Shown here: one piece after another, positions 1 to 64,000 of the stretch
Layout: the number at the start of each line of letters is the position of its first letter
How positions within the stretch are numbered: the first letter of the stretch is position 1
Source of the DNA: Maledivibacter sp.
Lineage (GTDB): Bacteria > Bacillota > Clostridia > Peptostreptococcales > Caminicellaceae
DNA: 64,000 nucleotides
NCBI GenBank assembly: GCA_025210375.1
Contig: JAOASB010000013.1
Coordinates: 62,001 to 126,000 of the forward strand
Direction of reading: 5' to 3'
Program-made: the position numbers and the translations under genes
The notes under the pieces: generated by a model
Seen by the model: only the letters and a program-made list of their open reading frames with translations
Database searches by the model: none
Told to the model about the DNA's origin: nothing

Positions 1-2880
1 TAAGGTCATGCCACCACCCTTATTAGGGTCAGCAACAAAAAATACGATAGCTGTCCAAGGTGATTCAGCACCTGCACTATCTACTGCTTTAACACGAATT
101 ACATTTTTACCAAGTGGATATGTTGCTGACTGAGATGGTCTACCTTCCCAAACATAATTAATATCATCTCCTTCGGGATCAGTTGATGTTGCTGTCACAG
201 TAACTTGGGTACTCGGTAAGACACTATTACCACTAGGAGTTCTTGTAATAATGGGTCTACTAGGTGCTTGATTTGAGACAGTAAAGGTTAATTCTACCCA
301 CTCTGAATACCCACCATATTCGTCCTTTGCTCGTATCTGAATGGTATGTGTACCAACACCATAGTAACTATCTTTTGTCGTTCCTTGAAACTCATAGATT
401 AGCGCATCATCATTAGAATCAGTGCTATTGGCGTTGATATTCACTTTGAATTTATCATTATTAGATAACCTAGTCACATCAGCCGTAACGATTGGTGTTG
501 ATGGTGGATTATTATAAATAGTAATGTCCTTTTCTGATATAAATACTCTACCTGTCGCATCTGCGACTTTAGCACTCAATGTGTAACTACCTGTGGTATT
601 AAAAGTTAACTTCCCTCCATTATCAGTAAGTGTTCCTTCTGTATATGCATCTAGTGAAACCAACTCACCTTCCTTTTTCAACGCCCATAGAATACTCATA
701 TCATTGAACTTCTGCGCACTGACTGACACACTTGTTCCAACATGAGCTGTCTGAGGAAGTGTCAATTCTATGTTAGGAATGGGATGAACTAAAATAGTTC
801 TATTGCAAGAAAAAGTTCGACCTAAGTTATCTACCATTTCTGCTGTTAATTCATATTGTCCGTCTTCTATAAAACGGATATTACCACCCTGTGCATCCAG
901 TGTACCTTCTGTAAATTCTTCTAAATTCTCAGAGTTGCCATCTTTAATAAGATGCCATTTTATAGGTAGCGTATTCGTATCTCCAGTAAGATTAAAATCA
1001 ATGATTTTATCCGTATGAGTTGCTTTGGGCAGTTCAAATTGGATATTCAGTACAGGATGTACTTTAATGCTATTTGTGGACTCAAAATCAAAAATACGTC
1101 CAGTATCATCTGTAACTTTAGCTACTATTTCATAGTCTCCCGTATTTTTAAATCGGATTGTGCCAGACTCATTATCTAACTTTCCGTCTACATAGATATC
1201 CCAGTCCTGAAAATCATGGCTATCCTTTACCATCCACTCAACTGTTAGATTTTCCATATGCTCAGTAATTGTGGAAATCGTAATGGGCGTATCCGTATGA
1301 GCATTATTAAGTAAATCAAATAAAACCTTTGGAACAGGATAGATAACGATAGATGCTGTGTTTTCAAAACGTCTATTAGTATTATCCGTAATAGTTGAGG
1401 TTAATGAATATGCGCCCTTATCCTTAAAACGTATAACACCACCTTCACTTGTAAGTTCTCCTCCAATGTAATCACTGAGAGTTACGTTTTCACCATTACG
1501 AGTGAGACTCCAAATAAGGGTTGTATCTTCTAAGGATTCAGAAGATACTACATTAAAATTAATATTTTTATCTGTATGTGCTTTGTCAAGAAGCTTAAAA
1601 CCCATATTTATGGTTGGATAAATGATAGTGGATGCTTCATGACTATAACTACGTTCTTTTTCATCAGTGCAAGTTGCTATGATGCTGTAGTTCCCTTTTT
1701 CCTTTAAAGTAATGCTACCGCCTTCATTACTAAGCATACCTTCTATAGCCGCATCCCATGCTACATTTTCGCCATCTTTGACTACCGACCATACAAGGTC
1801 AAGTTCCCCTAATTCTGTCACCTTTACATCTATTGAAATGGGTTTATCAGTATGGGAATACTCTGGTAGTTCAAAGGCAATGTTAATCACGGGTAAGACT
1901 ATTAAACTTTGAGAATAGCTTGTCGTCTTACCATTATAATTGGTCACTGTAGCAGTCAATGTATAGTTGCCTTTTTCTTTGAAAACGATGCTACCACCAT
2001 CTTTTGTGAGCCTTCCATTGATTTCTTCTGGGAGCTTAAGTTCTACACTGCCATCGCTAGTTTCTTTGGTAAGAGACCATTTTAGGGTACTGGTATTTTT
2101 GCATATTGTTGTTACCTTGATTTCTGTATCCGTATGCACCTTATCAGGCAGTTCAAAAGTTACCTGTGCTTCTGGATAATAGACATAGTCATCATCAGAA
2201 TGATTAGATGACTGTTTCTTTTTATTTTCTTCTTCCAGTTCTTTTTTAATCTTCTTCAAGGCTTCTTCTTGTCTTAATAAAAGTGCAAAAGCTTCAGCTC
2301 TTGTCGTCTCACCATCAGGACGAAAAGTACTATCAGGGTAGCCTTTTATCAAATCATATTTTGTTGCAAGATTGACAAATGCCTTATCTACTATAGCGAT
2401 CTCATCGTCATCTTTATAAGGTGTTCTATTGTTTAACTGCTTTGCTTCTTCACCTTTGTCAAATGATCGTACCATCATTTTTACAATCTCTATTCTTGTA
2501 ATTGGCTCATTAGGCATAAAAACATCGGCATAGTCTGATGGATCAAGAATGCCGATATCAATAAGTATTTCAATGTTTTTCTGTGACCAATGGTTTTCGA
2601 TATCTTTAAATATAGAGACTTCATCTTTAACATAATGCTCTTTACTCTCTGTCTGCCTAACCAAGAGTGCTGCAAATTCCCCTCTTGTAATTATTTGGTC
2701 TGGTCGAGCTGTTCTGTCAGGAAATCCTGACACAATCCCTTTTTCCATAAGCTGAGTAATAATTTGCTCTGCCCAATGCCCTTCTATATCAGAAAATGTT
2801 AGTTTCTCAGCATAGCTACTCCCAAGTGAGAGTAGCAGCATTAATATCAATATATAAATCATATTCATTTTATTCTTCAT
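1..2880 (-). CDS. S-layer-homology surface protein with Ig-like repeats (3' end outside window)
   Basis: Starts at an ATG at 2880 behind an AGGAAAGG ribosome site and stays open for 960 codons to the window edge, so the C-terminus is missing. The protein has a signal peptide (about residues 1-24), then three SLH domains (about 25-210) with typical motifs such as DIEGHWAE and GFPDRT. A charged linker follows, then six tandem repeats of about 90 residues, each with a (H)TDxxI motif near its start and an EGxLxxxGGxIxFKxxGxY core. At least two further Ig/cadherin-like domains follow. SLH domains normally anchor proteins to secondary cell-wall polymer, so this is a cell-surface protein. It lies 40 nt downstream of the DUF6133 gene and is probably co-transcribed with the conjugation genes. 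A mating or adhesion role is inferred, not shown. Confidence 0.88.
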   Translation of the reverse strand, partial: MKNKMNMIYILILMLLLSLGSSYAEKLTFSDIEGHWAEQIITQLMEKGIVSGFPDRTARPDQIITRGEFAALLVRQTESKEHYVKDEVSIFKDIENHWSQKNIEILIDIGILDPSDYADVFMPNEPITRIEIVKMMVRSFDKGEEAKQLNNRTPYKDDDEIAIVDKAFVNLATKYDLIKGYPDSTFRPDGETTRAEAFALLLRQEEALKKIKKELEEENKKKQSSNHSDDDYVYYPEAQVTFELPDKVHTDTEIKVTTICKNTSTLKWSLTKETSDGSVELKLPEEINGRLTKDGGSIVFKEKGNYTLTATVTNYNGKTTSYSQSLIVLPVINIAFELPEYSHTDKPISIDVKVTELGELDLVWSVVKDGENVAWDAAIEGMLSNEGGSITLKEKGNYSIIATCTDEKERSYSHEASTIIYPTINMGFKLLDKAHTDKNINFNVVSSESLEDTTLIWSLTRNGENVTLSDYIGGELTSEGGVIRFKDKGAYSLTSTITDNTNRRFENTASIVIYPVPKVLFDLLNNAHTDTPITISTITEHMENLTVEWMVKDSHDFQDWDIYVDGKLDNESGTIRFKNTGDYEIVAKVTDDTGRIFDFESTNSIKVHPVLNIQFELPKATHTDKIIDFNLTGDTNTLPIKWHLIKDGNSENLEEFTEGTLDAQGGNIRFIEDGQYELTAEMVDNLGRTFSCNRTILVHPIPNIELTLPQTAHVGTSVSVSAQKFNDMSILWALKKEGELVSLDAYTEGTLTDNGGKLTFNTTGSYTLSAKVADATGRVFISEKDITIYNNPPSTPIVTADVTRLSNNDKFKVNINANSTDSNDDALIYEFQGTTKDSYYGVGTHTIQIRAKDEYGGYSEWVELTFTVSNQAPSRPIITRTPSGNSVLPSTQVTVTATSTDPEGDDINYVWEGRPSQSATYPLGKNVIRVKAVDSAGAESPWTAIVFFVADPNKGGGMTL

Positions 2881-2920
2881 AATCTACCTTTCCTTTCGTA
2901 TAATTTTTATGGACTACTGC

Positions 2921-3139
2921 TTAACCATTAAAATTGAACATTTCAATAATTCTTTGTTTAAGCTGTGGTAGTACTACATCGCCGATTAATGCATATAGAC
3001 CTGCAAGTAATAACGCACCTAATACGACACTTATTAGAACGGTAATTGCTGTATTTAATGCACCTTCACCTTTCTTATCTGCTAATACCATTTTCCCTCT
3101 TAATACTAAATTCATGATTTTCCATTGTAATTTTTTCAT
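2921..3139 (-). CDS. small membrane protein, DUF6133-like
   Basis: 72 residues: a basic N-terminus, an ADKKGEG motif near residue 20, one hydrophobic segment (about 30-55) and a C-terminus LKQRIIEMFNFNG. This matches my recollection of DUF6133, small single-pass proteins encoded beside VirD4 in Clostridia conjugative elements, whose function is unknown. A good AGGAGA-type ribosome site precedes the ATG. It lies between the pilin-like gene and the surface-protein gene on the same strand. A structural or assembly role in the conjugation machinery is inference from neighbourhood only. Confidence 0.75.
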   Translation of the reverse strand: MKKLQWKIMNLVLRGKMVLADKKGEGALNTAITVLISVVLGALLLAGLYALIGDVVLPQLKQRIIEMFNFNG

Positions 3140-3226
3140 TATAATTTCTCTCCTTTTGATTGATATTTTGTATCTAAAAGCATTTGCTTTTAAATCAGTT
3201 TTAATTGATTTGATGCTACTTATTAA

Positions 3227-3559
3227 CTATTGATAGTAGCCAACAATTAGATTGATAATGGCACTACCAAGGACTGCCCCAATGACAGATATAATCGCTG
3301 TCATAATACGATTGTTCCAACGCTTTTGATCTTGCTCATCTGCCCCACTTCTTCTGATAAAGAAGTAGATAACAAGTAGACCTCCAACAATAGGAGCAAG
3401 TATCATTAACCATGTAGTTGCGTCCCTGATAAGAGCTTCTGTACCTTTAGCGATTTTACTGTCTCCCACTGGACCACCTGTAGCAAATACAGGGGTACTA
3501 AAAAACAGCACTTGCATCATCACAAGCACTGCTAATCCTTTACTTTTAATTTTATCCAT
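3227..3559 (-). CDS. VirB2/TrbC-like pilin or conjugation membrane protein
   Basis: 110 residues with a cleavable-looking signal (hydrophobic stretch ending TPVFATG near residue 28) and two further hydrophobic segments (about 50-70 and 87-106) separated by a short basic/acidic loop. This signal-plus-two-helix layout is that of VirB2/TrbC-type pilins. The gene ends 3 nt before the VirD4 gene begins in transcription order, which supports a type IV secretion role. Small membrane proteins are hard to assign by eye, so pilin is the best guess and a generic conjugation membrane protein is the alternative. Confidence 0.6.
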   Translation of the reverse strand: MDKIKSKGLAVLVMMQVLFFSTPVFATGGPVGDSKIAKGTEALIRDATTWLMILAPIVGGLLVIYFFIRRSGADEQDQKRWNNRIMTAIISVIGAVLGSAIINLIVGYYQ

Positions 3560-3562
3560 GAA

Positions 3563-5692
3563 CTAATTTCCTCCCATCTGTGCATACATGACATTTTGAT
3601 TGCTACTTTTAGCAGTCGATTTTTTTAACTGGTCTTTGTGAAACTCCCATATATTCCATAGATCAATGGTGTTTACGCCTTGCCTTTCTTCTCGCTCCCT
3701 CTCACGATATTGTCGAATTTTTCGGTTATGTTCTTTGTTCCCAAGTCCAAAGAGTTTATTGAACTGCCATTTACCTAAGTCAGGTATGGTCATCATGGCA
3801 GGATGGGTACGAGAAGTCACTAGAGCATAGGGACGATTAATCAGTTTTATTTCATCTGTTGTGAGTAATGCCCTATGAGTAAGATTAGTCGAATGAGATG
3901 TAGATGGTGTGGTATATTTTCCATGAGAACTGCTAAGGGAATAGGTTGATACCGTATAGTTCCCTAACTTCTTGGATATTTCTTCGAGTGTACCAACATC
4001 ATCTGCCTGTAAATAAATCCATGTCTCACAGTTACTCTTAATGGTTTGAGCAACGTCCTTGTTATAGATTTCATCTAATTGGGCAAAGGCTTGGATGAAT
4101 AAAGAAAACCTTATACCACGCCCACCACCTACGGTTAACTTATTGGCAAAGTCAGGTATCTGTGTGAAGTTACCAAACTCATCTAATAAAAGGTTCACTC
4201 GATTAAGTAATCGTCCTCCTCGATCATCTGCTACTTTTACAAGTGCCATATAACACTGATTAACAAAGAGACTGGCTAAACTATAATAGGTTTTTTTCTC
4301 ATCAGGTAAGATAATAAACAGTGCTGTTTTCTTATTACTGATATCCCTTGGGTTAAAATCACTTTCATTGGTCATTGACCATATAAGAGGATTAGTAAAA
4401 AGTCGTAAATTAGTAAGATCTGCCGTAAAGAAACTTCCCTTCGTTTTAGATGGTGCAACCTCTGAGATAGCAAGTAACCCTCTTGCAGGATGGGTACTTG
4501 GAATGGTATTCAAATAATCTTGAAGTGGCATTTTGCCATTAACCGTTTTGCACATTTCAGATATAAAAAAGTAAACATTGCTTAGGTTCTGATATTTACG
4601 GTTATGTGCGCCATCATTGATTCTGTTATCATAAACCACTGCCATAATAGCAGCGGCGATGATACTGGCTTCACCATTCGACCATATCTTTTCATTGTGA
4701 CTTTCTTCTGGTACAAGTGCTTGCGTTAAATCCCATGTGGCTTCAATGGCTCTTGGGATATTGTCTTCATCAATGGCATCAATAATCGGCTGTAGGAAGT
4801 TATACCGCTGAGACTTAAGTGGATTTTTAAAATCAAGAGCATAAACTTCATAGCCTAAGTTTCTAAGATAAGGTGCTGTGTAAGTAAAGAGTTCTGATTT
4901 AGGGTCACTAATAACCATACTCTCTCCTGCAAGCCCTAAAAGACCGATACTTTCTAAAACAATGCACCGTGTTTTACCACTTCTAGTTGCCCCAATGCAT
5001 AATGTATGAATATCATCATCAATATAATAAACAAGCTCTTTACGCCCCTCCCTCTTCATGCCAATGACCACACCACCAGTAGCTACCTTTTGATTTTCTT
5101 TGGGTTGCGTATTTTCTTTTGATGTGGCATATATCCTCTGGTTTTCTTCAAGGATTTGATCTTCGAGATTTTTAATTGTTTCTTCTTGTTCATCACATTG
5201 AACATCTTGCTTTTCTTCTTGGGATAATGCTTCATCTTTTAGTTCTCCCTTCTTCATAGCACTTACTTCTGTTTGACTTTGTTTTTTAAGTGATTTGATG
5301 GTATCGTCGTCTTTCTCTAGCACCACGGATTTAAAGTGATTGTCCCTCTCTTTATCTGTTAGCCACCTTGCTGAACCAAATTGTCGTTGTCCTGCTGATA
5401 CTGGTGTTTTTATGAGTGGTGTTATTTCTACAAGTTCACTGTGATAGGGTCGATCATTTAGCAAGTAATAAAAAATAGCCCCTAATAGAATCACTCCATT
5501 AAAGGCTAAAAATAAGAGCAGATGTTGTTTATCACTTATCATACTCCCTACAATGGTACTTAATTTAAACCATTGAACGTACCCAATTTCTCTTTTTAAT
5601 AGAAAATGAATATTGGTGGTAAACAGAAGGTTCACACCTGTCCCTAATATGAATATACCTACACTCAGATACAACTTTAGCTTTTTATCCAT
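3563..5692 (-). CDS. virD4: VirD4/TraG-type conjugal coupling ATPase
   Basis: 709 residues. Two N-terminal transmembrane segments (about 8-28 and 57-77) are followed by a charged, coiled-coil-prone linker (about 120-205) and then the ATPase domain. Walker A is GATRSGKT near 234-241. Walker B is LLLDEFGNF near 500, followed by the usual GGGRGIRFSLFIQAFAQL segment. Coupling proteins of this family bring the relaxase-DNA complex to the type IV secretion channel at the inner membrane and power DNA transfer. The gene lies downstream of mobC-relaxase and upstream of pilin-like and DUF6133 genes, the order seen in Tn1549/CTn-type elements of Firmicutes. The charged insertion between membrane region and ATPase core is longer than usual. 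Confidence 0.93.
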   Translation of the reverse strand: MDKKLKLYLSVGIFILGTGVNLLFTTNIHFLLKREIGYVQWFKLSTIVGSMISDKQHLLLFLAFNGVILLGAIFYYLLNDRPYHSELVEITPLIKTPVSAGQRQFGSARWLTDKERDNHFKSVVLEKDDDTIKSLKKQSQTEVSAMKKGELKDEALSQEEKQDVQCDEQEETIKNLEDQILEENQRIYATSKENTQPKENQKVATGGVVIGMKREGRKELVYYIDDDIHTLCIGATRSGKTRCIVLESIGLLGLAGESMVISDPKSELFTYTAPYLRNLGYEVYALDFKNPLKSQRYNFLQPIIDAIDEDNIPRAIEATWDLTQALVPEESHNEKIWSNGEASIIAAAIMAVVYDNRINDGAHNRKYQNLSNVYFFISEMCKTVNGKMPLQDYLNTIPSTHPARGLLAISEVAPSKTKGSFFTADLTNLRLFTNPLIWSMTNESDFNPRDISNKKTALFIILPDEKKTYYSLASLFVNQCYMALVKVADDRGGRLLNRVNLLLDEFGNFTQIPDFANKLTVGGGRGIRFSLFIQAFAQLDEIYNKDVAQTIKSNCETWIYLQADDVGTLEEISKKLGNYTVSTYSLSSSHGKYTTPSTSHSTNLTHRALLTTDEIKLINRPYALVTSRTHPAMMTIPDLGKWQFNKLFGLGNKEHNRKIRQYREREREERQGVNTIDLWNIWEFHKDQLKKSTAKSSNQNVMYAQMGGN

Positions 5693-5854
5693 TCACTGCA
5701 TCACCTCTTTTCACACATTTTCTAATCATGCAATAATACTTGATATGTTGATTCCCCTCCTCATCTTTTCTTTTCATCTTATGCAGCAAATACATACAGT
5801 TATCGCATTTGCAATTATCATTGGTAAATGTAATACCTATAATCGCCACCTCCC

Positions 5855-6811
5855 TTACATCTCATGACCACTTTCTTTTTCCCAGTTAAGTCCTGTATTT
5901 TGTTTGGCATTTAAAATATCATCTGCCCTTGATGCATTCTCCATCTGACTTAATGGATAAGTATTTTTATGATCCATACCGCCATCCATTTCAAAGAGTT
6001 TTATGGCAGACAATAAGCCCTCAAACTTTGCCTTTGATACTTGCTTGTCTAACTTGACAGCATTTACTTCAAAGCGTTGTTCGAGGGCTTCTTTAGTAAA
6101 CCTCTCTGGTGGATACAGTTTTCTATTTCTGCATTTCTTCCCATCTATGTTGGTAAAGGTAATGTACTTTCTATTATCTGACCATTCAGTTTCATAGCCT
6201 AACCGCTTCAGTTTATCAATAAAATCTTCTCTTGACGTGGCATACCTTTTAGCTTCGCTCACAGCTAAGAACAGTTCATGTTTCCAACTGTGTCCCTTTC
6301 CCTTGGTACGATATTCACCACGATTGATGTGGCTACCTTTCTTACCGTGAGTTACAATCAAATCATAGCGTCTACAGATTTCATCTGAATAATCTTTAAG
6401 TTCCTGTAAATCTTCTTTGCTCATTTTCCACTTCATGCCTGTATAGCTGTTGACCGTGTTCAGAATAAAATGGGTGTGAAGATGTGACTTATCTGTATGC
6501 GTTGCATAGACTATTTGAAATCCTTTGAATTTATCCATTAACAATAATTCATCAGCAATAGCTTTAGCTGTTTCTGGTGATATGGCTTCACGATTAGAAA
6601 AGGACTGAATGAAGTGAATATATTGTCTACCTGTTTCTTTATTATAATGTCTTTTGGTCATGACAAACTCATTAAAGGCATTATCAACATCACAGTTAAA
6701 ACCACCATATAGACCAAAGGCTGTTTTATCATTACGAAGAATATAGTCTATGGCTCTTCTTAATCCTGTATACGTTTTGTTCCTTCCGTTAATGAATTCA
6801 ATAATTGCCAT
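5855..6811 (-). CDS. mobA: MOBP-type relaxase (MobA/VirD2 family)
   Basis: 318 residues. The relaxase signature is clear: a candidate catalytic tyrosine Y23 in AIDYI, an HFIQSF motif, and the metal-binding histidine cluster H105, H110, H112, H114 in THTDKSHLHTHFILN. Such enzymes nick oriT and stay covalently bound to the 5' end during transfer. The gene overlaps the 3' end of mobC by 52 nt, so the two are translationally linked, and virD4 follows. A paralogue of identical length lies at 38122-39078. This copy is taken as the relaxase of the large ICE because it sits with the coupling protein. Confidence 0.92.
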   Translation of the reverse strand: MAIIEFINGRNKTYTGLRRAIDYILRNDKTAFGLYGGFNCDVDNAFNEFVMTKRHYNKETGRQYIHFIQSFSNREAISPETAKAIADELLLMDKFKGFQIVYATHTDKSHLHTHFILNTVNSYTGMKWKMSKEDLQELKDYSDEICRRYDLIVTHGKKGSHINRGEYRTKGKGHSWKHELFLAVSEAKRYATSREDFIDKLKRLGYETEWSDNRKYITFTNIDGKKCRNRKLYPPERFTKEALEQRFEVNAVKLDKQVSKAKFEGLLSAIKLFEMDGGMDHKNTYPLSQMENASRADDILNAKQNTGLNWEKESGHEM

Positions 6812-7089
6812 ATCTCATGTATCTCCTTTTTGATGGGCTGTACATCAATAGTTGTTAGCTTTCCTTGATGTGCCAAGATCAGGGCTTGATTTAAATTGCT
6901 CCCTAACTTAGATAATTGGTGAGTATGCTCCTTTAAGCCTTCATAAATAACAATATCCCTCTCAAGGGCTTGGAGGGATACATACTGGCTCATATTCATT
7001 TTGGCTTTCTTGGCTTTTCTTTCAATCTGTCGATACTCGGTATCGGTTACTCTTAGTCCAATAAATCGTTCTTTTTTTATGGTCATCAC
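6760..7089 (-). CDS. mobC: relaxosome accessory protein MobC
   Basis: 109 residues. The N-terminus (FIGLRVTDTEYRQIERKAKK) is a ribbon-helix-helix-like DNA-binding segment, and the C-terminal half carries the MobC signature LSKLGSNLNQALILAHQGK. MobC proteins bind oriT and help the relaxase open the DNA. The gene overlaps the relaxase start by 52 nt and lies about 440 nt from the hairpin-rich oriT candidate. It has a closely similar counterpart at 39036-39347. Confidence 0.9.
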   Translation of the reverse strand: MMTIKKERFIGLRVTDTEYRQIERKAKKAKMNMSQYVSLQALERDIVIYEGLKEHTHQLSKLGSNLNQALILAHQGKLTTIDVQPIKKEIHEIWQLLNSLTEGTKRIQD

Positions 7090-7127
7090 TCCTCACTAAA
7101 TACAAAAAACTAGCGGCATCATAACCA

Positions 7128-7448
7128 CTAGCATTCATTGTTTTGTTCATTTAATTTTTTCATGATTCTCATACCATCAACTTGACCCTGTAAATAGATT
7201 TGATTGCCTTCCAGTATGATAAGAGCAGAATAGATTTCAATAAATTGTTCTATTAAATTCTGCTCTGGCTTCTGCAATTTCTTTGAAAGGGTTTCTATCT
7301 TGTCGTGTAGCTGTCCAAATTCTTTACGTAAAATGGAGTATTCTACACTATGTTCCCTTAATTTCTTTAAAACTTCTTCTCTATATTCAGTAGAGAACTG
7401 TTCTAAGCTTTCATAGAATAACTCTTCACTTACAAAACCACGCATCAC
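7128..7448 (-). CDS. coiled-coil protein of unknown function in the mob operon
   Basis: 106 residues, highly charged and helical. It has a heptad-like stretch from about 25 to 75 and no recognisable catalytic motif. It is the first gene after the oriT candidate and lies 38 nt upstream of mobC on the same strand, behind an AGGGAGG-type ribosome site. Position and composition would fit an oriT-binding or relaxosome accessory protein, but I do not recognise the family and assign no function. Confidence 0.6.
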   Translation of the reverse strand: MMRGFVSEELFYESLEQFSTEYREEVLKKLREHSVEYSILRKEFGQLHDKIETLSKKLQKPEQNLIEQFIEIYSALIILEGNQIYLQGQVDGMRIMKKLNEQNNEC

Positions 7449-7530
7449 ATTCCCTCCCTAAGTATGATTAAGACCATTTTAATTCTTAACCTTACTAGAA
7501 GTCTAGTTATGGTAGGAAATATTTGTGGGT

Positions 7531-7638
7531 TTGGGCAACGCCCAATCTTAAGGGGACTGGGGATATCCCCAGCAAGCAACTTTGTTTAACAAAGTGGAAG
7601 CTTGCCCGCAGGAAGGCAAAGCCTTCCGAGGATTGCGG
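7531..7638. other. oriT: candidate origin of transfer (oriT) of the ICE: four consecutive hairpins
   Basis: A GC-rich island in AT-rich DNA with four successive perfect inverted repeats: TTGGGC/GCCCAA with a 3-nt loop (7531-7545); the 14-bp palindrome at 7558-7571 centred on GATATC; GCAAGC/GCTTGC (7572-7605) enclosing ACTTTGT/ACAAAGT; and CCGCA/TGCGG (7606-7638) enclosing GGAAGGC/GCCTTCC with an AAA loop. The island lies upstream of mobC and the relaxase and contains no credible gene. Arrays of inverted repeats beside mobC are typical of oriT regions. The nick site cannot be read by eye. Confidence 0.65.
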
Positions 7639-7706
7639 TTTTGTGGGATATTGGAAAGTAAACAATGAGTATCATTCACTTCTCCCAATGTTATTTCATC
7701 ACATAA

Positions 7707-10700
7707 CTATTGAACAATTAAGTTAGATCTTCTCATATATGAATTTAATTCTTCAATATTGCGATTGAATATTTTACTCATTAAATACTCTTCTCTTCTA
7801 ACAATATTAGTTCCCAGTTTTGGTATTGGTAATACCGCTCTAAAACCATCCACCCACACTAAACTAAAACGCCTTCTTATATTCCCATCAACAAATAATT
7901 TGTAATCATATCTATAGGCTGATTTATCTGGATGACATGTAGCCCAATCTTCTTGAAATGCTTCTCTTTCATCATAATCATTCCAACTTATCTTGATATT
8001 CGGATTTAAATTAGATATTGCTTCGTTTTGGGACTCATCAACATTCCACTCACCACGAATAGCCTCGATGATATTACCCTCTTTCTCATAGACATAATTT
8101 GAATTACTAATCAACAACTCACTAAATTTAATTAAATGCTCTATATAATGAATTCCCTCATTCATTTCTCCAATTATAAAAAATACACGTATCATATTAT
8201 ATATTCCATATGTACCACCTTGATTAATGATGTACTGAACTATTGCTTCTCTCGTTTCTTCTTTTTCATAAAGAACAGCGGTAGGAAAATGACAATATTG
8301 CACAAACTCATTACCAAAGTATGATGGATAATTCATTTTGCTAAATGTATCATATAATTTAGTCAGTTTGCTATCTAAGCTGTATTCTATTTCTACTAAA
8401 TCACGCCAAAATTGAATAGATTTATAGGGCGCATCATTAACTCTACAAGCATAATATTCTTCTATATTCTCAATGTTAATACAATCCATATCATACTCAA
8501 ATATTTCTCCATCACTATAGGGAGAATAAGCAGATACATTATATAGATATCGTTGTAAAAATTCACTCTCAATGTTACATTTTTCTATAACCCACTTAAG
8601 ATGTTCCATTGAACCAGCATTATCTGAGGTTTTATTTATTGTTTCTAAAACGTTATATAGTTGATGACATTTCTTCTCCATTATATCGGCATCGTACCAG
8701 AAGCTTTGATGAGCAAGATACAAACACTCCGGTAATGCTCTACTCACTAATTGCTCTGCTCTGTAAGCTGGTCTTACCATACTATTATCTATACCGTAAA
8801 TCAGCAATTCATATTTTTTATCAATATCAACACTATCATACATAACTGCTAATTGAAATATAGATTCGCTCTGACTATTATATTCATCAATATCGTCTCT
8901 TAAGGTGTCTTTTAGAATTTTATCTAACAATCCTTTATTTGCAACCTTTTCAAATAGATTCTTATTAGATTTATAAATTGTAAACAACACTGTTTGTATA
9001 TATATAATGCTCTCGTAATTCAAGAGTTCTCTCAGAAATTTTTTCACCTGCAAAGGATCAAAATTAAGCTTTGAAATAAAAACCCCTAACATATGAGAAT
9101 GGTAATATCTTAACCATCCATTATAGATAAAATTATATGGCTTAATTACTTCCAACCACTCATCTAATATTTTTCTTGTATCATGATAATTATTATAAGC
9201 GATTCTAGTGATCTCCACTCCTAACTCAAACTCGCTTAATTTGTATCTACAATTATCTTTTTGTAGAATTGCTAAAAGTATATGTAACTCAATATGTCTT
9301 GACCATGATGGATAATTTCTTTGGTTCGCTTCATTAAATGCTTTCTTCAATTTTTCCTGATATTTATCTTCATCACTTAAAAGAGTATATATTGCTAATG
9401 TATTAGTGTAATATTTTTCGTCCTTATCCTCAATTCTATAAATTAGTTTTTCTCTAAATTCAATAGCTTCATCTGTTTTTTGTAACAAGATATTAATATA
9501 TTGATGTTCTACTAAGTTATAGGATAATACTTCTAACATGTATATATCCATATTCTCAACTAAAGTAGACAAATACTTCAACTCAAATTCCAAAGACGTT
9601 CTGATGAAGGAATGTTCTAGTTTATTATCATTTGCAACATAATCCATGTGTTTTACATTACTATCAGTTAACTTGGACTCACTTAATAACTTCTTGTAAA
9701 TATCATTCATGCCTTCATTTTTAATATTATATAGATAGTAACAAAGTCTCCCAATATTTTCATGATTTACTTTGACTGTTTCTATTGAAAACTTTTGCTT
9801 TACAAAAGGACTTATATCAACACCATTAGTTCTATGATATACCTCTGCGAAATCAGGAAAATTCTCTTCGGTTATAGCATCTCCAATATTCAAATTATCA
9901 TTGCTTAGTAAAAACTCCAATTCTTGTTCCTTGTATGTTGATAATAAATATAAAAATGTATTAGAATACGAATAATGCGGCTCTACATACATATATGATT
10001 TATTTCGTCCAATCAAATCATCTCTATATTCTTTTGAGATATAATACGAACCTAAATACCCTTCTAAGAGCCTTAACGATAAACATTTATAAGTATTTCT
10101 ATTTAATTCTGATCTTTTTAGACTTGTCCTTAGGAAAATATTTATCATGAAATCTCGATTAGAAAAGAGTTTTAATTCTCTTAATATTTCTGGTCTATCA
10201 TAATATTCTTTTTCTATTTTCTGATACAAAAAGAATTCTTGGAATCTCTTATGTCTAAACGACATATTCGTTTTTGTACCTTCATAATAACTTGCTTCAA
10301 AAAACAAATCTGTCAATGCTTCAATAATTGTATTAATATCACTAGGCGATTTCACCCCAAAGTTTTGCTTAATTATTTCTTGAGCTTTATCTAATGAAAT
10401 AGAATATGAGAGCTTCTTTTGCATTTGAAAAGATATTTCTTGGCATATTTCACATATTTTTTCTTGCTTAGGTTGTAGTAAAGAAAGTTCCCTAAGTTTT
10501 GAATAAGTTCTTATCCAATAAAATATAGCTAATTCAATAATTTCTATTTTGCTTGTTGTAAAATCTACATCTTCTATATTTTCCCACAAAATATTAGCTG
10601 AGAATATATCATCTATTTCACTTATCAGTTTTCCATTTTCAAGATTCTTCAGTTTTTTCTTTTTAATATCATTATTCTTTGAATCAAAGTACTTTTCTAT

Positions 10701-11768
10701 ATCATTAAATTTTAGTTTATCGAAAATATACTCGTTCCATAAAAATTCTTGTCTAAAATACGAAAGATTACTTGAATCTGATCTTGATGAAATTACTAAC
10801 CCCTTCACATCATTTCGCTTTGATAATTGCTTAATTGAATGGAGTATCTTACTAGCATCATAATATGGTACTTCGTCTAAACCATCAAATAGGTAAAAAT
10901 ATTTATTTCTTTCATTTCTATAGGATAAATCATAATCAGTCAATCTTTCTCTAATCAGATTTTCAATATTACCATTTATACACTCTCTTAACCTTATAAA
11001 TACTGGAATGCATACACATTCATCCTTCTTAGGCTTCTCAAAATAGAATGCATTAAATTTATCTGAAAAATCTTTGTAAAGTTTCTTCATTGCAACAGAT
11101 TTTCCAGTTCCCGCTGCACCTAATATTACTGCAAATTTATCTTTCGTCAAATTTGATATTAAGTCTTCTACAGTCCTTCCATTTGTAAAACTTAAATTTA
11201 GAAATTCATCTGATTGTAAAAAGGTATTATCTTCAATTGAAATAGCATCTCTTATAAATTCCCATTCTCTTGAATCGGAAAAATACATTTTATATAGATC
11301 TAGATTACTAGATTCTTTAACCATGTCTAGTATATTATCAGCTTGTAACCACTTGATCTCTATGTTATTTTTTTTAGCAATACGTGCTATATCTATTCTT
11401 GGCGTATCAGATCCCGAAAGTATCTCCTCATCAGTACAGACATGGCTTAATTCGGCATTTGTGTAAATATAAATAACATCTAATTTTCCTTTAAAATACT
11501 TCACTGCTTTTTTTAGTGACTTTCTAACCTGACGATATTTCGTGTCATTACTTTCACTTATAAAGAATTTGCACTGTGCTCCATACCATTTCTTTTCATC
11601 TTTATCCTCGACAGGTTGAAATTCTAATCCCGCCTCATTTATATTATAACTGTATTCATATGCTGTCTTTTTTCTATCTCGAAGAAAGAGAACTCTACAC
11701 ATGTCTTCAAAAGCTTTGGTTCTATCTTTATTTTTCCTATTAAAATCATACCAATCAGCTCTTACCAA
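7707..11768 (-). CDS. NACHT-type STAND NTPase with N-terminal PD-(D/E)XK-like nuclease, probable anti-phage protein
   Basis: 1353 residues. The first 150 look like an Mrr/restriction-type nuclease: E21 in FEDM, E49 in AGLEF, and Q65-x-K67 in GAQCKFF. A NACHT-type NTPase follows, with Walker A GAAGTGKS at 217-224 and Walker B FDGLDE at 294-299. The remaining ~900 residues are helical, repeat-like sequence without a known motif, presumably the sensor. Nuclease-NTPase-repeat architecture is that of Avs and bNACHT anti-phage proteins, which degrade DNA after sensing phage proteins. The likely start is TTG at 11768, 10 nt after AAAGGAG; a TATAAT box lies at 11826-11831. It appears to stand alone as cargo beside the oriT candidate. 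The exact Avs or bNACHT class is not determinable here. Confidence 0.85.
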   Translation of the reverse strand: MVRADWYDFNRKNKDRTKAFEDMCRVLFLRDRKKTAYEYSYNINEAGLEFQPVEDKDEKKWYGAQCKFFISESNDTKYRQVRKSLKKAVKYFKGKLDVIYIYTNAELSHVCTDEEILSGSDTPRIDIARIAKKNNIEIKWLQADNILDMVKESSNLDLYKMYFSDSREWEFIRDAISIEDNTFLQSDEFLNLSFTNGRTVEDLISNLTKDKFAVILGAAGTGKSVAMKKLYKDFSDKFNAFYFEKPKKDECVCIPVFIRLRECINGNIENLIRERLTDYDLSYRNERNKYFYLFDGLDEVPYYDASKILHSIKQLSKRNDVKGLVISSRSDSSNLSYFRQEFLWNEYIFDKLKFNDIEKYFDSKNNDIKKKKLKNLENGKLISEIDDIFSANILWENIEDVDFTTSKIEIIELAIFYWIRTYSKLRELSLLQPKQEKICEICQEISFQMQKKLSYSISLDKAQEIIKQNFGVKSPSDINTIIEALTDLFFEASYYEGTKTNMSFRHKRFQEFFLYQKIEKEYYDRPEILRELKLFSNRDFMINIFLRTSLKRSELNRNTYKCLSLRLLEGYLGSYYISKEYRDDLIGRNKSYMYVEPHYSYSNTFLYLLSTYKEQELEFLLSNDNLNIGDAITEENFPDFAEVYHRTNGVDISPFVKQKFSIETVKVNHENIGRLCYYLYNIKNEGMNDIYKKLLSESKLTDSNVKHMDYVANDNKLEHSFIRTSLEFELKYLSTLVENMDIYMLEVLSYNLVEHQYINILLQKTDEAIEFREKLIYRIEDKDEKYYTNTLAIYTLLSDEDKYQEKLKKAFNEANQRNYPSWSRHIELHILLAILQKDNCRYKLSEFELGVEITRIAYNNYHDTRKILDEWLEVIKPYNFIYNGWLRYYHSHMLGVFISKLNFDPLQVKKFLRELLNYESIIYIQTVLFTIYKSNKNLFEKVANKGLLDKILKDTLRDDIDEYNSQSESIFQLAVMYDSVDIDKKYELLIYGIDNSMVRPAYRAEQLVSRALPECLYLAHQSFWYDADIMEKKCHQLYNVLETINKTSDNAGSMEHLKWVIEKCNIESEFLQRYLYNVSAYSPYSDGEIFEYDMDCINIENIEEYYACRVNDAPYKSIQFWRDLVEIEYSLDSKLTKLYDTFSKMNYPSYFGNEFVQYCHFPTAVLYEKEETREAIVQYIINQGGTYGIYNMIRVFFIIGEMNEGIHYIEHLIKFSELLISNSNYVYEKEGNIIEAIRGEWNVDESQNEAISNLNPNIKISWNDYDEREAFQEDWATCHPDKSAYRYDYKLFVDGNIRRRFSLVWVDGFRAVLPIPKLGTNIVRREEYLMSKIFNRNIEELNSYMRRSNLIVQ

Positions 11769-11868
11769 AATCTATTTACTCCTTTCTAAATTATTTTTCA
11801 AAACTCAACTCCTTATATATTACATATTATACCATGTTGAAATAATAAAAAATAGCCTGTCAAGCAAG

Positions 11869-12180
11869 CTACTTCAACAAATTCAACCGATGCATCAAAA
11901 CAACACAATCACTATACCCACGCATATAAAAGAAATCACCCTCAAATTCCTGCACATCCCTTAAGTCCATCATATAATCTCTTATACACTGACTTTGTTC
12001 CTTAGAACACTCATCCAATGCCTTAAAAAATTGCTCTTCTCGTTCTTCTAACGAAGCAACTAATTCAGCATAATGAGGAATTCTTTCTAGCATATTTGCT
12101 CTTGTTGAATCCTTCATTGACTGAGTGAGCTGACACAAAGCATCCATAATATCCATTACATCGTTTATGTAACCTGACAT
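11869..12180 (-). CDS. small ICE protein, paralogue of the next gene (DUF6809-like)
   Basis: About 103 residues from an ATG at 12180 behind AGGAGAGG. All helical and charged, ending in an FFYMRGYSDCVVLMHRL motif. The neighbouring gene at 12222-12533 encodes a clear paralogue (FYLRGYRDCIALLHRF), so this is a tandem duplication. Both resemble the DUF6809-like protein at 41982-42254, which also ends in an aromatic-x-x-G motif followed by a helix. No function is known to me; these proteins recur in Firmicute ICEs. Confidence 0.7.
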   Translation of the reverse strand: MSGYINDVMDIMDALCQLTQSMKDSTRANMLERIPHYAELVASLEEREEQFFKALDECSKEQSQCIRDYMMDLRDVQEFEGDFFYMRGYSDCVVLMHRLNLLK

Positions 12181-12221
12181 ACACACCTCTCCTTTTCCTC
12201 AAATAAACAAATGAAGCAATA

Positions 12222-12533
12222 CTATTTAAATAGATTAAATCGATGTAATAACGCAATACAATCCCTATATCCACGCAAATAGAAGTGATCGCCTTCATCA
12301 CTGTGTTTATCCATCATATCCACAATGTATCCTTGTATCACTTTTCTCCGCTCCATTGGACACTCCTCCATGATTACACGATAACGTTCTTTCTTTTCGT
12401 TTAAGGATGTAACTTTTTCTATATAGTCTGAATTATGTTCTATCATCTCTTGCTTTGTTACATCTTTTAAAACCTGTGCAAAATCACATATAGCATCCAA
12501 AACATCAACTTTCTTTTCATTACAAATAGGCAT
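12222..12533 (-). CDS. small ICE protein, tandem paralogue (DUF6809-like)
   Basis: About 103 residues from an ATG at 12533 with AGGAGG 8 nt upstream; a GTG at 12539 is a poorer alternative. It shares with the gene downstream the layout of an N-terminal helix with an [IM]DA[IL]C motif, a SLxExxE central helix and a C-terminal DHFYLRGYRDC segment. Separated from its paralogue by about 40 nt and on the same strand, so probably one transcript. Function unknown. Confidence 0.7.
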   Translation of the reverse strand: MPICNEKKVDVLDAICDFAQVLKDVTKQEMIEHNSDYIEKVTSLNEKKERYRVIMEECPMERRKVIQGYIVDMMDKHSDEGDHFYLRGYRDCIALLHRFNLFK

Positions 12534-12605
12534 GTTCACCCCCTCCTTTTCTACTCTAAGAATAGATGAGTGGGGGCTTTAATGTCTAGAAATCATCACA
12601 ATAAT

Positions 12606-13433
12606 TTACATTTCTACGCCTTCCTCTTGTCCCGCAACATATTCTTCTGAAGGGTATTGTTGCATCATCGCTTGGTAGTGCTGTTTGTAAACCTCTTGGT
12701 TCTGACCTTCTGGTGTTTGTGGCTTTTCAGTTGTGCTAATTTCATCTGTTTCTTTATCGACACTCTTTTCAACAGGCTGACTATTTTCCTTTTCATCAGT
12801 TATTTTCTTGAAGAGGTTTTTTTTTAAGGATTCAATATTTTTTCTTGATATCTCTGCTTTGCCTTCTTCATAGACCTTTCTTATGCCTTCTATCTCCTTA
12901 GCTCCCCTAACTCTTCCATTATCTTGTTTGATACACTTAGTTAGTAAATCGAGGGGCAATTCATTCTCCAGTCCAATTCGTACCTCCCGCATTTGTTGTG
13001 GCGTTAGATAAGACTGATTGATAAGAAACTCTACTTGCTTTTTATTTAATCCAAGTTCAAAGCCTTTTCGTATTTCCATCATCTGCTCTGGCAATAAAGT
13101 TGGCTTAGCATACATCTCAACTTGAGCATTGCTAAGATTCCCCTCAAGCCCTAGACGAACCTCCTTCATTTGCATGTGGGTTAGTGTAGGCTTATTGGCA
13201 TAAAGTGCAACTTGTAACTTGCTTAGTCCACTTTCCATGCCTGTTCTAATCTCTTTCATTTGCTTGTCATTTAAAATATCATGGGCATACATTTTAACCT
13301 GTGATGTGGCAAGTCCCGCCCTCAAGCCTTCCATGACTTCACCGTACTGAATTTTATTAAGTTCATTACATGCTAGTTCTTTTAAGCTCTTTCGATAACG
13401 TAACTTTTCCCATAAATCTTTTATAACACCCAT
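12606..13433 (-). CDS. helical-repeat protein of conjugative elements
   Basis: 275 residues. From about residue 30 to 165 there are four to five copies of a roughly 31-residue unit with the pattern QMxEIRxGLExGLxxxQVxxYA, followed by a charged, probably disordered tail rich in Glu, Gln and Pro. The repeat resembles a tandem two-helix unit and would suit protein-protein contact. It is in the ICE DNA-processing operon, 13 nt after the TOPRIM gene, behind GGAGG. Such proteins are common beside the TOPRIM/DUF3991 gene in Clostridia ICEs, but their role is unknown. Confidence 0.72.
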   Translation of the reverse strand: MGVIKDLWEKLRYRKSLKELACNELNKIQYGEVMEGLRAGLATSQVKMYAHDILNDKQMKEIRTGMESGLSKLQVALYANKPTLTHMQMKEVRLGLEGNLSNAQVEMYAKPTLLPEQMMEIRKGFELGLNKKQVEFLINQSYLTPQQMREVRIGLENELPLDLLTKCIKQDNGRVRGAKEIEGIRKVYEEGKAEISRKNIESLKKNLFKKITDEKENSQPVEKSVDKETDEISTTEKPQTPEGQNQEVYKQHYQAMMQQYPSEEYVAGQEEGVEM

Positions 13434-13446
13434 CTTAGTCCTCCTT

Positions 13447-14403
13447 TCACATGGCGATTTCTTCGCCTTTTCCTTGTTCTAAATCTTGCTTCTTGTCAAG
13501 CACTTTATTTTTATGAAACTGTATTAAGTCTTCATTGAAATCCTTGTTCTCTGGAACATGTTTTGTGATATAAAATCTATCCCCGTAACGTTCTCTGATT
13601 TGTTGTGAAAAAAAATGACCCTCATCGTCATTGTCTAGACAGAGGATCATCTTCTTGATGTTTGGATATTTACTTGTGTAATAATCAATGGGCAGATAGG
13701 ATGTACCACCCATTGATAGCATATGGTGTTTAATAGGGTTTACATTGTGAAGCTTTATTAAGCTTAAATAGCTCATTAAATCAATGGCACTTTCAAAAAC
13801 AACAAGCGTATCATTACTGCCCTTTCTATGAAAGGGATATGTTTTATCTGAACCCCATAGGTCTTTCCTAAATCTTTTACTACCTGTTCCTCTAAGGCTA
13901 ATAAATTGTGGCTGCTTTTCTTCATCATATCCTACAAAGACACAGTTTTTTCTTTCATCTTCATAAAGTTGCTTGTTCTTCACAAATTCTTGGACAACAG
14001 AACTATCTATCTTTCTTGTTTTAATGAGGTAGGCAAATATATGTTTATAGGTACTATTTTTCTTTGGTGGTATGAGTTCACCTTTTTCATCAATATCCTT
14101 TGGTGGTGGTTCAATAAAAGGTAGTTCATCATGGGTAATGCCTAATAGTTCTTTAACAGACTCTACCCATGTTTTGCCTTCAAGTTCCATGAGAAATTGT
14201 ATTGCACCGCCACCTTTACCATGAGAAAACCAGTTCCACTTGCTACCATCTGCTTTGATGTATAGTCCGCCGTAATGTGGAATCTTGTACGATCTTGGCG
14301 TCACTTTTTTAATGTCATATCCTCTACTACTGGCTAGGGCAACAATGTTAATGCCACTGGCTTCTCTAATCTGTTCATCGGTAAATCGCTTTTCTTTATA
14401 CAT
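13447..14403 (-). CDS. DUF3991/TOPRIM domain protein, primase-like
   Basis: 318 residues. The N-terminal part carries a DUF3991-like segment with DGSKWNWFSHGKGGGAIQFL at about 52-71, reminiscent of the zinc-binding region of DnaG but without its cysteines. The C-terminal TOPRIM domain has the acidic motifs VVFESAIDLMSY and LCLDNDDEGHFF. Such proteins are thought to prime or process the transferred strand. It lies between the RadC-like gene and the repeat protein, all leftward with short gaps, as in related ICEs. A catalytic primase role is inferred. Confidence 0.85.
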   Translation of the reverse strand: MYKEKRFTDEQIREASGINIVALASSRGYDIKKVTPRSYKIPHYGGLYIKADGSKWNWFSHGKGGGAIQFLMELEGKTWVESVKELLGITHDELPFIEPPPKDIDEKGELIPPKKNSTYKHIFAYLIKTRKIDSSVVQEFVKNKQLYEDERKNCVFVGYDEEKQPQFISLRGTGSKRFRKDLWGSDKTYPFHRKGSNDTLVVFESAIDLMSYLSLIKLHNVNPIKHHMLSMGGTSYLPIDYYTSKYPNIKKMILCLDNDDEGHFFSQQIRERYGDRFYITKHVPENKDFNEDLIQFHKNKVLDKKQDLEQGKGEEIAM

Positions 14404-14414
14404 GGCTCACCACC

Positions 14415-15131
14415 TTACAGTTCCAACTCATCTTCATCATCTATTGTCACAAGGTTTTCTTCACAAACAGATTGAAGACGAATTGGCTCATAGCTTGATT
14501 TATTTAATACATGCTTTGGTAGACACCCTTGATTTGCCATTGATGCGTAATTGTTTCCACCAATAAGAATATGGTCGATGACCCTTATATCTAGCGGATC
14601 GAACACGTCAACGATTCTTTGAGTCACACTAATATCCTCACATGAGAATTTCAATGATGTACCTGGATGGTTATGAGATAAAATCATACCCGTACAATCA
14701 TTAGTCACTGCAATTTTCAAAATATCCCTTGGCTTAACAATAGCCATATCAATAGTACCCTCTGAAACAATCCTTGTTTCTATGACACTGTTACTGTTAT
14801 CTAAAAAAGCTACCATGAAATGCTCTCTATCCTTCATGCCTCGTAGTAGTGCTAAAAAATATGCACCTGCTTGGCTAGGTGTTGTGAACCTTATACGTTC
14901 TTGACTCTCTTGGAGTTTTAATGCTCCATAAGAAGCTATAAATTCATTGAGCATGTTAATCTTTTTAAGTTGTCTTTCACTTGGTTCAATAACCATTGGA
15001 TGTTCAAGGATGTTAAAGGGATTATGCTCTTTAGAATAACGCTTAATCTTTGTAATAGAAATCCCTGTTAAATCCCTGAGACTCTTATAAAAAACTTCTG
15101 AACACTCTATTCTTTTAGCCACTTCCACCAC
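14415..15131 (-). CDS. RadC-like JAB/MPN domain protein
   Basis: 238 residues. The C-terminal half is a JAB1/MPN metalloprotease-like domain with the JAMM motif H153-x-H155-P-G, S163 and D166 in SHNHPGTSLKFSCEDI, plus a DHILIG segment. This is the RadC family, frequent on mobile elements; its biochemical role there is still unclear despite the historic DNA-repair name. It overlaps the 3' end of the gene upstream by 17 nt, so the two are translationally coupled. Confidence 0.88.
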   Translation of the reverse strand: MVEVAKRIECSEVFYKSLRDLTGISITKIKRYSKEHNPFNILEHPMVIEPSERQLKKINMLNEFIASYGALKLQESQERIRFTTPSQAGAYFLALLRGMKDREHFMVAFLDNSNSVIETRIVSEGTIDMAIVKPRDILKIAVTNDCTGMILSHNHPGTSLKFSCEDISVTQRIVDVFDPLDIRVIDHILIGGNNYASMANQGCLPKHVLNKSSYEPIRLQSVCEENLVTIDDEDELEL

Positions 15132-15363
15132 CCTTTCCCTTTTGCTCAGTAACCATATTCAGTACAAATTCTTCTGCAATGTTTCTAAGGTCTGTTAGCT
15201 TTGTCATAACCGGTTCTGATAAATCGAAATGCTCTAAGCTCAGTAGAAATAATCGAATACCGATTAATGCCACAACATTTTTGATTATTTCTCTTTCTTG
15301 TGGTGATGGTTCAATTAAATAATCAATAGCATCCATCAAGGTTACTCTTTTATCATCCATCAT
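15115..15363 (-). CDS. small ICE protein of unknown function
   Basis: About 82 residues from an ATG at 15363 with AAAGGAG 8 nt upstream; an in-frame ATG farther upstream lacks a ribosome site. Helical, with an IGIRLFLLSLEHF segment in the middle and a Gly/Lys-rich tail. It overlaps the RadC-like gene by 17 nt. Position between the giant methylase-helicase gene and the RadC-like gene is typical of this ICE group, but I do not recognise the family. Confidence 0.65.
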   Translation of the reverse strand: MMDDKRVTLMDAIDYLIEPSPQEREIIKNVVALIGIRLFLLSLEHFDLSEPVMTKLTDLRNIAEEFVLNMVTEQKGKGGGSG

Positions 15364-15396
15364 CTTCATCGCTCCTTTCAATAATCTAGCCATCAC

Positions 15397-18300
15397 CTAC
15401 AATGCTTCACCATCGCTATATTGCTCTACTATCGAAGCTGCTTCCTTTACATCTTCATCACCTATAATCGTATCAGCTTCCTTATTCATATCCAATAAAT
15501 GGTTCAATTCATTTTGACGTTTTAGTATGCGTTCCAGTGTTGATTGATGAGCAAATGGCTTTTCCCATTCTTCCTTTGCTTGATTCTTATTACGAGTCAA
15601 TTCTTCAATGGTCATTTCATGCTTTTCGATTCTCTTTTCAAAAGCTTCAAGGGTATTTTCTAACTTAATCATGTTGCCGTGAGGACTATCAGAGAATCCA
15701 ATGAAATAGGTCTTACTGCCATGTAAGGTCATACCTTGTTCCATATGAAAAGGACTCTTGGTAATAGATAACTCAAAGCCTTTTAGATTACCAACAGTAC
15801 GAGTCTCACCATCTTTCATGCCATTAAGAAGTGCTAACATGTATGTACCTGCCTTTTCTCTTTCATGAAAGACTTTACCTTCAATGGTTACTTTGAACTC
15901 TGTGGATGTATCCATATCCCTTTTCTCAATATCCTTTACAATACATTCAATGGCTTCTTCATGTCTTTTGATTTCCTGTGGATACCGATAGAGAAACCGA
16001 TCTTCAAGAGAATACTTGTTACTGTCATAAGCACCTTTTAAAAGGGTTAACCTAGAAACTTCATTATCCACTTCCATCTTTTCTTTAATCAAAGGATTAC
16101 CTGTGGCAATGGCTTTTACCTCAGCATAAGACAATACGGTTTCATCAATATCCTCAGCACTTCTTGATACCGATTTAGAAGTCATAATCTGAGATATAAA
16201 TCGCTGTTTATTCTCCACCAGTTGCCAGAGGTAAGAATCAAAAGTAGATTTGGTTACATACTTATAAATGTTTACTTCCTCATTTTCATTTCCCTGACGA
16301 ATTATGCGACCTTCTCGTTGCTCTAAACTTGATGGTTTCCAAGGGCAATCAAGGTGGTGGAGAGCCACAAGCTTTGATTGAATGTTCGTTCCTGTTCCCA
16401 TTTTAGGTGTTGAACCAATGATGATTCGCTTATTGCCACTACGCATGTCAGCAAATAGACTTTCTCTTTGGTGGTCACTCTTTGCATCATGTATAAAACA
16501 AATTTCCTCAGCAGGGACGCCTTTCTTAATCAGTTCTTCTTTTATATAGGGATATACTGAAAAACGCCCATCACTTGTGGGCGTTCCTGTATCAGAGAAG
16601 ATAATCTGTGTTCCTTTTATTTCACTGCTCTCCATGTATTCTTGAAAAACAGCTTCTATACAACGATTAACTTTGGAATCAGGGTCATTTGGTGCTTCTG
16701 AATCAAGGGTTCTTGGATCAAGTCCTAGAAGCCTTGCTTCATTGGTCACCTTCAACATGTTATCTATTCTTGGGTCAGCACCGCCCCTTATATGTTCTGC
16801 CCGTTCTGCAAAGGATGCCATCATTTCATCAATGTAATCATTACTCTCAGCTACTATGACCTTGGACTTGCCACCCTTTAATTTAGGCACTGGAAGATTG
16901 AGCATATCTGCCGTCTGTATGTCCGCCACATTCTTAAACATGGTCATAAGTTCAGGTAGATTAGTAAACTTAGCAAATCGATTCTTAATGCGATAGCCAG
17001 TTCCTTCTGGGGCAAGTTCTAAAGCTGATACTACCTCTCCAAACTGTGCTGCCCAACTATCAAAATGCTTTAATCCTCGGCTTTCCAGTTCCTTATTTTG
17101 AAGGTAGCGTTGCATAACAAATAATTCTGTCATGGAGTTACTGATGGGCGTTCCTGTAGCAAATACAACACCTTTTTCACCGCCATTTACCTCTTGAATA
17201 TATTGAGTCTTCATAAGCATATCACTAGCTTTCTTAGCTTTTGATTGTCCTACCCCACCTACATTACGCATCTTAGAAAAGACTGCACAATTCTTATAAT
17301 AATGGGCTTCGTCCAAATAAATAGCGTCCACACCCAACTCCTCAAAATTAATCACATTATCCTTTGGAGTATCATGTAAACGCTTAAGTTCAACTTCTAA
17401 CTTTTTCTTTTCTGCTTCCATCTGTTTTACTGACCAGTTCTGACCTTTTTCTGACTTGGACTGGTCAATACCATGAATCAGATCATTAATCTGTTTGTGT
17501 ATCATATGTTCTTGTCGTTCGATGGATACGGGGATTCTCTCGAACTGGCTATGACCGATAACAATGGCATCATAACTGCCTGTAGCAATTCTTGATACAA
17601 ACCGTTGCCTATTCTTCTTTTCAAAATCCTTCTTGGTGGTCACTAATACATTGGCATTGGGATAAAGCCTTAAAAACTCTGATCCAAAATCTTGTGTGAT
17701 ATGATTAGGCACTACGAAGATAGCTTTTTTAAGTATCCCCATACGTTTCTGTTCCATACAAGAGGCAATCATCTCAAAGGTCTTCCCTGCCCCTACCGTA
17801 TGTGCCAGTAAGGTATTGCCACCATAAATGGTTCTCGCAATTGCATTGACTTGATGGGGTCTTAGTTTAATATCGGGATTCATTTCAGGGAAGGTTAAAT
17901 GACTACCATCATATTCCCTTAATCTAATGTTATTAAAGTTTTGATTATAGAAATCCACATACTTCTTACGACGTTCAGGAGCTTTGAATATCCAATCTTT
18001 GAAAGCTTGCTTTACAAGACTTTGCTTTTCCCTTGCGAGCATAGTCTCTTTTTTATTTAAGACATATTTTACTTTGTCCCCTTCTTCTACTCTATCTTTC
18101 ACCGTCACATTTTTAAGATTCAAGGTATCCTCAATAATATAATAGGCATTCATACGCCTTGTACCAAAGGTTTCTTTAGCAGATACAGAGTCTCCATCTA
18201 GCCCTTTACCATTGATGGTATAAGATGTGTTGTAATTGTTGTAGGATAGACAGATTTCATCCCTTGCACCTGATCTGTTCTTATAGTAATTGGGGGTTTT

Positions 18301-21300
18301 AAGCAGTTCATAGATAAACTGTTCATAGTCATGATTTTCAATCCATGTAGTGCCAAGTCTTACGTCAATTTCACTGGCATCTAGGTCTTTGGGTTGTACT
18401 TTCTCTAAAGCTGTTACATTGCCAGAAAACAACTCAGTATTTATCTCTGCATAGACTTTAGCAAATTTCAGTTTTTCTCTCACATTACCTGATAAGTATT
18501 CATCGTATGTTTCATAACCAACATAGGGACTGTTCTCATCGTATCGTACAGGATTTAAAAAGATTTCTCCATTAAGTTCATGAACAATGTCCTCAACATC
18601 TTCATCATAAAGTTCTGCCATATAGGGTAAATCAATTTCACCTTTTTCATTTAAGGATACTGACAAAGCATCTCTTGCCGTATCAACAGAAGTAATCTTC
18701 TGACTAGGCTTAATGGTTTGTTTGGTAAAGATATCTGCCTTGGTGATTTTTTTATCTTCATCCATAACCTCTAATGAACAAAGTAGAGGATAATCGTTGT
18801 CTTCTCTAAAGGCTTGCATATTCATTTTTGATGAGATTGCCTTATACTTTTTTACAAAAGCATCATACTTGGTATTAAGGATTTGTTGTTTCTCTTTTAG
18901 AGCATCAAGGGTGCAACCTTCTACTTGCATGTTGATAATATCCCTTGTAATCTCTCTTAGCTCAATCATACCTTTAATACGTTCTAGCTTCTTACCTGTG
19001 ATATCTAACTTTCTCATATGGCTGTTTTCACGGTAATAGAGAATACTATCTAAGTAGGCATAGGTATAATTCTTTACATTAGGATTTGCAGGTATTAAAC
19101 CGTCTTCCTCTTCATCTTCACCGACTTCTCTTACATAAGGCTTGATTGACCCCCTAATAGACCTAACAGCCCCATTTAATCCTTCTTCAAGGTTAAAGGT
19201 TTCATCCTGAATCATACAGGTGGTATAACGACTGTCTTCACCATACATCCTTGTATCAAAGACCATCTCACCTAAACACATATGAGGGTTGTCTAGGAAG
19301 TATTGATTCATAGGTACGCCATTTTCATTCTCTCCTACCTCAAGCCAACTTGGATTCTTTACCGATAACCGCTCACGCTTTTGCAAGAACAAAATATCTG
19401 TGGTTACATCTGTTCCAGCCACTTCTTTAAATGCTGTATTAGGTAAACGAATAGCTCCTAGTAGTTCTGCTCTTTCTGCAATATACTTTCTTACACGGTC
19501 ATCTGCTTTATCGAGTGTCCCTTTAGATGTAACAAGAGCAATGATCCCATTTGGTCTGACTTTATCAAGGGTTTTGGCAATAAAATAATCGTGAATGAGA
19601 AAATTATGTTTGTTGTACTGCCTGTCATAGACCTTGTAATTTCCAAAGGGGATATTACCAATGGCTACATCAAAGAAATTATCTTTCATATTTGCCTTTT
19701 CATAACCATCAATTGTGATATTGGCATTTTGATAAAGTTGCTTCGCTATACGACCTGATAGATCATCTAGTTCCACCCCATAGAGTTTGGAATCTGTCAT
19801 GTTATCAGGTAAATGGGAGAAGAAATTACCTATACCCATACTCGGTTCTAAAATGCTACCACCAGTAAAACCTAACTGATCCAAGACTTGAAACATGGTA
19901 TTAATAACTACAGGAGATGTGTAATGGGCATTTGGTGTAGATTCTCTGGCACTACTGTACTCATCTGGAGACAACAACTGCTTTAATTCTTGGTATTCAT
20001 TTGCCCATGAACTATTATGGCTATCAAAAGCACTGGCAAGTCCACCCCATCCACTGTATTTAGCTAAGATGCTTTGCTCCTCAGCAGTAGCAAGGCGATT
20101 TTCTTCTTCAATAACACGTAATGTCTTGATGGCTTCAATGTTCTGTTTATACTTGGTCTTTGCACCACCAATTCCGATACCATCTTCAGGTTTGTAACTG
20201 TAATTGATTTTGGCGATTATATTTTCTGTTTCTACGGCATCCTTAGTAGCATCTGTGAGTTCATCTTCCTTAACTACTTTGCCATCAAGATCATTTGATG
20301 ATTCAATTGGTGAAGATGGCTCTTCATTATGTGGTTCAATAACATTTTCTATATCTGAATTCCTTTGAGCATCCGTTTTTGAAATTTCTACATCTTCACT
20401 GATTTCACTGTTCATTAGAAATGTATTATTATAAACCATTGTTTCAATATGCTTATAGGCTACTTCCCATAAATAACCGTAGGTGCTGTATGTGCCATTC
20501 TCAAGTTTAGCAAGCAAAAGATTATTGGCTGTAGTTTTGAACATATAGTTTTCATCTTCTAGCTCAAAAGTAATGTTTTTTTTCATGAGTATATCTTTTA
20601 CGGACTGAACCTTTTCATCATCTGAATCGGTACTACTCAAAATATATTCTTGGATTCGTTCCTTCTCATCATTTAAATCAGGTACATGTTGTATCACTTT
20701 TAAATGCTCATTAGGATTACTTAGAAAACCAACATTCCCATGTGATTCTTTTTCTTCAATTACTTCATCCTCTGGTATATCATTAGTGGTAACTAAATCT
20801 GTTTCAGTGGCTTTATAATTCTTAGCACTCTCAATATCTTCACCCGTATTATAAGGCTCTTTTATTTCTCCTTCTGCTGCCATTACTTCAAAGAGTTCTT
20901 CCTGCCATAAACTTTCCTTACCATTACTATCAAAGGTAATACTTTCATTGTTGTAATCTAGTAAATGTGCTTCTACTGGCATATATCCTTGAGATTCAAT
21001 ATTGCCTAACCATGTGCTTAGAAAATCATTAAGCTTTTCACTTAACTGAGGTGACCATTTGTTATCTTCCAAATAGACTTCTTGATAAATCCCTAAACTA
21101 TCTTGCTGAAAGGTTGCCGCCATAATGATTTCTCTTTCATGATCTATTATGAGTTCCATATTAGGGTCATACATCTGGTCACCGTTCTGGATAAAATAAT
21201 GTCTCATAGCAATTCGATTATAATCTAGTCGCTCAATCGTTAAGTCCATATAACCCTTAGATTTCAATTTAAGAAAACTATAACGTCCGTTGATAATACC

Positions 21301-23088
21301 TGTAGCAAGAGTGCTTAAATGGTCATAGTTCTTCTGAGAAATTGCTTTTTCTTCATCTACATAATCAGTACTTTTCGTGGCAATAGATTTAGACTCTGCT
21401 TCTCTTATTTCATCTATTTCATCAGGAATATCATAATCACCAAGTACTATAGATTCTTGTTCATCATTAAGTGGAGATAGAATATCTCCAGTATCAGTTT
21501 TAACTTCTACATGACTTTCTTCTAGAATACGCTCTTGATTATATGCTTCGTCAAACAGAGTAGGCTGCCTTTCAGTTTTAGGAATAGGCGGTTCTTCACC
21601 TTTATATCGTGGTTTAAAGTAGTCACCACTTTTAATAAGCCTCTCAATTCCTTTAACAGCTTTTGACCACGTTATTTTGATTTTTCGTCCATCATTGAGT
21701 CGAAGTCTTATACTTTTACTGTCATGATCTTGGAAACCTATAGTCTCAAATTTCTGAACAGATGGATCATCGCTTATGTTATATGAAAGCGTTCCACCTC
21801 CTGTACCATATTCATTTTTAAGAAATTCAGCCTTTTCTTTTGCTGTGGCTTTACCCGCAAAGAAATCTACAATTCTCTGTTTACCATTTTGAAAACTGCT
21901 TCCTCGATTGAGTTCATAACGAATCAGTTCATCATCTGTAATATCAGCCAAAACAAAAGAGCCATCGTATGATGACTCCTTAGTTGGTGTTACCTCGCTT
22001 TGTAAATGATTTCGTGAAGGACTATTTCCTCTGCTGAGGTTCTTATCATCTCCCTGTGTTTGTAGCTCTCGTAAAAGTTCTGTGGGTTGGGAATGGGGTC
22101 GGTTTTCAACATTTGTTCCTGTAGCACTTCCATTCGCCCCTGTGCTTCCTCGTTGACTTTCTGCATGATTTCCATCAACGTCCCCTCTGCTCTTAGCAGG
22201 CTGTACCTGTGAGGATATTCTTCCTTCAGATAATTCATGGCTCTCATGCCGTACTGCCCTATTTCCTGATTGCTCCCCGCTACTTCTAGTACTGGTTCGA
22301 GAAAGCCCTGTGGATTCATTTTGTAATCCAGTTCGACTGGTTTCATGACTTGCACTCCTTTCTTTTTCGATAGCTTTTATTTCTTTTTCAATATCCCTTA
22401 GAATTGATTCCGATAGGTTACTAACCACACTCCCTAGCCTAAAGATAAAAGCCTTTGTATTAAAATAGCTAATTACCTTAAACTCAGGTTCTACTTCCAT
22501 ACCACATCGTATAGCTGTCATAAAGTAAATGCTTTCTGTAAGTGTTGCTCTAAATTGTTCTTTAACCTTTACTGGGTCAAAATTAGATAATGGACTATTT
22601 TCAACATCTCTTTCAAAGCCACGATAAATCATTTGCTCCCACTTATCCAGTTCCATTTCTGTGGCAAGTCTCAAATAATCAGCTACTGTATCAATAGGAT
22701 ACTCTTTTTTTAGCAGATTCAGAAGAAGTGGTGTTTTTTCTTTATCCAGTTGCCAGAAAACAGGATGACTAAAACGATTTTCAACCCTCACTGTTGTATC
22801 TTTGATGTCAAAATAATTCTTTAAAGTTGGAACGCTTTTGCTATTATCAAAGACAGCTATGGACTTTGCACCCTTCTTAATCCAACGCCCTACTTTCTGA
22901 TTCCATGTTTTCATATCGGCAACGAAAGTAGCATCAGGTCTTTGAGCATAGATAAGAACTGCATCATCAAAGGTATGTTTGTACACTCTAGCATGGAAGG
23001 TTAAGAACTGCATCCATTCTTGACGGTCTTTCACAATCTCAGAAAGGGTATAGTCATAAATATCCTTTACCTTGTCATATCGCTTCAA
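15397..23088 (-). CDS. giant ArdC-like / N6-adenine methylase / SNF2-type helicase of conjugative elements
   Basis: About 2563 residues. The preferred start is TTG at 23088, 7 nt after AAAGGAG; an ATG at 23139 would overlap parB by 38 nt. Order of domains: an ArdC-N-like segment (about 20-110, [19 protein letters not shown]); a low-complexity linker (about 248-366); mixed regions of large polyvalent protein type; a DNA methylase core (about 1050-1250) with [11 protein letters not shown] and NIPFG, the latter in place of the usual NPPY/F; and an SF2 helicase (about 1750-2330) with Walker A TVGAGKT, DEAH box and [11 protein letters not shown] motif VI. Proteins of this kind are found in Tn1549/CTn5-type ICEs and probably protect or remodel incoming DNA. 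An out-of-frame tnpV-like gene is nested in the linker region. Confidence 0.9.
21990..22346 (-). CDS. tnpV: nested, out-of-frame TnpV family protein
   Basis: 118 residues read in the +1 frame of the giant methylase-helicase gene, entirely inside it. The ATG at 22346 has a perfect AAAGGAG at 22355-22361, 8 nt upstream. The product aligns without gaps to the free-standing TnpV at 42421-42777, with about 83 of 118 residues identical by my hand count, including [13 protein letters not shown] and [13 protein letters not shown]. Such protein-level conservation would not arise in a chance frame. TnpV is a small transposon-encoded protein first named in Tn4451 and its role is uncertain. The host frame here encodes only Ser/Gly/Arg/Asn-rich linker, which suggests overprinting. 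Confidence 0.85.
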
Positions 23089-23101
23089 GTCGTCTCTCCT
23101 T

Positions 23102-24133
23102 TCATAGCTCCATTTCTTCACCATTTGTATTGGCTTCAACTACTTCTGCCACCTTCAATGATTCATAATACATAGCTAATGCCTTATCAATGATGCTTAT
23201 AACTTCTGATTCCTCTTGGTCAGGCTTAAAATGTTTGACAAACACCTTCCCCCAATACTTAGGTGGCTTAGGTTTCTCAGCCTTTTCTTTCTTTTCGCCT
23301 CTAATAATGGCACTAGCTGAATCAAAGGTCAGTGGTGCTTTCTTATCAGCTCCACGTAAGTCCCTTGCCCTTTTCATATCAATCTTGAAGTTTTCTTCTG
23401 TAACAATAGCATGGACAATATCGAGACTTTCTTCTCTTAAATAAGAGAGATCAACACCTGCTCTGATAGCAATTTTTCCTTCGTCTACTAATTCCTTAAA
23501 TTCTTCGGGGAGTTTAGATATACGAAGATAACGAGCTACAGAATTTTTTGAGAGATTATATTCTTTGCCTACTTGCCCCATACTTGTCTCGAACTTCTTC
23601 CCCACTGGGGAAGAAGTTGACTCATCAATATTGGGTGATTTAGATAACCTTTCAATTTCTTCTAGTAAATCTGTTCTAAATCCCTGCTTCTTCATAGCAT
23701 CATGCCTTACAGATACAACCGTTGCTCTCTCAGAATGAGGTAAATCGCCAAAAGAACGTTGCATCGTATTGGTCTCTGTTACAATCAATAAAGCTTCTTC
23801 TTCTGTTAATCCTTCCTTCACAACAGCAGGTATCTCTTTTAAGCCAAGTATCTTACACGCTTCTACTCTATTATGCCCACTTAGAATTTCAAACTTAAGT
23901 CGTTTTTTCCTTACAACAATCGGCACTATCACACCAAATTGCCTGATACTCTCAACCATTTCATTAAGCCGTTCCCCTTCATACAATTTGAAGGGGTGGT
24001 TCTTAAATGGCACTAACTGCTCTATCTTAATGATATCCTGATTAGGTGTTTCTTTATTTTCTACATCGGGATCATAATCTTCTCCGAATATCGCCATAAA
24101 TGGCTGAACCTTTTTTACTTCACCTTTACTCAA
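23102..24133 (-). CDS. parB: ParB/Spo0J-like partition protein
   Basis: 343 residues. A ParB N-terminal nuclease-like/CTP-binding domain (about 35-125) carries [16 protein letters not shown] and [18 protein letters not shown] helix-turn-helix follows (about 195-215, [17 protein letters not shown]), then a charged C-terminal region. ParB proteins bind centromere-like sites and work with ParA to stabilise replicons, here presumably the circular ICE. It overlaps the end of parA by 8 nt and lies just upstream of the giant gene. Confidence 0.9.
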
Positions 24134-24929
24134 ATGACATCACCTCTTTTTTCAGCAACTCTCTTGTGAATCTTTCGTAAGCAATTGCCGCTTTATTCGT
24201 AGGCATATAGTCAATGATACTCTTACTTCTTGCGTTGGCTTCACCAACCTTTACCGACTTAGGTATCTTGGTTCTAAATACCTTGATATGCTCTCCATAA
24301 GAAGCTTCAATCATTTCTAGCATTTCTTGTGCAAGATTGGTTCGTTCATCAAACATGGTCAGTAGAATACCCTCAAAATCAATCTTCTTATTGATACGTT
24401 TCTTGATTTTAAATATGGTTTTTAGAAGTAACTCAAGACCCTTAGCTGATAGATATTCAGGTGTGGCAGGAATCAATACGCTATCACTACTGGCTAGTAC
24501 ATTAAGTGTCATAAGTCCAAGAGAAGGCATGGCATCAAGTAGCACATAATCATAATCCTCTTTGATTTCATCAATAATGGCTTTAAGAATATACTCTCTA
24601 CTCATAGCTGACACCAACTTGATTTCAATATCCGATAGTAGGATACTGGCAGGTAGCACATCTACCCCTTCCCTATTAATAATGTACTCTTCCTTCTCAG
24701 GCAAATCCTCATCCATAATAATGCGTTCCATTAAATGATAAAGGGTCACATCCAACTTATCAGGACTTTCAATACCAAAACAATCTGTCAAATTCGCTTG
24801 GTTATCACAATCCACCACCAACACCTTGTAACCCATATATTTTAAAATCGTAGCTACGTTTCTACACGTTGTACTTTTTGCAGTGCCACCTTTTTGACTT
24901 GCTACAGCTATCACTTTACTCATCTTCAT
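24126..24929 (-). CDS. parA: ParA/Soj-like partition ATPase
   Basis: About 267 residues. The deviant Walker A KGGTAKST begins near residue 12, followed by VDCDNQANLTD and LLDAMPSLGLMTLNVL, all standard ParA motifs. The start is placed at the ATG at 24929 (or 24923, two codons later), just after GGGAGA. An upstream in-frame ATG at 24995 would lie inside a strong hairpin and is rejected. First gene of the leftward ICE operon. It drives partition of the element with ParB. Confidence 0.92.
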   Translation of the reverse strand: MKMSKVIAVASQKGGTAKSTTCRNVATILKYMGYKVLVVDCDNQANLTDCFGIESPDKLDVTLYHLMERIIMDEDLPEKEEYIINREGVDVLPASILLSDIEIKLVSAMSREYILKAIIDEIKEDYDYVLLDAMPSLGLMTLNVLASSDSVLIPATPEYLSAKGLELLLKTIFKIKKRINKKIDFEGILLTMFDERTNLAQEMLEMIEASYGEHIKVFRTKIPKSVKVGEANARSKSIIDYMPTNKAAIAYERFTRELLKKEVMSFE

Positions 24930-24965
24930 ATCTCCCTTCGATTTTGATATTTTTTCTGCAAAAAC

Positions 24966-25009
24966 AAAAGAGATAGGTATCTGATTATTAATCAAATCCT
25001 ATCTCTTTT
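24966..25009 (-). terminator. terminator-like hairpin in the parA leader
   Basis: A 12-bp perfect stem AAAAGAGATAGG/CCTATCTCTTTT, with a second inner repeat TGATTA-T-TAATCA, is followed on the minus strand by TTTTGTTTTTG. It lies between the upstream gene fragment and parA. It can end upstream transcription or attenuate transcription into the ParAB operon; the sequence does not say which. Confidence 0.7.
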
Positions 25010-25026
25010 GCTCTCTCTCATAAAGT

Positions 25027-25041
25027 CCTCTGAATCAGAGG
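25027..25041. promoter_or_regulatory. 15-bp palindrome upstream of parA
   Basis: CCTCTGA-A-TCAGAGG is a perfect inverted repeat with a one-base centre, a good operator or centromere-like (ParB) site upstream of parA. Only one copy was noticed, so an autoregulatory operator is as likely as a parS-type site. Confidence 0.45.
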
Positions 25042-25069
25042 TACTGTACGTTGACATGTCTATATTGAG

Positions 25070-25211
25070 TTAAGTGCGCACTGCAATGATAATTTCAAGT
25101 TCTCCAACGGGTATTTTATTCCTAAAATCACGTCCATCTTTAATAAACTTAAAATCACTCGTAGCCCTTGTAAATACAGCTATTTCGCTGATTCTTTCCT
25201 TTGTATGATGG
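25070..25211 (-). pseudogene. 3' fragment of a disrupted ICE gene
   Basis: An open stretch of about 47 codons ending in TAA at 25070-25072 encodes a protein-like C-terminus with the segments RISEIAVFTRATSDF and IPVGELEIIIAVRT. It has no start codon or ribosome site and is cut at 25211 by the TGTCAAG end-like sequence. This looks like the tail of a gene interrupted when the neighbouring cargo segment arrived. The 5' part was not found in the window. Confidence 0.5.
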
Positions 25212-25228
25212 TGTCAAGTTAGGACAAC
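25212..25228 (+). repeat. IS3-type terminal repeat remnant
   Basis: TGTCAAGTTAGGACAAC resembles the left end of the IS element at 31654 (TGTCAAGAAAAAGGACAAG) in the same orientation. It marks the point where the upstream gene fragment stops. It could be all that remains of a second IS copy on the far side of the defence gene. Confidence 0.5.
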
Positions 25229-25266
25229 AAAACCATACAGCTTTTTTTACAGGATATTTTATAATG

Positions 25267-28200
25267 CTAAATCTTAATTTCTATCTCTTTAAGTACCTTC
25301 TGCAATTTATTATCAAGTATGATAATCCTACGTCTTTCTGCTTCTTCAGCTTTGTCATCATATTTGTCATAGGCATCTGAATATCTTATATTCATTTGTG
25401 CAATTACTACAGTATTAGGCTTTGATTTTAAGTAAGAAAGAAATTCCCCTTCTTTAATAAATAACATATTACCCTTTGAAATTAAATTATACATTCTATC
25501 ATCATTGGAGTATGACCAATACTGAGTTTTTATTGGATAACTATTATTTTTTGTAATACAATAATCCGCAGGTGATGTGCCATCAATTTTTAAAAAATGC
25601 TCAATATCTTTACTTGGTTTTAGAAGGCTATAATTCATTTCATTTGTATACGGATCAAAGGTTTCAAAGCTACTATCCTTTCCATAATACTCACCTGTTA
25701 CATCCTCAATAAATCTATCATCACATCTATGATCCTCATCACTTATAAAACTCCATTCAATCCAATAGTTTAACATTCGGACTTGTTCAAGAAGCTTATT
25801 TAAAAACTTCTTATCCATTATTCCAATAGACATACTATAGGCTTTTCGGCTCTTTTTATATTCTATAGAGCTATTATTATAAAGAATAAAATATTTCTGC
25901 TTTTCATGTACATGCCAAAAAGATTTATGAAATATACCATCATCAATTACATACTTCGCATCTTGAACATACCTCTTCATATCTAAGAATATTTCTTTTT
26001 TTGGAGGCAATGATTTAAGGTCGGAAACCCAGCTTCCTTGTATATTTGTTAACCAACTTTGTATCCACCCTTCAAATGTATAAATTGGGTTTTCGTCATT
26101 TGAAATAGACTGGGTTTTCCTATATTCATCAGCTATATAATACATTGCATTGTATTGTACATATTTTGATAAATCTTCTACAGATGTACCTAATCCATAT
26201 GAATTCTTACTATATTCGCTGGTTTTATATTGTTCATTCCATTGAGCTACTGTATCATTTGTAATCCCCCATGAAGAAATTATTTTATCACAATCTTCCA
26301 TAACTTTTCCTTCTGATTTTTGGAATATTTGTCCCAAATAATAATATACTTTAGGTACTATATCCAAGGTATCGAAATGAAATTCTACACTTTTCTTTTC
26401 TTTATTATATAGCTTTCTTGGTTGATATTTTACAATTTTTTTACTAACCACATCACATGATATTTCAACTTTTTTTGAGGGTCTAATGATCATTATAATC
26501 TCTTTAGCTAATTGTCTCTGTAAGATATTAATAGTTTTATTCGTTAATGCTATATGCTCTAAAACAGGTAGATATTTTATTACTATTAAAACATCTTCTT
26601 CAACTATTTTTCTTAAGGCAACTAGTAAATAAATAATTGCACTATCTTTATAATAAACATATTGTTTGTCCTTATATAACTCTGGTATATTATCATCAAA
26701 AATTAATTCTATAATCTTATCTATTATTTGTCCTTCTTTTAGCTTGTACAAGCTATAGATTGCATGCATAGCATACCAGCGCTTCTCTTTTTCTACATGG
26801 CCTAACATCTTAATTAAATAAATTGCTAAGCTTTCTTCTATTGAAAATATGTTTCTTTTACTTGCCTTATAAACTTCATCGCCAGAAGCAGGATGTACAT
26901 TTGTGATTTCTTCCGCACAACACCACTCTAATAATTGGCTACAATTTTCACAATCATCTATTGAAGATAAGCTTTCAATATATGAAAAGATTCTCCATGG
27001 CTCATAACATAAATAGGAAGAAGCATTCTTAACCATTTTTGACAAAATAGTATCATTATCAATCAAGAACATTCTAGATATATGATGTAAGTTCTTTTCT
27101 TTAAAAGACTCGGTCTTCTGGCTATATAGCTCTAAAATCTCATCTAGTTTTCTCTTATCTTCACGCCAATCCATTATCCTCGGATTATATTCCCCCCACT
27201 CATTTAAGTAATCTATAAGAATCTCAAAGCACTCATCATTTTCCCAGCAAGATGTTGTAGTATACATAATATCAAGTAATAATTCTATAACGCTTAGTTG
27301 ATTTTCATAGGCTGTATTCTCAAATACGAACTCTACTAATTTTCCACGGTCTTTATAATACATAGAATCCATTGTAGAGATTAATGATTTTTTATTTTGC
27401 TTAATTGTATTCTTATCTACATTATCCCAGCATAGTTTCTCGTTTACATATGATTCTAATTCTGTATTTCTAAATTTTTTTTCAATAAAACAATATTCAT
27501 CATTTAACTTTTTTATACAGTCAATCGAATCGTCATACTTATCCTTACTCCATTCGTAAATTTTTTCTATGATATGTCCATTTTCAAAACCACCAGACAA
27601 CTTTTCAATATCATATGATATAACTTGGATAATTCTTTCAGTTTTTTTTATACTCTCTCCTCTGAGTCTTGCTAGAATAATATTTACAATATTGTTATAT
27701 GATTCTCCATACTTAATATCTATGTTTGATAGTGCTGTTGCTGTTTCTACTGAAATTTTATGGTCTTGCAATAATTGTTCGATAATGTAGGGTATTGAAA
27801 TTTCAAAACCTAGTGCTACATAATCATCATCTCTATCTTCTAGTCTACATGCAGCAGCAATTGCAGATGATGGGTGTACTTTTGTTAATAGTTTATAAAT
27901 ATTTGATTTAGGAAGATGTTTGTTATCGTCTAATCTTTTATAACTGTCTTCTATAATTCGCACAAAATTATAAACAAGTTCAGATGATTTATTATCTGCT
28001 CTATAGTTTTCAGACAACTGCTTGAATAAGTCTATTCTTCTATATGCCTCTTCATCAACGCCAGTTGTAGCATTAATTGCCTTAAGAAAATAATCATATG
28101 CTAGTCTTCTATCAATTAATATTGCTTTATTTGAGCAATCCAAATAAAACTTCTTCAAATCATATGCTGATTGGGGATACTTATTCATTTTTGCATCAAG

Positions 28201-31200
28201 TTCTTTTAGATACCACGCTGCTAAATCTATATATTTTTTATCTTTTATAATATCACCAATAATCTTAAAGTGAAAATTATTATCAAGGTATCTATTATCT
28301 TGAAAGACCTTACAAAATTTTTTCAAGGTATTTTTATCTCGACTAAGCAACATGCAGAATATATTTCTTGTTATAATTCTATAATAATCATAAGAATTAT
28401 GATCGTTGTAAAATTGATAGCTTCCCCTTTCACAATTAGACCATTCTTTATTAAAATCATCCATATTTAGTCTTGGTGTATTATTACTATCTATCATCTT
28501 TAATCTAATAAAAAATGAATTAATTATAAAATCCAGAATTTTTTTTAGTTCATTCCGTCTTTCTCTTATCTCACTTTCAGTGTATCTTTCATACCTTTGA
28601 GAATCCGGTGACCAAAAATCATCAAAGCAATATTCTTCACCTTTTAAGTATTTCTTGAGAGCATAAAATCTAAATGCATACTCCTTAGGCAATTCTCCAT
28701 TCATTTCATAAAATGATATATATGAATAATCTATTGCTACTTCAGTGTTATCAGCTATATTCGTTGCTTCTTTAATTCTTCTTCTCTTCAATAACATTTC
28801 CATTAGATTAATTCTATACTTTAGCCCTGTAACATTTATTTGTTTTTCTTTTTCTATATGTTTAATGAGCCTTTCACCAATTGTCCAAAACTCATCTTTT
28901 ATAGAATAATTTAATTCTACGAAGGCAACAGCACATGCTGCAAACATATCTATATCATCGGAGTAACCAATTATTAACTCTGCTTTCTCTATGAATCCAT
29001 GTAATAATAAACTATAGGTGACATCGTAATATCCCTGTGAGGGATATGGACTCCATCTATGTAACCACTTTACAGCATCTTTAGCACCATATCTCATCGC
29101 TATATATATAGCCAATCTAGATATATCTATTTTTTCAACTCTATGATTTAAATTTCTATCAGTATCTTTCTCTTCTTTATACTGGTTTATTTTTATTAGA
29201 GAAGACTTAAAAAATTGATCTGCTAGTTTATAGTCTTCAAGTAGTGAATTTGTATATGTTTGTAACGTTAGTTCACTCAAAGAATGAAATTCTGATTTGA
29301 CTAGGATATACCGGTCAATGGTACTTTCAAATCCTAACTTCTTTGCCAACCCCATATTTTCTAATATAATTTCTTTTACTCCAGCATCAGTAGCTTTACA
29401 CTTTGTCTGTATGTATAATAATTTGTATGCATCTAACCTATACTTTTCATTACAGATTTCATCTATTGAAAAAGCACTTTTTATCCTTTTAGATATAATT
29501 TCATTTTTTTCATCTTCAATTAACGGAATACTAATGTTTTTAGTTGTATAAATAGAACTTAAAATCTCATCTAGTTTTTTTGCTTTTTCCAAAAATATAT
29601 GTAAATATTTTATAGAATAATAATCATCAAGACGTCTATTGTATAGGGTTTCTGCAATCTTCATAATTGCTGACTCGCTACTTTTAGCAGTAGTTCTTAA
29701 ATACTCCTCAAAGTCTTCATCTCTAAAAGTTATGATACCATTGCCAAAGTAAACACCTATTAAATATTCTGAGCAGGCACTCGCTAGTTTTTCAGTATTA
29801 TAATCAGTTGAACTTGTAATAATATCAACAGGAATTGGTCTGGGTAATTCGACTAATGCTCTACATAGTTCTTCGAAAGATATCATTTCTGAAGATATTC
29901 TACTATCTACTTTCCTTATTGCATCTTCAAATATTCCTTTTAAGTTCTTTCCATTTGGATTGAGATATTCTAAAGCTTCCCCAATATTATGAGATATCTT
30001 AGAAAAAACATAATACTGAACTCTTGGATTGCCATTAGTAAGTTGTCTTATCTCTTCACTTTGAATATCTGATACATTTTTATAAAACATATCTATATAA
30101 TTACGTTGCTCCTTTTTACTAAATCCTTTCAACTCAATCTGAACCGTTCCATAGGGCAATTCAAATTTATTTAATCGCTCTGTTCTTGATGTGACTAGAA
30201 TAGCAACGTTTTCTGGTAATGTAATTTTCATGAGTTTATCTGCAAAACACCTATCCCCCAGCACTTCTGATGCTGAATAACTATTGTCCACTGCATCCAA
30301 TATAACTAAAATAACCGCATTCTGATTTATTTTCTTTACATAATCAGATGCTTGGTAAAGTCTGGTTGATAAGCTTTTCAGATATTCACTTTCCTCCAAA
30401 TTTGTTCTAACTAGAAAAGGTGTATAGCATTTCAGTGCTAATTCATTACTCAATTGTATAATTGCATTTTTATATGTATGCAATGGTGTTGATGGATCTA
30501 AATATGAGCCACCACCAAAACAATCATACAATAATACTTCGGAACCACTCGGTAGACTATTCTCTAAATCAGATATTACACTTGTTTTTCCTATTCCACC
30601 AGTTGCATGTAAACAAATATGTTGCATTCTATTAATAACTATCTCCTTAACAATATCAGCACTCACATCTCGTTTAACATATTGTTGTGGTTTTATTATT
30701 TGTGAACTTGCTGGAAACAAACTATCAGGTATTGTATTAAAGAAACTTGCCACGATATTTTTATCAATTGGTTCCGCCTCATTTTCTTCAGGTGACATTT
30801 GCTTTCTTATAAACTGAATCAATTTATCATAATTTGCTTTCAAATCTAATATACCCAATTTGGCTAAAGAAGTGATTACCTCTGATTCCTGTATATCCCT
30901 TATTCCTGTACCACATTCACTGAAATCAATACTTTTTATAAACCCTATAAATTCAGCACTGCTTAATTTCGTGTTTTCATAAAACAATTTTAGATGCTGG
31001 TGATCTTTTTGGGGAATTAGTCTCTTTAACTCAATATACTTTGTACAGTTACTTTCTTCTATTGTTTCATGGTATTTATTTAATTGATTTTTAAATTTTT
31101 CATCTATTTCCCTATTAGTTACTAGTTTTAATTGCAATTTCTCTATATCTTTGGGGTATTTTTTTAAAAAGCCTTTATAGGTTTGAGCTAATCGTTGAAT

Positions 31201-31533
31201 TATTGAGTTGTCTTTTTTACTATTAGTAGTTGCTGATAGAGAAGAAAATGTCCAAGGCAAATCTCCATGACGAGTACTATATTTTAACTGCGAAAATATT
31301 ACTTTTGTAGCATCTTTATACTTTCGACCTCCAAAATACTCCGCTACATCTATTGATAGTAATGCATTTCCATCATCTTCAAATACTATACTATCTTCAA
31401 TATTTGGTCCCTCAACACATAATGCCTCAAAATCTGTATGAGGTTCTAATAGTTTTAATGCTTTCTTCGCAGACCAAATAAAATGAAAATCGTCTCCTGC
31501 ATTTGACTCTCTTGCCCCTGTCATTTCCTTCAT
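25267..31533 (-). CDS. giant Avs-like STAND NTPase with N-terminal Cap4-type (DUF4297) nuclease domain
   Basis: 2088 residues. The N-terminus (GDDFHFIWSAKKALKLL, then SIDVAEYFGG and Q82-x-K84 in FSQLKYS) matches the DUF4297/Cap4-type dsDNA nuclease. A STAND NTPase follows with Walker A TGGIGKTS at 311-318 and Walker B-like ILDAVDNS at 411-418. About 1500 residues of helical, TPR-like sequence complete it. This size and order are those of Avs anti-phage proteins, which recognise conserved phage proteins, assemble and cleave DNA. The ATG at 31533 follows GAGGTGG. No partner gene is visible; the gene is bracketed by an IS end remnant and a nearly complete IS3-family element. Which phage protein it senses cannot be predicted here. 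Confidence 0.87.
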   Translation of the reverse strand: MKEMTGARESNAGDDFHFIWSAKKALKLLEPHTDFEALCVEGPNIEDSIVFEDDGNALLSIDVAEYFGGRKYKDATKVIFSQLKYSTRHGDLPWTFSSLSATTNSKKDNSIIQRLAQTYKGFLKKYPKDIEKLQLKLVTNREIDEKFKNQLNKYHETIEESNCTKYIELKRLIPQKDHQHLKLFYENTKLSSAEFIGFIKSIDFSECGTGIRDIQESEVITSLAKLGILDLKANYDKLIQFIRKQMSPEENEAEPIDKNIVASFFNTIPDSLFPASSQIIKPQQYVKRDVSADIVKEIVINRMQHICLHATGGIGKTSVISDLENSLPSGSEVLLYDCFGGGSYLDPSTPLHTYKNAIIQLSNELALKCYTPFLVRTNLEESEYLKSLSTRLYQASDYVKKINQNAVILVILDAVDNSYSASEVLGDRCFADKLMKITLPENVAILVTSRTERLNKFELPYGTVQIELKGFSKKEQRNYIDMFYKNVSDIQSEEIRQLTNGNPRVQYYVFSKISHNIGEALEYLNPNGKNLKGIFEDAIRKVDSRISSEMISFEELCRALVELPRPIPVDIITSSTDYNTEKLASACSEYLIGVYFGNGIITFRDEDFEEYLRTTAKSSESAIMKIAETLYNRRLDDYYSIKYLHIFLEKAKKLDEILSSIYTTKNISIPLIEDEKNEIISKRIKSAFSIDEICNEKYRLDAYKLLYIQTKCKATDAGVKEIILENMGLAKKLGFESTIDRYILVKSEFHSLSELTLQTYTNSLLEDYKLADQFFKSSLIKINQYKEEKDTDRNLNHRVEKIDISRLAIYIAMRYGAKDAVKWLHRWSPYPSQGYYDVTYSLLLHGFIEKAELIIGYSDDIDMFAACAVAFVELNYSIKDEFWTIGERLIKHIEKEKQINVTGLKYRINLMEMLLKRRRIKEATNIADNTEVAIDYSYISFYEMNGELPKEYAFRFYALKKYLKGEEYCFDDFWSPDSQRYERYTESEIRERRNELKKILDFIINSFFIRLKMIDSNNTPRLNMDDFNKEWSNCERGSYQFYNDHNSYDYYRIITRNIFCMLLSRDKNTLKKFCKVFQDNRYLDNNFHFKIIGDIIKDKKYIDLAAWYLKELDAKMNKYPQSAYDLKKFYLDCSNKAILIDRRLAYDYFLKAINATTGVDEEAYRRIDLFKQLSENYRADNKSSELVYNFVRIIEDSYKRLDDNKHLPKSNIYKLLTKVHPSSAIAAACRLEDRDDDYVALGFEISIPYIIEQLLQDHKISVETATALSNIDIKYGESYNNIVNIILARLRGESIKKTERIIQVISYDIEKLSGGFENGHIIEKIYEWSKDKYDDSIDCIKKLNDEYCFIEKKFRNTELESYVNEKLCWDNVDKNTIKQNKKSLISTMDSMYYKDRGKLVEFVFENTAYENQLSVIELLLDIMYTTTSCWENDECFEILIDYLNEWGEYNPRIMDWREDKRKLDEILELYSQKTESFKEKNLHHISRMFLIDNDTILSKMVKNASSYLCYEPWRIFSYIESLSSIDDCENCSQLLEWCCAEEITNVHPASGDEVYKASKRNIFSIEESLAIYLIKMLGHVEKEKRWYAMHAIYSLYKLKEGQIIDKIIELIFDDNIPELYKDKQYVYYKDSAIIYLLVALRKIVEEDVLIVIKYLPVLEHIALTNKTINILQRQLAKEIIMIIRPSKKVEISCDVVSKKIVKYQPRKLYNKEKKSVEFHFDTLDIVPKVYYYLGQIFQKSEGKVMEDCDKIISSWGITNDTVAQWNEQYKTSEYSKNSYGLGTSVEDLSKYVQYNAMYYIADEYRKTQSISNDENPIYTFEGWIQSWLTNIQGSWVSDLKSLPPKKEIFLDMKRYVQDAKYVIDDGIFHKSFWHVHEKQKYFILYNNSSIEYKKSRKAYSMSIGIMDKKFLNKLLEQVRMLNYWIEWSFISDEDHRCDDRFIEDVTGEYYGKDSSFETFDPYTNEMNYSLLKPSKDIEHFLKIDGTSPADYCITKNNSYPIKTQYWSYSNDDRMYNLISKGNMLFIKEGEFLSYLKSKPNTVVIAQMNIRYSDAYDKYDDKAEEAERRRIIILDNKLQKVLKEIEIKI

Positions 31534-31701
31534 AATAAATCCACCTCTATATTCTATATAATTACAATAAATTTACCAGTATCACTAACCCCTATAATTT
31601 ACTATTTACTTCTCTTCTAATGAACTTATCAAGTCTTTATAATAATGGTCTTCTGTCAAGAAAAAGGACAAGTTAAATATGTATAAATTCTTAGTTTTAA
31701 G

Positions 31702-32511
31702 TTAACCTGCAAAGCTAGCTTCAAAATCATGAGGTGATTGCATGTTACAACAACTATGAATTCTTGTTGTATTATAAAACGTTTCGATATATTCGAAAAC
31801 TAGCTCGTGGGCATGCTTAAGATGCTTAATCACAAAGCGATTAAGCCATTCTCGTTTTATAAGTGCATGAAATGATTCAATACACGCATTGTCCCAAGGT
31901 GTACCTTTGGCTGAATAACTTCGAATGAAGTCTTTGGCTGGCATTTCAGCGATATACGCTTTTGAAACATATTGGCAGCCGCGATCACTGTGTATAATAA
32001 TCGGATGGTTTGTCTGTCGATTTTTCTTGGCCTTTTGAATAGCTTTAATGACACCTTGTGTTGATAAACTATCTGATAAGTGCCACCCTATAATTTTCCG
32101 TGAAAATAAGTCCATTACAGAAGTTAAATACATAAAACCAGAAAGTGTATGGATATATGTTATATCAGTAACCCATACTGCATTTGGTTTATCAGGCGTA
32201 AAATGCCTTGCTAAAACATTCTTTAGCTTTATATCGAAGTCTGGATCGATTGTAGTCTTTACATAAGGACGAACCCATATGGCTCTGATTCCTAGTTCTT
32301 TCATGTAAGTACTTACAGTTCTTTCTGCAATTACATGGCCTCTAGAACAAAGAATTGAAGCGATTTTTGGTGCTCCATATATTTGTTTAGATTCATTATA
32401 TATTTCGGTTATTTCATCAGAAACTTCTTGTTTACGTATTTCTTGATTAGATGGTGTTCTTTTAAGCCAACTGTAGTATCCGGATGTTGAAACGCCTACA
32501 AGTGTAAGCAC
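31702..32511 (-). CDS. IS3-family transposase OrfB (DDE integrase)
   Basis: 269 residues from a GTG at 32511. It has the HTH_21-like segment VSDEITEIYNESKQIYGAPKI and the rve integrase core with DDE residues in WVTDITYIH, IIHSDRGCQY and DNACIESFHALIKRE. In IS3 elements OrfB is made as an OrfAB fusion by -1 frameshifting. The slippery A6G run is present at the end of orfA, but the extended orfB frame meets a TAG at 32554-32556. Either translation starts at the GTG or the element is defective. Confidence 0.87.
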   Translation of the reverse strand: MLTLVGVSTSGYYSWLKRTPSNQEIRKQEVSDEITEIYNESKQIYGAPKIASILCSRGHVIAERTVSTYMKELGIRAIWVRPYVKTTIDPDFDIKLKNVLARHFTPDKPNAVWVTDITYIHTLSGFMYLTSVMDLFSRKIIGWHLSDSLSTQGVIKAIQKAKKNRQTNHPIIIHSDRGCQYVSKAYIAEMPAKDFIRSYSAKGTPWDNACIESFHALIKREWLNRFVIKHLKHAHELVFEYIETFYNTTRIHSCCNMQSPHDFEASFAG

Positions 32512-32573
32512 ACTGTTAACTGAAATCTTGCGTTCCTTGCTAGTCTCGTGCGTCTAACTATATAATGTTTGAG

Positions 32574-32867
32574 TTAATCGTTCAGTATGCTTATGGCCTT
32601 TTTTAAGATTTCTAATGCGTCTTGTGAATCACGTAGTTCTTTTTTTAATTTAGCAATTTCTTTTTCGGCATCAGAACTGTAATTCCCTGATCCACGATGT
32701 TCTACCTGACCATCATTGTGCTTAGCACTTGTAATCCACTTACTTAGTGTTGATTGGCCTATTTTCAGGTCGGTTGCTACAACTTTTACTGATTTTCCTG
32801 ATGAATAATAATAATTTACTGCATCTTGCTTAAATTCTGCTGAATATGACTTTTGTTTTCTTCCCAT
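32574..32867 (-). CDS. IS3-family transposase OrfA (helix-turn-helix)
   Basis: 97 residues with an N-terminal HTH (KSYSAEFKQDAVNYYY, then VATDLKIGQSTLSKWI) and a C-terminal leucine-zipper-like helix (AEKEIAKLKKELRDSQDALEIL), the standard OrfA layout for binding IS ends and dimerising. An A6G slippery run close to its stop codon is the usual -1 frameshift site. It directly precedes orfB on the same strand. Confidence 0.87.
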   Translation of the reverse strand: MGRKQKSYSAEFKQDAVNYYYSSGKSVKVVATDLKIGQSTLSKWITSAKHNDGQVEHRGSGNYSSDAEKEIAKLKKELRDSQDALEILKKAISILND

Positions 32868-32942
32868 AAATAGATTCTCCTTTGACTAATTCTATTGTAA
32901 CTTAGTTTTAAGATTTACTCTATTTAAGTTGTCCTATTTATA

Positions 32943-33374
32943 TTCTAGCTCCATAATATTTTTTATAGTTATAAAGTCAATTTATAATTCATTAGTATAT
33001 ATGTAATATTATCCAATTTATTATACGCCTTTTCAATACCAAAAACAAAACATTAAATGATTGTTTTAATTTAGTGAGTCGATTTACCTCAGTATCATCT
33101 AGATAACTTCATCTGTTATGTTAATGATAAAATCTTAATTTAAATCTATACCACTTTTTTGTTTTTCCAGAATTATCAATATATATATATTACTAATTCC
33201 ATTATTTCTTCATCATATAGCAAAAGCTTATTCTATAAATCAAATATAGTTGTAATTACCCACATGCTAAGTTTTCATTAACTTTCTAAATTTCCCTAAA
33301 GATTACTATTATTATAACTCTAGTACGTTACATATCGCAATATTAATAGTTAGAATTTTATTTGATTATCTAAA
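32943..33374. other. AT-rich spacer between IS and recombinase operon
   Basis: About 430 bases of very AT-rich DNA without a credible gene. On the minus strand TTGACT, 16 bp, TATTAT near 32950-32975 could be a promoter reading into the IS. The left boundary of the recombinase-relaxase module should lie in or near this stretch, but I see no convincing attachment-site duplicate. Confidence 0.4.
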
Positions 33375-33408
33375 AAAGTCCAAGAATACTCGAACCTTCT
33401 TGGACTTT
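33375..33408 (-). terminator. intrinsic terminator of the recombinase operon
   Basis: A perfect 12-bp stem AAAGTCCAAGAA/TTCTTGGACTTT with a 10-nt loop, followed on the minus strand by TTTTTTA. It lies 8 nt beyond the stop of the third recombinase. Confidence 0.85.
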
Positions 33409-33415
33409 ATAATAT

Positions 33416-35005
33416 TTAATTGACGCAAAAAAACTCATTTCCAAACCTAAACCTAACCTCAATCCTATCCACCGAATACACCATTACCCCTTCAACGAAG
33501 GTATCATATAACTCCTTAGTCAACGTATTTGCTCCATAAAATACTTTAGCTGTCTTCGCTTCTTCTGATTCCCCATAAACCAGCTCCTTTTCTATAATCT
33601 CCCTTAGCTCAACTGTCTTCTTTTCGATTTCAGCTATTCTAGTATTAATCTCATCCGACCTATCTATAAACTCCACCTTTGAAATCTGATGCATTTTATA
33701 ATCTTCGTACATAGCCATCTTATCACTTTTTAGCTTCACTATCTTTTCCTTATGCTTTTTAATTGAACCTTCTAGTTTCGCCTTCTCATCTTCCTTGGCT
33801 TGTACACTACTTTTCTTAAGTTCATCATACGAGATTAACACCTCCATATGCTTCTTAATAAGTTCAAAGACTATCCCCTGTAACTCATCAATAAATATCC
33901 TCTCATGAAAGCAGTTATTCTCACCCGAATACCAGTTATTGATACAAAAGAATTTAGGTCTTTTCTTGGCTGTACGGTGTAATTTTGAGTTGCATCCACC
34001 ACATCTTACATTGGATAAAACGTGCTGTTTTCTAATATTTGATTGTTTTGATTTGACTAAATACCTGTCTTTTCGTAGCTCCATAACCTTATCAAAATCA
34101 ACTTGAGAGATTATAGGCTTATGTGTATCTTCAATGATGATCCAGTCTTCTTTCTTTTTATATTCACATTTTGCAGAACCAACCTTTGTGACACCTCTTC
34201 TGTTACTGATTAACTTACCTGTATACCTTTCTTCTTTTAGAATTCTATCGATGTAGTCTCTTTTCCAAAACATCTTTTCAACAGAATCACTGTTAATGGT
34301 ACATGAACCATAACTACTACCCATGCTCTTTTTATATTGTAATGGGGTTAGTACATTCTCATCATTTAGAATTCTCGCTATATCTGTCATACCAGTACCT
34401 TCAAGATATAGTTTATATATTCGTTTTACAACCTTTGATGCTACTGGATCAATGATTAGCTTATGTTTGTCCTTCTTATCCTTAAAGTAGCCGTAAAAGG
34501 CATAAGCACTAATGAACTTGCCTTGTCTTTTTAGAGCTTGATGAGCTGATTTTACTTTCTTTGATATATCTTTTGCATATAGATCATTAATTAGGTTCTT
34601 AAAAGGGATTTCGATTCCTGTCGTTGTGCCTACATTTTTATCACTGTCATAATCATCGTTGATGGCTATAACACGAACGCCAAGGAAGGGAAATATCTGT
34701 TCAAGATAATTCCCCATCTCAAGGTAGTTCCTCCCAAGTCTTGATAAGTCTTTTACAATGATGCAGTTGATATATCCTTTTTTTGTTTGCTCTAATAGTT
34801 TAATCATACTGGGTCTGTTGAAGGTTGTACCTGAGTAACCATCATCAACATATTCAATGACTTTTGCTGAGGATAATTCAGGACTCTTATTGATATATGT
34901 ACTGAGCAAATCCCTTTGATGTTTTACGCTATTACTTTCACCAATGTTTTGGTCATCTGCTGATAGACGTATGTAGGTTGCTATGGTATACATTTTTTTA
35001 TTCAT
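33416..35005 (-). CDS. large serine recombinase, third of three
   Basis: About 529 residues from an ATG at 35005 that overlaps the stop of the upstream gene in ATGAATAA, so it is translationally coupled. Resolvase domain with likely nucleophile S15 (YIRLSADD) and VKDLSRLGRNY, a recombinase domain, a zinc ribbon (RCGGCNSKLH, then two more Cys about 20 residues on) and a C-terminal coiled coil (about 385-440). Enzymes of this family integrate and excise elements by serine-mediated strand exchange. Full length for the family. Last gene of the three-recombinase operon, followed by a terminator. Confidence 0.92.
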   Translation of the reverse strand: MNKKMYTIATYIRLSADDQNIGESNSVKHQRDLLSTYINKSPELSSAKVIEYVDDGYSGTTFNRPSMIKLLEQTKKGYINCIIVKDLSRLGRNYLEMGNYLEQIFPFLGVRVIAINDDYDSDKNVGTTTGIEIPFKNLINDLYAKDISKKVKSAHQALKRQGKFISAYAFYGYFKDKKDKHKLIIDPVASKVVKRIYKLYLEGTGMTDIARILNDENVLTPLQYKKSMGSSYGSCTINSDSVEKMFWKRDYIDRILKEERYTGKLISNRRGVTKVGSAKCEYKKKEDWIIIEDTHKPIISQVDFDKVMELRKDRYLVKSKQSNIRKQHVLSNVRCGGCNSKLHRTAKKRPKFFCINNWYSGENNCFHERIFIDELQGIVFELIKKHMEVLISYDELKKSSVQAKEDEKAKLEGSIKKHKEKIVKLKSDKMAMYEDYKMHQISKVEFIDRSDEINTRIAEIEKKTVELREIIEKELVYGESEEAKTAKVFYGANTLTKELYDTFVEGVMVYSVDRIEVRFRFGNEFFCVN

Positions 35006-36008
35006 GAATACCACCACCCATCTTATCATTTACATGATTCTTATAACGCTCATTAGCCATCTGAGCTTTATTAAATAAATCTTCTGTTATAATAGGCTCG
35101 TGCATATTCTTGACAATAGTCCAGTCTTCCCTTGGTATATTTTTTATCTTGTTGCTACCACATGAAATAACCCTCGCAACACCCTGTACAACATGACCAA
35201 GATAAACTTGTTTGGTCAGCATAGCGTATATGGCAGATTTTAGCCATAATACGTCCTTATATCTTCTGCTCTTGGTTTCTCCTTTTAGATATCTATGTCT
35301 CATGGGAGATGGTATATTCTCATCATTAAGTTTTCTCGTAATTTCTTTTACTGATTGTCCATCAGCTCTCCAAGTAAAAATATTTTTTATGATGGGAGCT
35401 GTTTCTTCATCTATGACAAGTTGATAGCTGTTATTAGGGTCTTTTCTGTAACCGTAAGGTGCATAAGTGCCTATGAAATTTCCCTTTTGTTGTTGAAGCT
35501 TCTTTTGTGAGCATACTTTCTTGGATAAATCTTTTGAATAGGCTGCATTGACTAAGTTTTTAAGAGCTATCATGAGTCCCGCATTTGTATCTGTATCTGC
35601 ACTATCATAGCTATCATTAATGGATATGAAGCGTACACCCATAAAGGGAAATATCTGCTCAATATAATGACCTGTTTCTACAAAGTTCCGTCCTAAGCGT
35701 GATAGGTCTTTGACAATGATACAATTGACTTTTCCCTTTTTAACTGCATTTATCATAGTTTTAAAGGCAGGTCTTTCAAAGTTAGTCCCTGTCATGCCAT
35801 TGTCACTGTAAATTTTATAGAGCTGTAGATCAGTGTGCTGAGCTAGGTAATTCATTAATAAGTTCTTTTGAACTTCTATGCTATCACTGCCGATATTTCC
35901 GTTATCTTCATGGGATAATCTTACGTAAAGTGCTGTGTTATAGGTTTTAGTCTTCTGCTTCTTTACAGGCTTTTGTTGATTTATTGCCTTTCTGCTTACT
36001 CTTGCCAT
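34998..36008 (-). CDS. serine recombinase lacking the zinc-ribbon/coiled-coil end, second of three
   Basis: 336 residues. The catalytic domain is intact, with S32 in YVRLSHED and VKDLSRLGRNFVETG, and the recombinase domain runs to about 330. The protein ends before the zinc ribbon and coiled coil that both neighbours have. Its ATG follows the TAA of the upstream gene directly, with GGAGGTGG as ribosome site, and its end overlaps the next start by 8 nt. This is not an obvious frameshift remnant because the tail leads smoothly into coupled translation. It may work as a heteromeric partner of the two full-length enzymes. Confidence 0.88.
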   Translation of the reverse strand: MARVSRKAINQQKPVKKQKTKTYNTALYVRLSHEDNGNIGSDSIEVQKNLLMNYLAQHTDLQLYKIYSDNGMTGTNFERPAFKTMINAVKKGKVNCIIVKDLSRLGRNFVETGHYIEQIFPFMGVRFISINDSYDSADTDTNAGLMIALKNLVNAAYSKDLSKKVCSQKKLQQQKGNFIGTYAPYGYRKDPNNSYQLVIDEETAPIIKNIFTWRADGQSVKEITRKLNDENIPSPMRHRYLKGETKSRRYKDVLWLKSAIYAMLTKQVYLGHVVQGVARVISCGSNKIKNIPREDWTIVKNMHEPIITEDLFNKAQMANERYKNHVNDKMGGGIHE

Positions 36009-37667
36009 TTAAACCACCTCCGATAAAGATGTAGTTTCCAGTTCTTTATTGGATATGGATTTTATATAGCTTAGAGTTTTTTCAAAAGCACTTTGGTACT
36101 TAAAATGAATCTCTATTCTGTTTTCTTCATAAATTTGTATTTGGTCGATGAGCGTAATCATCAAATCTCTTGATAAAATATCTGCCGAATGATATTGTTT
36201 GAATCTACTAATCCACTCACTTTCAGGTGAAATGGTGTTTTTAAAATATTCTAGCTCATGATGAAGATTATCTAAGATAGCCTTTGTTTCGCCACTTCGT
36301 TCTTCATAAATATGTTTCATATCTGCATAGTCTTCTTTTTTTATTAGACCTTCTGTATAGTCTTCGTAAATGCTCACTTTAAAGCGATTTATTTTATCCC
36401 ATTCCGCTTCATTTTTTACTATTAATTCCTGTATTTTGTTAATTTCACGGTTCTGAACGGAACTACCATCAATAGTTGATAAGATATTTTTCATTGATAA
36501 GATAATGTCTATATGCTTACGAATAACATGTAGTATGGTTTCTTTTAATGCTTCTTCTTTAATGGAATGATTGCTACACTTCTTTTGATTTTTATAGGTA
36601 TTGCAAACATAATAGACATATTTTTTCTCACCGGATACTGCTGATTTCCTGACCATTGAATTACCACAGTCACCACAAATAAGCATACCTGAAAACAGAT
36701 ATACTTTCTTCTTATTAGGTGCTATACGTGTATCTTTTAGAAGTACCTCTTGTACTGTTTGGAATAGTTCCTTAGAGATAATAGGCTCGTGTACGTCCTC
36801 TACACGTATCCATTCTTCTTTTGGTTTCTCTATACGTTGTTTGATTTTATAATTGACCGTAACTCTTTTCCCTTGGGATATGACACCGATATAAACTTCG
36901 TCTTTTAATATTCTTAAAACGGACACGTGAGTCCACTTAGCTTTATCATTGACTTTGAAGGTGGTTTTGAAATTGCTTCCCTTTGATTTTTTATATTCCA
37001 TAGGTGATAATACACCTAAGCTATTTAATTTATCAGCTATACCTTGATGGCTCATGCCTTCTTTTTTCCATTTGAATATAGTTCTTACGGTGTCTGCCGC
37101 TTCTTCATCAATAACCAGTTTATTATGATGCTCAGTAGATTTCTTATAACCATAGGGACTAAAAGAACCGATAAACTCACCTTTTTTTCTCTTTACATCA
37201 AACTGACTCCTGATCTTAATAGAAATATCTCTAAGATAGGCATCATTAATAAGGTTCTTAAAAGGTATTAACATGTTATCCATTGTTGATTCATTAAAAC
37301 TGTCAATGCCATCATTTATGGCTATAAATCTTACGCTGAAAAAGGGAAATATTTGCTCAAGATAGCGTCCTGTATCAATGTAGTTTCTACCCATTCTTGA
37401 TAGGTCTTTTACAATGACGCAATTAATACGACCAGATTTTATATCATCCATCATGGCTTGGAAGGCTGGACGCTCAAAATTGACACCTGAATAACCATCA
37501 TCAATCCTTATGGACTTGAGATGCATATTTGGCTTGTTGGAAAGATAGGATTGTATCAATTCTCGTTGGTTAGCGATACTATCGCTTTCTGCTTTGTCAC
37601 CATCTTCTTTGGATAAACGTAAATACATGGCAACATGATAGGTTTTTTCTTCAATATTCTTGTTCAT
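36009..37667 (-). CDS. large serine recombinase, first of three
   Basis: About 552 residues from the ATG at 37667, 8 nt after AGGAGG; an in-frame start at 37715 has no ribosome site. Likely nucleophile S19 (YLRLSKED), VKDLSRMGRNY, recombinase domain, zinc ribbon (LICGDCGNSMVRK with a later C-x5-C pair) and a long C-terminal coiled coil. TnpX-type architecture. It opens the recombinase operon, downstream of a relaxase and a DUF6870 gene, and probably catalyses integration/excision of the element next to rlmD. Confidence 0.92.
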   Translation of the reverse strand: MNKNIEEKTYHVAMYLRLSKEDGDKAESDSIANQRELIQSYLSNKPNMHLKSIRIDDGYSGVNFERPAFQAMMDDIKSGRINCVIVKDLSRMGRNYIDTGRYLEQIFPFFSVRFIAINDGIDSFNESTMDNMLIPFKNLINDAYLRDISIKIRSQFDVKRKKGEFIGSFSPYGYKKSTEHHNKLVIDEEAADTVRTIFKWKKEGMSHQGIADKLNSLGVLSPMEYKKSKGSNFKTTFKVNDKAKWTHVSVLRILKDEVYIGVISQGKRVTVNYKIKQRIEKPKEEWIRVEDVHEPIISKELFQTVQEVLLKDTRIAPNKKKVYLFSGMLICGDCGNSMVRKSAVSGEKKYVYYVCNTYKNQKKCSNHSIKEEALKETILHVIRKHIDIILSMKNILSTIDGSSVQNREINKIQELIVKNEAEWDKINRFKVSIYEDYTEGLIKKEDYADMKHIYEERSGETKAILDNLHHELEYFKNTISPESEWISRFKQYHSADILSRDLMITLIDQIQIYEENRIEIHFKYQSAFEKTLSYIKSISNKELETTSLSEVV

Positions 37668-37731
37668 AATGCGCCCTCCTAAATGTATAAGAATTAACTT
37701 AGAAACACATAACATTTAGGGGTAGCGTACT

Positions 37732-37764
37732 GCTGTCCTAATGGCATCATACCACAAGGACAGC
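37732..37764 (-). promoter_or_regulatory. hairpin in the leader of the recombinase operon
   Basis: GCTGTCCT/AGGACAGC, 8 bp with a 17-nt loop that itself can pair TGG/CCA, lies about 65 nt upstream of the first recombinase start. The arm AGGACAGC also occurs at the element end beside rlmD (42838-42845). It could be an operator, an attenuator or a recombinase-binding site. Confidence 0.4.
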
Positions 37765-37799
37765 CCAAAGTCCATAATTTGGTATATACGCTTCTAAGT

Positions 37800-38060
37800 T
37801 TATAAATCTGATAGGTAATGTTTCATTTTCTCTTGCATGGTTACTTTGTTTTTGTCATAGCTCACCTTGACGACCACGTTGCCACATTTATAGCAATACG
37901 GGTTTTTAACTTGATCAATGAAACTCTTTATTTTTTCTTCTTTTGATTGGTGCTTTTCTATATGTACATCTCTTATATCAACAAGTTCTTGTTTATTTAC
38001 CGTTGAAACATCAATGTTTTCCATAGCTTTTAATGCTCTACCTGTTGGTAATCTTGTCAT
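37800..38060 (-). CDS. DUF6870-like small protein
   Basis: 86 residues with the segments LVDIRDVHIEK and QVKNPYCYKCGNVVVKVSY. A C-x2-C pair suggests one metal-binding knuckle. This matches my recollection of DUF6870, found beside relaxases and recombinases in Firmicute mobile elements, of unknown function. It lies between the second relaxase and the recombinase operon on the same strand. Confidence 0.7.
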   Translation of the reverse strand: MTRLPTGRALKAMENIDVSTVNKQELVDIRDVHIEKHQSKEEKIKSFIDQVKNPYCYKCGNVVVKVSYDKNKVTMQEKMKHYLSDL

Positions 38061-38121
38061 CTATTCACGCCCCTTTAAGAATCGTTTTAAGCATCTCTTA
38101 GGCATTTTATAGACCTCCTAT

Positions 38122-39078
38122 CTACATTTCTAGTTCATTCTCATAGCTCTGCTGGTTATCCCAATCCAATCCCGAATTTTGCTTCATATTGGCTATCATA
38201 TCTTTGTATTCAATGCTTGATAGTGGGTAATACTTTTTATCATTTGCATGATTATTATTTGATAAAAGATTTGATATAGCTGTTAACCACCCATCTACAG
38301 TATTCTTCATATTTTGGTGATTTCCTAAACTGTGGTTGAATCCTAATCTTCTTTCAATAGCGTCTTTTGAATAATCTTCTGATAGCTTATTGTCTCTACA
38401 CCTTTTACCACTAGGGGTTGTGAAGGTGATGTATTTTCTTGTGTCTGTCCACTTCACTTTGTAGCCAAAGGTTTCCATGTTGGTGATGAAGTCTTGCCTG
38501 TTGATGGAATTGTACTTGCATATATCAATGGTTTTCTCCAGTTCATGTTTCCAACTCTTCACCTTGACTAAGCTCCTGTACTCGCCTGATTTCATGTGAT
38601 TATTATTTTTACCATGTGTGACGGTTAATCCATAGTCTCGTATAATCGTGTCGGAATAGTTTTTTAGTTCTTGGAGCTGTTTTGGATTCTGTTGCCATTT
38701 ATAGCCCGTTTCATAGTTAACTGTGTTGATGATGAAGTGGTTATGCAAATGATTCCTGTCAGTATGAGTAGCCATGACTACTTGAAAACCATTGAATACA
38801 GGATTTTCAAGTAGTTTCTGACCTACTTCGTACACTGTGTCAGCTGATACATTTTCCCATGTTGCAAAAGATTGTATGAAATGTATAAACTGCCTTCCAG
38901 TCATCTTGTTGTAGCTATGCTTTATGGCTTTCATCTCCATATAAGCGTTATCACTGTTGCAGTCTTTTCCATAGATTAGATGAGACTCTGTTTTTGATGG
39001 TTGAGTGATATAGTTGATGGACTTTTTGAGTCCTGTTAGCGTTTTATTCCCTCGGTTAACAAATTCAAGCACTGCCAT
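38122..39078 (-). CDS. mobA: second MOBP-type relaxase
   Basis: 318 residues, clearly paralogous to the relaxase at 5855-6811 and of the same length: candidate catalytic Y23 in SINYI, HFIQSF, and the histidine cluster H105, H110, H112, H114 in THTDRNHLHNHFIIN. It overlaps the 3' end of its own mobC by 43 nt. With the recombinases downstream and no coupling or channel genes nearby it looks like the relaxase of a mobilizable element that would depend on another element's type IV secretion system. Confidence 0.91.
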   Translation of the reverse strand: MAVLEFVNRGNKTLTGLKKSINYITQPSKTESHLIYGKDCNSDNAYMEMKAIKHSYNKMTGRQFIHFIQSFATWENVSADTVYEVGQKLLENPVFNGFQVVMATHTDRNHLHNHFIINTVNYETGYKWQQNPKQLQELKNYSDTIIRDYGLTVTHGKNNNHMKSGEYRSLVKVKSWKHELEKTIDICKYNSINRQDFITNMETFGYKVKWTDTRKYITFTTPSGKRCRDNKLSEDYSKDAIERRLGFNHSLGNHQNMKNTVDGWLTAISNLLSNNNHANDKKYYPLSSIEYKDMIANMKQNSGLDWDNQQSYENELEM

Positions 39079-39347
39079 ATATTCTTTAGTTCCTCCCTTG
39101 TGGATTCAAGACCTAGCGTGGTTATTCTGCCTTGATGACAAAGCATCACCGCTTGGTTTAGGTTTGTACCTATTTTAATGAGTTGCTTTTCTACATCGGG
39201 TAAACCCTCTATAGATGTTATGGTATTACCTAGTGCTGATAGAGCAATATATCGACTGATCGTCATACCTGATTGTTTAGCTTTTTTGGAAATTTTATTG
39301 TATTCTTCCTCTGATACTCGAAAGGTTATATGTTTATTTTTTTTCAA
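39036..39347 (-). CDS. mobC: second MobC relaxosome protein
   Basis: 103 residues. Ribbon-helix-helix-like N-terminus (ITFRVSEEEYNKISKKAKQ) and MobC signature LIKIGTNLNQAVMLCHQG. Overlaps the relaxase start by 43 nt, as the first mobC does with its own relaxase. A strong AAGGAGG site precedes the ATG. It lies next to the repeat-rich gap at 39348-39680, the probable oriT of this module. Confidence 0.9.
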   Translation of the reverse strand: MKKNKHITFRVSEEEYNKISKKAKQSGMTISRYIALSALGNTITSIEGLPDVEKQLIKIGTNLNQAVMLCHQGRITTLGLESTREELKNIWQCLNLLTEGIKR

Positions 39348-39404
39348 TACGTTCCTCCTTTTGCAATGTTGATGGATGCTGTGGAGTAATCTTATATTTT
39401 TCTA

Positions 39405-39645
39405 CAAGAGGGTATGGGATACTTCCCATCAAGCTCTAAATGGTGACGATAGTAACACATTTAGTAAGCTTGCCATCTATCAAGATAGATGTATTCTTCT
39501 ATGACCATGATTTGCTTTTCCCCCAATGGCATTTGATTTCCGCCAGTGGAGAATAGGGTTTTTGAAAGAAAAATAAGGGATAGGATGCAAGATTGCAATT
39601 TCTCATCCCTTAACAACTACGCAATCTTGATTTCAAGAATGCACT
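39405..39645. other. oriT: candidate oriT of the second mobilization module (repeat-rich gap)
   Basis: The 333-base gene-free stretch upstream of mobC holds several inverted repeats: CTAAAT with an imperfect CACATTTAG partner near 39436-39464, CATCTATC-AA-GATAGATG near 39474-39491, CAAGATTGC/GCAATCTTG near 39588-39629, AAGGGAT/ATCCCTT near 39576-39611 and TCTTGA-TT-TCAAGA near 39625-39638. Dense repeats beside mobC suggest oriT and MobC sites. The promoter of the mob genes must also lie here. No nick site was recognised. Confidence 0.5.
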
Positions 39646-39680
39646 TTCTCTAAACACCCTGTTCTTGCATTGTTGCATGG

Positions 39681-40634
39681 TTAATCTAATGCCCATACCC
39701 AGTAGTTTTTGATTCTACTGGATTTCACCTTCAGATTCTTCTTGGCTGTATCCAGTGTTCTCTTGGCTATGCCTTCTTCTTTGGCTTTGGTATAGATAAC
39801 AGAGCTTTTAACACTGCCTTCAGCTAGAATAGCCTTGATGAAGTGTTCAGCTTCACGTATCGGACTATTATTAGGTGCAGTCCCTTGTAGTAAGCTATCT
39901 GCATCAATATTATATTCTCCAATCCATTTAAAACCATTGTCTCTATCCAGTTCAAAAGCTATTGAACAACCTTCTGGAGCTAGATTACTCTTGATCTGTA
40001 TCACTGCTCTTAATGCTTTATCATCTTTTATTCTACCGACCATTAATACACTTCTTGCAGCAGCTGCTATATCAATTGACCCTAATCCTCTGTGAAGGCT
40101 CTTGCCTGCCATATTTTTATTCATATGACCAATAAGGACAATGGCACAGCCTGTTTTTTCTGCAACATCCCCTAGTTTCTTGAAAATGGGACGTACTTCA
40201 TTGGCTCGATGCATGTCCACTCTTGCTCCTAGAAAGGCTTGGATGGGATCTATAATGAGTAATTTAGCACCTAATTGCCTGATCGCTTCTTCAATACGTT
40301 CATCTGTAAGAGTCAACTCTTTTTCACTTTCATCAATAACAAGCACTTTAGAGCAATCAGCATTGTTAGATATAAGTCTAGGCTTAACTGTATCTCCTAG
40401 ACCATCCTCTGCCGTCTGATAGATAACATTACAAGGCTCTAACTCCTTACCTAATGGCAAAGTCCCTCCTGTTGTTAATGTAGATGCTATAGCTAATATA
40501 AAAGTGGTTTTACCTTCTCCTGGATTCCCCTGGATAATGGTTATCTTGCCAAAGGGGATATAGGGATACCAAAGCCACTTTGTTTCTATGGCTTCAATGG
40601 TATCCATCCTGATTAATTTAAGCTCTGTATCCAT
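39681..40634 (-). CDS. RepA-like AAA ATPase
   Basis: 317 residues. RecA/RepA-type core with Walker A GNPGEGKTT near 34-42, Walker B LLIIDPIQAFLGAR near 125-138, and IVLIGHMNKNMAGKSLHRGLGS. The C-terminus is a short winged-helix-like segment (SSVIYTKAKEEGIAKRTLDTAKKNL). This family (AAA_25, hexameric helicase RepA type) is common on plasmids and mobile elements and suggests replication or unwinding of the excised element. It lies 10 nt after the DUF6075-like gene. Confidence 0.83.
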   Translation of the reverse strand: MDTELKLIRMDTIEAIETKWLWYPYIPFGKITIIQGNPGEGKTTFILAIASTLTTGGTLPLGKELEPCNVIYQTAEDGLGDTVKPRLISNNADCSKVLVIDESEKELTLTDERIEEAIRQLGAKLLIIDPIQAFLGARVDMHRANEVRPIFKKLGDVAEKTGCAIVLIGHMNKNMAGKSLHRGLGSIDIAAAARSVLMVGRIKDDKALRAVIQIKSNLAPEGCSIAFELDRDNGFKWIGEYNIDADSLLQGTAPNNSPIREAEHFIKAILAEGSVKSSVIYTKAKEEGIAKRTLDTAKKNLKVKSSRIKNYWVWALD

Positions 40635-40644
40635 GTCAGCCCTC

Positions 40645-41061
40645 CTAGAGTTCTAGTTCGTCCTCTTCTTCTATTCTTTCAATATCCTGTTCTTTGGTTT
40701 CTTCCATACCACCAAACCTTACATGAATAGCATTAAATGCTAGGACATAATTTCGATCATCAAGGTTATGAAAAATATCTAGTGGTGTTGTGAAACCATC
40801 TTCATAATTGTTATATAGATTAAAGGATAATCTTATTAAACTCTTGGCACTTGATGAGAAATCAACCTGTGTGGATTGCAAGCATTCAGGACGTATACTA
40901 TGATCATCAAAGTCATAAATATGATTGACCTTGTTCGCTAGATCAAAATTACCTGAAAGAATATAAAATAGGGCTTGTCTCTCGTGATCGGTGGGATAGG
41001 TATTGTCTCTTTGTATCATCTTGTGATAATTCAATAGGTGTTGTTTGTCTAAGAATTTCAT
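40645..41061 (-). CDS. DUF6075-like protein
   Basis: About 138 residues from the ATG at 41061, 9 nt after AAGGAG. Segments YPTDHERQALFYILSGN and SLIRLSFNLYN are conserved in DUF6075 proteins as I remember them, which sit beside RepA-like ATPases in ICEs and mobilizable elements. An acidic tail (EEEDELEL) ends the protein. Function unknown; probably one transcript with the ATPase. Confidence 0.7.
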   Translation of the reverse strand: MKFLDKQHLLNYHKMIQRDNTYPTDHERQALFYILSGNFDLANKVNHIYDFDDHSIRPECLQSTQVDFSSSAKSLIRLSFNLYNNYEDGFTTPLDIFHNLDDRNYVLAFNAIHVRFGGMEETKEQDIERIEEEDELEL

Positions 41062-41103
41062 TGTGATCATCTCCTTTTTATCGTTTAGTGGTATCTATAT
41101 AAA

Positions 41104-41288
41104 AAGCAAAATCTAAGCCGTACGCTCTCAGATTTTACTTGAATAAAAAAAAGTCCCTTCATAAGTAAGGAAAAAAATCGACGATTTGTACCCCCTTTTT
41201 GCAAAAAAAAATGACCTTTAATAAAAAAGGACACTCTAAACAGCTATATTAAGCTAAAAAAATCCGACTACATTATTGCAGTCGGATT
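41104..41288. terminator. hairpin cluster including the terminator of the toxin-antitoxin operon
   Basis: AATCCGACT/AGTCGGATT (41261-41288, 10-nt loop) followed on the minus strand by a T run is a clear intrinsic terminator just beyond the antitoxin gene. The rest of the gap holds AAATCG-A-CGATTT (41175-41187) and AAAATCT/AGATTTT (about 41109-41135), probably in the leader of the DUF6075-RepA operon. Confidence 0.75.
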
Positions 41289-41291
41289 AAC

Positions 41292-41564
41292 TTATCTAAA
41301 TTCTATATGAAGTTCTTTTCCTAGTGCATGAGCAATTCTTTTAAGAAACGCTATGCTCGGATTATAATTGGCATTTTCAAGCCTACTAATGTGACTTTGC
41401 TGTATGCCAGTCAGAGTTGACAGTTCCTTTTGAGTGAGCTTTTTTTCTTTCCTTGCATCAATCATGGCTTGTTTAATCTCATATTCTACAGCTAAATCAT
41501 CATATTCCTTTTTAAACTCGGGGTCTTTCATACATTCATCTAAATAGTTGTTAAAATCAGTCAT
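41292..41564 (-). CDS. higA: HigA-type antitoxin, XRE family
   Basis: About 90 residues from the ATG at 41564, 7 nt after AAAGGAGG. The C-terminal half is an XRE helix-turn-helix (KKLTQKELSTLTGIQQSHISRLEN). It follows the toxin gene with an 8-nt overlap, the reversed toxin-first order typical of HigBA. It should neutralise the toxin and repress the operon. Confidence 0.88.
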   Translation of the reverse strand: MTDFNNYLDECMKDPEFKKEYDDLAVEYEIKQAMIDARKEKKLTQKELSTLTGIQQSHISRLENANYNPSIAFLKRIAHALGKELHIEFR

Positions 41565-41910
41565 TGCTATGCCTCCTTTCAAACGCCATCTTATATTTTA
41601 TTGCCTTTTCTATTTCTCTTGGTGGTGTTTTCTGCGTCTTCTTTATGAAGCCATTGGTTAGTATAATATTATTGTCTACGTAAAAGAAATAAAATATCCT
41701 TGATATATTACTTGAGAACTTAATTCTAAGTTCAAATATCCCCTTATCAATATATTTGCAGTGGGGTTCTCGTAGTTCCTGTCCGTTATCTCTTAGGAGC
41801 GTTATTTCCCTTAACGCTTTCGCTTTCATCTTTGTATCTAAGCTATCAAGAAATTCTCTTACTGGTTCTTTTCCATTGTCACTTTGAAAGAATTTTATAT
41901 TATGCATCAC
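41557..41910 (-). CDS. higB: HigB/RelE-family toxin
   Basis: 117 residues of the phage Gp49-like/HigB family: PVREFLDSLD, ALREITLLRDNGQELREPHCKYI, GIFELRIKFSSNISRIFYFF and NGFIKKTQKTPPREI are the usual conserved blocks. Such toxins cleave mRNA on the ribosome. With the antitoxin it forms an addiction module that would stabilise the element. The operon is bounded downstream by a clear terminator. Confidence 0.88.
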   Translation of the reverse strand: MMHNIKFFQSDNGKEPVREFLDSLDTKMKAKALREITLLRDNGQELREPHCKYIDKGIFELRIKFSSNISRIFYFFYVDNNIILTNGFIKKTQKTPPREIEKAIKYKMAFERRHSND

Positions 41911-41981
41911 TATCTCCTACTTATATAATATGCTATATATGGCATAATGTCAATGTTGATTTATATAGTTTCAAGGTTTCT

Positions 41982-42254
41982 CTAATCATTTTCTCCACTA
42001 TATATTTCGGCAGCTAATCTAAATCCCGCTTTAAAACCATAGACAAAATGGGTTTTGCACTCTATCAAAGAGCGCCCCGCTTCCATATCTGCTAACTTAT
42101 CAAATATTTGTCTTTGCTCTTGGGTGATTTTCTTAAAAAATTCATCTTCTTCCTTCATAATTTCTGAACTGCATTCATTATATTCATCTGTTCGAGTGAA
42201 CTTATCAAATGAGTTAATTTCCCCTACAAATAGTTGTTCTATTATTGATCTCAT
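41982..42254 (-). CDS. DUF6809-like small protein
   Basis: 90 residues with MRSIIEQLFVGEI at the N-terminus and FVYGFKAGFRLAAEIY at the C-terminus, the pattern I associate with DUF6809. A perfect AGGAGG lies 6 nt before the ATG. Related to the tandem pair at 11869-12533. Common in Firmicute mobile elements; function unknown. Confidence 0.75.
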   Translation of the reverse strand: MRSIIEQLFVGEINSFDKFTRTDEYNECSSEIMKEEDEFFKKITQEQRQIFDKLADMEAGRSLIECKTHFVYGFKAGFRLAAEIYSGEND

Positions 42255-42290
42255 GTGCTCCTCCTAAATTGTGTAATCATTAAATATACG

Positions 42291-42319
42291 TTGAATTCCA
42301 CAACAAGTAGATGTATAAT
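42291..42319 (+). promoter_or_regulatory. sigma-A promoter for a candidate small RNA
   Basis: TTGAAT, exactly 17 bp, TATAAT. The -10 box is perfect and the -35 box has two changes from consensus. It points rightward, against all neighbouring genes, and directly feeds the terminator-ended segment at 42326-42401. Confidence 0.7.
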
Positions 42320-42325
42320 GAACTT

Positions 42326-42401
42326 ACTTCTGCTTATTGTGGGGGGTAGAATGAAGCAGTGTTCTGATTTAGCGATTGGGTACTGCTTCATTCATTTTTT
42401 T
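42326..42401 (+). ncRNA. candidate small RNA of about 76 nt
   Basis: From the predicted start, 7 nt after the -10 box, to a 12-bp perfect stem GAATGAAGCAGT/ACTGCTTCATTC (42349-42360 and 42382-42393) followed by ATTTTTTT. The hairpin ends in a T run only on the plus strand, so it serves rightward transcription, yet no rightward gene exists here. The unpaired 5' part contains GGGGGG. It lies between the DUF6809-like and tnpV genes of the mobile module and reads against tnpV. No target was identified. Confidence 0.6.
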
Positions 42402-42420
42402 CATTAAAATACCAAAATTT

Positions 42421-42777
42421 TCATCTTGGCATATACACTATTTCACTAAGTACAATTTCTTCTGCTCTCGCTCTTATCATTTCCCTGTGCTTATAGCTCT
42501 CGTAAAAATTCTCTGGATCTAATATCGGGATTTTCATTAACATCTGCTTTTGCAAAACTTCCATCATTTGATGAGCTTCCTCATTGACTTTATACATGGT
42601 TTCCATCAATGTCCCTTCTGCTCTCAATAGACTGTATCTATACGGATTCTCATTCTTTAAATAACTCATGGCTATACTTCCATATTTGCCTATTTTAAGT
42701 CTAGCGTTCGATACTTCTATAACAGGTTCTAGAAATCCTTGCTTAGTCATTCTGTAGTCAAGCTCAACTGGTTTCAT
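42421..42777 (-). CDS. tnpV: TnpV family protein
   Basis: 118 residues, [19 protein letters not shown] at the start, [15 protein letters not shown] in the middle and [15 protein letters not shown] near the end. This is the TnpV family first named in Tn4451, whose role is not established. An AGGGGG site precedes the ATG. It is the gene nearest rlmD, about 115 nt from its stop. A gapless, about 70% identical copy is nested inside the giant methylase-helicase gene at 21990-22346. Confidence 0.85.
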   Translation of the reverse strand: MKPVELDYRMTKQGFLEPVIEVSNARLKIGKYGSIAMSYLKNENPYRYSLLRAEGTLMETMYKVNEEAHQMMEVLQKQMLMKIPILDPENFYESYKHREMIRARAEEIVLSEIVYMPR

Positions 42778-42835
42778 TCATAACACCCCCTCTTCGTAAT
42801 CAGATTTACTCTTTTCTAAAAAAGAGTATAAAAAA

Positions 42836-42889
42836 ATAGGACAGCAGTTCGCAACCCTTCATATTACAGGTTTCTAACTGTTGTCCTAT
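42836..42889 (-). terminator. intrinsic terminator of rlmD at the element junction
   Basis: ATAGGACAACAGTT pairs with AACTGCTGTCCTAT (13 of 14 bases) across a 26-nt loop with an inner AACC/GGTT, and a run of seven T follows on the minus strand. It begins 4 nt after the rlmD stop. The junction between mobile element and chromosome should lie in or next to this structure. Confidence 0.7.
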
Positions 42890-42893
42890 TATA

Positions 42894-44249
42894 TCACCTA
42901 CTTATTCGTACAATAGTCTCCACATGCGGCGTATGGGGAAACATATCTACACACTTAACTTTTTCAACGATATAATCACTTTCCTCATTTATTTGTTTTA
43001 AATTCTCCGCTAGGGTTTTAGGATTACATGAAATATATATAATCTCTTTTGCTTTAAATTCTAAGATTTTGCTTAACGCTTTGGGATTAACCCCTACTCT
43101 AGGTGGATCTAGTATGATTATATCGGGCTTTTCATTTAATTCATCAATCTTTTTCAGTACATCTCCAGCAATAAAATGACAATTATTTAATCCATTGTTT
43201 GAGGCATTATGATTTGCAGCATCTACTGCTTCTTCAACTATTTCTATCCCTATTACCTTCTTAGCCTTTTGTGCAACTATCTGACCAATGGTACCTGTCC
43301 CGCAGTAGAGATCAAAAACTGTTTTATTATCTTTATCTTCAATAAAATCCAAAGCAGTTTTATATAAAACCTCTGCCCCTAATGTATTTGTTTGGAAAAA
43401 TGAAAATGGAGATATCTTAAACCTTAATCCGAGAAGTTCATCATAAAAATAATCCTGTCCGTATAAGATTTCCATTTTATCACATTTAACTGCATCGGCC
43501 AAATTATCGTTAAGTATATGGATGACTCCCTTTATTTCTCCCTGAAGCTCAACCTCAAGAAGGTTATTAACATAGTCAGTCAAATCAATATCTAACTGTG
43601 TGGATGTAACTAAAACCACCAACATTTCACCTGTGTTTAAACCCTTCCTTACAATAAGATGTCTTAAATATCCTTTATGAGTCTTATTAACATAGTGTGG
43701 AATTTCTCTTTCATTAAAGTATTGTAGGTTTAATTTCAGTATGTCGTTGAAATCTTCATCAACCAATTTACATTGATTCACTGTTACAACAGAGTTAAAC
43801 TGTCCTCTTTTATGCATTCCTAGGGTCATTTCTCCACCCTTTATTTCATCACCAAAGGAATATTCCATTTTATTTCTATATCCATATACCTCTGGACTTT
43901 TTTCAATACCAAGGAATTCATAATCATGGATTCCCGCATCATCAATTAGTTTTTTTACTAAATCGGCTTTTATTTGAAGTTGTATATCATAGTCAACAGT
44001 TTGCCTGGCACATCCTCCACAAAGTCCAAAATGTGAACAGAATGATTCTGATTCAAAGGGGGACTGCTTAATAACTTCGATTAATTTGCCTTCGCAGTAC
44101 TCCCTACGATTCTTCTTTATTCTAGCCCTTACCGTCTGTCCCTTCAAGGCATTTTTTATGAAAACTTTTTTTCCTTCAAGTTCTCCTATACCCTTTGCGG
44201 GAAACTCCATATCCATTATTTCAACTTCTACTATTTGTCCTTTTTTCAA
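42894..44249 (-). CDS. rlmD: 23S rRNA (uracil-5-)-methyltransferase, RlmD/RumA type
   Basis: 451 residues. N-terminal TRAM domain (about 1-58), cysteines C71, C77 and C80 for a 4Fe-4S cluster, then the SAM-dependent methylase with LYCGTGTIGQ, DPPRVGV and the catalytic-cysteine segment YISCNPKTL. The reaction is methylation of uridine C5 in 23S rRNA; RlmCD-type double specificity is possible in Firmicutes. The gene is intact to its stop. The mobile region starts just beyond its 3' end, and rum-type genes are known integration sites of some streptococcal ICEs, so this is the likely target. Confidence 0.92.
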   Translation of the reverse strand: MKKGQIVEVEIMDMEFPAKGIGELEGKKVFIKNALKGQTVRARIKKNRREYCEGKLIEVIKQSPFESESFCSHFGLCGGCARQTVDYDIQLQIKADLVKKLIDDAGIHDYEFLGIEKSPEVYGYRNKMEYSFGDEIKGGEMTLGMHKRGQFNSVVTVNQCKLVDEDFNDILKLNLQYFNEREIPHYVNKTHKGYLRHLIVRKGLNTGEMLVVLVTSTQLDIDLTDYVNNLLEVELQGEIKGVIHILNDNLADAVKCDKMEILYGQDYFYDELLGLRFKISPFSFFQTNTLGAEVLYKTALDFIEDKDNKTVFDLYCGTGTIGQIVAQKAKKVIGIEIVEEAVDAANHNASNNGLNNCHFIAGDVLKKIDELNEKPDIIILDPPRVGVNPKALSKILEFKAKEIIYISCNPKTLAENLKQINEESDYIVEKVKCVDMFPHTPHVETIVRISR

Positions 44250-44414
44250 TATGACACACTCCTTGATATAATATTATTTCTATTAATCCATTTTTCTTCT
44301 TATGATATAATATACCCTAAATTCATATAAGTAAAGGTTAAATAATAACTTAGGACCATAGAGTCCCTTCGTTTTTTGTAGAATCTTTCTGCCAAAATGA
44401 CCTATAAAAAAAAC

Positions 44415-44432
44415 TACCGGGTAATCCCGGTA
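44415..44432 (-). terminator. intrinsic terminator
   Basis: TACCGGG-TAAT-CCCGGTA, a perfect 7-bp stem, followed on the minus strand by eight T. It ends transcription of the HAD phosphatase gene, 5 nt beyond its stop. Confidence 0.88.
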
Positions 44433-44436
44433 TATT

Positions 44437-45081
44437 CTATGCAATATTTATATAATTTTCAATATAGTCTTCCGCCAAATCACATATTTCTTTCTTATAT
44501 GGTAGAGATAGTTCATCGGATATTGCAATAACATTCATCCCAGCACGCTTCGCCGCCAGAACACCTGCATAGGTATCTTCAAACACTAAGCAATCATCAG
44601 GTCTTACATTTAAATCCTCTGCCACTTTTAAGAATACATCGGGATGGGGCTTTCCTTTTTCAACTTCACAGGATGTTCTAATTGTATCAAAATATTTATA
44701 TATATCATGCTTTTTAAGAACCGCTGATGCTAGTTCCCTTGAATTACTGGTACCAAGACCTAATTTAATATCCATAGACTTTACTAATTCGATAAAATCC
44801 AATACTCCGTTTTTTAATTGGATTTTATTCCTATAAAAATCAAATGCCATTGTATTCCATTCTTCTTTTATTTCTTCAATGGGATCAGATATATTAAATG
44901 TCCGCTTGAAATACATAGCGGTTTCCGTGAAGCTCATTCCTTCAATATCCTTTTGCAATCCTTGAGGCAATTCAATGCCTCTTTTAGCTAAGTATTTTAT
45001 ATCTATTTCCCTCCAGATCCACATAGAGTCAACTATAGTTCCATCTAAGTCAAAAATTACAGCTTTAATGTTTTTTAACAT
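44437..45081 (-). CDS. HAD-superfamily phosphatase, beta-phosphoglucomutase-like
   Basis: About 214 residues from the ATG at 45081 after GGAGGGG. HAD motif I DLDGTIVDS near the N-terminus, helical cap (about 18-80), motif II LGTSNS, motif III lysine in EVEKGKPHPDVF and motif IV VFEDTYAGVLAA. Family members dephosphorylate sugar phosphates or similar metabolites; the exact substrate cannot be told. Stands as a single gene with its own terminator. Confidence 0.88.
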   Translation of the reverse strand: MLKNIKAVIFDLDGTIVDSMWIWREIDIKYLAKRGIELPQGLQKDIEGMSFTETAMYFKRTFNISDPIEEIKEEWNTMAFDFYRNKIQLKNGVLDFIELVKSMDIKLGLGTSNSRELASAVLKKHDIYKYFDTIRTSCEVEKGKPHPDVFLKVAEDLNVRPDDCLVFEDTYAGVLAAKRAGMNVIAISDELSLPYKKEICDLAEDYIENYINIA

Positions 45082-45439
45082 ATACCCCTCCATAAAATTA
45101 TTTTGGCATTACTATAAACTAAAATGAATTTCAATGATTTCCTATGATTTAAACTCAGAGACATTCCATCCCTGTCCTTTAGTTATATTCATCTCAAATA
45201 GGTTACGTGCAAAAAGATAGTTAGTTTAGAAACATTCAAAAAATAAACTAGTCATCTCACTCGTTATTTTAATTCTTTTCCTAGTTGCTTTATCCCTTAC
45301 ATACGTAAGTATACCTATGATAAGGTGCCCAGAAAATAATCAAAATCACTTCGCAATCTGACTTGTTTGTTTTTTTATGTGCTTTATCTCCAACTATATT
45401 TTAATATTTCATTTCCTATTAGTCAAATTAATTTAATAA

Positions 45440-45550
45440 GGATGTCTCAGAATATGAATCTTTTAGGGATTTAAAACCTCCATCGACCCATGATATTAGC
45501 AAAGTCGTTGGAGTTTATAGCCCTAAAATTTCATTTATCCTGACACATCC
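45440..45550. repeat. MITE-like 111-bp imperfect inverted repeat
   Basis: The two halves pair over about 47 bases each: GGATGTCTCAG at the left end against CTGACACATCC at the right, TTTTAGGG against CCCTAAAA, and CCTCCATCGAC against GTCGTTGGAG. Only about 15 unpaired bases lie at the centre. It lies in the 523-base gap between the HAD and PrsW genes, which otherwise holds no gene or signal that I can support. A small non-autonomous element or a large RNA hairpin are both possible. Confidence 0.65.
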
Positions 45551-45604
45551 TAGTACAAAGCTAAAAAATACCTTTTAAGATAGACCTTGTTTAAATCTAT
45601 ATCT

Positions 45605-46312
45605 TTATTCTAATCTAAAGTTTCTTTTGTAAGTTATTTTTGATTCAATATAGAATTCGTTTAGTTTTCTTAGGTTTATAATCCATAAATATATAACATA
45701 AGGAACAAACAATAAAAAGGCAGATTGTATTTGGGTCATTAAAATGAAGTTAAAAATACCATGTAATCCTGCTGGTACAAACCAAGATTTTCTAAGATAT
45801 TTTTTTCGTTCCTTTTCATCATGGGAAAACTTAGCCAATGATAAATAATAACCCATGGTTACAGCAAATAGCATATGGGCAGGAACGGAAAATATTCCTC
45901 TATAAAGTCCTATATGGGGATTTGTTGTAAACCTAAAGACAACATACATGACATTCTCTACAGTAGCAAATCCTAATGCAGAAAAAATCGCATAAACTAT
46001 TCCATCCAATTTTTCATCAAATGCTCTACTTTTAAAGGCTGTTAATAGTACAACTCCCCTTTTAAAAAACTCTTCTGTTAATCCTGCAACAATAAACGCA
46101 GTGAAAGCTGCACTTAATATTCCAGTAAAAACATTAAAATTCAAAAGAAGTCTTTCTACAAATGCCGTTGGTATTACTGATGCTGCCCCTAAAACAAAAA
46201 CCTTTATTAATAACGTTAAAGGCTCCTTATCATATCTATCAGTAAAGTAAACTGATAATGCCAGGGCAATACCTGGTGTTATAGCTATAATAAATAATCT
46301 TGTATTCATCAT
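45605..46312 (-). CDS. prsW: PrsW-family intramembrane metalloprotease
   Basis: About 235 residues, seven to eight hydrophobic segments. Conserved PrsW motifs: GLTEEFFKRGVVLL, GFATVENVMYV and SVPAHMLFAVTMGYY, with the EE and H residues expected for metal binding. PrsW in Bacillus subtilis makes the first cleavage of an anti-sigma factor; clostridial members often act on similar membrane regulators. No anti-sigma gene lies next to it here. The start is placed at the ATG at 46312. Confidence 0.85.
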   Translation of the reverse strand: MMNTRLFIIAITPGIALALSVYFTDRYDKEPLTLLIKVFVLGAASVIPTAFVERLLLNFNVFTGILSAAFTAFIVAGLTEEFFKRGVVLLTAFKSRAFDEKLDGIVYAIFSALGFATVENVMYVVFRFTTNPHIGLYRGIFSVPAHMLFAVTMGYYLSLAKFSHDEKERKKYLRKSWFVPAGLHGIFNFILMTQIQSAFLLFVPYVIYLWIINLRKLNEFYIESKITYKRNFRLE

Positions 46313-46421
46313 AAGCACCCCTTCAACATGGCTTATGATATTAGTATCTGTAGAAAAAAAATTTTTATCTCTCCATTTCTTGCCATAGGAGAAATTTCAT
46401 AACTCTTATTTGACTAAACCT

Positions 46422-46546
46422 AATATGGGAATATCATCCTTAATTTGGGCATTTAAGATATAGCATATTTGGTGATATAGCTTTGAAGATTTTTAAACTG
46501 CATGTAGTAGATGGTTTTTATAGCAAATAATCATGCAATTTGCTCC
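46422..46546. repeat. 125-bp dispersed repeat, copy A
   Basis: Shares with 47265-47389 the blocks GAATATCATCCTT, TTAAGATATA, GCATATT and ATGCAATTTGCTC in the same order and spacing. The gap from 46313 to 46756 otherwise holds an inverted fragment of the TATAGAnATTCCAGT repeat at 46611-46644 and no gene. The two copies bracket the small genes at 46757-47148. Confidence 0.65.
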
Positions 46547-46756
46547 ATAGATAAAAATGTAATTTCACTTGTATATTTCTGAGTTTTATCATAGAAAGTT
46601 GTTGAAATATATTAAGTTGAAATTTTGACTGGAATGTCTATAGGTTCATAAAACCTTTAATTCAATATTTTTTCCTGGGAAATATATTAATAGCAAAAAC
46701 TTCAAATTATCTAAAAGTGAGTTTCTGCATAAAATAATTGGGAGGAGGAATATTCA

Positions 46757-46924
46757 ATGATAAATAATGACCCATTAATCAATACAGGTCTAATATATTA
46801 TGAAGATATGTTTGCTTCAAATATAAAGACAAATAACAGAAAAACTCCAGATCTTATGGATAGGGATAAGTTAATTAATACTAGCGAAATATTTTATAAA
46901 GACATGTTAAAACACAAATCTTAA
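46757..46924 (+). CDS. small protein of 55 aa with repeated Y-[EK]-D-M motif
   Basis: ATG at 46757, 9 nt after GGGAGGAGG, a near-ideal ribosome site, and stop TAA at 46922. The product contains two copies of a motif: LIYYEDMFAS near residue 12 and EIFYKDMLKH near 44, joined by a basic Asn-rich linker. No signal peptide or membrane segment. The next gene encodes a related protein. Rightward in a region of leftward genes, so it has its own promoter. I do not recognise the family. Confidence 0.65.
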   Translation: MINNDPLINTGLIYYEDMFASNIKTNNRKTPDLMDRDKLINTSEIFYKDMLKHKS

Positions 46925-46971
46925 CCCTATATATTAAAGCCACATACTAAAGAAACCGGGAGTGATCTATA

Positions 46972-47148
46972 ATGAAAGAAAAGAATAAGTTTATTGACGG
47001 CTATGAAATAAATTATAAGGATATGCTGAATTCAAGCATTAATAGGAATCATAGAACAAATAAAAATGAAAACAGTAAACATATCATAGACAAGGATACC
47101 TTTGAAAGCAAGAAGGATCACTTCAATCCATCTAGCTGGATTGATTAA
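46972..47148 (+). CDS. small protein of 58 aa related to its upstream neighbour
   Basis: ATG at 46972 with GGGAG 8 nt upstream, stop TAA at 47146. It carries one copy of the motif, EINYKDMLNSS near residue 13, followed like its neighbour by an Asn/Arg-rich linker and an acidic-basic [IM]DxD[KT] block. Lies 47 nt downstream of the 55-aa gene, so probably co-transcribed. A GGGTCAA-type hairpin near 47176-47203 may be a weak terminator. Function unknown. Confidence 0.62.
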   Translation: MKEKNKFIDGYEINYKDMLNSSINRNHRTNKNENSKHIIDKDTFESKKDHFNPSSWID

Positions 47149-47264
47149 CATTAGCTATGATTTGTTTAGAATGTCAAACAGGGTCAAAGTTTAATGGACT
47201 TGACCCTAGCTCCATTTATAATTTTCAATTGAGGAAATTGTATATTTGTGACTTGGCGAAATTG

Positions 47265-47389
47265 CATATGCGAATATCATCCTTGATGTAATTACTTAAG
47301 ATATAAGCATATTCGATGGTATAATTTCAGAGATCTTAAAACTATATATAATAGATAATTTCTGTAGAAGGTAATTATGCAATTTGCTC
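47265..47389. repeat. 125-bp dispersed repeat, copy B
   Basis: Direct repeat of 46422-46546 with roughly three quarters of bases matching. Its ends contain the inverted pair AAATTGCATA/TATGCAATTT, so it may be a small mobile element. A further end fragment (TTATACAACTTGCTCA) lies near 55014-55029. Confidence 0.65.
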
Positions 47390-47391
47390 AA

Positions 47392-47961
47392 CTAATATTT
47401 CTGATTTATATAATCATCGATTAATGACTTTCTTATTTCCTCTTCAAAAACACCCTCGAACCTCAATCTCTCTAACATATATTCACTTTTAGAATGTAGT
47501 ATTACATCTTGAAAATCCTTTAATACTATTTCATACAGCTTATTTTTCAACGCACGAGATTTGACTTTTATAAAATATGATTCTACATTTTCAAAATCTA
47601 TATGTTCAAGAAGCTTTAATGTCGACCAATCCTTTTGATTATAATAATGCCCTGCTTTTTGTCCATATTTTCTGGCAACATAGGGATGCTTTTCAATAAG
47701 CTTTCTGTCCTTAGATTTCATATAGCAATACTTTGCAAGCATATTATAATATTGATAATTATATATGCCCTTTTCAAAGGAATCTATCCTATGTGTAAAT
47801 GGTTTCAAGTTTAGTTTTTGTATGAAATAGTAATGTTCCTCAATGAATTCTCTTTTTGTAATATCTCCATTATTAAACTTTATAAATAATGAATTTCTAT
47901 GTTGAAAAAATTTATCAAATACATTTTCAGGTATCTTACGTCTTATCATTATTACACCCAT
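47392..47961 (-). CDS. conserved hypothetical protein, possibly DUF6648-like
   Basis: 189 residues (or 185 from the ATG at 47949). Basic and aromatic-rich, no membrane segment. Segments such as FFQHRNSLFIKFNNGDITKR, YNYQYYNMLAKYCYMK and DKDR-like helices suggest an all-helical soluble protein. I associate the pattern weakly with DUF6648 of Clostridia. Isolated gene, so context gives no clue to function. Confidence 0.6.
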   Translation of the reverse strand: MGVIMIRRKIPENVFDKFFQHRNSLFIKFNNGDITKREFIEEHYYFIQKLNLKPFTHRIDSFEKGIYNYQYYNMLAKYCYMKSKDRKLIEKHPYVARKYGQKAGHYYNQKDWSTLKLLEHIDFENVESYFIKVKSRALKNKLYEIVLKDFQDVILHSKSEYMLERLRFEGVFEEEIRKSLIDDYINQKY

Positions 47962-48085
47962 TCTAAATCTGATTTAAGCACTTGAATACAGTATAGTCAA
48001 GCACCTTACTAAAGTATAGTTATATACATATCCTATCAATATAGAGATTTACCCTAGACTCTCTATAATAAGAACTTACATAAAG

Positions 48086-48778
48086 CTAGTCAATTATTTT
48101 AACCGGATTAAACTCAATATAATCGCATGATGCTAAAATATAATCAATACCTCCATAGTTTCCCTTTAGTCCCATTTCAAAGGAATCCTTATGGTGCAAA
48201 TGTCCATAAATTACCTTTGAAACATTATATTCTTCATAAATTTCTATAAATCCTGATCTTTCAAATTTTTCGTTTGTTGGAGGATAATGAGTCATTACAA
48301 TATACTTTTTACACCCATCATTTTTGGCATTTTCTAGAGAAAGCCTAAGTCTATGAAGCTCTCTATCGTATATTTTCTGGTCATGCTCATTAAACTTTAT
48401 TTCATTGGGACAGGTCCAGCCTCGGGTACCACACAAAGCATAATCATTGTATATATAATAATTATTCTGCAAAAAAAACATATTGTCAAATATTTTATTC
48501 ATTTTAGATAAAGATGTCCACCAATAATCATGATTTCCTCTGAGCAATATTTTTCTACCCGGAAGGGCATTGATCCAGCTTAAATCCACCATAGCCTCTT
48601 TCAATCTCATGGCCCAAGATATATCTCCAGGTATTAAAACAGTATCTTCATCTTTAATTTTATTTATCCAATTTTTTTTAATGCTTTCTTCATGGTTTTT
48701 CCACAGATCTCCGAATATGTCCATAGGCTTATCAGCTTCAAAGCTCAAATGTAAATCTGCAATTCCATACAATGCCAT
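48086..48778 (-). CDS. metallophosphoesterase
   Basis: 230 residues of the calcineurin-like phosphoesterase fold: DLHLSF (motif D-x-H), IPGDISWAM, LRGNHDYWW, VMTHYPP and YGHLHHKD, the full set of metal-binding blocks. The substrate is unknown; clostridial relatives are annotated simply as phosphohydrolases. It starts 4 nt after the stop of the TtcA-like gene, so the two form an operon. Confidence 0.88.
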   Translation of the reverse strand: MALYGIADLHLSFEADKPMDIFGDLWKNHEESIKKNWINKIKDEDTVLIPGDISWAMRLKEAMVDLSWINALPGRKILLRGNHDYWWTSLSKMNKIFDNMFFLQNNYYIYNDYALCGTRGWTCPNEIKFNEHDQKIYDRELHRLRLSLENAKNDGCKKYIVMTHYPPTNEKFERSGFIEIYEEYNVSKVIYGHLHHKDSFEMGLKGNYGGIDYILASCDYIEFNPVKIID

Positions 48779-48782
48779 CTTA

Positions 48783-49520
48783 TCACCAACAATCTCTTCT
48801 TTGCTTCCACATATTTTTCAAATCAATATTACTTAAGGATGTGATTATTTTTTGCTTTATATCTGGATAATCATTTTGTAGCCCATCTATTAACCCTTTC
48901 ATTTCCTGCCTACTTGTACATCCATCTATGGGACATTTAGATTTAATTATAGGAAGCTCTAAAATCTCTACTACCTTTATTATAACCTCTTCTTTTACAT
49001 AAATTAAAGGTCTTATAGAAAATATATCTTTTTCAGGTTCATAGACCTTTGGATGAAAGGTTCCTAACTTACCAGTATAAAGCATATTCATAAGAAATGT
49101 TTCAACGGCATCATCCATATGATGCCCTAAGGCTATTTTTGACGCACCGAATTTTTTAGCTACTCTGCCAAGTGCGCCTCTTCTCAAACGCCCACATAGA
49201 TAACAAGGATTTTTACTTGACTCAAAATCCAAAAAATTTATGATGTCAGTTTTTTCTACATGAAGCTTTATGCCCTCTTTTTCACAAAGCCATTTTAAAG
49301 GCCCTATATCCATATCAAATCCACAATCTAAATGCACCCCTATTAGATCAAAGCTTTTATAGGAATATTTGCTTAGTAGATTGAGGGCAATCAATAGTAA
49401 AGTGCTATCCTTTCCACCAGATAACCCCACTATTATTTTCTCATTTTCTTCAATCATATCATAATCATCTATTGCTCTTCTTATATCATTTAAAAATAAT
49501 TTATTATACCATTTTTTCAT
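48783..49520 (-). CDS. PP-loop ATPase, tRNA 2-thiocytidine synthetase TtcA-like
   Basis: 245 residues. PP-loop SGGKDS at 34-39, a CYLCGRLRRG pair of cysteines and a CPIDGCTSRQEMKGLI block, the TtcA/TtuA family arrangement in which cysteines bind an iron-sulphur cluster and ATP activates the tRNA base for thiolation. In TtcA the product is 2-thiocytidine at tRNA position 32. Some Firmicute homologues may act on other substrates. Followed at 4 nt by the phosphoesterase gene. Confidence 0.83.
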   Translation of the reverse strand: MKKWYNKLFLNDIRRAIDDYDMIEENEKIIVGLSGGKDSTLLLIALNLLSKYSYKSFDLIGVHLDCGFDMDIGPLKWLCEKEGIKLHVEKTDIINFLDFESSKNPCYLCGRLRRGALGRVAKKFGASKIALGHHMDDAVETFLMNMLYTGKLGTFHPKVYEPEKDIFSIRPLIYVKEEVIIKVVEILELPIIKSKCPIDGCTSRQEMKGLIDGLQNDYPDIKQKIITSLSNIDLKNMWKQRRDCW

Positions 49521-49604
49521 ATGCTTAACTCCCTACTTTAACAAAAGAAACAACAAAATATTTGTAGTTTAATTGTAAAGCTTAAGATTCAAGCGTTCAA
49601 TTTA

Positions 49605-50411
49605 TCAATCAAAGGCTTGATATCTCTGAATTATAAATTTTATTCTTTCAGAAAGCTTTTGCAATTCTTCTAGACTTCCATTTTCCCATATATCATCAAA
49701 CTTACTCTGAAAATCCTTTGCTTCATCTTTATAGCCAAATAGGCTCAATAACTGTATATTGTTAGCAATTTCATAAACACTACTTGTTTTTTCTTCAAAT
49801 AATATTTGAGCATTAATTATTTCATTCCTAATTTCATACATCTCTTTATCCAATTGATACGCGGCTTCTGCCGCCTTTCTCAATCTTATTCTAACATTTT
49901 CAGGAATATTCTTTTTATATTTATAATTTAAAGAATGCTCTACGGTTGCCCAGAAGTTCATAGCTAAAGTACGTATTTGTATCTCTGCCAGTATATTTTT
50001 TTCTCCTAGGGCAGTTTGAACGGGATACTTAATTATCACATGATAGCTTCTATATCCACTTTCCTTATTATTCTTTATATAATCCTTTTCATAAACAATC
50101 TCTAGGTCCTTACCACTTCTTTTTCTAATAAGCTCTACAACCTCATATATATCATCTACAAATTGACACATTATCCTTATGCCAGCTATATCCTCAATCT
50201 CTTCCTCTATTTCATCTTCAGGAATATTTCTTCTACTAGCTTTTTCCAGTATGCTAGATATCTTTTTTACCCTTCCCGTCACAAATTCAATAGGTGAATA
50301 TTCATTCATATCTCTAAATTCATTTCTAATAGATTTGAATTTAACCTTTAGTTCTTCAACAGCTTGCCCATAGGGTAATAATATTTTTTTCCATTGTTTT
50401 ATTCTCTGCAA
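49605..50411 (-). CDS. relQ: small alarmone synthetase, RelQ/YjbM type
   Basis: 268 residues of RelA/SpoT synthetase domain without hydrolase or TGS domains: GRVKKISSILEKASRR, DIAGIRIMCQFVDD, KNNKESGYRSYHVIIKYP and EIQIRTLAMNFWATVEHSLNYKY. Such stand-alone enzymes make (p)ppGpp from GTP/GDP and ATP in response to stress. Transcribed leftward as a single gene or with neighbours across short gaps. Confidence 0.9.
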   Translation of the reverse strand: MQRIKQWKKILLPYGQAVEELKVKFKSIRNEFRDMNEYSPIEFVTGRVKKISSILEKASRRNIPEDEIEEEIEDIAGIRIMCQFVDDIYEVVELIRKRSGKDLEIVYEKDYIKNNKESGYRSYHVIIKYPVQTALGEKNILAEIQIRTLAMNFWATVEHSLNYKYKKNIPENVRIRLRKAAEAAYQLDKEMYEIRNEIINAQILFEEKTSSVYEIANNIQLLSLFGYKDEAKDFQSKFDDIWENGSLEELQKLSERIKFIIQRYQAFD

Positions 50412-50506
50412 CTATACCACCCCACTAAAACCTATAGTCATTAACTTAATCTTAAAATATCTAGGTTATTACTTCAGACCCTATTCTTGTCTCATTTATG
50501 TATTTT

Positions 50507-51187
50507 CTAATTTGTTAATATGGATAAAAATTCTTCAAAATCTTCAAAGCTTTTGAACAAATAATCCGGTTCAAATTTCTTTAGGTCTTCATAGCTAGAC
50601 CAACCAGTTGCAACAGCAACAGATTTTAATCCTAATATCTTCCCACACTCAATATCTAATGGTGTATCTCCAATAACATATATATCCTTTTCTAGAAAAT
50701 CAATCTTATAAAAGTCTTTAGCCTCTTCAACGGCTTTTTCTATAATCTCCCACCGCTCAGCATCTTCGTCTCCAAAACCACCTATTTTAAAATACTTATT
50801 TAATCCTAAATGCAATAGCTTTAGTCTAGCTCCTCTTTCACAATTCCCAGTACCTAAAACATGAAATAAATTCTTTTGATTTAAAGTTGTATCAAATATC
50901 TCATTGATCCCTGGTAGAACTCTTGATGAAGTATTTAAGCTCAGCTCTTGTTTTAACATTTCTTCATACTTTTCAAAAAATCTAGCCATATTTTCTTCCT
51001 TGATGTCATTTATCTCAAGGGCATTCTTTAATATACGATAGTCCAATCTACCAGCCATATTGACTTCTTTAAATCCTTCCTCAATATTATAAAGATGAAG
51101 GAAGGTATTGTCCATAGCTCTTCTTCCTGAGCCCTTACTATCTATTAATGTTCCATCGATATCCCAAATTAAGAGTTTATTCTCCAT
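50507..51187 (-). CDS. HAD-family hydrolase, phosphoglycolate phosphatase-like
   Basis: About 226 residues from the ATG at 51187 after GGGGAGA. Motif I WDIDGTLIDS, helical cap, motif II VLGTGNC, and VIGDTPLDIECGK as motif IV. The Gph/PGP branch of HAD phosphatases removes phosphate from small metabolites. The substrate is not known. An in-frame start 16 codons upstream lacks a ribosome site. Confidence 0.85.
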   Translation of the reverse strand: MENKLLIWDIDGTLIDSKGSGRRAMDNTFLHLYNIEEGFKEVNMAGRLDYRILKNALEINDIKEENMARFFEKYEEMLKQELSLNTSSRVLPGINEIFDTTLNQKNLFHVLGTGNCERGARLKLLHLGLNKYFKIGGFGDEDAERWEIIEKAVEEAKDFYKIDFLEKDIYVIGDTPLDIECGKILGLKSVAVATGWSSYEDLKKFEPDYLFKSFEDFEEFLSILTN

Positions 51188-51318
51188 TCTTATATCTCCC
51201 CAATATAGTAATCTTTCAACCTTATTATTCCCCAATTTTTATTAAGAGAAAGCATAGATAATCTTAAAAAGTTCAAATCATAATTTAATGAAACAATGCT
51301 TTTAGCTTAGACTATGTA

Positions 51319-51375
51319 TTATAGAGATTCCAGTCAAGACTTTAATTTATACTATAAAAACCCTATATAATATAT
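51319..51375. repeat. dispersed intergenic repeat fragment
   Basis: TATAGAGATTCCAGTCAA followed by TTTAATTTATAC and then ACTATAAAAACCCTATATAA. The first part matches one arm of the inverted repeat at 61678-61791 and, inverted, 46611-46644. The second part recurs near 56790, 57665 and 61575. No gene is seen in this gap. Confidence 0.55.
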
Positions 51376-51487
51376 TTCGATTACTTATTTATCTCAAACA
51401 ATACTATATCATATTTTCATTAATAAATTCTATATGTATATATAACTTTATATATTAATGTGGAAAATTGACCCTCATATAGGTCTG

Positions 51488-52456
51488 TTATTTCAAAAAT
51501 TTTTTTACCCCTTTACCACTTAAATAATCATATCCTTTACCCTGATATATATCTAGCTGATCTAATTTTTCTTCTATCATATCCCTAATCCTCCACCAAC
51601 TCATATTCCAATTACAGAAAAGAGTTTCTTCCTTAGGGGCTCTGCCTGCTATCCTTTGTATTACTATTTCTGGGCTTAAATAATTTATGAAACCCACAAC
51701 CCTATTTACATATTCTTCAGCGGTAATTAGTGAAATCTTACCTTCTTCAAACATTCTACCCAGTTCTGTATTTTGTAATATATATAAAGAATGTAGTTTA
51801 ATTTGATTTACCCCCATAGCCGATACTATCTTGGATGCTTCAATTACATCCTCCATATCATCCCAAGGGAGATTTAATATTAAATGACAGCAGCTTTCAA
51901 ATCCAAAGGATTTAATATTATTTATTGCATCAATAAATTCAGCTAAGGTATGTCCTCGCTTTATCTTCTTTAATGTTTTGTAATTAATAGTTTGTAATCC
52001 TAATTCTATAGTTATTTCCACTCCATACTTTTTCTTTAAGTCATCTAACACCTGTAGATACCTAGGATGTATACAATCTGGTCTAGTTGATACACATATT
52101 TCTACTATATTTTCAACCTCTGCTGCCTCTTGAACATATTTTTCAAAGGAATCAATAGGCATATATGTATTAGTAAAGTTCTGGAAATATGCTATAAACC
52201 TTTCAGCCTTATATTTTTTTCTGATGTATTCGATGTTTTTATTTAGTTGTTCCTGAACAGATAGTGTATTTTCTAAGCTTTCAAAGCCTGTTCCTACATC
52301 TCCACAAAAAATACATCCTCCTATTCCGCATTCTCCATCTCTATTTGGACAGGTTAAGGGAAGATTAATGGGAATCTTATAAACTTTTTGTCCATATTTC
52401 TCCTTTAGATAGCTTGAGTATGTTCTATATCTTTGTCTACTTTCTTCCATATTCAC
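51488..52456 (-). CDS. radical SAM protein, TIGR01212/YhcC family
   Basis: 322 residues. The N-terminal cluster motif is CPNRDGECGIGGCIFCG, the unusual long-spaced cysteine pattern of this family. EICVSTRPDCI and ELGLQTINYKTLKKIKRGH follow. Family members are conserved in Firmicutes and Proteobacteria; the reaction is not firmly established. Upstream lies the promoter region shared with no other gene. Confidence 0.85.
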   Translation of the reverse strand: MNMEESRQRYRTYSSYLKEKYGQKVYKIPINLPLTCPNRDGECGIGGCIFCGDVGTGFESLENTLSVQEQLNKNIEYIRKKYKAERFIAYFQNFTNTYMPIDSFEKYVQEAAEVENIVEICVSTRPDCIHPRYLQVLDDLKKKYGVEITIELGLQTINYKTLKKIKRGHTLAEFIDAINNIKSFGFESCCHLILNLPWDDMEDVIEASKIVSAMGVNQIKLHSLYILQNTELGRMFEEGKISLITAEEYVNRVVGFINYLSPEIVIQRIAGRAPKEETLFCNWNMSWWRIRDMIEEKLDQLDIYQGKGYDYLSGKGVKKFLK

Positions 52457-52523
52457 TTCCCTCTTTCACGCTTATGAATAATCACTATCTTAGTATATCA
52501 TTAATAGGTATATTTATCACACA

Positions 52524-52557
52524 AAAAAGCAAGTGTTTATTTCCACTTGCTTTTTTA
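52524..52557 (-). terminator. intrinsic terminator
   Basis: AAAAAAGCAAGTG/CACTTGCTTTTTT, a 13-bp perfect stem with an 8-nt loop and T tracts on both strands. It lies just beyond the stop of the universal-stress-like gene. Confidence 0.88.
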
Positions 52558-52559
52558 CT

Positions 52560-52976
52560 CTATACAGCTCTTTCATTAAATTCATTAACAGGTACAATCT
52601 CCAGTACAATATTTCGATCTAGCTTTCTTTTAAATCTTTCTATCATATTTTGTTGCGAGGATTTTTCTAAGGATTCACCCATAACTACTATCTCTATATT
52701 GTTCTTTTCAGCAAAGTTCATTAACGTTTCTTCTATATCTGGAGCCTTTATAACCGTTAAATCTGCGCCATAGGATTTAGAAATATCAAATAGATATTCC
52801 AATGCGTCAGATTCCTTAAGCTTACCAAAATACTTCCATCCATCTTTTACAACATGAATTACATGAAGCTGTCCATCTACATCTAACTTGTTTTTGACTT
52901 CAGCGCCTCTCTCGATTAGTCTCTCACAGGATTTTTGCTGTGTAACACAGACCATTATATCTTTGTTTTTCTTCAT
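52560..52976 (-). CDS. universal stress protein-like (UspA fold) protein
   Basis: 138 residues with the Usp/KdpD-sensor fold: DIMVCVTQQKSCERLIERG at the start, LHVIHVVKDGWKYFG, and EIVVMGESLEKSSQQNMIERFKRKL near the end, similar to the ATP-binding Usp motif. The N-terminus resembles the KdpD Usp segment more than classical UspA. It probably binds a nucleotide and acts in stress or osmotic regulation; this is inferred. Confidence 0.75.
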   Translation of the reverse strand: MKKNKDIMVCVTQQKSCERLIERGAEVKNKLDVDGQLHVIHVVKDGWKYFGKLKESDALEYLFDISKSYGADLTVIKAPDIEETLMNFAEKNNIEIVVMGESLEKSSQQNMIERFKRKLDRNIVLEIVPVNEFNERAV

Positions 52977-53111
52977 ATCATACCCCTCTCGCGGTAGATC
53001 ACCGTTAAATTGGGTTAAAATAATCCCTAGTATTTATTCCTATATATATATTATACTACAATTCCATATGCTTTAAACATCTTTTAAAAATTGTTAACTT
53101 TTTATTAACAT

Positions 53112-54383
53112 TTAAACTACAGATGCCAATAACAAAAGCTCTTCATTATCATTATAAATCTTATCAAACTGAGATATTGGCAGGGGATTTTTGCCCTTAC
53201 CCGCCTCTACTGTATATCCTGGTCTTCTATATTCCTGAATAAACCAATCCTTCATTCCTGCATAGGATGCTATTCCATATACTTCCCCAAGCCTATACCC
53301 GCTCACATCTGAAAACATTTCACCTATTGTCTTTGCCTCAGGTGGTTGAAGATTATCAAACCTCCAAAATATAACCTCTCCCTGGGTATGATATGCAAGG
53401 ACAAGCCTAAAATCGTGATTCTTTACAAACTCGGTTACGGCCTCGGTTTCTGGCTCAGATAAAGGAAAAGGGCCTCCATACCTAGTTGGTCCTGGCCCAA
53501 CAATTCCCAATGCTATCTCCGCATCCTTAGACTCCTGCCATCTTGCAGGATAGTTATGGTTCAGATCTACCCCTTTATTATTGGCCTGCCAATTCTTTGA
53601 AAAATCTGTACTGCCATTGTTCCATACTATTAGTTCATTATAATAGGGATTATCTCTACTAAGCCCATTTAGTACTAAATCTACTCCATCTGGATTAACC
53701 ATTGGCATAATATATATACTACTTTCATTCCATAGTTTTTCTAAATCATAACCCCTTATGTTTTTTCCATCGGTATAGCTCTTCAAGAAATTCTCTGTGA
53801 ATTTCATAAGAAGTGGTGCAGTGATCCACTCTAGTGAATGATGGGCTCCATTATAGAAAACTTTATTTGGACCCTTTCCCAGCCTTATATAATATAGTTT
53901 TTTCCCTAGGACACTTTCCCCTGCTACTCCTACTTCAATAAAGGGATATCTAACTTTTAGACCCTCGATATCTCTTTCCATTATTTCATAGGTATAGTCT
54001 ATATTTGTATCTACAACATCTATCCCATAGGGCACAATTATTTTCTGCCCTATTTGAAGCTGAAAGGGATTAATTCCAGGATTAGCTGTAACAATTTTAT
54101 TAACAGTAGTATAATAATCTCTAGCTATTTGCCATAATGTATCTCCAGATTGAATATAATATTCATCATAGCCCCTTAGCAACACATTTATTAGTTTATA
54201 TGTTTGAGGCCCAATTATCCCATCTGGAGTTAAATTATTATCTTTTTGAAAGGATATTACTGCATCTCTAGTTTGGGGTCCATAATAGCCATCTATGGGT
54301 CCTGGATTATATCCGATTTTTTTAAGCAAAGATTGTATCTCCATCACATCTGTACCTTGTGAGCCTATGTCTAAAACTCTCAA
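53112..54383 (-). CDS. M14 peptidoglycan peptidase with PG-binding and LysM domains
   Basis: 423 residues: a PG_binding_1 domain (about 5-68), one LysM repeat (about 75-119), then a zinc carboxypeptidase M14 domain (about 135-420) with zinc ligands H182-x-x-E185, the MPMVNPDGVDL block, AYHTQGEVIFW and a catalytic glutamate in YTVEAGKG. This is the layout of gamma-D-glutamyl-diaminopimelate endopeptidase I, which cuts stem peptides, often during sporulation or germination. No signal peptide is seen, as in the Lysinibacillus sphaericus (ENP1) enzyme, suggesting action within the mother cell or release at lysis. Confidence 0.88.
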   Translation of the reverse strand: MRVLDIGSQGTDVMEIQSLLKKIGYNPGPIDGYYGPQTRDAVISFQKDNNLTPDGIIGPQTYKLINVLLRGYDEYYIQSGDTLWQIARDYYTTVNKIVTANPGINPFQLQIGQKIIVPYGIDVVDTNIDYTYEIMERDIEGLKVRYPFIEVGVAGESVLGKKLYYIRLGKGPNKVFYNGAHHSLEWITAPLLMKFTENFLKSYTDGKNIRGYDLEKLWNESSIYIMPMVNPDGVDLVLNGLSRDNPYYNELIVWNNGSTDFSKNWQANNKGVDLNHNYPARWQESKDAEIALGIVGPGPTRYGGPFPLSEPETEAVTEFVKNHDFRLVLAYHTQGEVIFWRFDNLQPPEAKTIGEMFSDVSGYRLGEVYGIASYAGMKDWFIQEYRRPGYTVEAGKGKNPLPISQFDKIYNDNEELLLLASVV

Positions 54384-54457
54384 TTTAATCCCTCCTAAAA
54401 AGCTACCTTAACTTAAATTATCCATGGGAAGTTTAAAAATATTTAGGTTGATTTTGA

Positions 54458-54529
54458 TTTCTAAGACGTCTATCAAGTTTTAGGGCATACCAAAACGGTA
54501 CGTCCAAAATTTGATAAATGTCTTAGAAA
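54458..54529. repeat. 72-bp imperfect palindrome
   Basis: Left arm begins TTTCTAAGACGTCTATCAAG and the right arm, inverted, begins TTTCTAAGACATTTATCAAA; the arms of 33-34 bases agree at about four positions in five, around a 5-base centre. It lies in the 350-base gap between the M14 gene and the small rightward gene, and I see nothing else there. MITE-like or a large terminator-like hairpin. Confidence 0.6.
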
Positions 54530-54733
54530 TAAAAGGACGCAGTAGAGTTTTAAATCTCCTATGAATAATATGGGTTAATATTATCATATACAGTTAAAAT
54601 CATTTATGTTCCATATTTAGCTAAAGCTATGTTTTATAATAAAGCTTATATGGTATACTAACTTATAGAGCTTTAAATTCAGCTATTTATTTATACATAT
54701 TTAAAGGTAATGATTTATTTAGGAGGTAATTAT

Positions 54734-54979
54734 ATGGAACGATATACTAAGGTTATTGAACTTTTAGGCTCATACTTTACAAAGGAATATGAGAAAAAGA
54801 AAAATCATAGAAATAAAATTAGAGAAGTAAAAGAAAACACGGTTAGTAAATTCTTTCTTCAAGGCAAAGCTGAAGTATTAGTCATCATGGAAGAAACGGG
54901 AAAGGAAATATTATTAAATATAGACAGTGATCCACAGGATATAAAAAGATTTTTGGGAAAATCATTTTTAGCAAGATAA
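54734..54979 (+). CDS. small conserved-looking protein of 81 aa, unknown function
   Basis: The ATG at 54734 has AGGAGG 7 nt upstream; an upstream in-frame start at 54710 does not. The product is very basic in its first half (EYEKKKNHRNKIREVKE) and then has a beta-rich segment (KAEVLVIMEETGKEILLNI). No membrane segment. It is convergent with the next gene, sharing a bidirectional terminator. Family not recognised. Confidence 0.65.
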   Translation: MERYTKVIELLGSYFTKEYEKKKNHRNKIREVKENTVSKFFLQGKAEVLVIMEETGKEILLNIDSDPQDIKRFLGKSFLAR

Positions 54980-55038
54980 GATGTATTGCCAAAATGACTT
55001 TAAAGAATTGAAATTATACAACTTGCTCACAGCATGAG

Positions 55039-55079
55039 AAAAAGAGTAAAGAGCCCATAGTGGACTCTTTACTCTTTTT
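55039..55079. terminator. bidirectional terminator
   Basis: AAAAAGAGTAAAGAG/CTCTTTACTCTTTTT, a 15-bp perfect stem with A tracts before and T tracts after, between two convergent genes. Confidence 0.9.
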
Positions 55080-55084
55080 TAGGT

Positions 55085-55495
55085 TTATACCAGATATTTA
55101 TTTAAATCTTCATTAAGCTGGTCTTTGTTACAGCTGATTGTCATGAAGAAATCGATTTCATATTTATCAGACAAAACTTCTAGCTTACTAACTAGTTTAG
55201 GTATTTCATCACAATTCGAATCCATTACTTTTAATAATCCGTCAATATAAATCTTATTAATGTCGTAATCATTTGATATAATTCCACAAAGGAATCCGAA
55301 AAATTCATCTATAGTGCTTGTGGGATATTCATCCATACTTATGAATCTTAACTTATGCTTAAGATCATACATGTGCCTTTTATCATCGTCCACAAATATT
55401 ATGTTACCCTTAGATTTCACAACCTCTTCATTTGCTAACCCAATTATTTTTTTAGTTTTCCCAGTACCCTTTGAGCCTGCCAATATACTTATCAT
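55085..55495 (-). CDS. small P-loop ATP-binding protein
   Basis: 136 residues. Begins MISILAGSKGTGKTKKI, a Walker A loop GSKGTGKT at 7-14. IIFVDDDKRHMYDLKH and KIYIDGLLKVMD give further strand-Asp segments, the latter a possible Walker B. The core is too short for a helicase or motor. It may be a nucleotide kinase-like or regulatory P-loop protein. Function unknown. Confidence 0.7.
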   Translation of the reverse strand: MISILAGSKGTGKTKKIIGLANEEVVKSKGNIIFVDDDKRHMYDLKHKLRFISMDEYPTSTIDEFFGFLCGIISNDYDINKIYIDGLLKVMDSNCDEIPKLVSKLEVLSDKYEIDFFMTISCNKDQLNEDLNKYLV

Positions 55496-55632
55496 TTTAA
55501 TCTCCTCCCTTAAATTTGTTAGAGAAAGAATATAAGGTTAAAGAATATTTAGAATATTCTTTAGTAACTAGTTCTACGATTTTCGAGAAATTCCTCCAGA
55601 AACATTTAATTTTTTTTCTCAATTAACATTCG

Positions 55633-56688
55633 TTATTTCTTCACATTTTCTATGTAGCTTTTTCTTAGCTGTCCACAAGCAGCATCGATATCGCTACCTA
55701 GTTCTCTCCTAATCGTTGCATCAATACCATTTTTCTTTAGTATTTTTTGAAATTCATATGCCCTTTCCCTTGTTGAACCTTTAAGTTGTTTTTCCTTAAC
55801 TTCATTAAGTGGAATAAGATTTACATGACAAAGCATATTTTTTAATTTTTGTGAAAGTTCAATGGCACAGGCTTTGTCATCATTAAACCCCTTTATTAAA
55901 GAATATTCAAAGGTTACTCTACGATTAGTCTTTTTAGTATATTTCTTACATGCATCTAAAAGTTTTTCAATATTATATACTTTATTTATAGGCATAATTT
56001 TATTTCTCATACTATCGTTTGGTGCATGTAGGGAAATAGCTAAAGTTATTTGAAGCCTTTCTTCCGCTAATTCAAGTAGTTTAGGAATAATGCCGCATGT
56101 GGACAGGGTAATGTTTCTCATACTTATGTTTAATCCTAAGGGGTCGTTAATTATATTAAAAAATTTGATAATCTCTTCGTAGTTATCAAGGGGCTCCCCG
56201 CTCCCCATAAGTACAACATTAGATATCCTCTCTCCATTATCCTTCTGTATAGACAATATCTGCCCAATAATTTCTCCGGAGGTCAAATTTCTCACAATCC
56301 CATCAATTGTTGAGGCACAAAAACTACACCCCATTTTACAACCTACTTGTGTGGATACACAAACAGTATTCCCATGCTTATATTTCATCAATACACTTTC
56401 AATAATGTTTCCATCCTTAAGAGCAAATAAATATTTTTTTGTCCCGTCGATCTTGGATTCTAATACCTTTAATATATCCATATTATTTACATATGATACC
56501 CTCTTAAGTTGGTTTTTGAATTTTTTAGATAAATTTGTCATAGAGTCTATATCATCAATACCTTTATAGACCCAACTAAATATTTGCCTTCCCCTAAACT
56601 TTTTTTCGCCTGCTTGAATTGCTAAGTCCTCTAATTCAACAATAGTACAACTTCTAAGATCAACCATTTTTTCCATAAAGTATTTCAC
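55633..56688 (-). CDS. rlmN: 23S rRNA (adenine-2503-C2)-methyltransferase RlmN
   Basis: 351 residues. Radical SAM cluster C117-x3-C121-x2-C124 (CKMGCSFC), EDLAIQAGEKKFRGRQIFSWVY near the start, GSGEPLDNYEEI, and the C-terminal DIDAACGQLR containing the second catalytic cysteine. RlmN methylates A2503 of 23S rRNA, and in some bacteria tRNA, by a ping-pong radical mechanism. A later ATG at 56676 is an alternative start. Confidence 0.93.
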   Translation of the reverse strand: MKYFMEKMVDLRSCTIVELEDLAIQAGEKKFRGRQIFSWVYKGIDDIDSMTNLSKKFKNQLKRVSYVNNMDILKVLESKIDGTKKYLFALKDGNIIESVLMKYKHGNTVCVSTQVGCKMGCSFCASTIDGIVRNLTSGEIIGQILSIQKDNGERISNVVLMGSGEPLDNYEEIIKFFNIINDPLGLNISMRNITLSTCGIIPKLLELAEERLQITLAISLHAPNDSMRNKIMPINKVYNIEKLLDACKKYTKKTNRRVTFEYSLIKGFNDDKACAIELSQKLKNMLCHVNLIPLNEVKEKQLKGSTRERAYEFQKILKKNGIDATIRRELGSDIDAACGQLRKSYIENVKK

Positions 56689-56896
56689 CTGTCCTTAATT
56701 ATTTATTACCCTATTTTTTGTCTTTTTAATCTATATTATCCCAATTATAATTTTAGTAGTTTTAAATTAAAGATTTTGTTTTAATTATACTATACAAACC
56801 CTATATAATGGGTATAAACTCTTCAAAATCCTTTTTCTTTCTTGTATCTTAAAAATAACAGCTTCTATACAGCTGTTATTTTCACTTGATTTATAG

Positions 56897-57646
56897 CTAT
56901 TTTATTGGAATATTGGTCTTTGATTCCAATTTCTTTCCTTTGGCTTTTAAATAGTTTTTCAACTTTTCCTTAGATGTGTTCATTATTAGTTCTTCAGGCA
57001 TTCCTACTAATTTAAAAACTTCAATTGAGTCATTAAATTTACCGACATCAAAGGAAATATGGGCATCACTACCTGCTACAACAAAAACACCAAGTTCCTT
57101 GGCTTTCCTAGCGATCATAATACAATTATCCTTGCTTCCACTTCTACCCGGGTTTGTAAATGTACTATTATTAATTTCGATAATCTTATTCTTCCTTTTA
57201 GCTCCTAAAACAAACTCCTCTACCTCTATTGGAAATTTAGGATTTCCAGGATGGGCTACTATATCTACATAATCATTATCCATAACCTTTAGGAATGCCC
57301 TTGTGTTTTGTTCCCTTGTTCCAGGCTGTATACACACATCATGTAGACTAGCAAGCACCAAATCTAATCTCTGTAAATAGTCTTTAGGTATGTCAATATT
57401 TCCATCGTAATCTATAATATTTGCTTCAACACCTCTTAGTATTTCAATTCCATCTATTTCTCTTGGTATCACCCTTTGATTGCCTATATGAAAAATATTA
57501 GGCCCTCCAGGCATAGCAGGTCCATGGTCTGTAAAGGCAACTAGCTCCAAACCTTTCTTTTTTGCTTCCACCACATAATCATGTATAGTGCTATATGCAT
57601 GCCCACTAGCAATAGTATGGGTATGAGTATCTAATACAAATTTCAT
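56897..57646 (-). CDS. PHP-domain phosphatase, YcdX family
   Basis: About 249 residues from the ATG at 57646, 8 nt after GGAGG; the upstream ATG at 57661 overlaps the ribosome site itself and is rejected. PHP motifs LDTHTHTIASGHAYS, AFTDHGPAMPG, DIVAHPGNPKFP and VAGSDAHISFD supply the metal ligands of a trinuclear hydrolase. YcdX-like proteins dephosphorylate small substrates. Single gene. Confidence 0.87.
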   Translation of the reverse strand: MKFVLDTHTHTIASGHAYSTIHDYVVEAKKKGLELVAFTDHGPAMPGGPNIFHIGNQRVIPREIDGIEILRGVEANIIDYDGNIDIPKDYLQRLDLVLASLHDVCIQPGTREQNTRAFLKVMDNDYVDIVAHPGNPKFPIEVEEFVLGAKRKNKIIEINNSTFTNPGRSGSKDNCIMIARKAKELGVFVVAGSDAHISFDVGKFNDSIEVFKLVGMPEELIMNTSKEKLKNYLKAKGKKLESKTNIPIK

Positions 57647-57733
57647 TGTTTTATCCTCCATATGTATAGGGTTTTTGAAGTATATACTAAAATCCCCATA
57701 TACTTGTTAATTTTTATATAAATATTTTAAACA

Positions 57734-58675
57734 TTAATAACCTTTATCTAAATCTACTATATTAATAAGCTCCTCACCATTCATATATCTTTTCATATTC
57801 TTATATAAATAATCAAATCTTCTCTTGTTTCTCATTTCAGAAATCCAGCAGTTATGTGGTGTTACAACAACATTGTTGAGGTTCCACAAAGGACTATCCT
57901 TTGGTAGCGGTTCTTTTTCAAATACATCTAGGGCAACTCCCTTAAATTTTCCCCCATTAATTTTTTTTATTAAACTTCCCTCATCAATAATACTACCTCT
58001 AGATACATTTATCAAATATGAACCATCTTTAAACATATTAATTGTAGTATCGTTAATCAGATGATGTGTATCATTAGTATAGGGAATTGCTAATACAACT
58101 ATATCTGATAGCGATAATATTTTATCTATTTCCTTTATTGAGTAGCATGTGTCAAAATACTCAACGTCTTTTCCCCTTGTGTTTAATCCTAATATATTAG
58201 CTTCAAATGACTTTAACCTTTTTGCAGTTTCCTTAGCAATAGTACCGGTTCCAATAAATCCTACTGTCTTGTTATATAATTCTAATATCGATGTATCTAT
58301 TTGCCACCTTTGATTTGATTGTTTTGTATAAAAACCCCTTGAATTTTTTAACATTTCCAGTACTTTTAAAACAATCCACTCACTAATTGGTATGGAATAA
58401 CCACCCTTATTATTTGTTAAAATAATACCCTTCTCCCTTATATACTCTAAGGGGGCTTGATCTATTCCTATACTCGATAACATAATCACTTTCAGATTTT
58501 TAAATTTAGAGATATCTAATGTGTTAAAAGGATTGTAACAAACTAATACTTCAACATCTTCTATTTCCTTTATATTGGTTAACTGTTTTTCATCTATATA
58601 AATAGTATCATATCCAAGTTTTTCAATACTCCTCATTTTCTCTTCCCCATAGTCATATGTAAATAGAACCTTCAT
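57734..58675 (-). CDS. D-2-hydroxyacid dehydrogenase family protein
   Basis: 313 residues. NAD-binding motif GFIGTGTIAKETAKRL, NVSRGSIIDEGSL with the catalytic Arg region, EKEPLPKDSPLW, and TPHNCW with the catalytic His. Phosphoglycerate dehydrogenase-like reductases interconvert 2-oxo acids and D-2-hydroxy acids using NAD(H). The substrate is not identified. The missing C-terminal ACT domain argues against a dedicated SerA. Confidence 0.85.
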   Translation of the reverse strand: MKVLFTYDYGEEKMRSIEKLGYDTIYIDEKQLTNIKEIEDVEVLVCYNPFNTLDISKFKNLKVIMLSSIGIDQAPLEYIREKGIILTNNKGGYSIPISEWIVLKVLEMLKNSRGFYTKQSNQRWQIDTSILELYNKTVGFIGTGTIAKETAKRLKSFEANILGLNTRGKDVEYFDTCYSIKEIDKILSLSDIVVLAIPYTNDTHHLINDTTINMFKDGSYLINVSRGSIIDEGSLIKKINGGKFKGVALDVFEKEPLPKDSPLWNLNNVVVTPHNCWISEMRNKRRFDYLYKNMKRYMNGEELINIVDLDKGY

Positions 58676-58761
58676 TCCCTTCCTCCTTTCCCAAAACAGA
58701 ACTCTAAAAACATCAACGCCCCACCCTTACTTAGATTTTGGGCGAAAAAAGACACCAATAA

Positions 58762-58791
58762 TTAAAAGCTACTGCAAAGCAGTAACTTTAA
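58762..58791 (-). terminator. terminator-like hairpin after the PilZ gene
   Basis: ACTGC-AAA-GCAGT with the flanking TTAAAAGCT and AACTTTAA partly paired. It overlaps the end of the PilZ gene, and the T tracts are short. Confidence 0.5.
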
Positions 58792-59132
58792 TTAAAAATC
58801 TCGTCTTCATATTCGTCAATATTTCCACTAAGAACATCGGCTAATCCTACAAATTCACAGCCCACGATAAATCCTTCGTTTATTTTCTGATTCCTTACTA
58901 TTCTAAGGACACTGTAAAAGGTTTTTTCATCGTCAATAGTTATTTTTGCATTAAAAAAGTAATCAATAGGTAGTTCTATTTCACTAATAAATCCAATTCC
59001 CATTTTAGAAACATTTATTACCGTAACCTCATCATTGATATTTTTTATGGTTTCGTCCCCAGATTTGTATAAAGAATCAATTGTTAGTTTTATGTTTACG
59101 GGTAATCTTTTGAACTTCCTCCTATCATCCAT
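58788..59132 (-). CDS. PilZ-domain c-di-GMP-binding protein
   Basis: 114 residues covering one PilZ domain: DDRRKFKRLPVNI gives the RxxxR-type motif and NVSKMGIGFISE the [DN]xSxxG motif that together bind cyclic di-GMP. Single-domain PilZ proteins act as adaptors on motility, adhesion or exopolysaccharide machinery. No partner gene is adjacent. Confidence 0.87.
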   Translation of the reverse strand: MDDRRKFKRLPVNIKLTIDSLYKSGDETIKNINDEVTVINVSKMGIGFISEIELPIDYFFNAKITIDDEKTFYSVLRIVRNQKINEGFIVGCEFVGLADVLSGNIDEYEDEIFN

Positions 59133-59315
59133 AAAAAAGCCTCCCTAATCATATCATTTATATTATTATACCATATATGCATCAAAATCTATGTCATCAA
59201 AATATGTTTTATCATAAACTATAATATAGATATGAAATGTTTTGCTCTATAAACAACTTTATTCATTATGACCACATATATTTCATGTCACATATAATTT
59301 AAATGGGGTATTATA

Positions 59316-59561
59316 ATGTCAGATAACTGTAAAGACTTTTTTAAAATCTTAAAATCCGAAACCTTTCTGGCCTTAATAAAGGCTGATAAAATTAAAATTG
59401 CACAGCTAAATGCAGCTATTGCTTTACTTATTAAATGTAATATTGACTTTGATGTAATATTTACTTCTGGAACTAATAGAGAAGATCCTCAGGCACTCCT
59501 TACAGTGTACATAAACCCTAATACTAATATAGATTTTACATTTGAATTTGACGGGTGTTAG
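59316..59561 (+). CDS. small protein of 81 aa, unknown function
   Basis: Starts at an ATG preceded by GGGGTATTATA, a modest ribosome site. Helical first half (FFKILKSETFLALIKADKIK) then a strand-rich, Asn/Thr-rich end. It has no membrane segment and lies alone on the plus strand, convergent with the FAD oxidoreductase gene. Coding looks likely from length and composition, but the family is not recognised. Confidence 0.5.
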   Translation: MSDNCKDFFKILKSETFLALIKADKIKIAQLNAAIALLIKCNIDFDVIFTSGTNREDPQALLTVYINPNTNIDFTFEFDGC

Positions 59562-59575
59562 TTAATCTGACTTCT

Positions 59576-60805
59576 TTATCTATCCATTCTAAATAAATCT
59601 AGAAATCTTGAATATTCACCAAAATATAAATCCTTAATCAGCTTTGCTCCAATAACGGCATATAAAATGCCATTTGACCCATAGCCAAGGCAAAAATAAC
59701 AGTTAGGATATTTCTTATACTCACCTATATAGGGTAATCCATCCTGTGACTCTCCAAATAAACCACTGAAACGATATTGTATTTCTATGTCATTTATTTT
59801 AGGCATTAGGCTTAGAAGTCTATTATTTAAAATTTGAAACTTTTCTATTGATATAGGATCATCATTGGTTAAAGTAGCTATTTTACTATTTTGTCCACCT
59901 AAATCTAAATCTTCTCCACCAATAATTATTCTATCATCACTTGTAGTTCGTAAATATGTATATGGATCATTTGTATCCCTGATTATACATCGTTTATGCC
60001 ATCCATCAAAATTTTTTATAGGTTTTGATACTAAGGTGAAGCTTCTTGTTAGTATTGCTGTTTTATTTTGTATGAGATCCTTCGCTTCAAATCCAGTTGC
60101 AAAGACAACTTTTTTTGCATTTATTTTAAATTGATTTTTAGTTACTAGTTCCACATGATTACTACATTGATTTATTTTCATTATCTCTGTATTTTCAAAT
60201 ACCCTTAATCCATGACCTAAAGAATGATTGATAAGAGCATGGGAAAAGGAATAGGGATCGATCTCTCCCCCACCTTTTTTTGAATATATTCCGGCTTTAA
60301 TTGGAAAAGAAAACATCTGATTGCCTCTTTTTTCATCAATAAATTCTACATCAAAACCATTCTTTTTTCTAAGTTCATATTCTTTCTTAAGAAGAGAAAC
60401 ATCTCCATCACTATTCGTATAATAGAAACAATCTCTAAGACTAAAACCGCATTTTTTCCCAAGGGCATCGATTATTTTTTTTATTTCATAAACCGCATTT
60501 TCAGTGAGCTTAAAACATGCTGCTGCATCATCGATCCCTATCATTCCCTTTAATCCTATGAGATCAGTGTCTATCTCATACTGTAAAATTGAAGTTGAAG
60601 CACTGGTACTTCCATATCCAATAATGTTTTTATCAACTATTATTGTATTTACTCCAGCCATAGCAAAATAGTATGCACAGATTGCTCCAGTTACGCCCCC
60701 ACCTATCACCACAACTTCACAATCTATATCATCGCTCAAATATGTAAATTTATTAGGAATACTATTAATATTTGTCCACAACATTTCTCCGGAAACTAAG
60801 TTCAT
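59576..60805 (-). CDS. FAD-dependent oxidoreductase (DAO family)
   Basis: 409 residues. FAD-binding VVVIGGGVTGAICAYYFAMAG near residue 31, a DKNIIGYGSTSASTSILQ block, VFATGFEAKDLI in the middle and GLFGESQDGLPYIG near the end, the marks of the glycine/D-amino-acid oxidase family. It oxidises an amine or amino-acid-like substrate that cannot be specified. Lies just downstream of msrA on the same strand with a gap of about 70 nt. Confidence 0.87.
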   Translation of the reverse strand: MNLVSGEMLWTNINSIPNKFTYLSDDIDCEVVVIGGGVTGAICAYYFAMAGVNTIIVDKNIIGYGSTSASTSILQYEIDTDLIGLKGMIGIDDAAACFKLTENAVYEIKKIIDALGKKCGFSLRDCFYYTNSDGDVSLLKKEYELRKKNGFDVEFIDEKRGNQMFSFPIKAGIYSKKGGGEIDPYSFSHALINHSLGHGLRVFENTEIMKINQCSNHVELVTKNQFKINAKKVVFATGFEAKDLIQNKTAILTRSFTLVSKPIKNFDGWHKRCIIRDTNDPYTYLRTTSDDRIIIGGEDLDLGGQNSKIATLTNDDPISIEKFQILNNRLLSLMPKINDIEIQYRFSGLFGESQDGLPYIGEYKKYPNCYFCLGYGSNGILYAVIGAKLIKDLYFGEYSRFLDLFRMDR

Positions 60806-60873
60806 ATTTAATCCTCCAGTTGTTAGATTTACTCCCCCTTTATTTTCTGTAATTCCTAATAAATATATACTTT

Positions 60874-61530
60874 TTATCGTCCATATCCTTCAACAATTTG
60901 CACCAATCTTTTTTGTCCTTTCTCAGATAAACCCAGAGTATATATTTCTTTATTAAGCATTTCCTTACTTCCATATCCCTTTATATATCCATTTACATGG
61001 GCAGCGGAGGTTGAATTGATAAAATCCGTAAAATTAGTATACATACTACTAAATTCATTCATAAGCTCTCGTACCAATTGCAGATAATGCTTCTGATGAT
61101 AATTCTCAGCCAAATAAAATTTTTCAAGCTCCCCGATCTCCGTGAATATTTTTGTCTTTTTTCTTACCTCTTCCCTTTCCTTGGACTTAAGGGCTTTCTC
61201 CCTTTGTTTCTCATCATGATAAAAGACCATGGATGCATATTGCCTTGAGGGAGCATTATATTCTGGAATGTGACTTCTCCAAAATATATCTAGCAGCTCT
61301 TCGTAGGATATAATCTGCGAGTCAAAGTCAATTTGAATGGTTTCCCCATGGTCCCCTAAATCATGATATGTGGGATACACCTTAGCTCCTCCTGCATAAC
61401 CAACTCTTGTACTAACCACTCCCTTTACAAGCCCAAACTGGGCATCTGGCCCCCAAAATCAGCCCATAGCAAAGGTAGCTGTCTCTAGTTCCTTTACTTT
61501 TAGTAAATCCATCCCAGGTAAATTTTCCAT
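60874..61530 (-). CDS. msrA: selenocysteine-containing peptide methionine sulfoxide reductase A
   Basis: 218 residues counting an in-frame TGA (61459-61461) at codon 24 as selenocysteine. From the ATG at 61530, with GGGAGAAG upstream, the frame reads MENLPGMDLLKVKELETATF, then AMG-U-FWGPDAQFG. TGA falls exactly where other MsrA enzymes have the catalytic cysteine of GCFWG. Downstream motifs RVGYAGG, YPTYHDLGDHGETIQIDF and NAPSRQYASMVFYHD are standard MsrA. A SECIS-like hairpin lies 15 nt beyond the TGA. The rest of the protein has no cysteine, as in the Sec-MsrA of Alkaliphilus (Clostridium sp. OhILAs). It repairs oxidised methionine. Reading the TGA as a stop would leave an enzyme without its active site. 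Confidence 0.9.
61431..61458 (-). promoter_or_regulatory. bacterial SECIS-like element of msrA
   Basis: In the mRNA, GCCCA-GUU-UGGGC (61431-61443) forms a 5-bp hairpin with a 3-nt loop beginning with G, 15 nt after the UGA codon. Bacterial SECIS elements lie just downstream of UGA, with a short apical loop containing an early G, and recruit SelB. The element is within the coding sequence, as expected. Confidence 0.75.
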
Positions 61531-61677
61531 ATTCAATCTTCTCCCTATAAAAAGTGTATTACTGATTAAAGTATATATATAGGGTTTTCATAGTATAACT
61601 TAACTTATGCATGGACAAATATGCGATGGTTCTGGGCATTTTGTACTTGTATAAGTTAAAGTCTATACTAAAATCCC

Positions 61678-61791
61678 TATATTATAGATATTCCAGTTAA
61701 ACAGTTAATTTATACACATCAAAACTCCCTAGAAACATCGGATATTTTGAGATGTATAAATTAAGTTTAACTTTTGGAAATCTATATTTTT
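61678..61791. repeat. MITE-like 114-bp inverted repeat
   Basis: Left arm TATAGATATTCCAGTTAAAC, then TTAATTTATAC and CAAAA. The right arm inverted is TATAGATTTCC, AAGTTAAAC, TTAATTTATAC and CAAAA. The arms are about 45 bases each with a 20-base centre. It fills much of the 396-base gap upstream of the DUF1850 gene. The same gap holds a copy of the CCCTATAT repeat near 61568-61600 and no gene. Arm-like copies occur at 51319 and 46611. Confidence 0.68.
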
Positions 61792-61926
61792 ACCCATAAA
61801 TCATGTTTAATAGACATTATCCCCAATTATATTTAGTAATGCATTTAAACACAGTAAATTTCATGTTAAACTGTTAATAGCCTAATAAAATGCTATTTCA
61901 TATATAGCTAAAGGAGCTGAAAAAAC

Positions 61927-62427
61927 ATGTTAAAGCTGCTAAAAAACATTGTCCTTCTTATTTTATTTATAGCTACTATATTGATTTTTATTAATATACA
62001 TGTACTAGTACTAGAAGATGTACAGAATAACAAAACCATTTTCATCGTAAAAGTTAATCCAAATGATGAATTCACAATGACATGGATGCATTCCGTTGAA
62101 TTACAACCCTGGGAAGAAATTTTTAGAATAGATGATGACTATCATGTTATATTGGATAGAACTAGATTCAAATCCTTTGGTGCAGGAGTACCAGATTATG
62201 CGGGTGATAAATCCGAGGTAAAGGATGGGTATGTAATCTTTAGCGGCATTAATAAAAAAATGAATGATTTACAATATGGAATTTCTGATTTTGCAAAGCA
62301 TACATTTAATTTTTCAGATAAAGAGTTAAGACTTTATGAGCATATAGAAGATGGCAACGCAATAAAGATCTATACAAAGCCTCTAAATATGCTAGAATAT
62401 TTTATAAAAAAAGCTGCTTCAATTTAG
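61927..62427 (+). CDS. DUF1850 protein associated with a TRAP transporter
   Basis: 166 residues: one N-terminal hydrophobic segment (about 5-27) acting as signal or anchor, then the DUF1850 pattern MTWMHSVELQPWEEIF and SFGAGVPDY. DUF1850 genes normally accompany fused TRAP permease genes, as here, where the two are convergent. The protein is probably exported and helps transport or folding in an undefined way. GGAG lies upstream of the ATG. The end overlaps a shared terminator hairpin. Confidence 0.82.
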   Translation: MLKLLKNIVLLILFIATILIFINIHVLVLEDVQNNKTIFIVKVNPNDEFTMTWMHSVELQPWEEIFRIDDDYHVILDRTRFKSFGAGVPDYAGDKSEVKDGYVIFSGINKKMNDLQYGISDFAKHTFNFSDKELRLYEHIEDGNAIKIYTKPLNMLEYFIKKAASI

Positions 62428-62442
62428 TTTAAGAAGCAGCTT
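62411..62442. terminator. terminator shared by convergent DUF1850 and TRAP genes
   Basis: AAGCTGCTTC/GAAGCAGCTT, 10-bp perfect stem with a 12-nt loop. The minus-strand side is followed by a long T run, the plus-strand side by a weaker one. The left arm encodes the last residues of the DUF1850 protein. Confidence 0.8.
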
Positions 62443-62452
62443 CTATACTTTT

Positions 62453-64000
62453 CTATGCATTGCTTAAAACTTTTCCATTAGATATTTTACCGGAAATGAA
62501 AACCAATAAGAAAATAGCAATCCCTATTACATCGGAAAATATTCCAGGTTTTATTAATAGTAGAGCCGATGCAAGCATAATTATTCTATATATTATGTTT
62601 AGCTTCTTATTTAGATATCCTTCAACTGAAGCTCCTAATGCAACTACACCTATCACCGCAGTAATAACAACTATAACAGTTTCAAATAAAGTTGTATTGA
62701 TAAGAAGTAGTGATGGAGAAAATACAAATATATATGGTACTACAAAGCCTGCCAAGGCTAATTTCACTGCTTGGAATCCAGTTTGTGCAGGTTTCCCACC
62801 GGCTATACCTGCTCCGGCAAATGCTGCCAAGGCAACGGGAGGTGTTAGATTTGCCAGCATCCCAAAGTAGAATACAAACATATGTGAAACTAAATGAGGT
62901 ATTCCCATTTTGGCTAAAGCTGGAGCTGCCATAGTAGCTGTTATTATATAGGCTGGAATTGAAGGCAAGCCCATTCCCAAAACAATGCAAGCTATCATTG
63001 TTAATATTAAAGTCATAAACAAATTTCCTTTTCCCAGGAAAAGAATTGCCCCGGCTAATTTTAGACCAAATCCAGTCAAGGTAGCTACTCCGATTATTAA
63101 TCCTACTACTGCACAGGACATTGCAACACCTAACGCTGTACGAGTCCCACTTTCTAAAGCATCTATTATATCCTTAAAACTCATCCTAGTCTCTTTCCTT
63201 AAAAAGCTCACCCCTATAGTTAAAAGAATTGACCAAAATGCGGCATATATTGGTGTCCTTCCGCTTATTAAAAAGTATAATAATCCCACTAAGGGTAATA
63301 AAAGATGTCCTCTTTGTTTTAATACATCAACCACCTTAGGCAATTGATCCTTGGGCATTCCTGTAAGTCCCTTTCTAGATGCTCTTAAATGAATTATTAC
63401 GATAACCCCTAAATAATAAAGCAGTGCCGGTATTATTGCTGAAACAGCAATTTTTATATATTCTATACCCAAATATTCTGCCATAATAAATGCCGCAGCA
63501 CCCATAACGGGTGGTAAAATTTGTCCACCACAAGAAGCGGCGGCTTCAACTGCACCAGCAAACTCCTTATCATATCCAATCTTTTTCATAAGGGGTATAG
63601 TAAAGGCCCCTGTAGTAACAACATTTGCAACGGCACTACCATTTATAGACCCTAAAAATCCACTTGATACTACGGCCACCTTAGCTGGTCCCCCTTTTCC
63701 GGACCCTGCAATAGCCATAGATAGATCATTAAAGAATTGTCCCATTCCTGATTTTTGTAAAAAGGCTCCAAATAGGACAAATAAGAATATATAAGTAGAC
63801 GAAACCCCTATGGCAATACCAAAAATACCTTCTGTAGTAAGATACATATATTCAGCTATATCCCTTAATCCATATCCTCTGTGGGCAATAATATTGGGAA
63901 GATTGCGTCCAAATAATGCATAAAGTATAAATAGTACTGCTAGTAAAGCAATTTCTTTCCCTGTAATTCTCCTAGCTGCCTCTAGCACAAGCAATATAGC
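62453..64000 (-). CDS. TRAP transporter fused permease, DctM-like (5' end outside window)
   Basis: About 515 residues visible and open to the window edge, so the N-terminal part is missing. A dozen or more hydrophobic segments. Motifs GSINGSAVANVVTTG, GAVEAAASCGGQILPPVMGAAAF and LGMGLPSIPAYI are typical of TRAP-type 4TM/12TM fused permeases, with ion-coupled uptake of organic acids via a periplasmic-type binding protein. The binding protein gene would be expected upstream, outside the window. Substrate unknown. Confidence 0.92.
   Translation of the reverse strand, partial: AILLVLEAARRITGKEIALLAVLFILYALFGRNLPNIIAHRGYGLRDIAEYMYLTTEGIFGIAIGVSSTYIFLFVLFGAFLQKSGMGQFFNDLSMAIAGSGKGGPAKVAVVSSGFLGSINGSAVANVVTTGAFTIPLMKKIGYDKEFAGAVEAAASCGGQILPPVMGAAAFIMAEYLGIEYIKIAVSAIIPALLYYLGVIVIIHLRASRKGLTGMPKDQLPKVVDVLKQRGHLLLPLVGLLYFLISGRTPIYAAFWSILLTIGVSFLRKETRMSFKDIIDALESGTRTALGVAMSCAVVGLIIGVATLTGFGLKLAGAILFLGKGNLFMTLILTMIACIVLGMGLPSIPAYIITATMAAPALAKMGIPHLVSHMFVFYFGMLANLTPPVALAAFAGAGIAGGKPAQTGFQAVKLALAGFVVPYIFVFSPSLLLINTTLFETVIVVITAVIGVVALGASVEGYLNKKLNIIYRIIMLASALLLIKPGIFSDVIGIAIFLLVFISGKISNGKVLSNA

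Follow-up and report, generated by a model that had tools for sequence, protein, structure and literature searches.

Can a single stretch of 357 bp within a giant gene encode two proteins on the same strand? The question is raised by a methylase-helicase gene in the window, which is the whole 64,000-nucleotide stretch of Maledivibacter DNA that was analysed, since a complete tnpV gene appears to lie inside this host gene in another reading frame. The features that concern this question are the following.

15397–23139, minus strand: host gene, methylase-helicase, 2,580 amino acids, TTG start
22336–23097, minus strand: host ArdC-like N-terminal domain (A1 profile match G000:C13:84336-85097)
22355–22361, minus strand: Shine-Dalgarno AAAGGAG, 8 nt 5' of the nested ATG
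21990–22346, minus strand: nested tnpV, 118 codons plus stop, +1 frame of the host (Pfam PF14198, E 8e-22)
20980–21330, minus strand: host DUF6908 domain, amino acids 604–720
18952–20187, minus strand: host N6-adenine methylase region, Eco57I-like, from domain and profile matches
16291–17871, minus strand: host SNF2-type helicase region, amino acids 1757–2283 (ResIII, SNF2-rel_dom, Helicase_C)
42421–42777, minus strand: free-standing tnpV paralogue

The host protein consists, in order, of an ArdC-like N-terminus, a linker, DUF6908, an Eco57I-like methylase and a SNF2-type helicase. The ArdC-like domain, for which a homologous Listeria protein is named by NCBI ('ArdC-like ssDNA-binding domain-containing'), lies directly 5' of the nested tnpV and overlaps it slightly. 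Methylase and helicase follow each other as in the giant SNF2/N6-methylase proteins of conjugative elements, annotated as 'SNF2-related protein' or 'helicase-related protein', and more than 1,000 plasmid records align across at least 80% of this methylase-helicase part. The host also shows a distant likeness to DarB of phage P1, which likewise joins an N6-methylase and a SNF2-type helicase in a single chain. The host methylase aligns with P1-like plasmids, and a scan of viral contigs with this methylase gave no relative. The N-terminus is short in DarB-type proteins and in several proteobacterial hosts (E. coli L246, Delftia L236, Agrobacterium L237, Shewanella L245), and no nested TnpV can be recognised in them. 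Judging from its architecture only, the host may, like DarB, protect incoming DNA from restriction.

The preliminary description of this DNA had placed a complete 118-codon tnpV at 21990–22346, with an ATG and an AAAGGAG 8 nt upstream. These coordinates are confirmed, on the minus strand: the ATG is at 22346, the stop ends at 21990, and the product is a complete protein of 118 amino acids. Its start is 793 nt from that of the host, giving the +1 frame that had been claimed, and the host ORF is open throughout; TnpV codon positions 1/2/3 correspond to host positions 2/3/1 in the overlap. The product matches the Pfam TnpV profile at 77.8 bits (gathering cut-off 27) over positions 6–111 of 111, and both copies of the window, nested and free-standing, match it at 77–78 bits. 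Where a hand count had given about 83 identities between the two, alignment gives exactly 83/118, with no gaps. The nested product is a full-length member of the family PF14198 (tnpV of Tn4451/Tn4453 and relatives), but while the members described in the literature stand free, next to serine recombinase genes, this one lies wholly inside another gene, in a different frame.

Across the overlap, the host sequence has the Ser/Gly/Arg/Asn-rich composition noted earlier, and is rich in Gln as well. Random synonymous recoding of the window's nested gene, preserving TnpV, introduces a mean of 11 host-frame stops, and 0/100,000 recoded sequences were stop-free; when the host linker is preserved in its place, the TnpV frame stays open in 3.5% of cases. 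A chance ORF is ruled out by the Pfam homology together with these recoding results.

The genome of the window contains five TnpV genes, two of them in the window and one of these nested, and a Pfam search of 60 relatives identified eight further sites with nested copies, without exception in the same frame. The A1 profile, representing the host N-terminal domain, was run on named genomes, 291 Clostridia genomes and 398 of the phylum; the 291 Clostridia were also searched with A6, which represents the host methylase. Among distinct giant ArdC-type hosts that have the N-terminal domain, a long open frame and sufficient flanking sequence, 134/135 carry TnpV at the same place, at offset 1, and none at offset 2, so that the nested gene sought by the preliminary description in homologous giant genes is found in nearly all of them; the sole host without a detectable TnpV is L264. 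One frame relation is common to all 143 nested instances, and the other frame is never used. Five further cases without TnpV are proteins of 650–1,050 residues with a partial N-terminal match only, and a set of shorter proteins (L180–L188, L194) possesses the ArdC-like domain and no TnpV. In L098, L123 and L136 the nested ORF is intact despite a stop or frameshift in the host (L078 is shifted), several of these loci being from draft assemblies. Two clostridial hosts lacking the ArdC-like domain, L265 and L266, have +1 ORFs 5' of the methylase, of 104 and 87 codons (L265:4472-4783; reverse complement of L266:6698-6958), that of L265 being a weak TnpV match. No nested TnpV was found in three further clostridial hosts (L257, L258, L272). 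At the level of sequence comparison, this distribution shows a nested arrangement inherited with the host gene across the Bacillota.

Substitutions were compared in 46 independent, non-overlapping pairs of nested loci. In the overlap, divergence at TnpV positions 1/2/3 is 0.163/0.105/0.296, and the values for host positions 1/2/3 in the adjacent upstream host domain are 0.186/0.130/0.414. The fastest position in the overlap is TnpV position 3 (host position 1) in 46/46 pairs, and the slowest, averaged over pairs, is host position 3 (TnpV position 2), while just upstream host position 3 is the fastest, again in 46/46 pairs. Since the third position of TnpV is the fastest inside, and that of the host upstream, the governing frame switches at the overlap. 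At the amino-acid level, TnpV has diverged by 0.206, and the host by 0.386 within the overlap and by 0.243 upstream of it. Read as codon patterns, these values demonstrate purifying selection on the nested TnpV frame. The idea that the nested ORF is an untranslated relic, open through codon bias or host constraint alone, can be dismissed as scarcely credible, since host constraint would conserve host positions 1 and 2 and instead position 1 is the fastest in every pair and position 3 the slowest on average, the nested protein is better conserved than the adjacent host domain, its Shine-Dalgarno is conserved, and it is intact in the several broken hosts listed above.

The host frame contains 0 stops in 126 distinct nested genes, against a mean of 8.6 in the equivalent frame of 73 free-standing tnpV, none of which is stop-free. 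A host stop (TAA, TAG or TGA) is formed at any junction where a TnpV codon ending in T is followed by AA, AG or GA; such junctions are used 0/4,731 times in nested genes, compared with 627/2,657 in free-standing tnpV. By this measure the host frame is kept open through the overlap, the claim being one of openness and not of constraint on individual residues. At 30–40% amino-acid divergence, the third position of TnpV has changed by 0.434 in nested genes and 0.546 in free ones, which points to a weak extra constraint on the nested copies, explained in part by stop avoidance. The host frame is poorly conserved here, and may itself contribute little beyond staying open. Neither stops or frameshifts in the nested frame of close relatives, nor selection acting on the host frame only, which the preliminary description had named as evidence against it, were observed; the conservation of the nested frame and the per-frame substitution patterns agree with its proposal of a same-strand gene within a gene, both frames being under selection. 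It is very probable, on these codon patterns, that the 357 bp encode two proteins on one strand, a confidence that covers double coding and not the role of TnpV.

How the second protein might be made is suggested by its start region. A Shine-Dalgarno match of at least 5 nt precedes an ATG in 107/125 nested loci, compared with 8% and 5% for same-frame control ATGs, a contrast somewhat flattered because the best of several ATGs was taken for each nested gene. A programmed frameshift fusion, in place of separate initiation, was considered and is not needed, because the ATG with its Shine-Dalgarno is conserved. Ribosomes would start within the host message at this conserved signal and produce TnpV, and other ribosomes would read on in the host frame, producing a disordered segment that tethers the methylase-helicase to the ArdC-like N-terminus. 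Nesting would hold both products on one transcript and in one unit of inheritance. The distances of host N-terminal domains and of TnpV are correlated (r = 0.895; 0/999 permutations as high), in keeping with joint inheritance, a trivial consequence of nesting that shows no interaction.

A TnpV match is present in about a third of Clostridia genomes, and a free copy lies only 20 kb from the nested gene in the window. This abundance, and the tolerance of the linker, would fit a recent capture, in which a free tnpV was inserted into the host and the frame stayed open by luck. Such an event is nonetheless most improbable, given the same place and frame in 134/135 hosts across the Bacillota, and the stops that free tnpV carry in the host-equivalent frame, with which an insertion would break the host. 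The phylogeny also opposes it. Nested and free labels change 8 times in a tree of 152 TnpV sequences and 6 times in one of 87, compared with about 49 and 29 when shuffled; the trees are unrooted, with 117 columns and few deep forks resolved. Nested TnpV as a single clade is rejected (p-AU 1.2e-6), a large group of free TnpV lies among nested sequences, and the window's free copy falls within a supported nested group (100/90 starred), adjoining the nested gene of L021. All six label changes of the smaller tree can be read as escapes from the nested state. Because it branches inside a nested clade, the free copy at 42421–42777 probably derives from a nested gene, and not the reverse. The conserved position refutes recent capture at the window locus; what stays viable is one ancient capture that preceded the family's spread. 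The origin put forward in the preliminary description, overprinting or capture of tnpV DNA, has to be amended accordingly, the nesting being ancient and near-universal and the window's free copy looking like a derivative of a nested one. Free-standing tnpV genes, that of the window included, would be copies that left the nested site and were taken over by recombinase-bearing elements.

The surroundings are those of a mobile element. ParA and ParB genes lie upstream of the host gene; RadC, a DUF3991/Toprim protein and a VirD4-type coupling protein are encoded downstream. Two large serine recombinases are found at 33.4–37.7 kb. Further features of this context are listed below.

42894–44249, minus strand: uracil-5-methyltransferase gene (tRNA/rRNA uracil-5-methyltransferase domains), close to the free tnpV and the recombinases
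25267–31533, minus strand: 2,088-residue protein with the P-loop-like motif HATGGIGKTS, between the ParA gene and the recombinases
7707–11768, minus strand: 1,353-residue protein of the transfer region, with no Pfam match at 1e-4

The first of these is plausibly an integration site of the 'rum' type, a gene reported as an ICE insertion site in Streptococcus suis (PMC9815147). In the same species, mobilizable elements with a tnpV of their own are reported to prefer the snf2 genes of ICEs as insertion sites (PMC9815147); if these snf2 genes hold a nested tnpV, such an insertion adds a free copy to a gene already carrying one. The 25267–31533 protein resembles, by eye, a STAND/NACHT-type ATPase, and is possibly defence cargo.

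What TnpV does is a separate matter. Its AlphaFold model (pLDDT 88.4, pTM 0.69) consists of a short beta hairpin and four helices. A fold search with this model gave no PDB match at E 0.001 or better, which is not evidence for a new fold; the best VIA-align Z is 5.6, to unrelated helical proteins. An excisionase-like (Xis) accessory role in recombination, with the nesting incidental, has some appeal, as the free copy of the window is at the same element end as the two serine recombinase genes, and a role of Tn4451 TnpV in excision was once proposed from homology with lambda Xis, as cited in PMC3158075. No solved structure is clearly like the TnpV model, however, and TnpX is, according to the title of a study cited in PMC5704250 (ref. 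55), the only element-encoded protein required for transposition of Tn4451 and its family. This report weakens the excision idea, and I consider such a role unlikely. Because nested copies are near-perfectly restricted to the methylase-helicase gene, I favour, though only tentatively, a TnpV that works together with this protein over a recombination accessory; TnpV would then most likely be a small partner or regulator of the methylase-helicase in DNA transfer or element establishment. TnpV must also be useful without the host, because free-standing tnpV are common in elements that may lack it.

Nested ORFs were also identified beyond the Bacillota. Plasmids of Kocuria, Nocardia, Rhodococcus, Arthrobacter and Corynebacterium have a helicase frame that stays open 5' of its annotated start, through a +1 ORF (extended frames L238:5389-11058, L243:1781-9142, L244:3503-9100, L247:3335-9481 and L248:3101-7972), and the helicase genes seem to begin well before that annotated start. 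This upstream frame begins with a shared xGQLSLExLW-type motif, less clear in Corynebacterium, which I take to resemble a sliding-clamp-binding peptide. Aligned together, the five actinobacterial nested ORFs match the TnpV profile with an hhalign probability of 96.1 (E 3.6e-9), the Corynebacterium member being the least clear.

In Campylobacter jejuni and C. coli plasmids, C. peloridis, Helicobacter winghamensis and H. suis, the host likewise has a +1 nested ORF, of 158–258 codons, in the N-terminus of the SNF2 gene (L235:5513-5986, L249:92-565, L250:3001-3474, L251:2560-3333, L252:3001-3477), preceded by AAGGAG or AGGAG before the ATG in C. jejuni, H. winghamensis and H. suis. Between C. jejuni and C. 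peloridis, the positions of the nested frame change 24/10/60 times, as in a coding gene, and 73/157 residues of the host protein differ in the overlap compared with 52/500 downstream. Most of this ORF is held by 207 plasmid records, nearly all from Campylobacter, and among the records listed the SNF2 gene is mostly annotated over it. Homology to TnpV was suggestive by eye, and is rejected on an hhalign probability of 0.2% and a TnpV profile E of 0.07; the ORF would belong to a different or unresolved family, with no detectable TnpV similarity.

Two accounts of how the nesting arose can be set out, both of them refinements of double coding and not alternatives to it. In the first, an ArdC-like gene, tnpV and a methylase-helicase gene were adjacent, and an ancient read-through fused the flanking genes, the host linker being the overprinted frame. 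ArdC-like domains without TnpV do occur in the shorter proteins mentioned above, and the actinobacterial hosts, in which no ArdC match was detected, have TnpV near the N-terminus, before the methylase. TnpV also looks senior, as host divergence in the overlap is high and host composition there is dictated by TnpV codons. Against this, no locus was found with the three genes still separate in that order, and although NCBI draws tnpV and helicase as separate in Kocuria, the helicase frame is open upstream through tnpV. I regard such a fusion as quite possible, if somewhat improbable.

In the second account, the host, disordered linker included, existed before TnpV, which arose inside it by overprinting, and all free TnpV, including that of Tn4451, derive from it. 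Six changes suffice on the 87-sequence tree, and the scattering of free groups among nested ones fits repeated escape; the linker fairly easily leaves the TnpV frame open, as the recoding shows; the Campylobacter and Helicobacter hosts have TnpV-unlike nested ORFs at the same place, as if the site breeds ORFs; and the N-terminus is short in several hosts without a nested gene. The linker may just as well owe its composition to TnpV, however, and the tree is unrooted; I regard de novo birth, like the fusion, as quite possible, if somewhat improbable. A wider version is more doubtful, namely that the disordered N-terminal segment is a cradle of overprinted genes, where TnpV would have been born before the bacillotan and actinobacterial hosts split, unrelated nested proteins would have arisen in Campylobacter and Helicobacter, and all free TnpV, that of Tn4451 among them, would have escaped.

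Few convincing same-strand nested genes are known in bacteria, and most of these are limited to close relatives. No report of a nested tnpV was found in the open-access literature searched; subscription papers were outside this scope, and priority is not established. Same-strand nested or overprinted genes are best known in viruses (PMC8227390), and the present case is like them in its full +1 nesting, its own start, the constraint on two frames and the disordered partner; it differs in extending across a gene family of conjugative elements, in at least two bacterial phyla, with repeated apparent escape. The nested tnpV is an unusually widespread and mostly unannotated bacterial case of one DNA stretch coding for two proteins, testable across more than 100 diverged hosts through per-codon signatures of double coding, with the free paralogues as a natural control. 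It also links TnpV, an orphan among mobile-element proteins, to one specific partner gene, which gives a concrete hypothesis on its role.

Current annotation has a systematic gap here, in that either the host is kept and the nested gene missed, or, in actinobacteria, the nested gene is kept and the helicase cut short. In RefSeq plasmids of Enterococcus faecalis, E. wangshanyuanii and Virgibacillus (three records, from an incomplete gene table), a 'SNF2-related protein' is annotated and the nested TnpV is missing. In the actinobacterial plasmids, the NCBI label of the +1 ORF is 'TnpV protein' (Kocuria) or 'hypothetical protein', with the helicase start placed downstream.

Follow-up and report, generated by a model that had tools for sequence, protein, structure and literature searches.

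A divergent Avs3a homologue without avs3b beside an ICE end in Maledivibacter sp.

Identification of the gene

The window analysed here, a 64,000-nucleotide stretch of a Maledivibacter sp. contig, carries on its minus strand an intact avs3a-like gene (25267..31533) encoding a protein of 2088 amino acids. Its ATG-initiated frame of 2088 codons has no internal stops in the ORF listing and occupies exactly the interval given by the first-pass annotation, a reading of this DNA made from the sequence alone. The gene stretch is low in GC (28–32%), and the gene is present in a single copy within the 4.56-Mb assembly.

The PADLOC Avs3a profile, a model of 2090 positions, matches residues 6–2065 of the product (452 bits, E 7.5e-136), and the NCBIfam Avs3a model NF041816 also gives a match (520.6 bits, E 8.6e-156). 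The latter score lies below the NF041816 equivalog cut-off of 2800 bits, which gives a narrow definition of Avs3a; L034, an Avs3a accompanied by avs3b, likewise falls below it (1011 bits). The Avs1, Avs2, Avs4, and Avs5 profiles of PADLOC and NCBIfam have no matches to the protein at E <= 1, and phmmer against the PDB sequences returned SeAvs3 of 8DGC as the sole match (E 6.2e-87, residues 7–1266 and 1562–1847). Pfam yields a weak NACHT signal alone, and the protein therefore looks unclassified to a reader of the sequence. A search of phage records gave no match to it.

Domain architecture and predicted structure

Three domains follow one another along the minus strand: a Cap4-type PD-(D/E)xK nuclease (30733..31533, residues 1–267), a STAND/NACHT NTPase (29674..30705, residues 277–620) with the P-loop G313-x-G315-K316 and the Walker B region D413-A-x-D416-N417, and a predicted sensor region (25270..28581, residues 985–2088) consisting of helical repeats and a beta-rich end, with the fold of SeAvs3 residues 974–2082. 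In the 41-sequence alignment of relatives, nuclease residues E41, D62, Q82, and K84 (the latter two forming Q82-x-K84) are invariant, as are G313, G315, K316, D413, and D416 of the NTPase.

AlphaFold2 models were built from 41-row alignments of the window protein and proteins of related loci (pLDDT 86.9 and pTM 0.82 for residues 1–760; pLDDT 82 and pTM 0.83 for residues 985–2088). For the nuclease-NTPase model, 8DGC ranks first in both structure searches (Z 26.9 over 498 residues), followed, in the middle part, by STAND/NLR NTPases and, at residues 1–267, by the HerA-DUF (9C1M, Z 16.2), Cap4 (7YIA, Z 15.4), and LmuA nucleases; Avs4 and Avs5 structures are weak matches to this model. For the sensor model, the two 8DGC chains are the sole Foldseek matches in the PDB below 1e-3 (1e-25 to 1e-26, best 4.4e-26), and VIA-align superposes it on 8DGC over 999 residues (Z 29.4, rmsd 6.3), the next row having Z 10.4; we judge the rows other than 8DGC to be generic helical repeats.

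SeAvs3 of Salmonella enterica, solved with the PhiV-1 terminase (8DGC), thus has the same order of Cap4-type nuclease, STAND NTPase, and helical sensor, a length that differs by four residues (2092 vs. 2088), and a full-length match in both sequence and fold, at an identity in the structural alignment of about 28% in the nuclease-NTPase part and 16% in the sensor. The SeAvs3 nuclease resembles those of Cap4 and DUF4297-HerA (PMC11291478), and the folds of these CBASS and HerA-associated nucleases are also like that of window-protein residues 1–267; their sensors are different (a SAVED domain and HerA, respectively).

Given the conserved nuclease residues and P-loop and the Avs3a match, the earlier reading of the gene as an Avs-type nuclease-STAND-sensor protein on a mobile element was right, and the structure model shows a nuclease fold at residues 1–267. 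The C-terminal region, described there as helical over about 1500 residues, is indeed present at about 1470 residues, but its last ~215 (from about residue 1870) are beta-rich in the structure model. The first-pass annotation could not match the sensor to a described Avs class; PADLOC, NCBIfam, and Foldseek all give Avs3, and the structure and PADLOC checks confidently assign the protein to this characterised class, an outcome that the annotation itself had said would end the novelty at class level. With a full-length Avs3a profile match, a Cap4-type nuclease, a STAND NTPase, and a sensor of SeAvs3 fold, the protein belongs to the broad Avs3 family, as a divergent full-length Avs3a homologue rather than an unclassified Avs.

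Conservation was also scored by region, taking as conserved each position kept in 85% or more of the other rows. Of these, the window protein retains 21/23 in residues 1–240, 37/44 in 241–560, 13/15 in 561–1000, 4/6 in 1001–1560, and 15/29 in 1561–2088. Judged from this pattern, the effector and the switch are constrained and the far end of the sensor is less so.

Genomic context

The ICE ends just 3' of the gene, with ParA (24126..24995, minus strand) as its terminal backbone gene and, beyond it, an ICE-terminal segment of 44–47 codons (25070..25211, minus strand) that adjoins an attachment-site-like half, ATACAAAGG. On the other side of avs3 lie an IS3-family insertion that occurs once in the genome (31664..32937; ORFs 31702–32511 and 32574–32867) and has inverted ends AGGACAAsTTAAATA, three tandem large serine recombinases (33416..37715), a MobA-type relaxase with a small accessory ORF belonging to a second (mobilizable) element (38122..39347), and an intact rumA/rlmD-type 23S rRNA methyltransferase gene (42894..44249), the attachment gene of this ICE family; all are on the minus strand.

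Homologues of the ICE were retrieved by a close ParA (the two best at 70–73% identity); the parA DNA, used as a query against plasmids, gave no matches. Homologues of the 25070–25211 segment directly follow or overlap the rumA 3' end in three of these and related loci (9230–9480 in L031, 8940–9050 in L133, 11000–11140 in L136), and adjoin rumA-like sequence in L112, L114, L115, and L032. The segment is coding-like and contains the motif DFRNK; in a frame different from that of rumA, it starts at the 3' end of this gene or overlaps it. Since its homologues abut rumA in sister ICEs, it is the end of the ICE beside the attachment site, and not, as had been proposed, what remains of an ICE gene that the cargo had interrupted. 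Two other candidate identities were rejected: the segment has no Avs3b match that would mark an avs3b remnant, and no Rfam match that would mark an RNA element.

The terminal segment has avs3 on its ICE side in L031 and L032, whereas in the window the gene is on the opposite side and hence within the 17-kb stretch from the ICE end (~25.2 kb) to rumA (42.9 kb), together with the IS3 element, the three serine recombinases, and the relaxase. Rather likely, the 25.2–42.9 kb stretch is a second element stacked at rumA, and avs3 is probably carried by this neighbouring recombinase-bearing element rather than by the ICE backbone; of the suggestion that the gene is carried by the ICE, the mobile-element setting stands, and the gene itself is just outside the ICE end. 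An imperfect dyad, TAGGACAGCAGTT...AACTGTTGTCCTA, is situated at 42837–42888, just past rumA, together with a dyad-like half-site at 37732, ahead of the first serine recombinase, and, at 25220, a shorter half-site; all are possible recombinase sites. The 9-mer TAGGACAAC, which 25220 shares with the end of the IS3 element and with the dyad by rumA, was considered as an attachment core for the recombinases; a 14-mer search for such a core with 3 mismatches gave matches at chance level.

The slot between rumA and parA varies among sister ICEs. It holds a small HTH gene in L133; this gene adjoins parA in four ICE loci (L133–L136), and the window lacks it. The L031 slot contains a DUF1413-like ORF and avs3, with parA beginning about 90 bp 3' of avs3a, and that of L136 (2604–10593) contains Gabija (gajA, gajB) and two Lamassu-like genes matching LmuA. 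The L136 slot suggests that defence cargo recurs at this end of the ICEs, beside parA.

Within the ICE, at 7707–11768 of the window (minus strand), another large protein of STAND type (1353 aa) is encoded in a low-GC stretch between relaxase and Toprim genes. It has a P-loop, GAAGTGKS, a long C-terminal region and, by eye, a possible N-terminal restriction-type nuclease (GAQCKFF); its profile matches are limited to weak nSTAND3, mad8, and EruA P-loop hits, it has no PDB match, and a relative is found in a 1358-aa frame of genome G231 (L142). Its class is less readily assigned than that of the Avs3 protein.

An Avs3 lineage without avs3b

A related-locus search with the single window sequence gave no relatives; an alignment-based scan of 84,980 genomes found 285, of which the best 80 were kept. 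Every ORF of every kept locus was searched with an avs3b query derived from annotated avs3a–avs3b pairs. Where found, avs3b sits 3' of avs3a, its open frame almost always overlapping the avs3a end, by 25–334 nt. In the resulting tree of 79 proteins, drawn from the best 80 of the 285 relatives, avs3b was scored as present in 62 rows and as missing from 17, several of the latter being uninformative because of contig ends or frameshifts.

Ten of the rows without avs3b form a clade with 100% support: the window protein, L030 of Tissierella simiarum, L031, L032, L033, L035, L036, L037, L039, and L047. Outside it, avs3b is present in 62/69 of the Avs3a in the tree. The clade has long branches, is mostly clostridial, and nests in a larger set of 17 rows (starred in the tree), the 7 others of which have avs3b. 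With 9/10 members it is recovered from the sensor columns alone (100%) and from the nuclease-NTPase columns alone (99%). Whole-genome profile searches with an E threshold of 0.1 revealed no avs3b in the genomes of the ten clade members, nor in that of a broken relative (G374), whereas the same partner was detected in sister genomes G731/G823 (2e-81) and G824 (2e-60), which hold L034 and L038. Besides the clade, avs3b also went undetected in an alphaproteobacterial group (L081 and L107, together with L100, cut by a contig end).

The two-gene AVAST type 3 system, exemplified by the Klebsiella variicola plasmid NZ_CP089387, thus has its Avs3a component in common with the window; its downstream avs3b was found neither beside the window gene nor elsewhere in the genome, and the window protein stands at 520 bits against the 2800-bit cut-off. 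In this tree, which was midpoint-rooted without an outgroup, loss of avs3b in the clade is the simpler reading, which we favour, with ancestral absence as the possible alternative. Lacking the partner gene, the lineage appears to be a one-gene system.

The closest relative among the best 80 of the 285 is L030 (42–43% identity over the full length), also without avs3b and in a different neighbourhood, with a Mokosh-like gene upstream. Other clade members have Gabija genes as neighbours (gajA and gajB in L033, gajB in L039). A DUF1413-type ORF lies immediately upstream of avs3 in L031, L036, and L039; L032 and L036 share two downstream genes, the second of which, with a weak HEPN match, is also found 3' of avs3 in L039. 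Neither type of companion is beside the window gene or L030. Among the matches listed, there is one viral contig, L110, encoding an Avs3 with avs3b. Two of the clade relatives are broken genes: L036 is frameshifted, and L053/L023 of Acetivibrio alkalicellulosi is split by transposase genes, with part of the NTPase region duplicated. Separately, L020 (Shewanella baltica plasmid pSBAL17502, 5113–11415) is an Avs3a relative with avs3b whose N-terminus cannot be aligned to the Cap4-type nuclease, possibly an effector swap on an Avs3 sensor.

Proposed function and alternative explanations

When the sensor of SeAvs3 engages a viral protein, the protein reportedly tetramerises and its paired nuclease domains become active (PMC11291478), and the nucleases of Avs1–4 are reported to cleave phage and host genomes once terminase, portal, or some other phage protein has been recognised (PMC12931631). 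The window protein keeps the parts needed for a mechanism of the SeAvs3 type. By analogy, a conserved late phage protein would dock onto its C-terminal superhelix, the most likely candidate being the large subunit of the terminase, as in SeAvs3. With ATP bound, the STAND domain would next bring about tetramerisation, and the tetramer would pair the N-terminal Cap4-type nucleases, which would cut phage and host dsDNA and so abort the infection, presumably with no need for Avs3b. Very probably, the product is a divergent Avs3 that works as a phage sensor of the NLR-like kind and belongs to a mostly clostridial lineage without avs3b. The Gabija and Mokosh-like neighbours of its relatives speak for this reading; the missing partner Avs3b and the score well under the NCBIfam cut-off weigh against it, although L034 falls short of that cut-off too.

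Since the sensor end is less constrained, we infer terminase recognition from the fold and the class; the 16% identity in the sensor and the retention of about half of the conserved positions at its end, against nearly all in the nuclease, mean that the ligand may differ from that of SeAvs3. The Terminase_6N profile, representing the one terminase family searched, has no match in the source genome. A protein of the same architecture and effector mechanism that senses a different phage ligand, its sensor drift being linked to the missing Avs3b, would agree with this contrast, with the long branches of the clade, and with the different proteins sensed by other Avs classes (PMC12931631). Yet the SeAvs3 fold is retained across the aligned sensor with no domain missing, so that we hold a changed ligand to be rather unlikely. 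Immune sensors usually show faster divergence even when the ligand is unchanged, which also weighs against it. To treat the protein as founding an Avs class of its own, its sensor being of a kind not yet described, would accord with the low sensor identity and the score under the NCBIfam cut-off; the full-length Avs3a profile match, the SeAvs3 fold as the only significant structural match of the sensor, and the position inside Avs3 diversity in the midpoint-rooted tree make this extremely improbable.

The absence of avs3b could be apparent, the partner having diverged past detection or being supplied in trans. Avs3b is indeed divergent (29–38% identity to the first sequence of the reference set), but the searches of ten whole genomes, set against the strong signals in the sister genomes, and the lack of a consistent ORF 3' of avs3a in the clade (in L031 that place is taken by parA) render such a hidden partner very unlikely. 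The gene might, finally, be a decaying or silent cargo, with an open frame and neither expression nor activity in the source genome. The upstream IS3 element stops about 130 bp short of the avs3 start codon, and a promoter scan listed no minus-strand site in the interval between them, which leaves expression uncertain; the broken relatives point the same way. Against this, the frame is intact and all catalytic and P-loop residues are kept, and the ends of IS elements can provide promoters; we regard a silent gene as unlikely, and a functional Avs3 as the preferred reading.

Implications

The assignment itself is to a known kind of system, and the modest new point is a well-supported branch of Avs3 without Avs3b. 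The literature searched yielded no description of the role of Avs3b. As most of the sampled Avs3a genes carry an overlapping avs3b, a natural branch without it offers a direct test of Avs3b as an activator, a restraint, or an accessory. Through this lineage, NLR-like terminase sensing can also be put to the test in clostridia, and the rumA–parA slot of these ICEs emerges as a site of defence genes. Tentatively, and with doubt prevailing, we suggest that this one-gene, mostly clostridial lineage has given up Avs3b and reshaped the end of its sensor, and recognises a ligand or a terminase surface unlike that of SeAvs3; if so, its comparison with two-gene Avs3 systems would reveal how Avs3b acts.

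Follow-up and report, generated by a model that had tools for sequence, protein, structure and literature searches.

The analyzed window, a stretch of 64,000 nucleotides from Maledivibacter sp., carries the gene msrA for a peptide methionine-S-sulfoxide reductase on its minus strand (Table 1). Translation from position 61530 gave MENLPGMDLLKVKELETATFAMG-U-FWGPDAQFG..., a product of 218 codons with a single in-frame TGA, and the GxFWG catalytic motif is present in it as G-U-FWG. The reading frame runs upstream past a TGA at the Cys position of GCFWG, as claimed by the initial annotation, and the coordinates were confirmed. The ATG with a ribosome site was also recovered, with GGGAG about 10 nt upstream of it. 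The PMSR domain (PF01625) scored 133 bits compared to a cut-off of 23.7, and the NCBIfam model for msrA was likewise above its cut-off. A lack of Cys had been noted for the rest of the protein; there is none among all 218 residues and no resolving Cys. The only PF01625 match in the own genome (4.56 Mb, 97.4% complete) was this gene, which is apparently the only MsrA of the genome. A mechanical ORF caller returned a 181-aa fragment starting with the GTG at 61419, and this was the shortening to 181 codons foreseen for an automatic annotation. Judged by its sequence, a gene cut by a standard ORF call to an inactive fragment would encode a full selenium-dependent repair enzyme.

Table 1. Positions of the features discussed; those without a label refer to the window.
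Feature	Position	Strand	Evidence or remark
msrA, peptide methionine-S-sulfoxide reductase with predicted Sec24	60874..61530	minus	218 codons + TAA; PF01625 E 1.4e-38; TIGR00401 above cut-off
In-frame UGA, predicted to be read as Sec24, catalytic position of G-U-FWG	61459..61461	minus	TGA in 30 long-form rows
Probable ribosome-binding site GGGAG	61541..61545	minus	Sequence; nearest relative has AGGAGAAGAT before ATG
N-terminal extension and catalytic PMSR domain	61078..61530	minus	Pfam match covers residues 17-151
Helical domain at the C terminus (residues 152-218), corresponding to that of C. oremlandii MsrA	60877..61077	minus	phmmer alignment to 4lwj/4u66 through query residue 214
Putative SECIS hairpin GCCCA-GUU-UGGGC	61431..61443	minus	Stem 61443-61439 with 61435-61431; loop GUU 61438-61436
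FAD-dependent oxidoreductase (DAO, PF01266)	59576-60805	minus	68 nt downstream of msrA
selA	C45:149648-150742		E 5.7e-166
selB	C45:147696-149576		E 2.4e-121; directly downstream of selA
selD	C45:153215-154138		E 2.8e-120; own in-frame TGA
CPHC glutaredoxin	G000:C52:50436-50612 (L134:1459-1686)	minus	Reads TGC

An operon or a functional link between msrA and the gene for the FAD-dependent oxidoreductase was not supported, and this gene is absent from the 3.65-kb locus of the nearest relative. A promoter scan gave four sites versus a mean of 5.8 in shuffled sequences, which is no excess, and no terminator was found on the strand of msrA. Upstream of msrA in the relative G003, a gene on the minus strand (L105:2254-3588) resembles those for glutathionylspermidine synthase or a circularly permuted ATP-grasp protein, with a match below the Pfam cut-off (27 versus 29.3 bits).

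The initial annotation had implied that the host possesses selA, selB, selC, and selD. All of them were found, including a tRNA-Sec with the anticodon tca on the same contig as selA, selB, and selD (C45), so that a refutation by absence of the selenocysteine machinery failed. SelD contains a U in SSSGU, and two genes of the GrdB family read TSTUGT when their TGA is translated. The hairpins of grdB and selD in the own genome have G-first loops of 3 nt (GGU, GUU). The UGA sites in selD and grdB are located at known Sec positions of both proteins. With the UGA codons in msrA, selD, and two grdB genes, Sec is apparently used in at least four genes.

The in-frame UGA at the redox Cys position of MsrA is conserved in relatives. 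When 118 genomes of relatives were searched, the own genome included, 88 contained an MsrA match. Each of the 13 strongest matches, again with the own one, possessed exactly one TGA, as did a divergent 14th match (G072), and among the matches listed all others had none. A scan of named genomes yielded 80 MsrA loci. The codon aligned to residue 24 was read and the long form was kept, which resulted in 30 TGA rows and 13 Cys rows; L048 was left out of this codon count because its match begins after the catalytic codon. Three Cys rows (L065, L071, and L074) passed the length filter but are not of the helical-domain form. They were used in the 13-row Cys control only and left out of the 10-row controls, and the helical-domain form, named genomes included, is thus represented by 30 TGA rows and 10 Cys rows. 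In one Cys row, L054, a frameshift breaks the second half of the gene. Compared to the nearest relative (67% identity), the 194 codons after the TGA of msrA contain 60 synonymous and 60 nonsynonymous codon changes, and the changes fall on codon positions 1, 2, and 3 in numbers of 47, 30, and 92, an excess at position 3.

A bacterial SECIS is a hairpin downstream of the UGA with a G at loop position 1 or 2 and a loop about 16 to 37 nt after the UGA. The small hairpin with a G-initial loop that had been announced about 15 nt past the UGA was found as GCCCA-GUU-UGGGC at +16 to +28, with the loop GUU at +21, and agrees with this description in the loop G and in the distance. In the 30 TGA rows, 135 of 150 stem pairs were formed versus 97.5 expected (standard deviation 4.4, maximum of 112 in 2,000 shuffles) under a null model in which synonymous codons were shuffled within the usage of each gene and the kinship of the rows was ignored. 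This is an excess of about 8.6 standard deviations, again with row relatedness ignored. Together with the TGA shared by the 13 strongest matches and by the 30 rows, it excludes a chance occurrence. The 13 Cys rows formed 18 of 65 pairs versus 21.2 expected, and thus no excess. The share of paired cells in the alignments was 90.0% for the TGA rows and 32.0% for the 10 Cys rows. The covariation score exceeded all 500 shuffles in the TGA rows only, not in the 10 Cys rows. When small register shifts were allowed, at least four pairs plus a G at loop position 1 or 2 were present in 28 of 30 TGA rows and 2 of 10 Cys rows. Compensatory changes were seen in the outer pair, with GC in 16 rows and UA in 6, and in the inner pair, with AU in 13 and GC in 13. 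This indicates that the hairpin behaves as a SECIS at the level of the sequences, with pairing kept only where the codon is TGA. The 30 Sec rows versus the 10 Cys rows offer a clean natural demonstration that a SECIS persists only as long as Sec is in use.

A change of the outer pair from G-C to U-A needs a Ser at +6 together with a Ser at +10 after Sec. Six rows possess Ser at +6 (L028, L034, L035, L040, L045, and L051), and all six also have Ser at +10, so that the SECIS RNA may shape the protein sequence at these positions. Two TGA rows deviate: L115 lacks a good G-loop hairpin at the site, and L043 has three pairs only. RNAalifold did not recover the hairpin from all 30 TGA rows and did so only after removal of four divergent rows that were chosen after seeing them. 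The single-sequence energy z scores were unremarkable (+0.38 for 63 nt, +0.47 for 46 nt, and -1.38 for 21 nt), and the 46-nt fold prefers another structure over the hairpin. An Rfam search of positions 56000 to 64000 assigned no known RNA family to the hairpin site. Its only match with an E value up to 1 was an insect scaRNA, far below the gathering score.

The TGA may be a true stop codon that truncates msrA in the present strain, leaving a pseudogene, and the standard ORF caller indeed halts there and yields its GTG-started ORF. The same TGA, however, occurs in 30 long-form rows from many phyla, the equal numbers of synonymous and nonsynonymous changes after the TGA come with the excess at position 3, and conservation of the SECIS stem exceeds the synonymous null, so that a pseudogene is very improbable. 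An error of sequencing or assembly could have converted a Cys codon into TGA, as TGC and TGT are each one base away. The TGA is common to independent genomes, so that an error of sequencing at 61461-61459 is very unlikely, and the SECIS is present in msrA but lacking in the Cys forms; taken together, there is next to no chance that such an error created the codon.

Initiation at the internal GTG may alternatively lead to a functional short protein without the active site. Such an ORF exists, but it lacks the GxFWG motif, and in the nearest relative the part upstream of it is conserved in frame and has a ribosome site. We know of no case of a functional short MsrA lacking the active site, and this explanation is highly doubtful. 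A change of the genetic code, with UGA assigned to Trp or a different amino acid, is still less probable and can practically be dismissed: nothing was found in its favor, tRNA-Sec(tca), SelA, and SelB are present, and the other UGA sites seen are the known Sec positions in selD and grdB. Moreover, only three candidates for read-through exist in the window, and the two others resemble a stop codon with a new start after it.

Decoding of the UGA in msrA as Sec is the reading to be preferred. The observation made in the initial annotation is confirmed and its interpretation supported. Judged by sequence comparison, the product would almost certainly be a selenoprotein MsrA of the 1-Cys type with a C-terminal helical domain, with UGA decoded as Sec24 and recycling by glutaredoxin. 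A match to the known Sec-MsrA type of Alkaliphilus had been proposed, and the product aligned through both domains, residues 14-214, with the structures of the Sec-MsrA from Clostridium (Alkaliphilus) oremlandii at an E value of about 1e-61. This protein, CoMsrA (PDB 4lwj-4lwm, 4u66, 4w8c, and 7c13), shares with the present one the catalytic Sec, the absence of Cys, the helical C-terminal domain, and the length class (209 aa versus 218 aa), and the two are roughly half identical in sequence. The helical domain of CoMsrA is described in PMC4333827. According to the parts of PMC4333827 and PMC4479559 used here, CoMsrA contains a single Sec and lacks Cys, and its activity exceeds that of its Cys version 20-fold; it depends on the C-terminal helical domain, is reduced by glutaredoxin and not by thioredoxin, and can dimerize via the catalytic residue. 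Sec-MsrA is listed with its GUFWG motif and PF01625 as a prokaryotic selenoprotein in sections of two reviews (PMC13188914, PMC9312934), and the MsrA of Syntrophobacter fumaroxidans was named a selenoprotein in 2006 in a part of PMC1794560. The present msrA shares GUFWG and PF01625 with this family, without a difference of kind. The family is already characterized, and msrA adds a member to it.

By analogy, the mechanism of CoMsrA may hold for the present MsrA. SelB with Sec-tRNA would bind the short G-loop hairpin past the UGA, which would be read as Sec24. The Sec would attack methionine-S-sulfoxide, leading to a selenenic acid and release of methionine. Since MsrA possesses no resolving Cys, regeneration by glutaredoxin is proposed, by homology probably by the CPHC protein listed in Table 1, either directly or via an enzyme dimer.

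Two PF00462 glutaredoxins with the motifs CPHC and CSYC and without a TGA are encoded in the own genome. The CPHC protein matched the glutaredoxin of PDB 7c10/7c12/7c13 with an E value of 3.7e-31. In C. oremlandii, both glutaredoxin-1 and MsrA occur natively as selenoproteins, and the structure of the complex between the two has been determined, as stated in the part of PMC7642778 used here. The closest glutaredoxin in the own genome, in contrast, is a Cys protein (TGC), and no other difference from the C. oremlandii pair was found. A glutaredoxin match with an internal TGA occurred in 11 of 16 other genomes searched, nine of them at E values below 1e-8 and two weak ones. Among the loci that could be read, five (L168-L172) had the motif UPHC, with U in first place. 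The counterparts in G003, from the same family and 81% identical, and in G095, from another family and 80% identical, also have U where the own genome has TGC. A conversion from Sec to Cys in the CPHC glutaredoxin is likely from these alignments. In the loop region, the Sec forms read GAAAGA-GUA-UCUUUC and the own genome GAAGGA-GUA-UCUUUC, which can pair with one G-U, so that we infer a possible SECIS relic. Cys genes with remnants of a SECIS structure are known, as a section of PMC1794560 reports. The fold program does not choose this hairpin in the own glutaredoxin sequence, and conservation of the protein sequence could by itself account for the persistence of the hairpin sequence.

In the 97.4%-complete own genome, no MsrB (PF01641) was matched at an E value of 0.001, and a search for PF04262, the sole glutathione route covered, found no glutamate-cysteine ligase. 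Because neither was seen, repair may depend on MsrA as a single enzyme that obtains its electrons in an unusual way. We consider it a tentative possibility, with the chances slightly against it, that a tandem selenium relay, in which a Sec-glutaredoxin reduces Sec-MsrA, was split here, MsrA keeping its Sec and glutaredoxin exchanging Sec for Cys with a SECIS-like remnant. The pairing of a Cys glutaredoxin with a Sec-MsrA provides a natural test of the reason for Sec in both proteins of C. oremlandii.

The Cys long-form MsrA proteins (rows from Pontibacter, Thermoplasmata, Bipolaricaulota, Paenibacillus, and Halanaerobiales) have the same C-terminal domain and a GCFW motif but differ from the present MsrA by Cys instead of Sec and by absence of the SECIS pairing. 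The presence of selA was analyzed in 13 named genomes, picked out of 16 genomes with TGA long-form rows and 10 with Cys ones. It was found in all six TGA-bearing genomes, and the seven Cys-bearing genomes gave one strong match, one weak partial match, and five without any. The strong match belongs to a Halanaerobiales genome (L046) with a Cys long-form MsrA, and selA alone does therefore not dictate Sec. A TGA long-form MsrA with a SECIS is present in Salibacterium salarium of the Bacillaceae (L042:3001-3600), the genome of which has selA. At least five changes between Sec and Cys have to be assumed on a tree of 45 rows (bootstrap range 5 to 6), although the starred branches alone force only one. 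The best tree thus implies repeated switching between the two residues, but its root and many of its forks are uncertain. On this tree, the Cys long forms of the Thermoplasmata archaea L038 and L041 group with those of Pontibacter, which suggests transfer.
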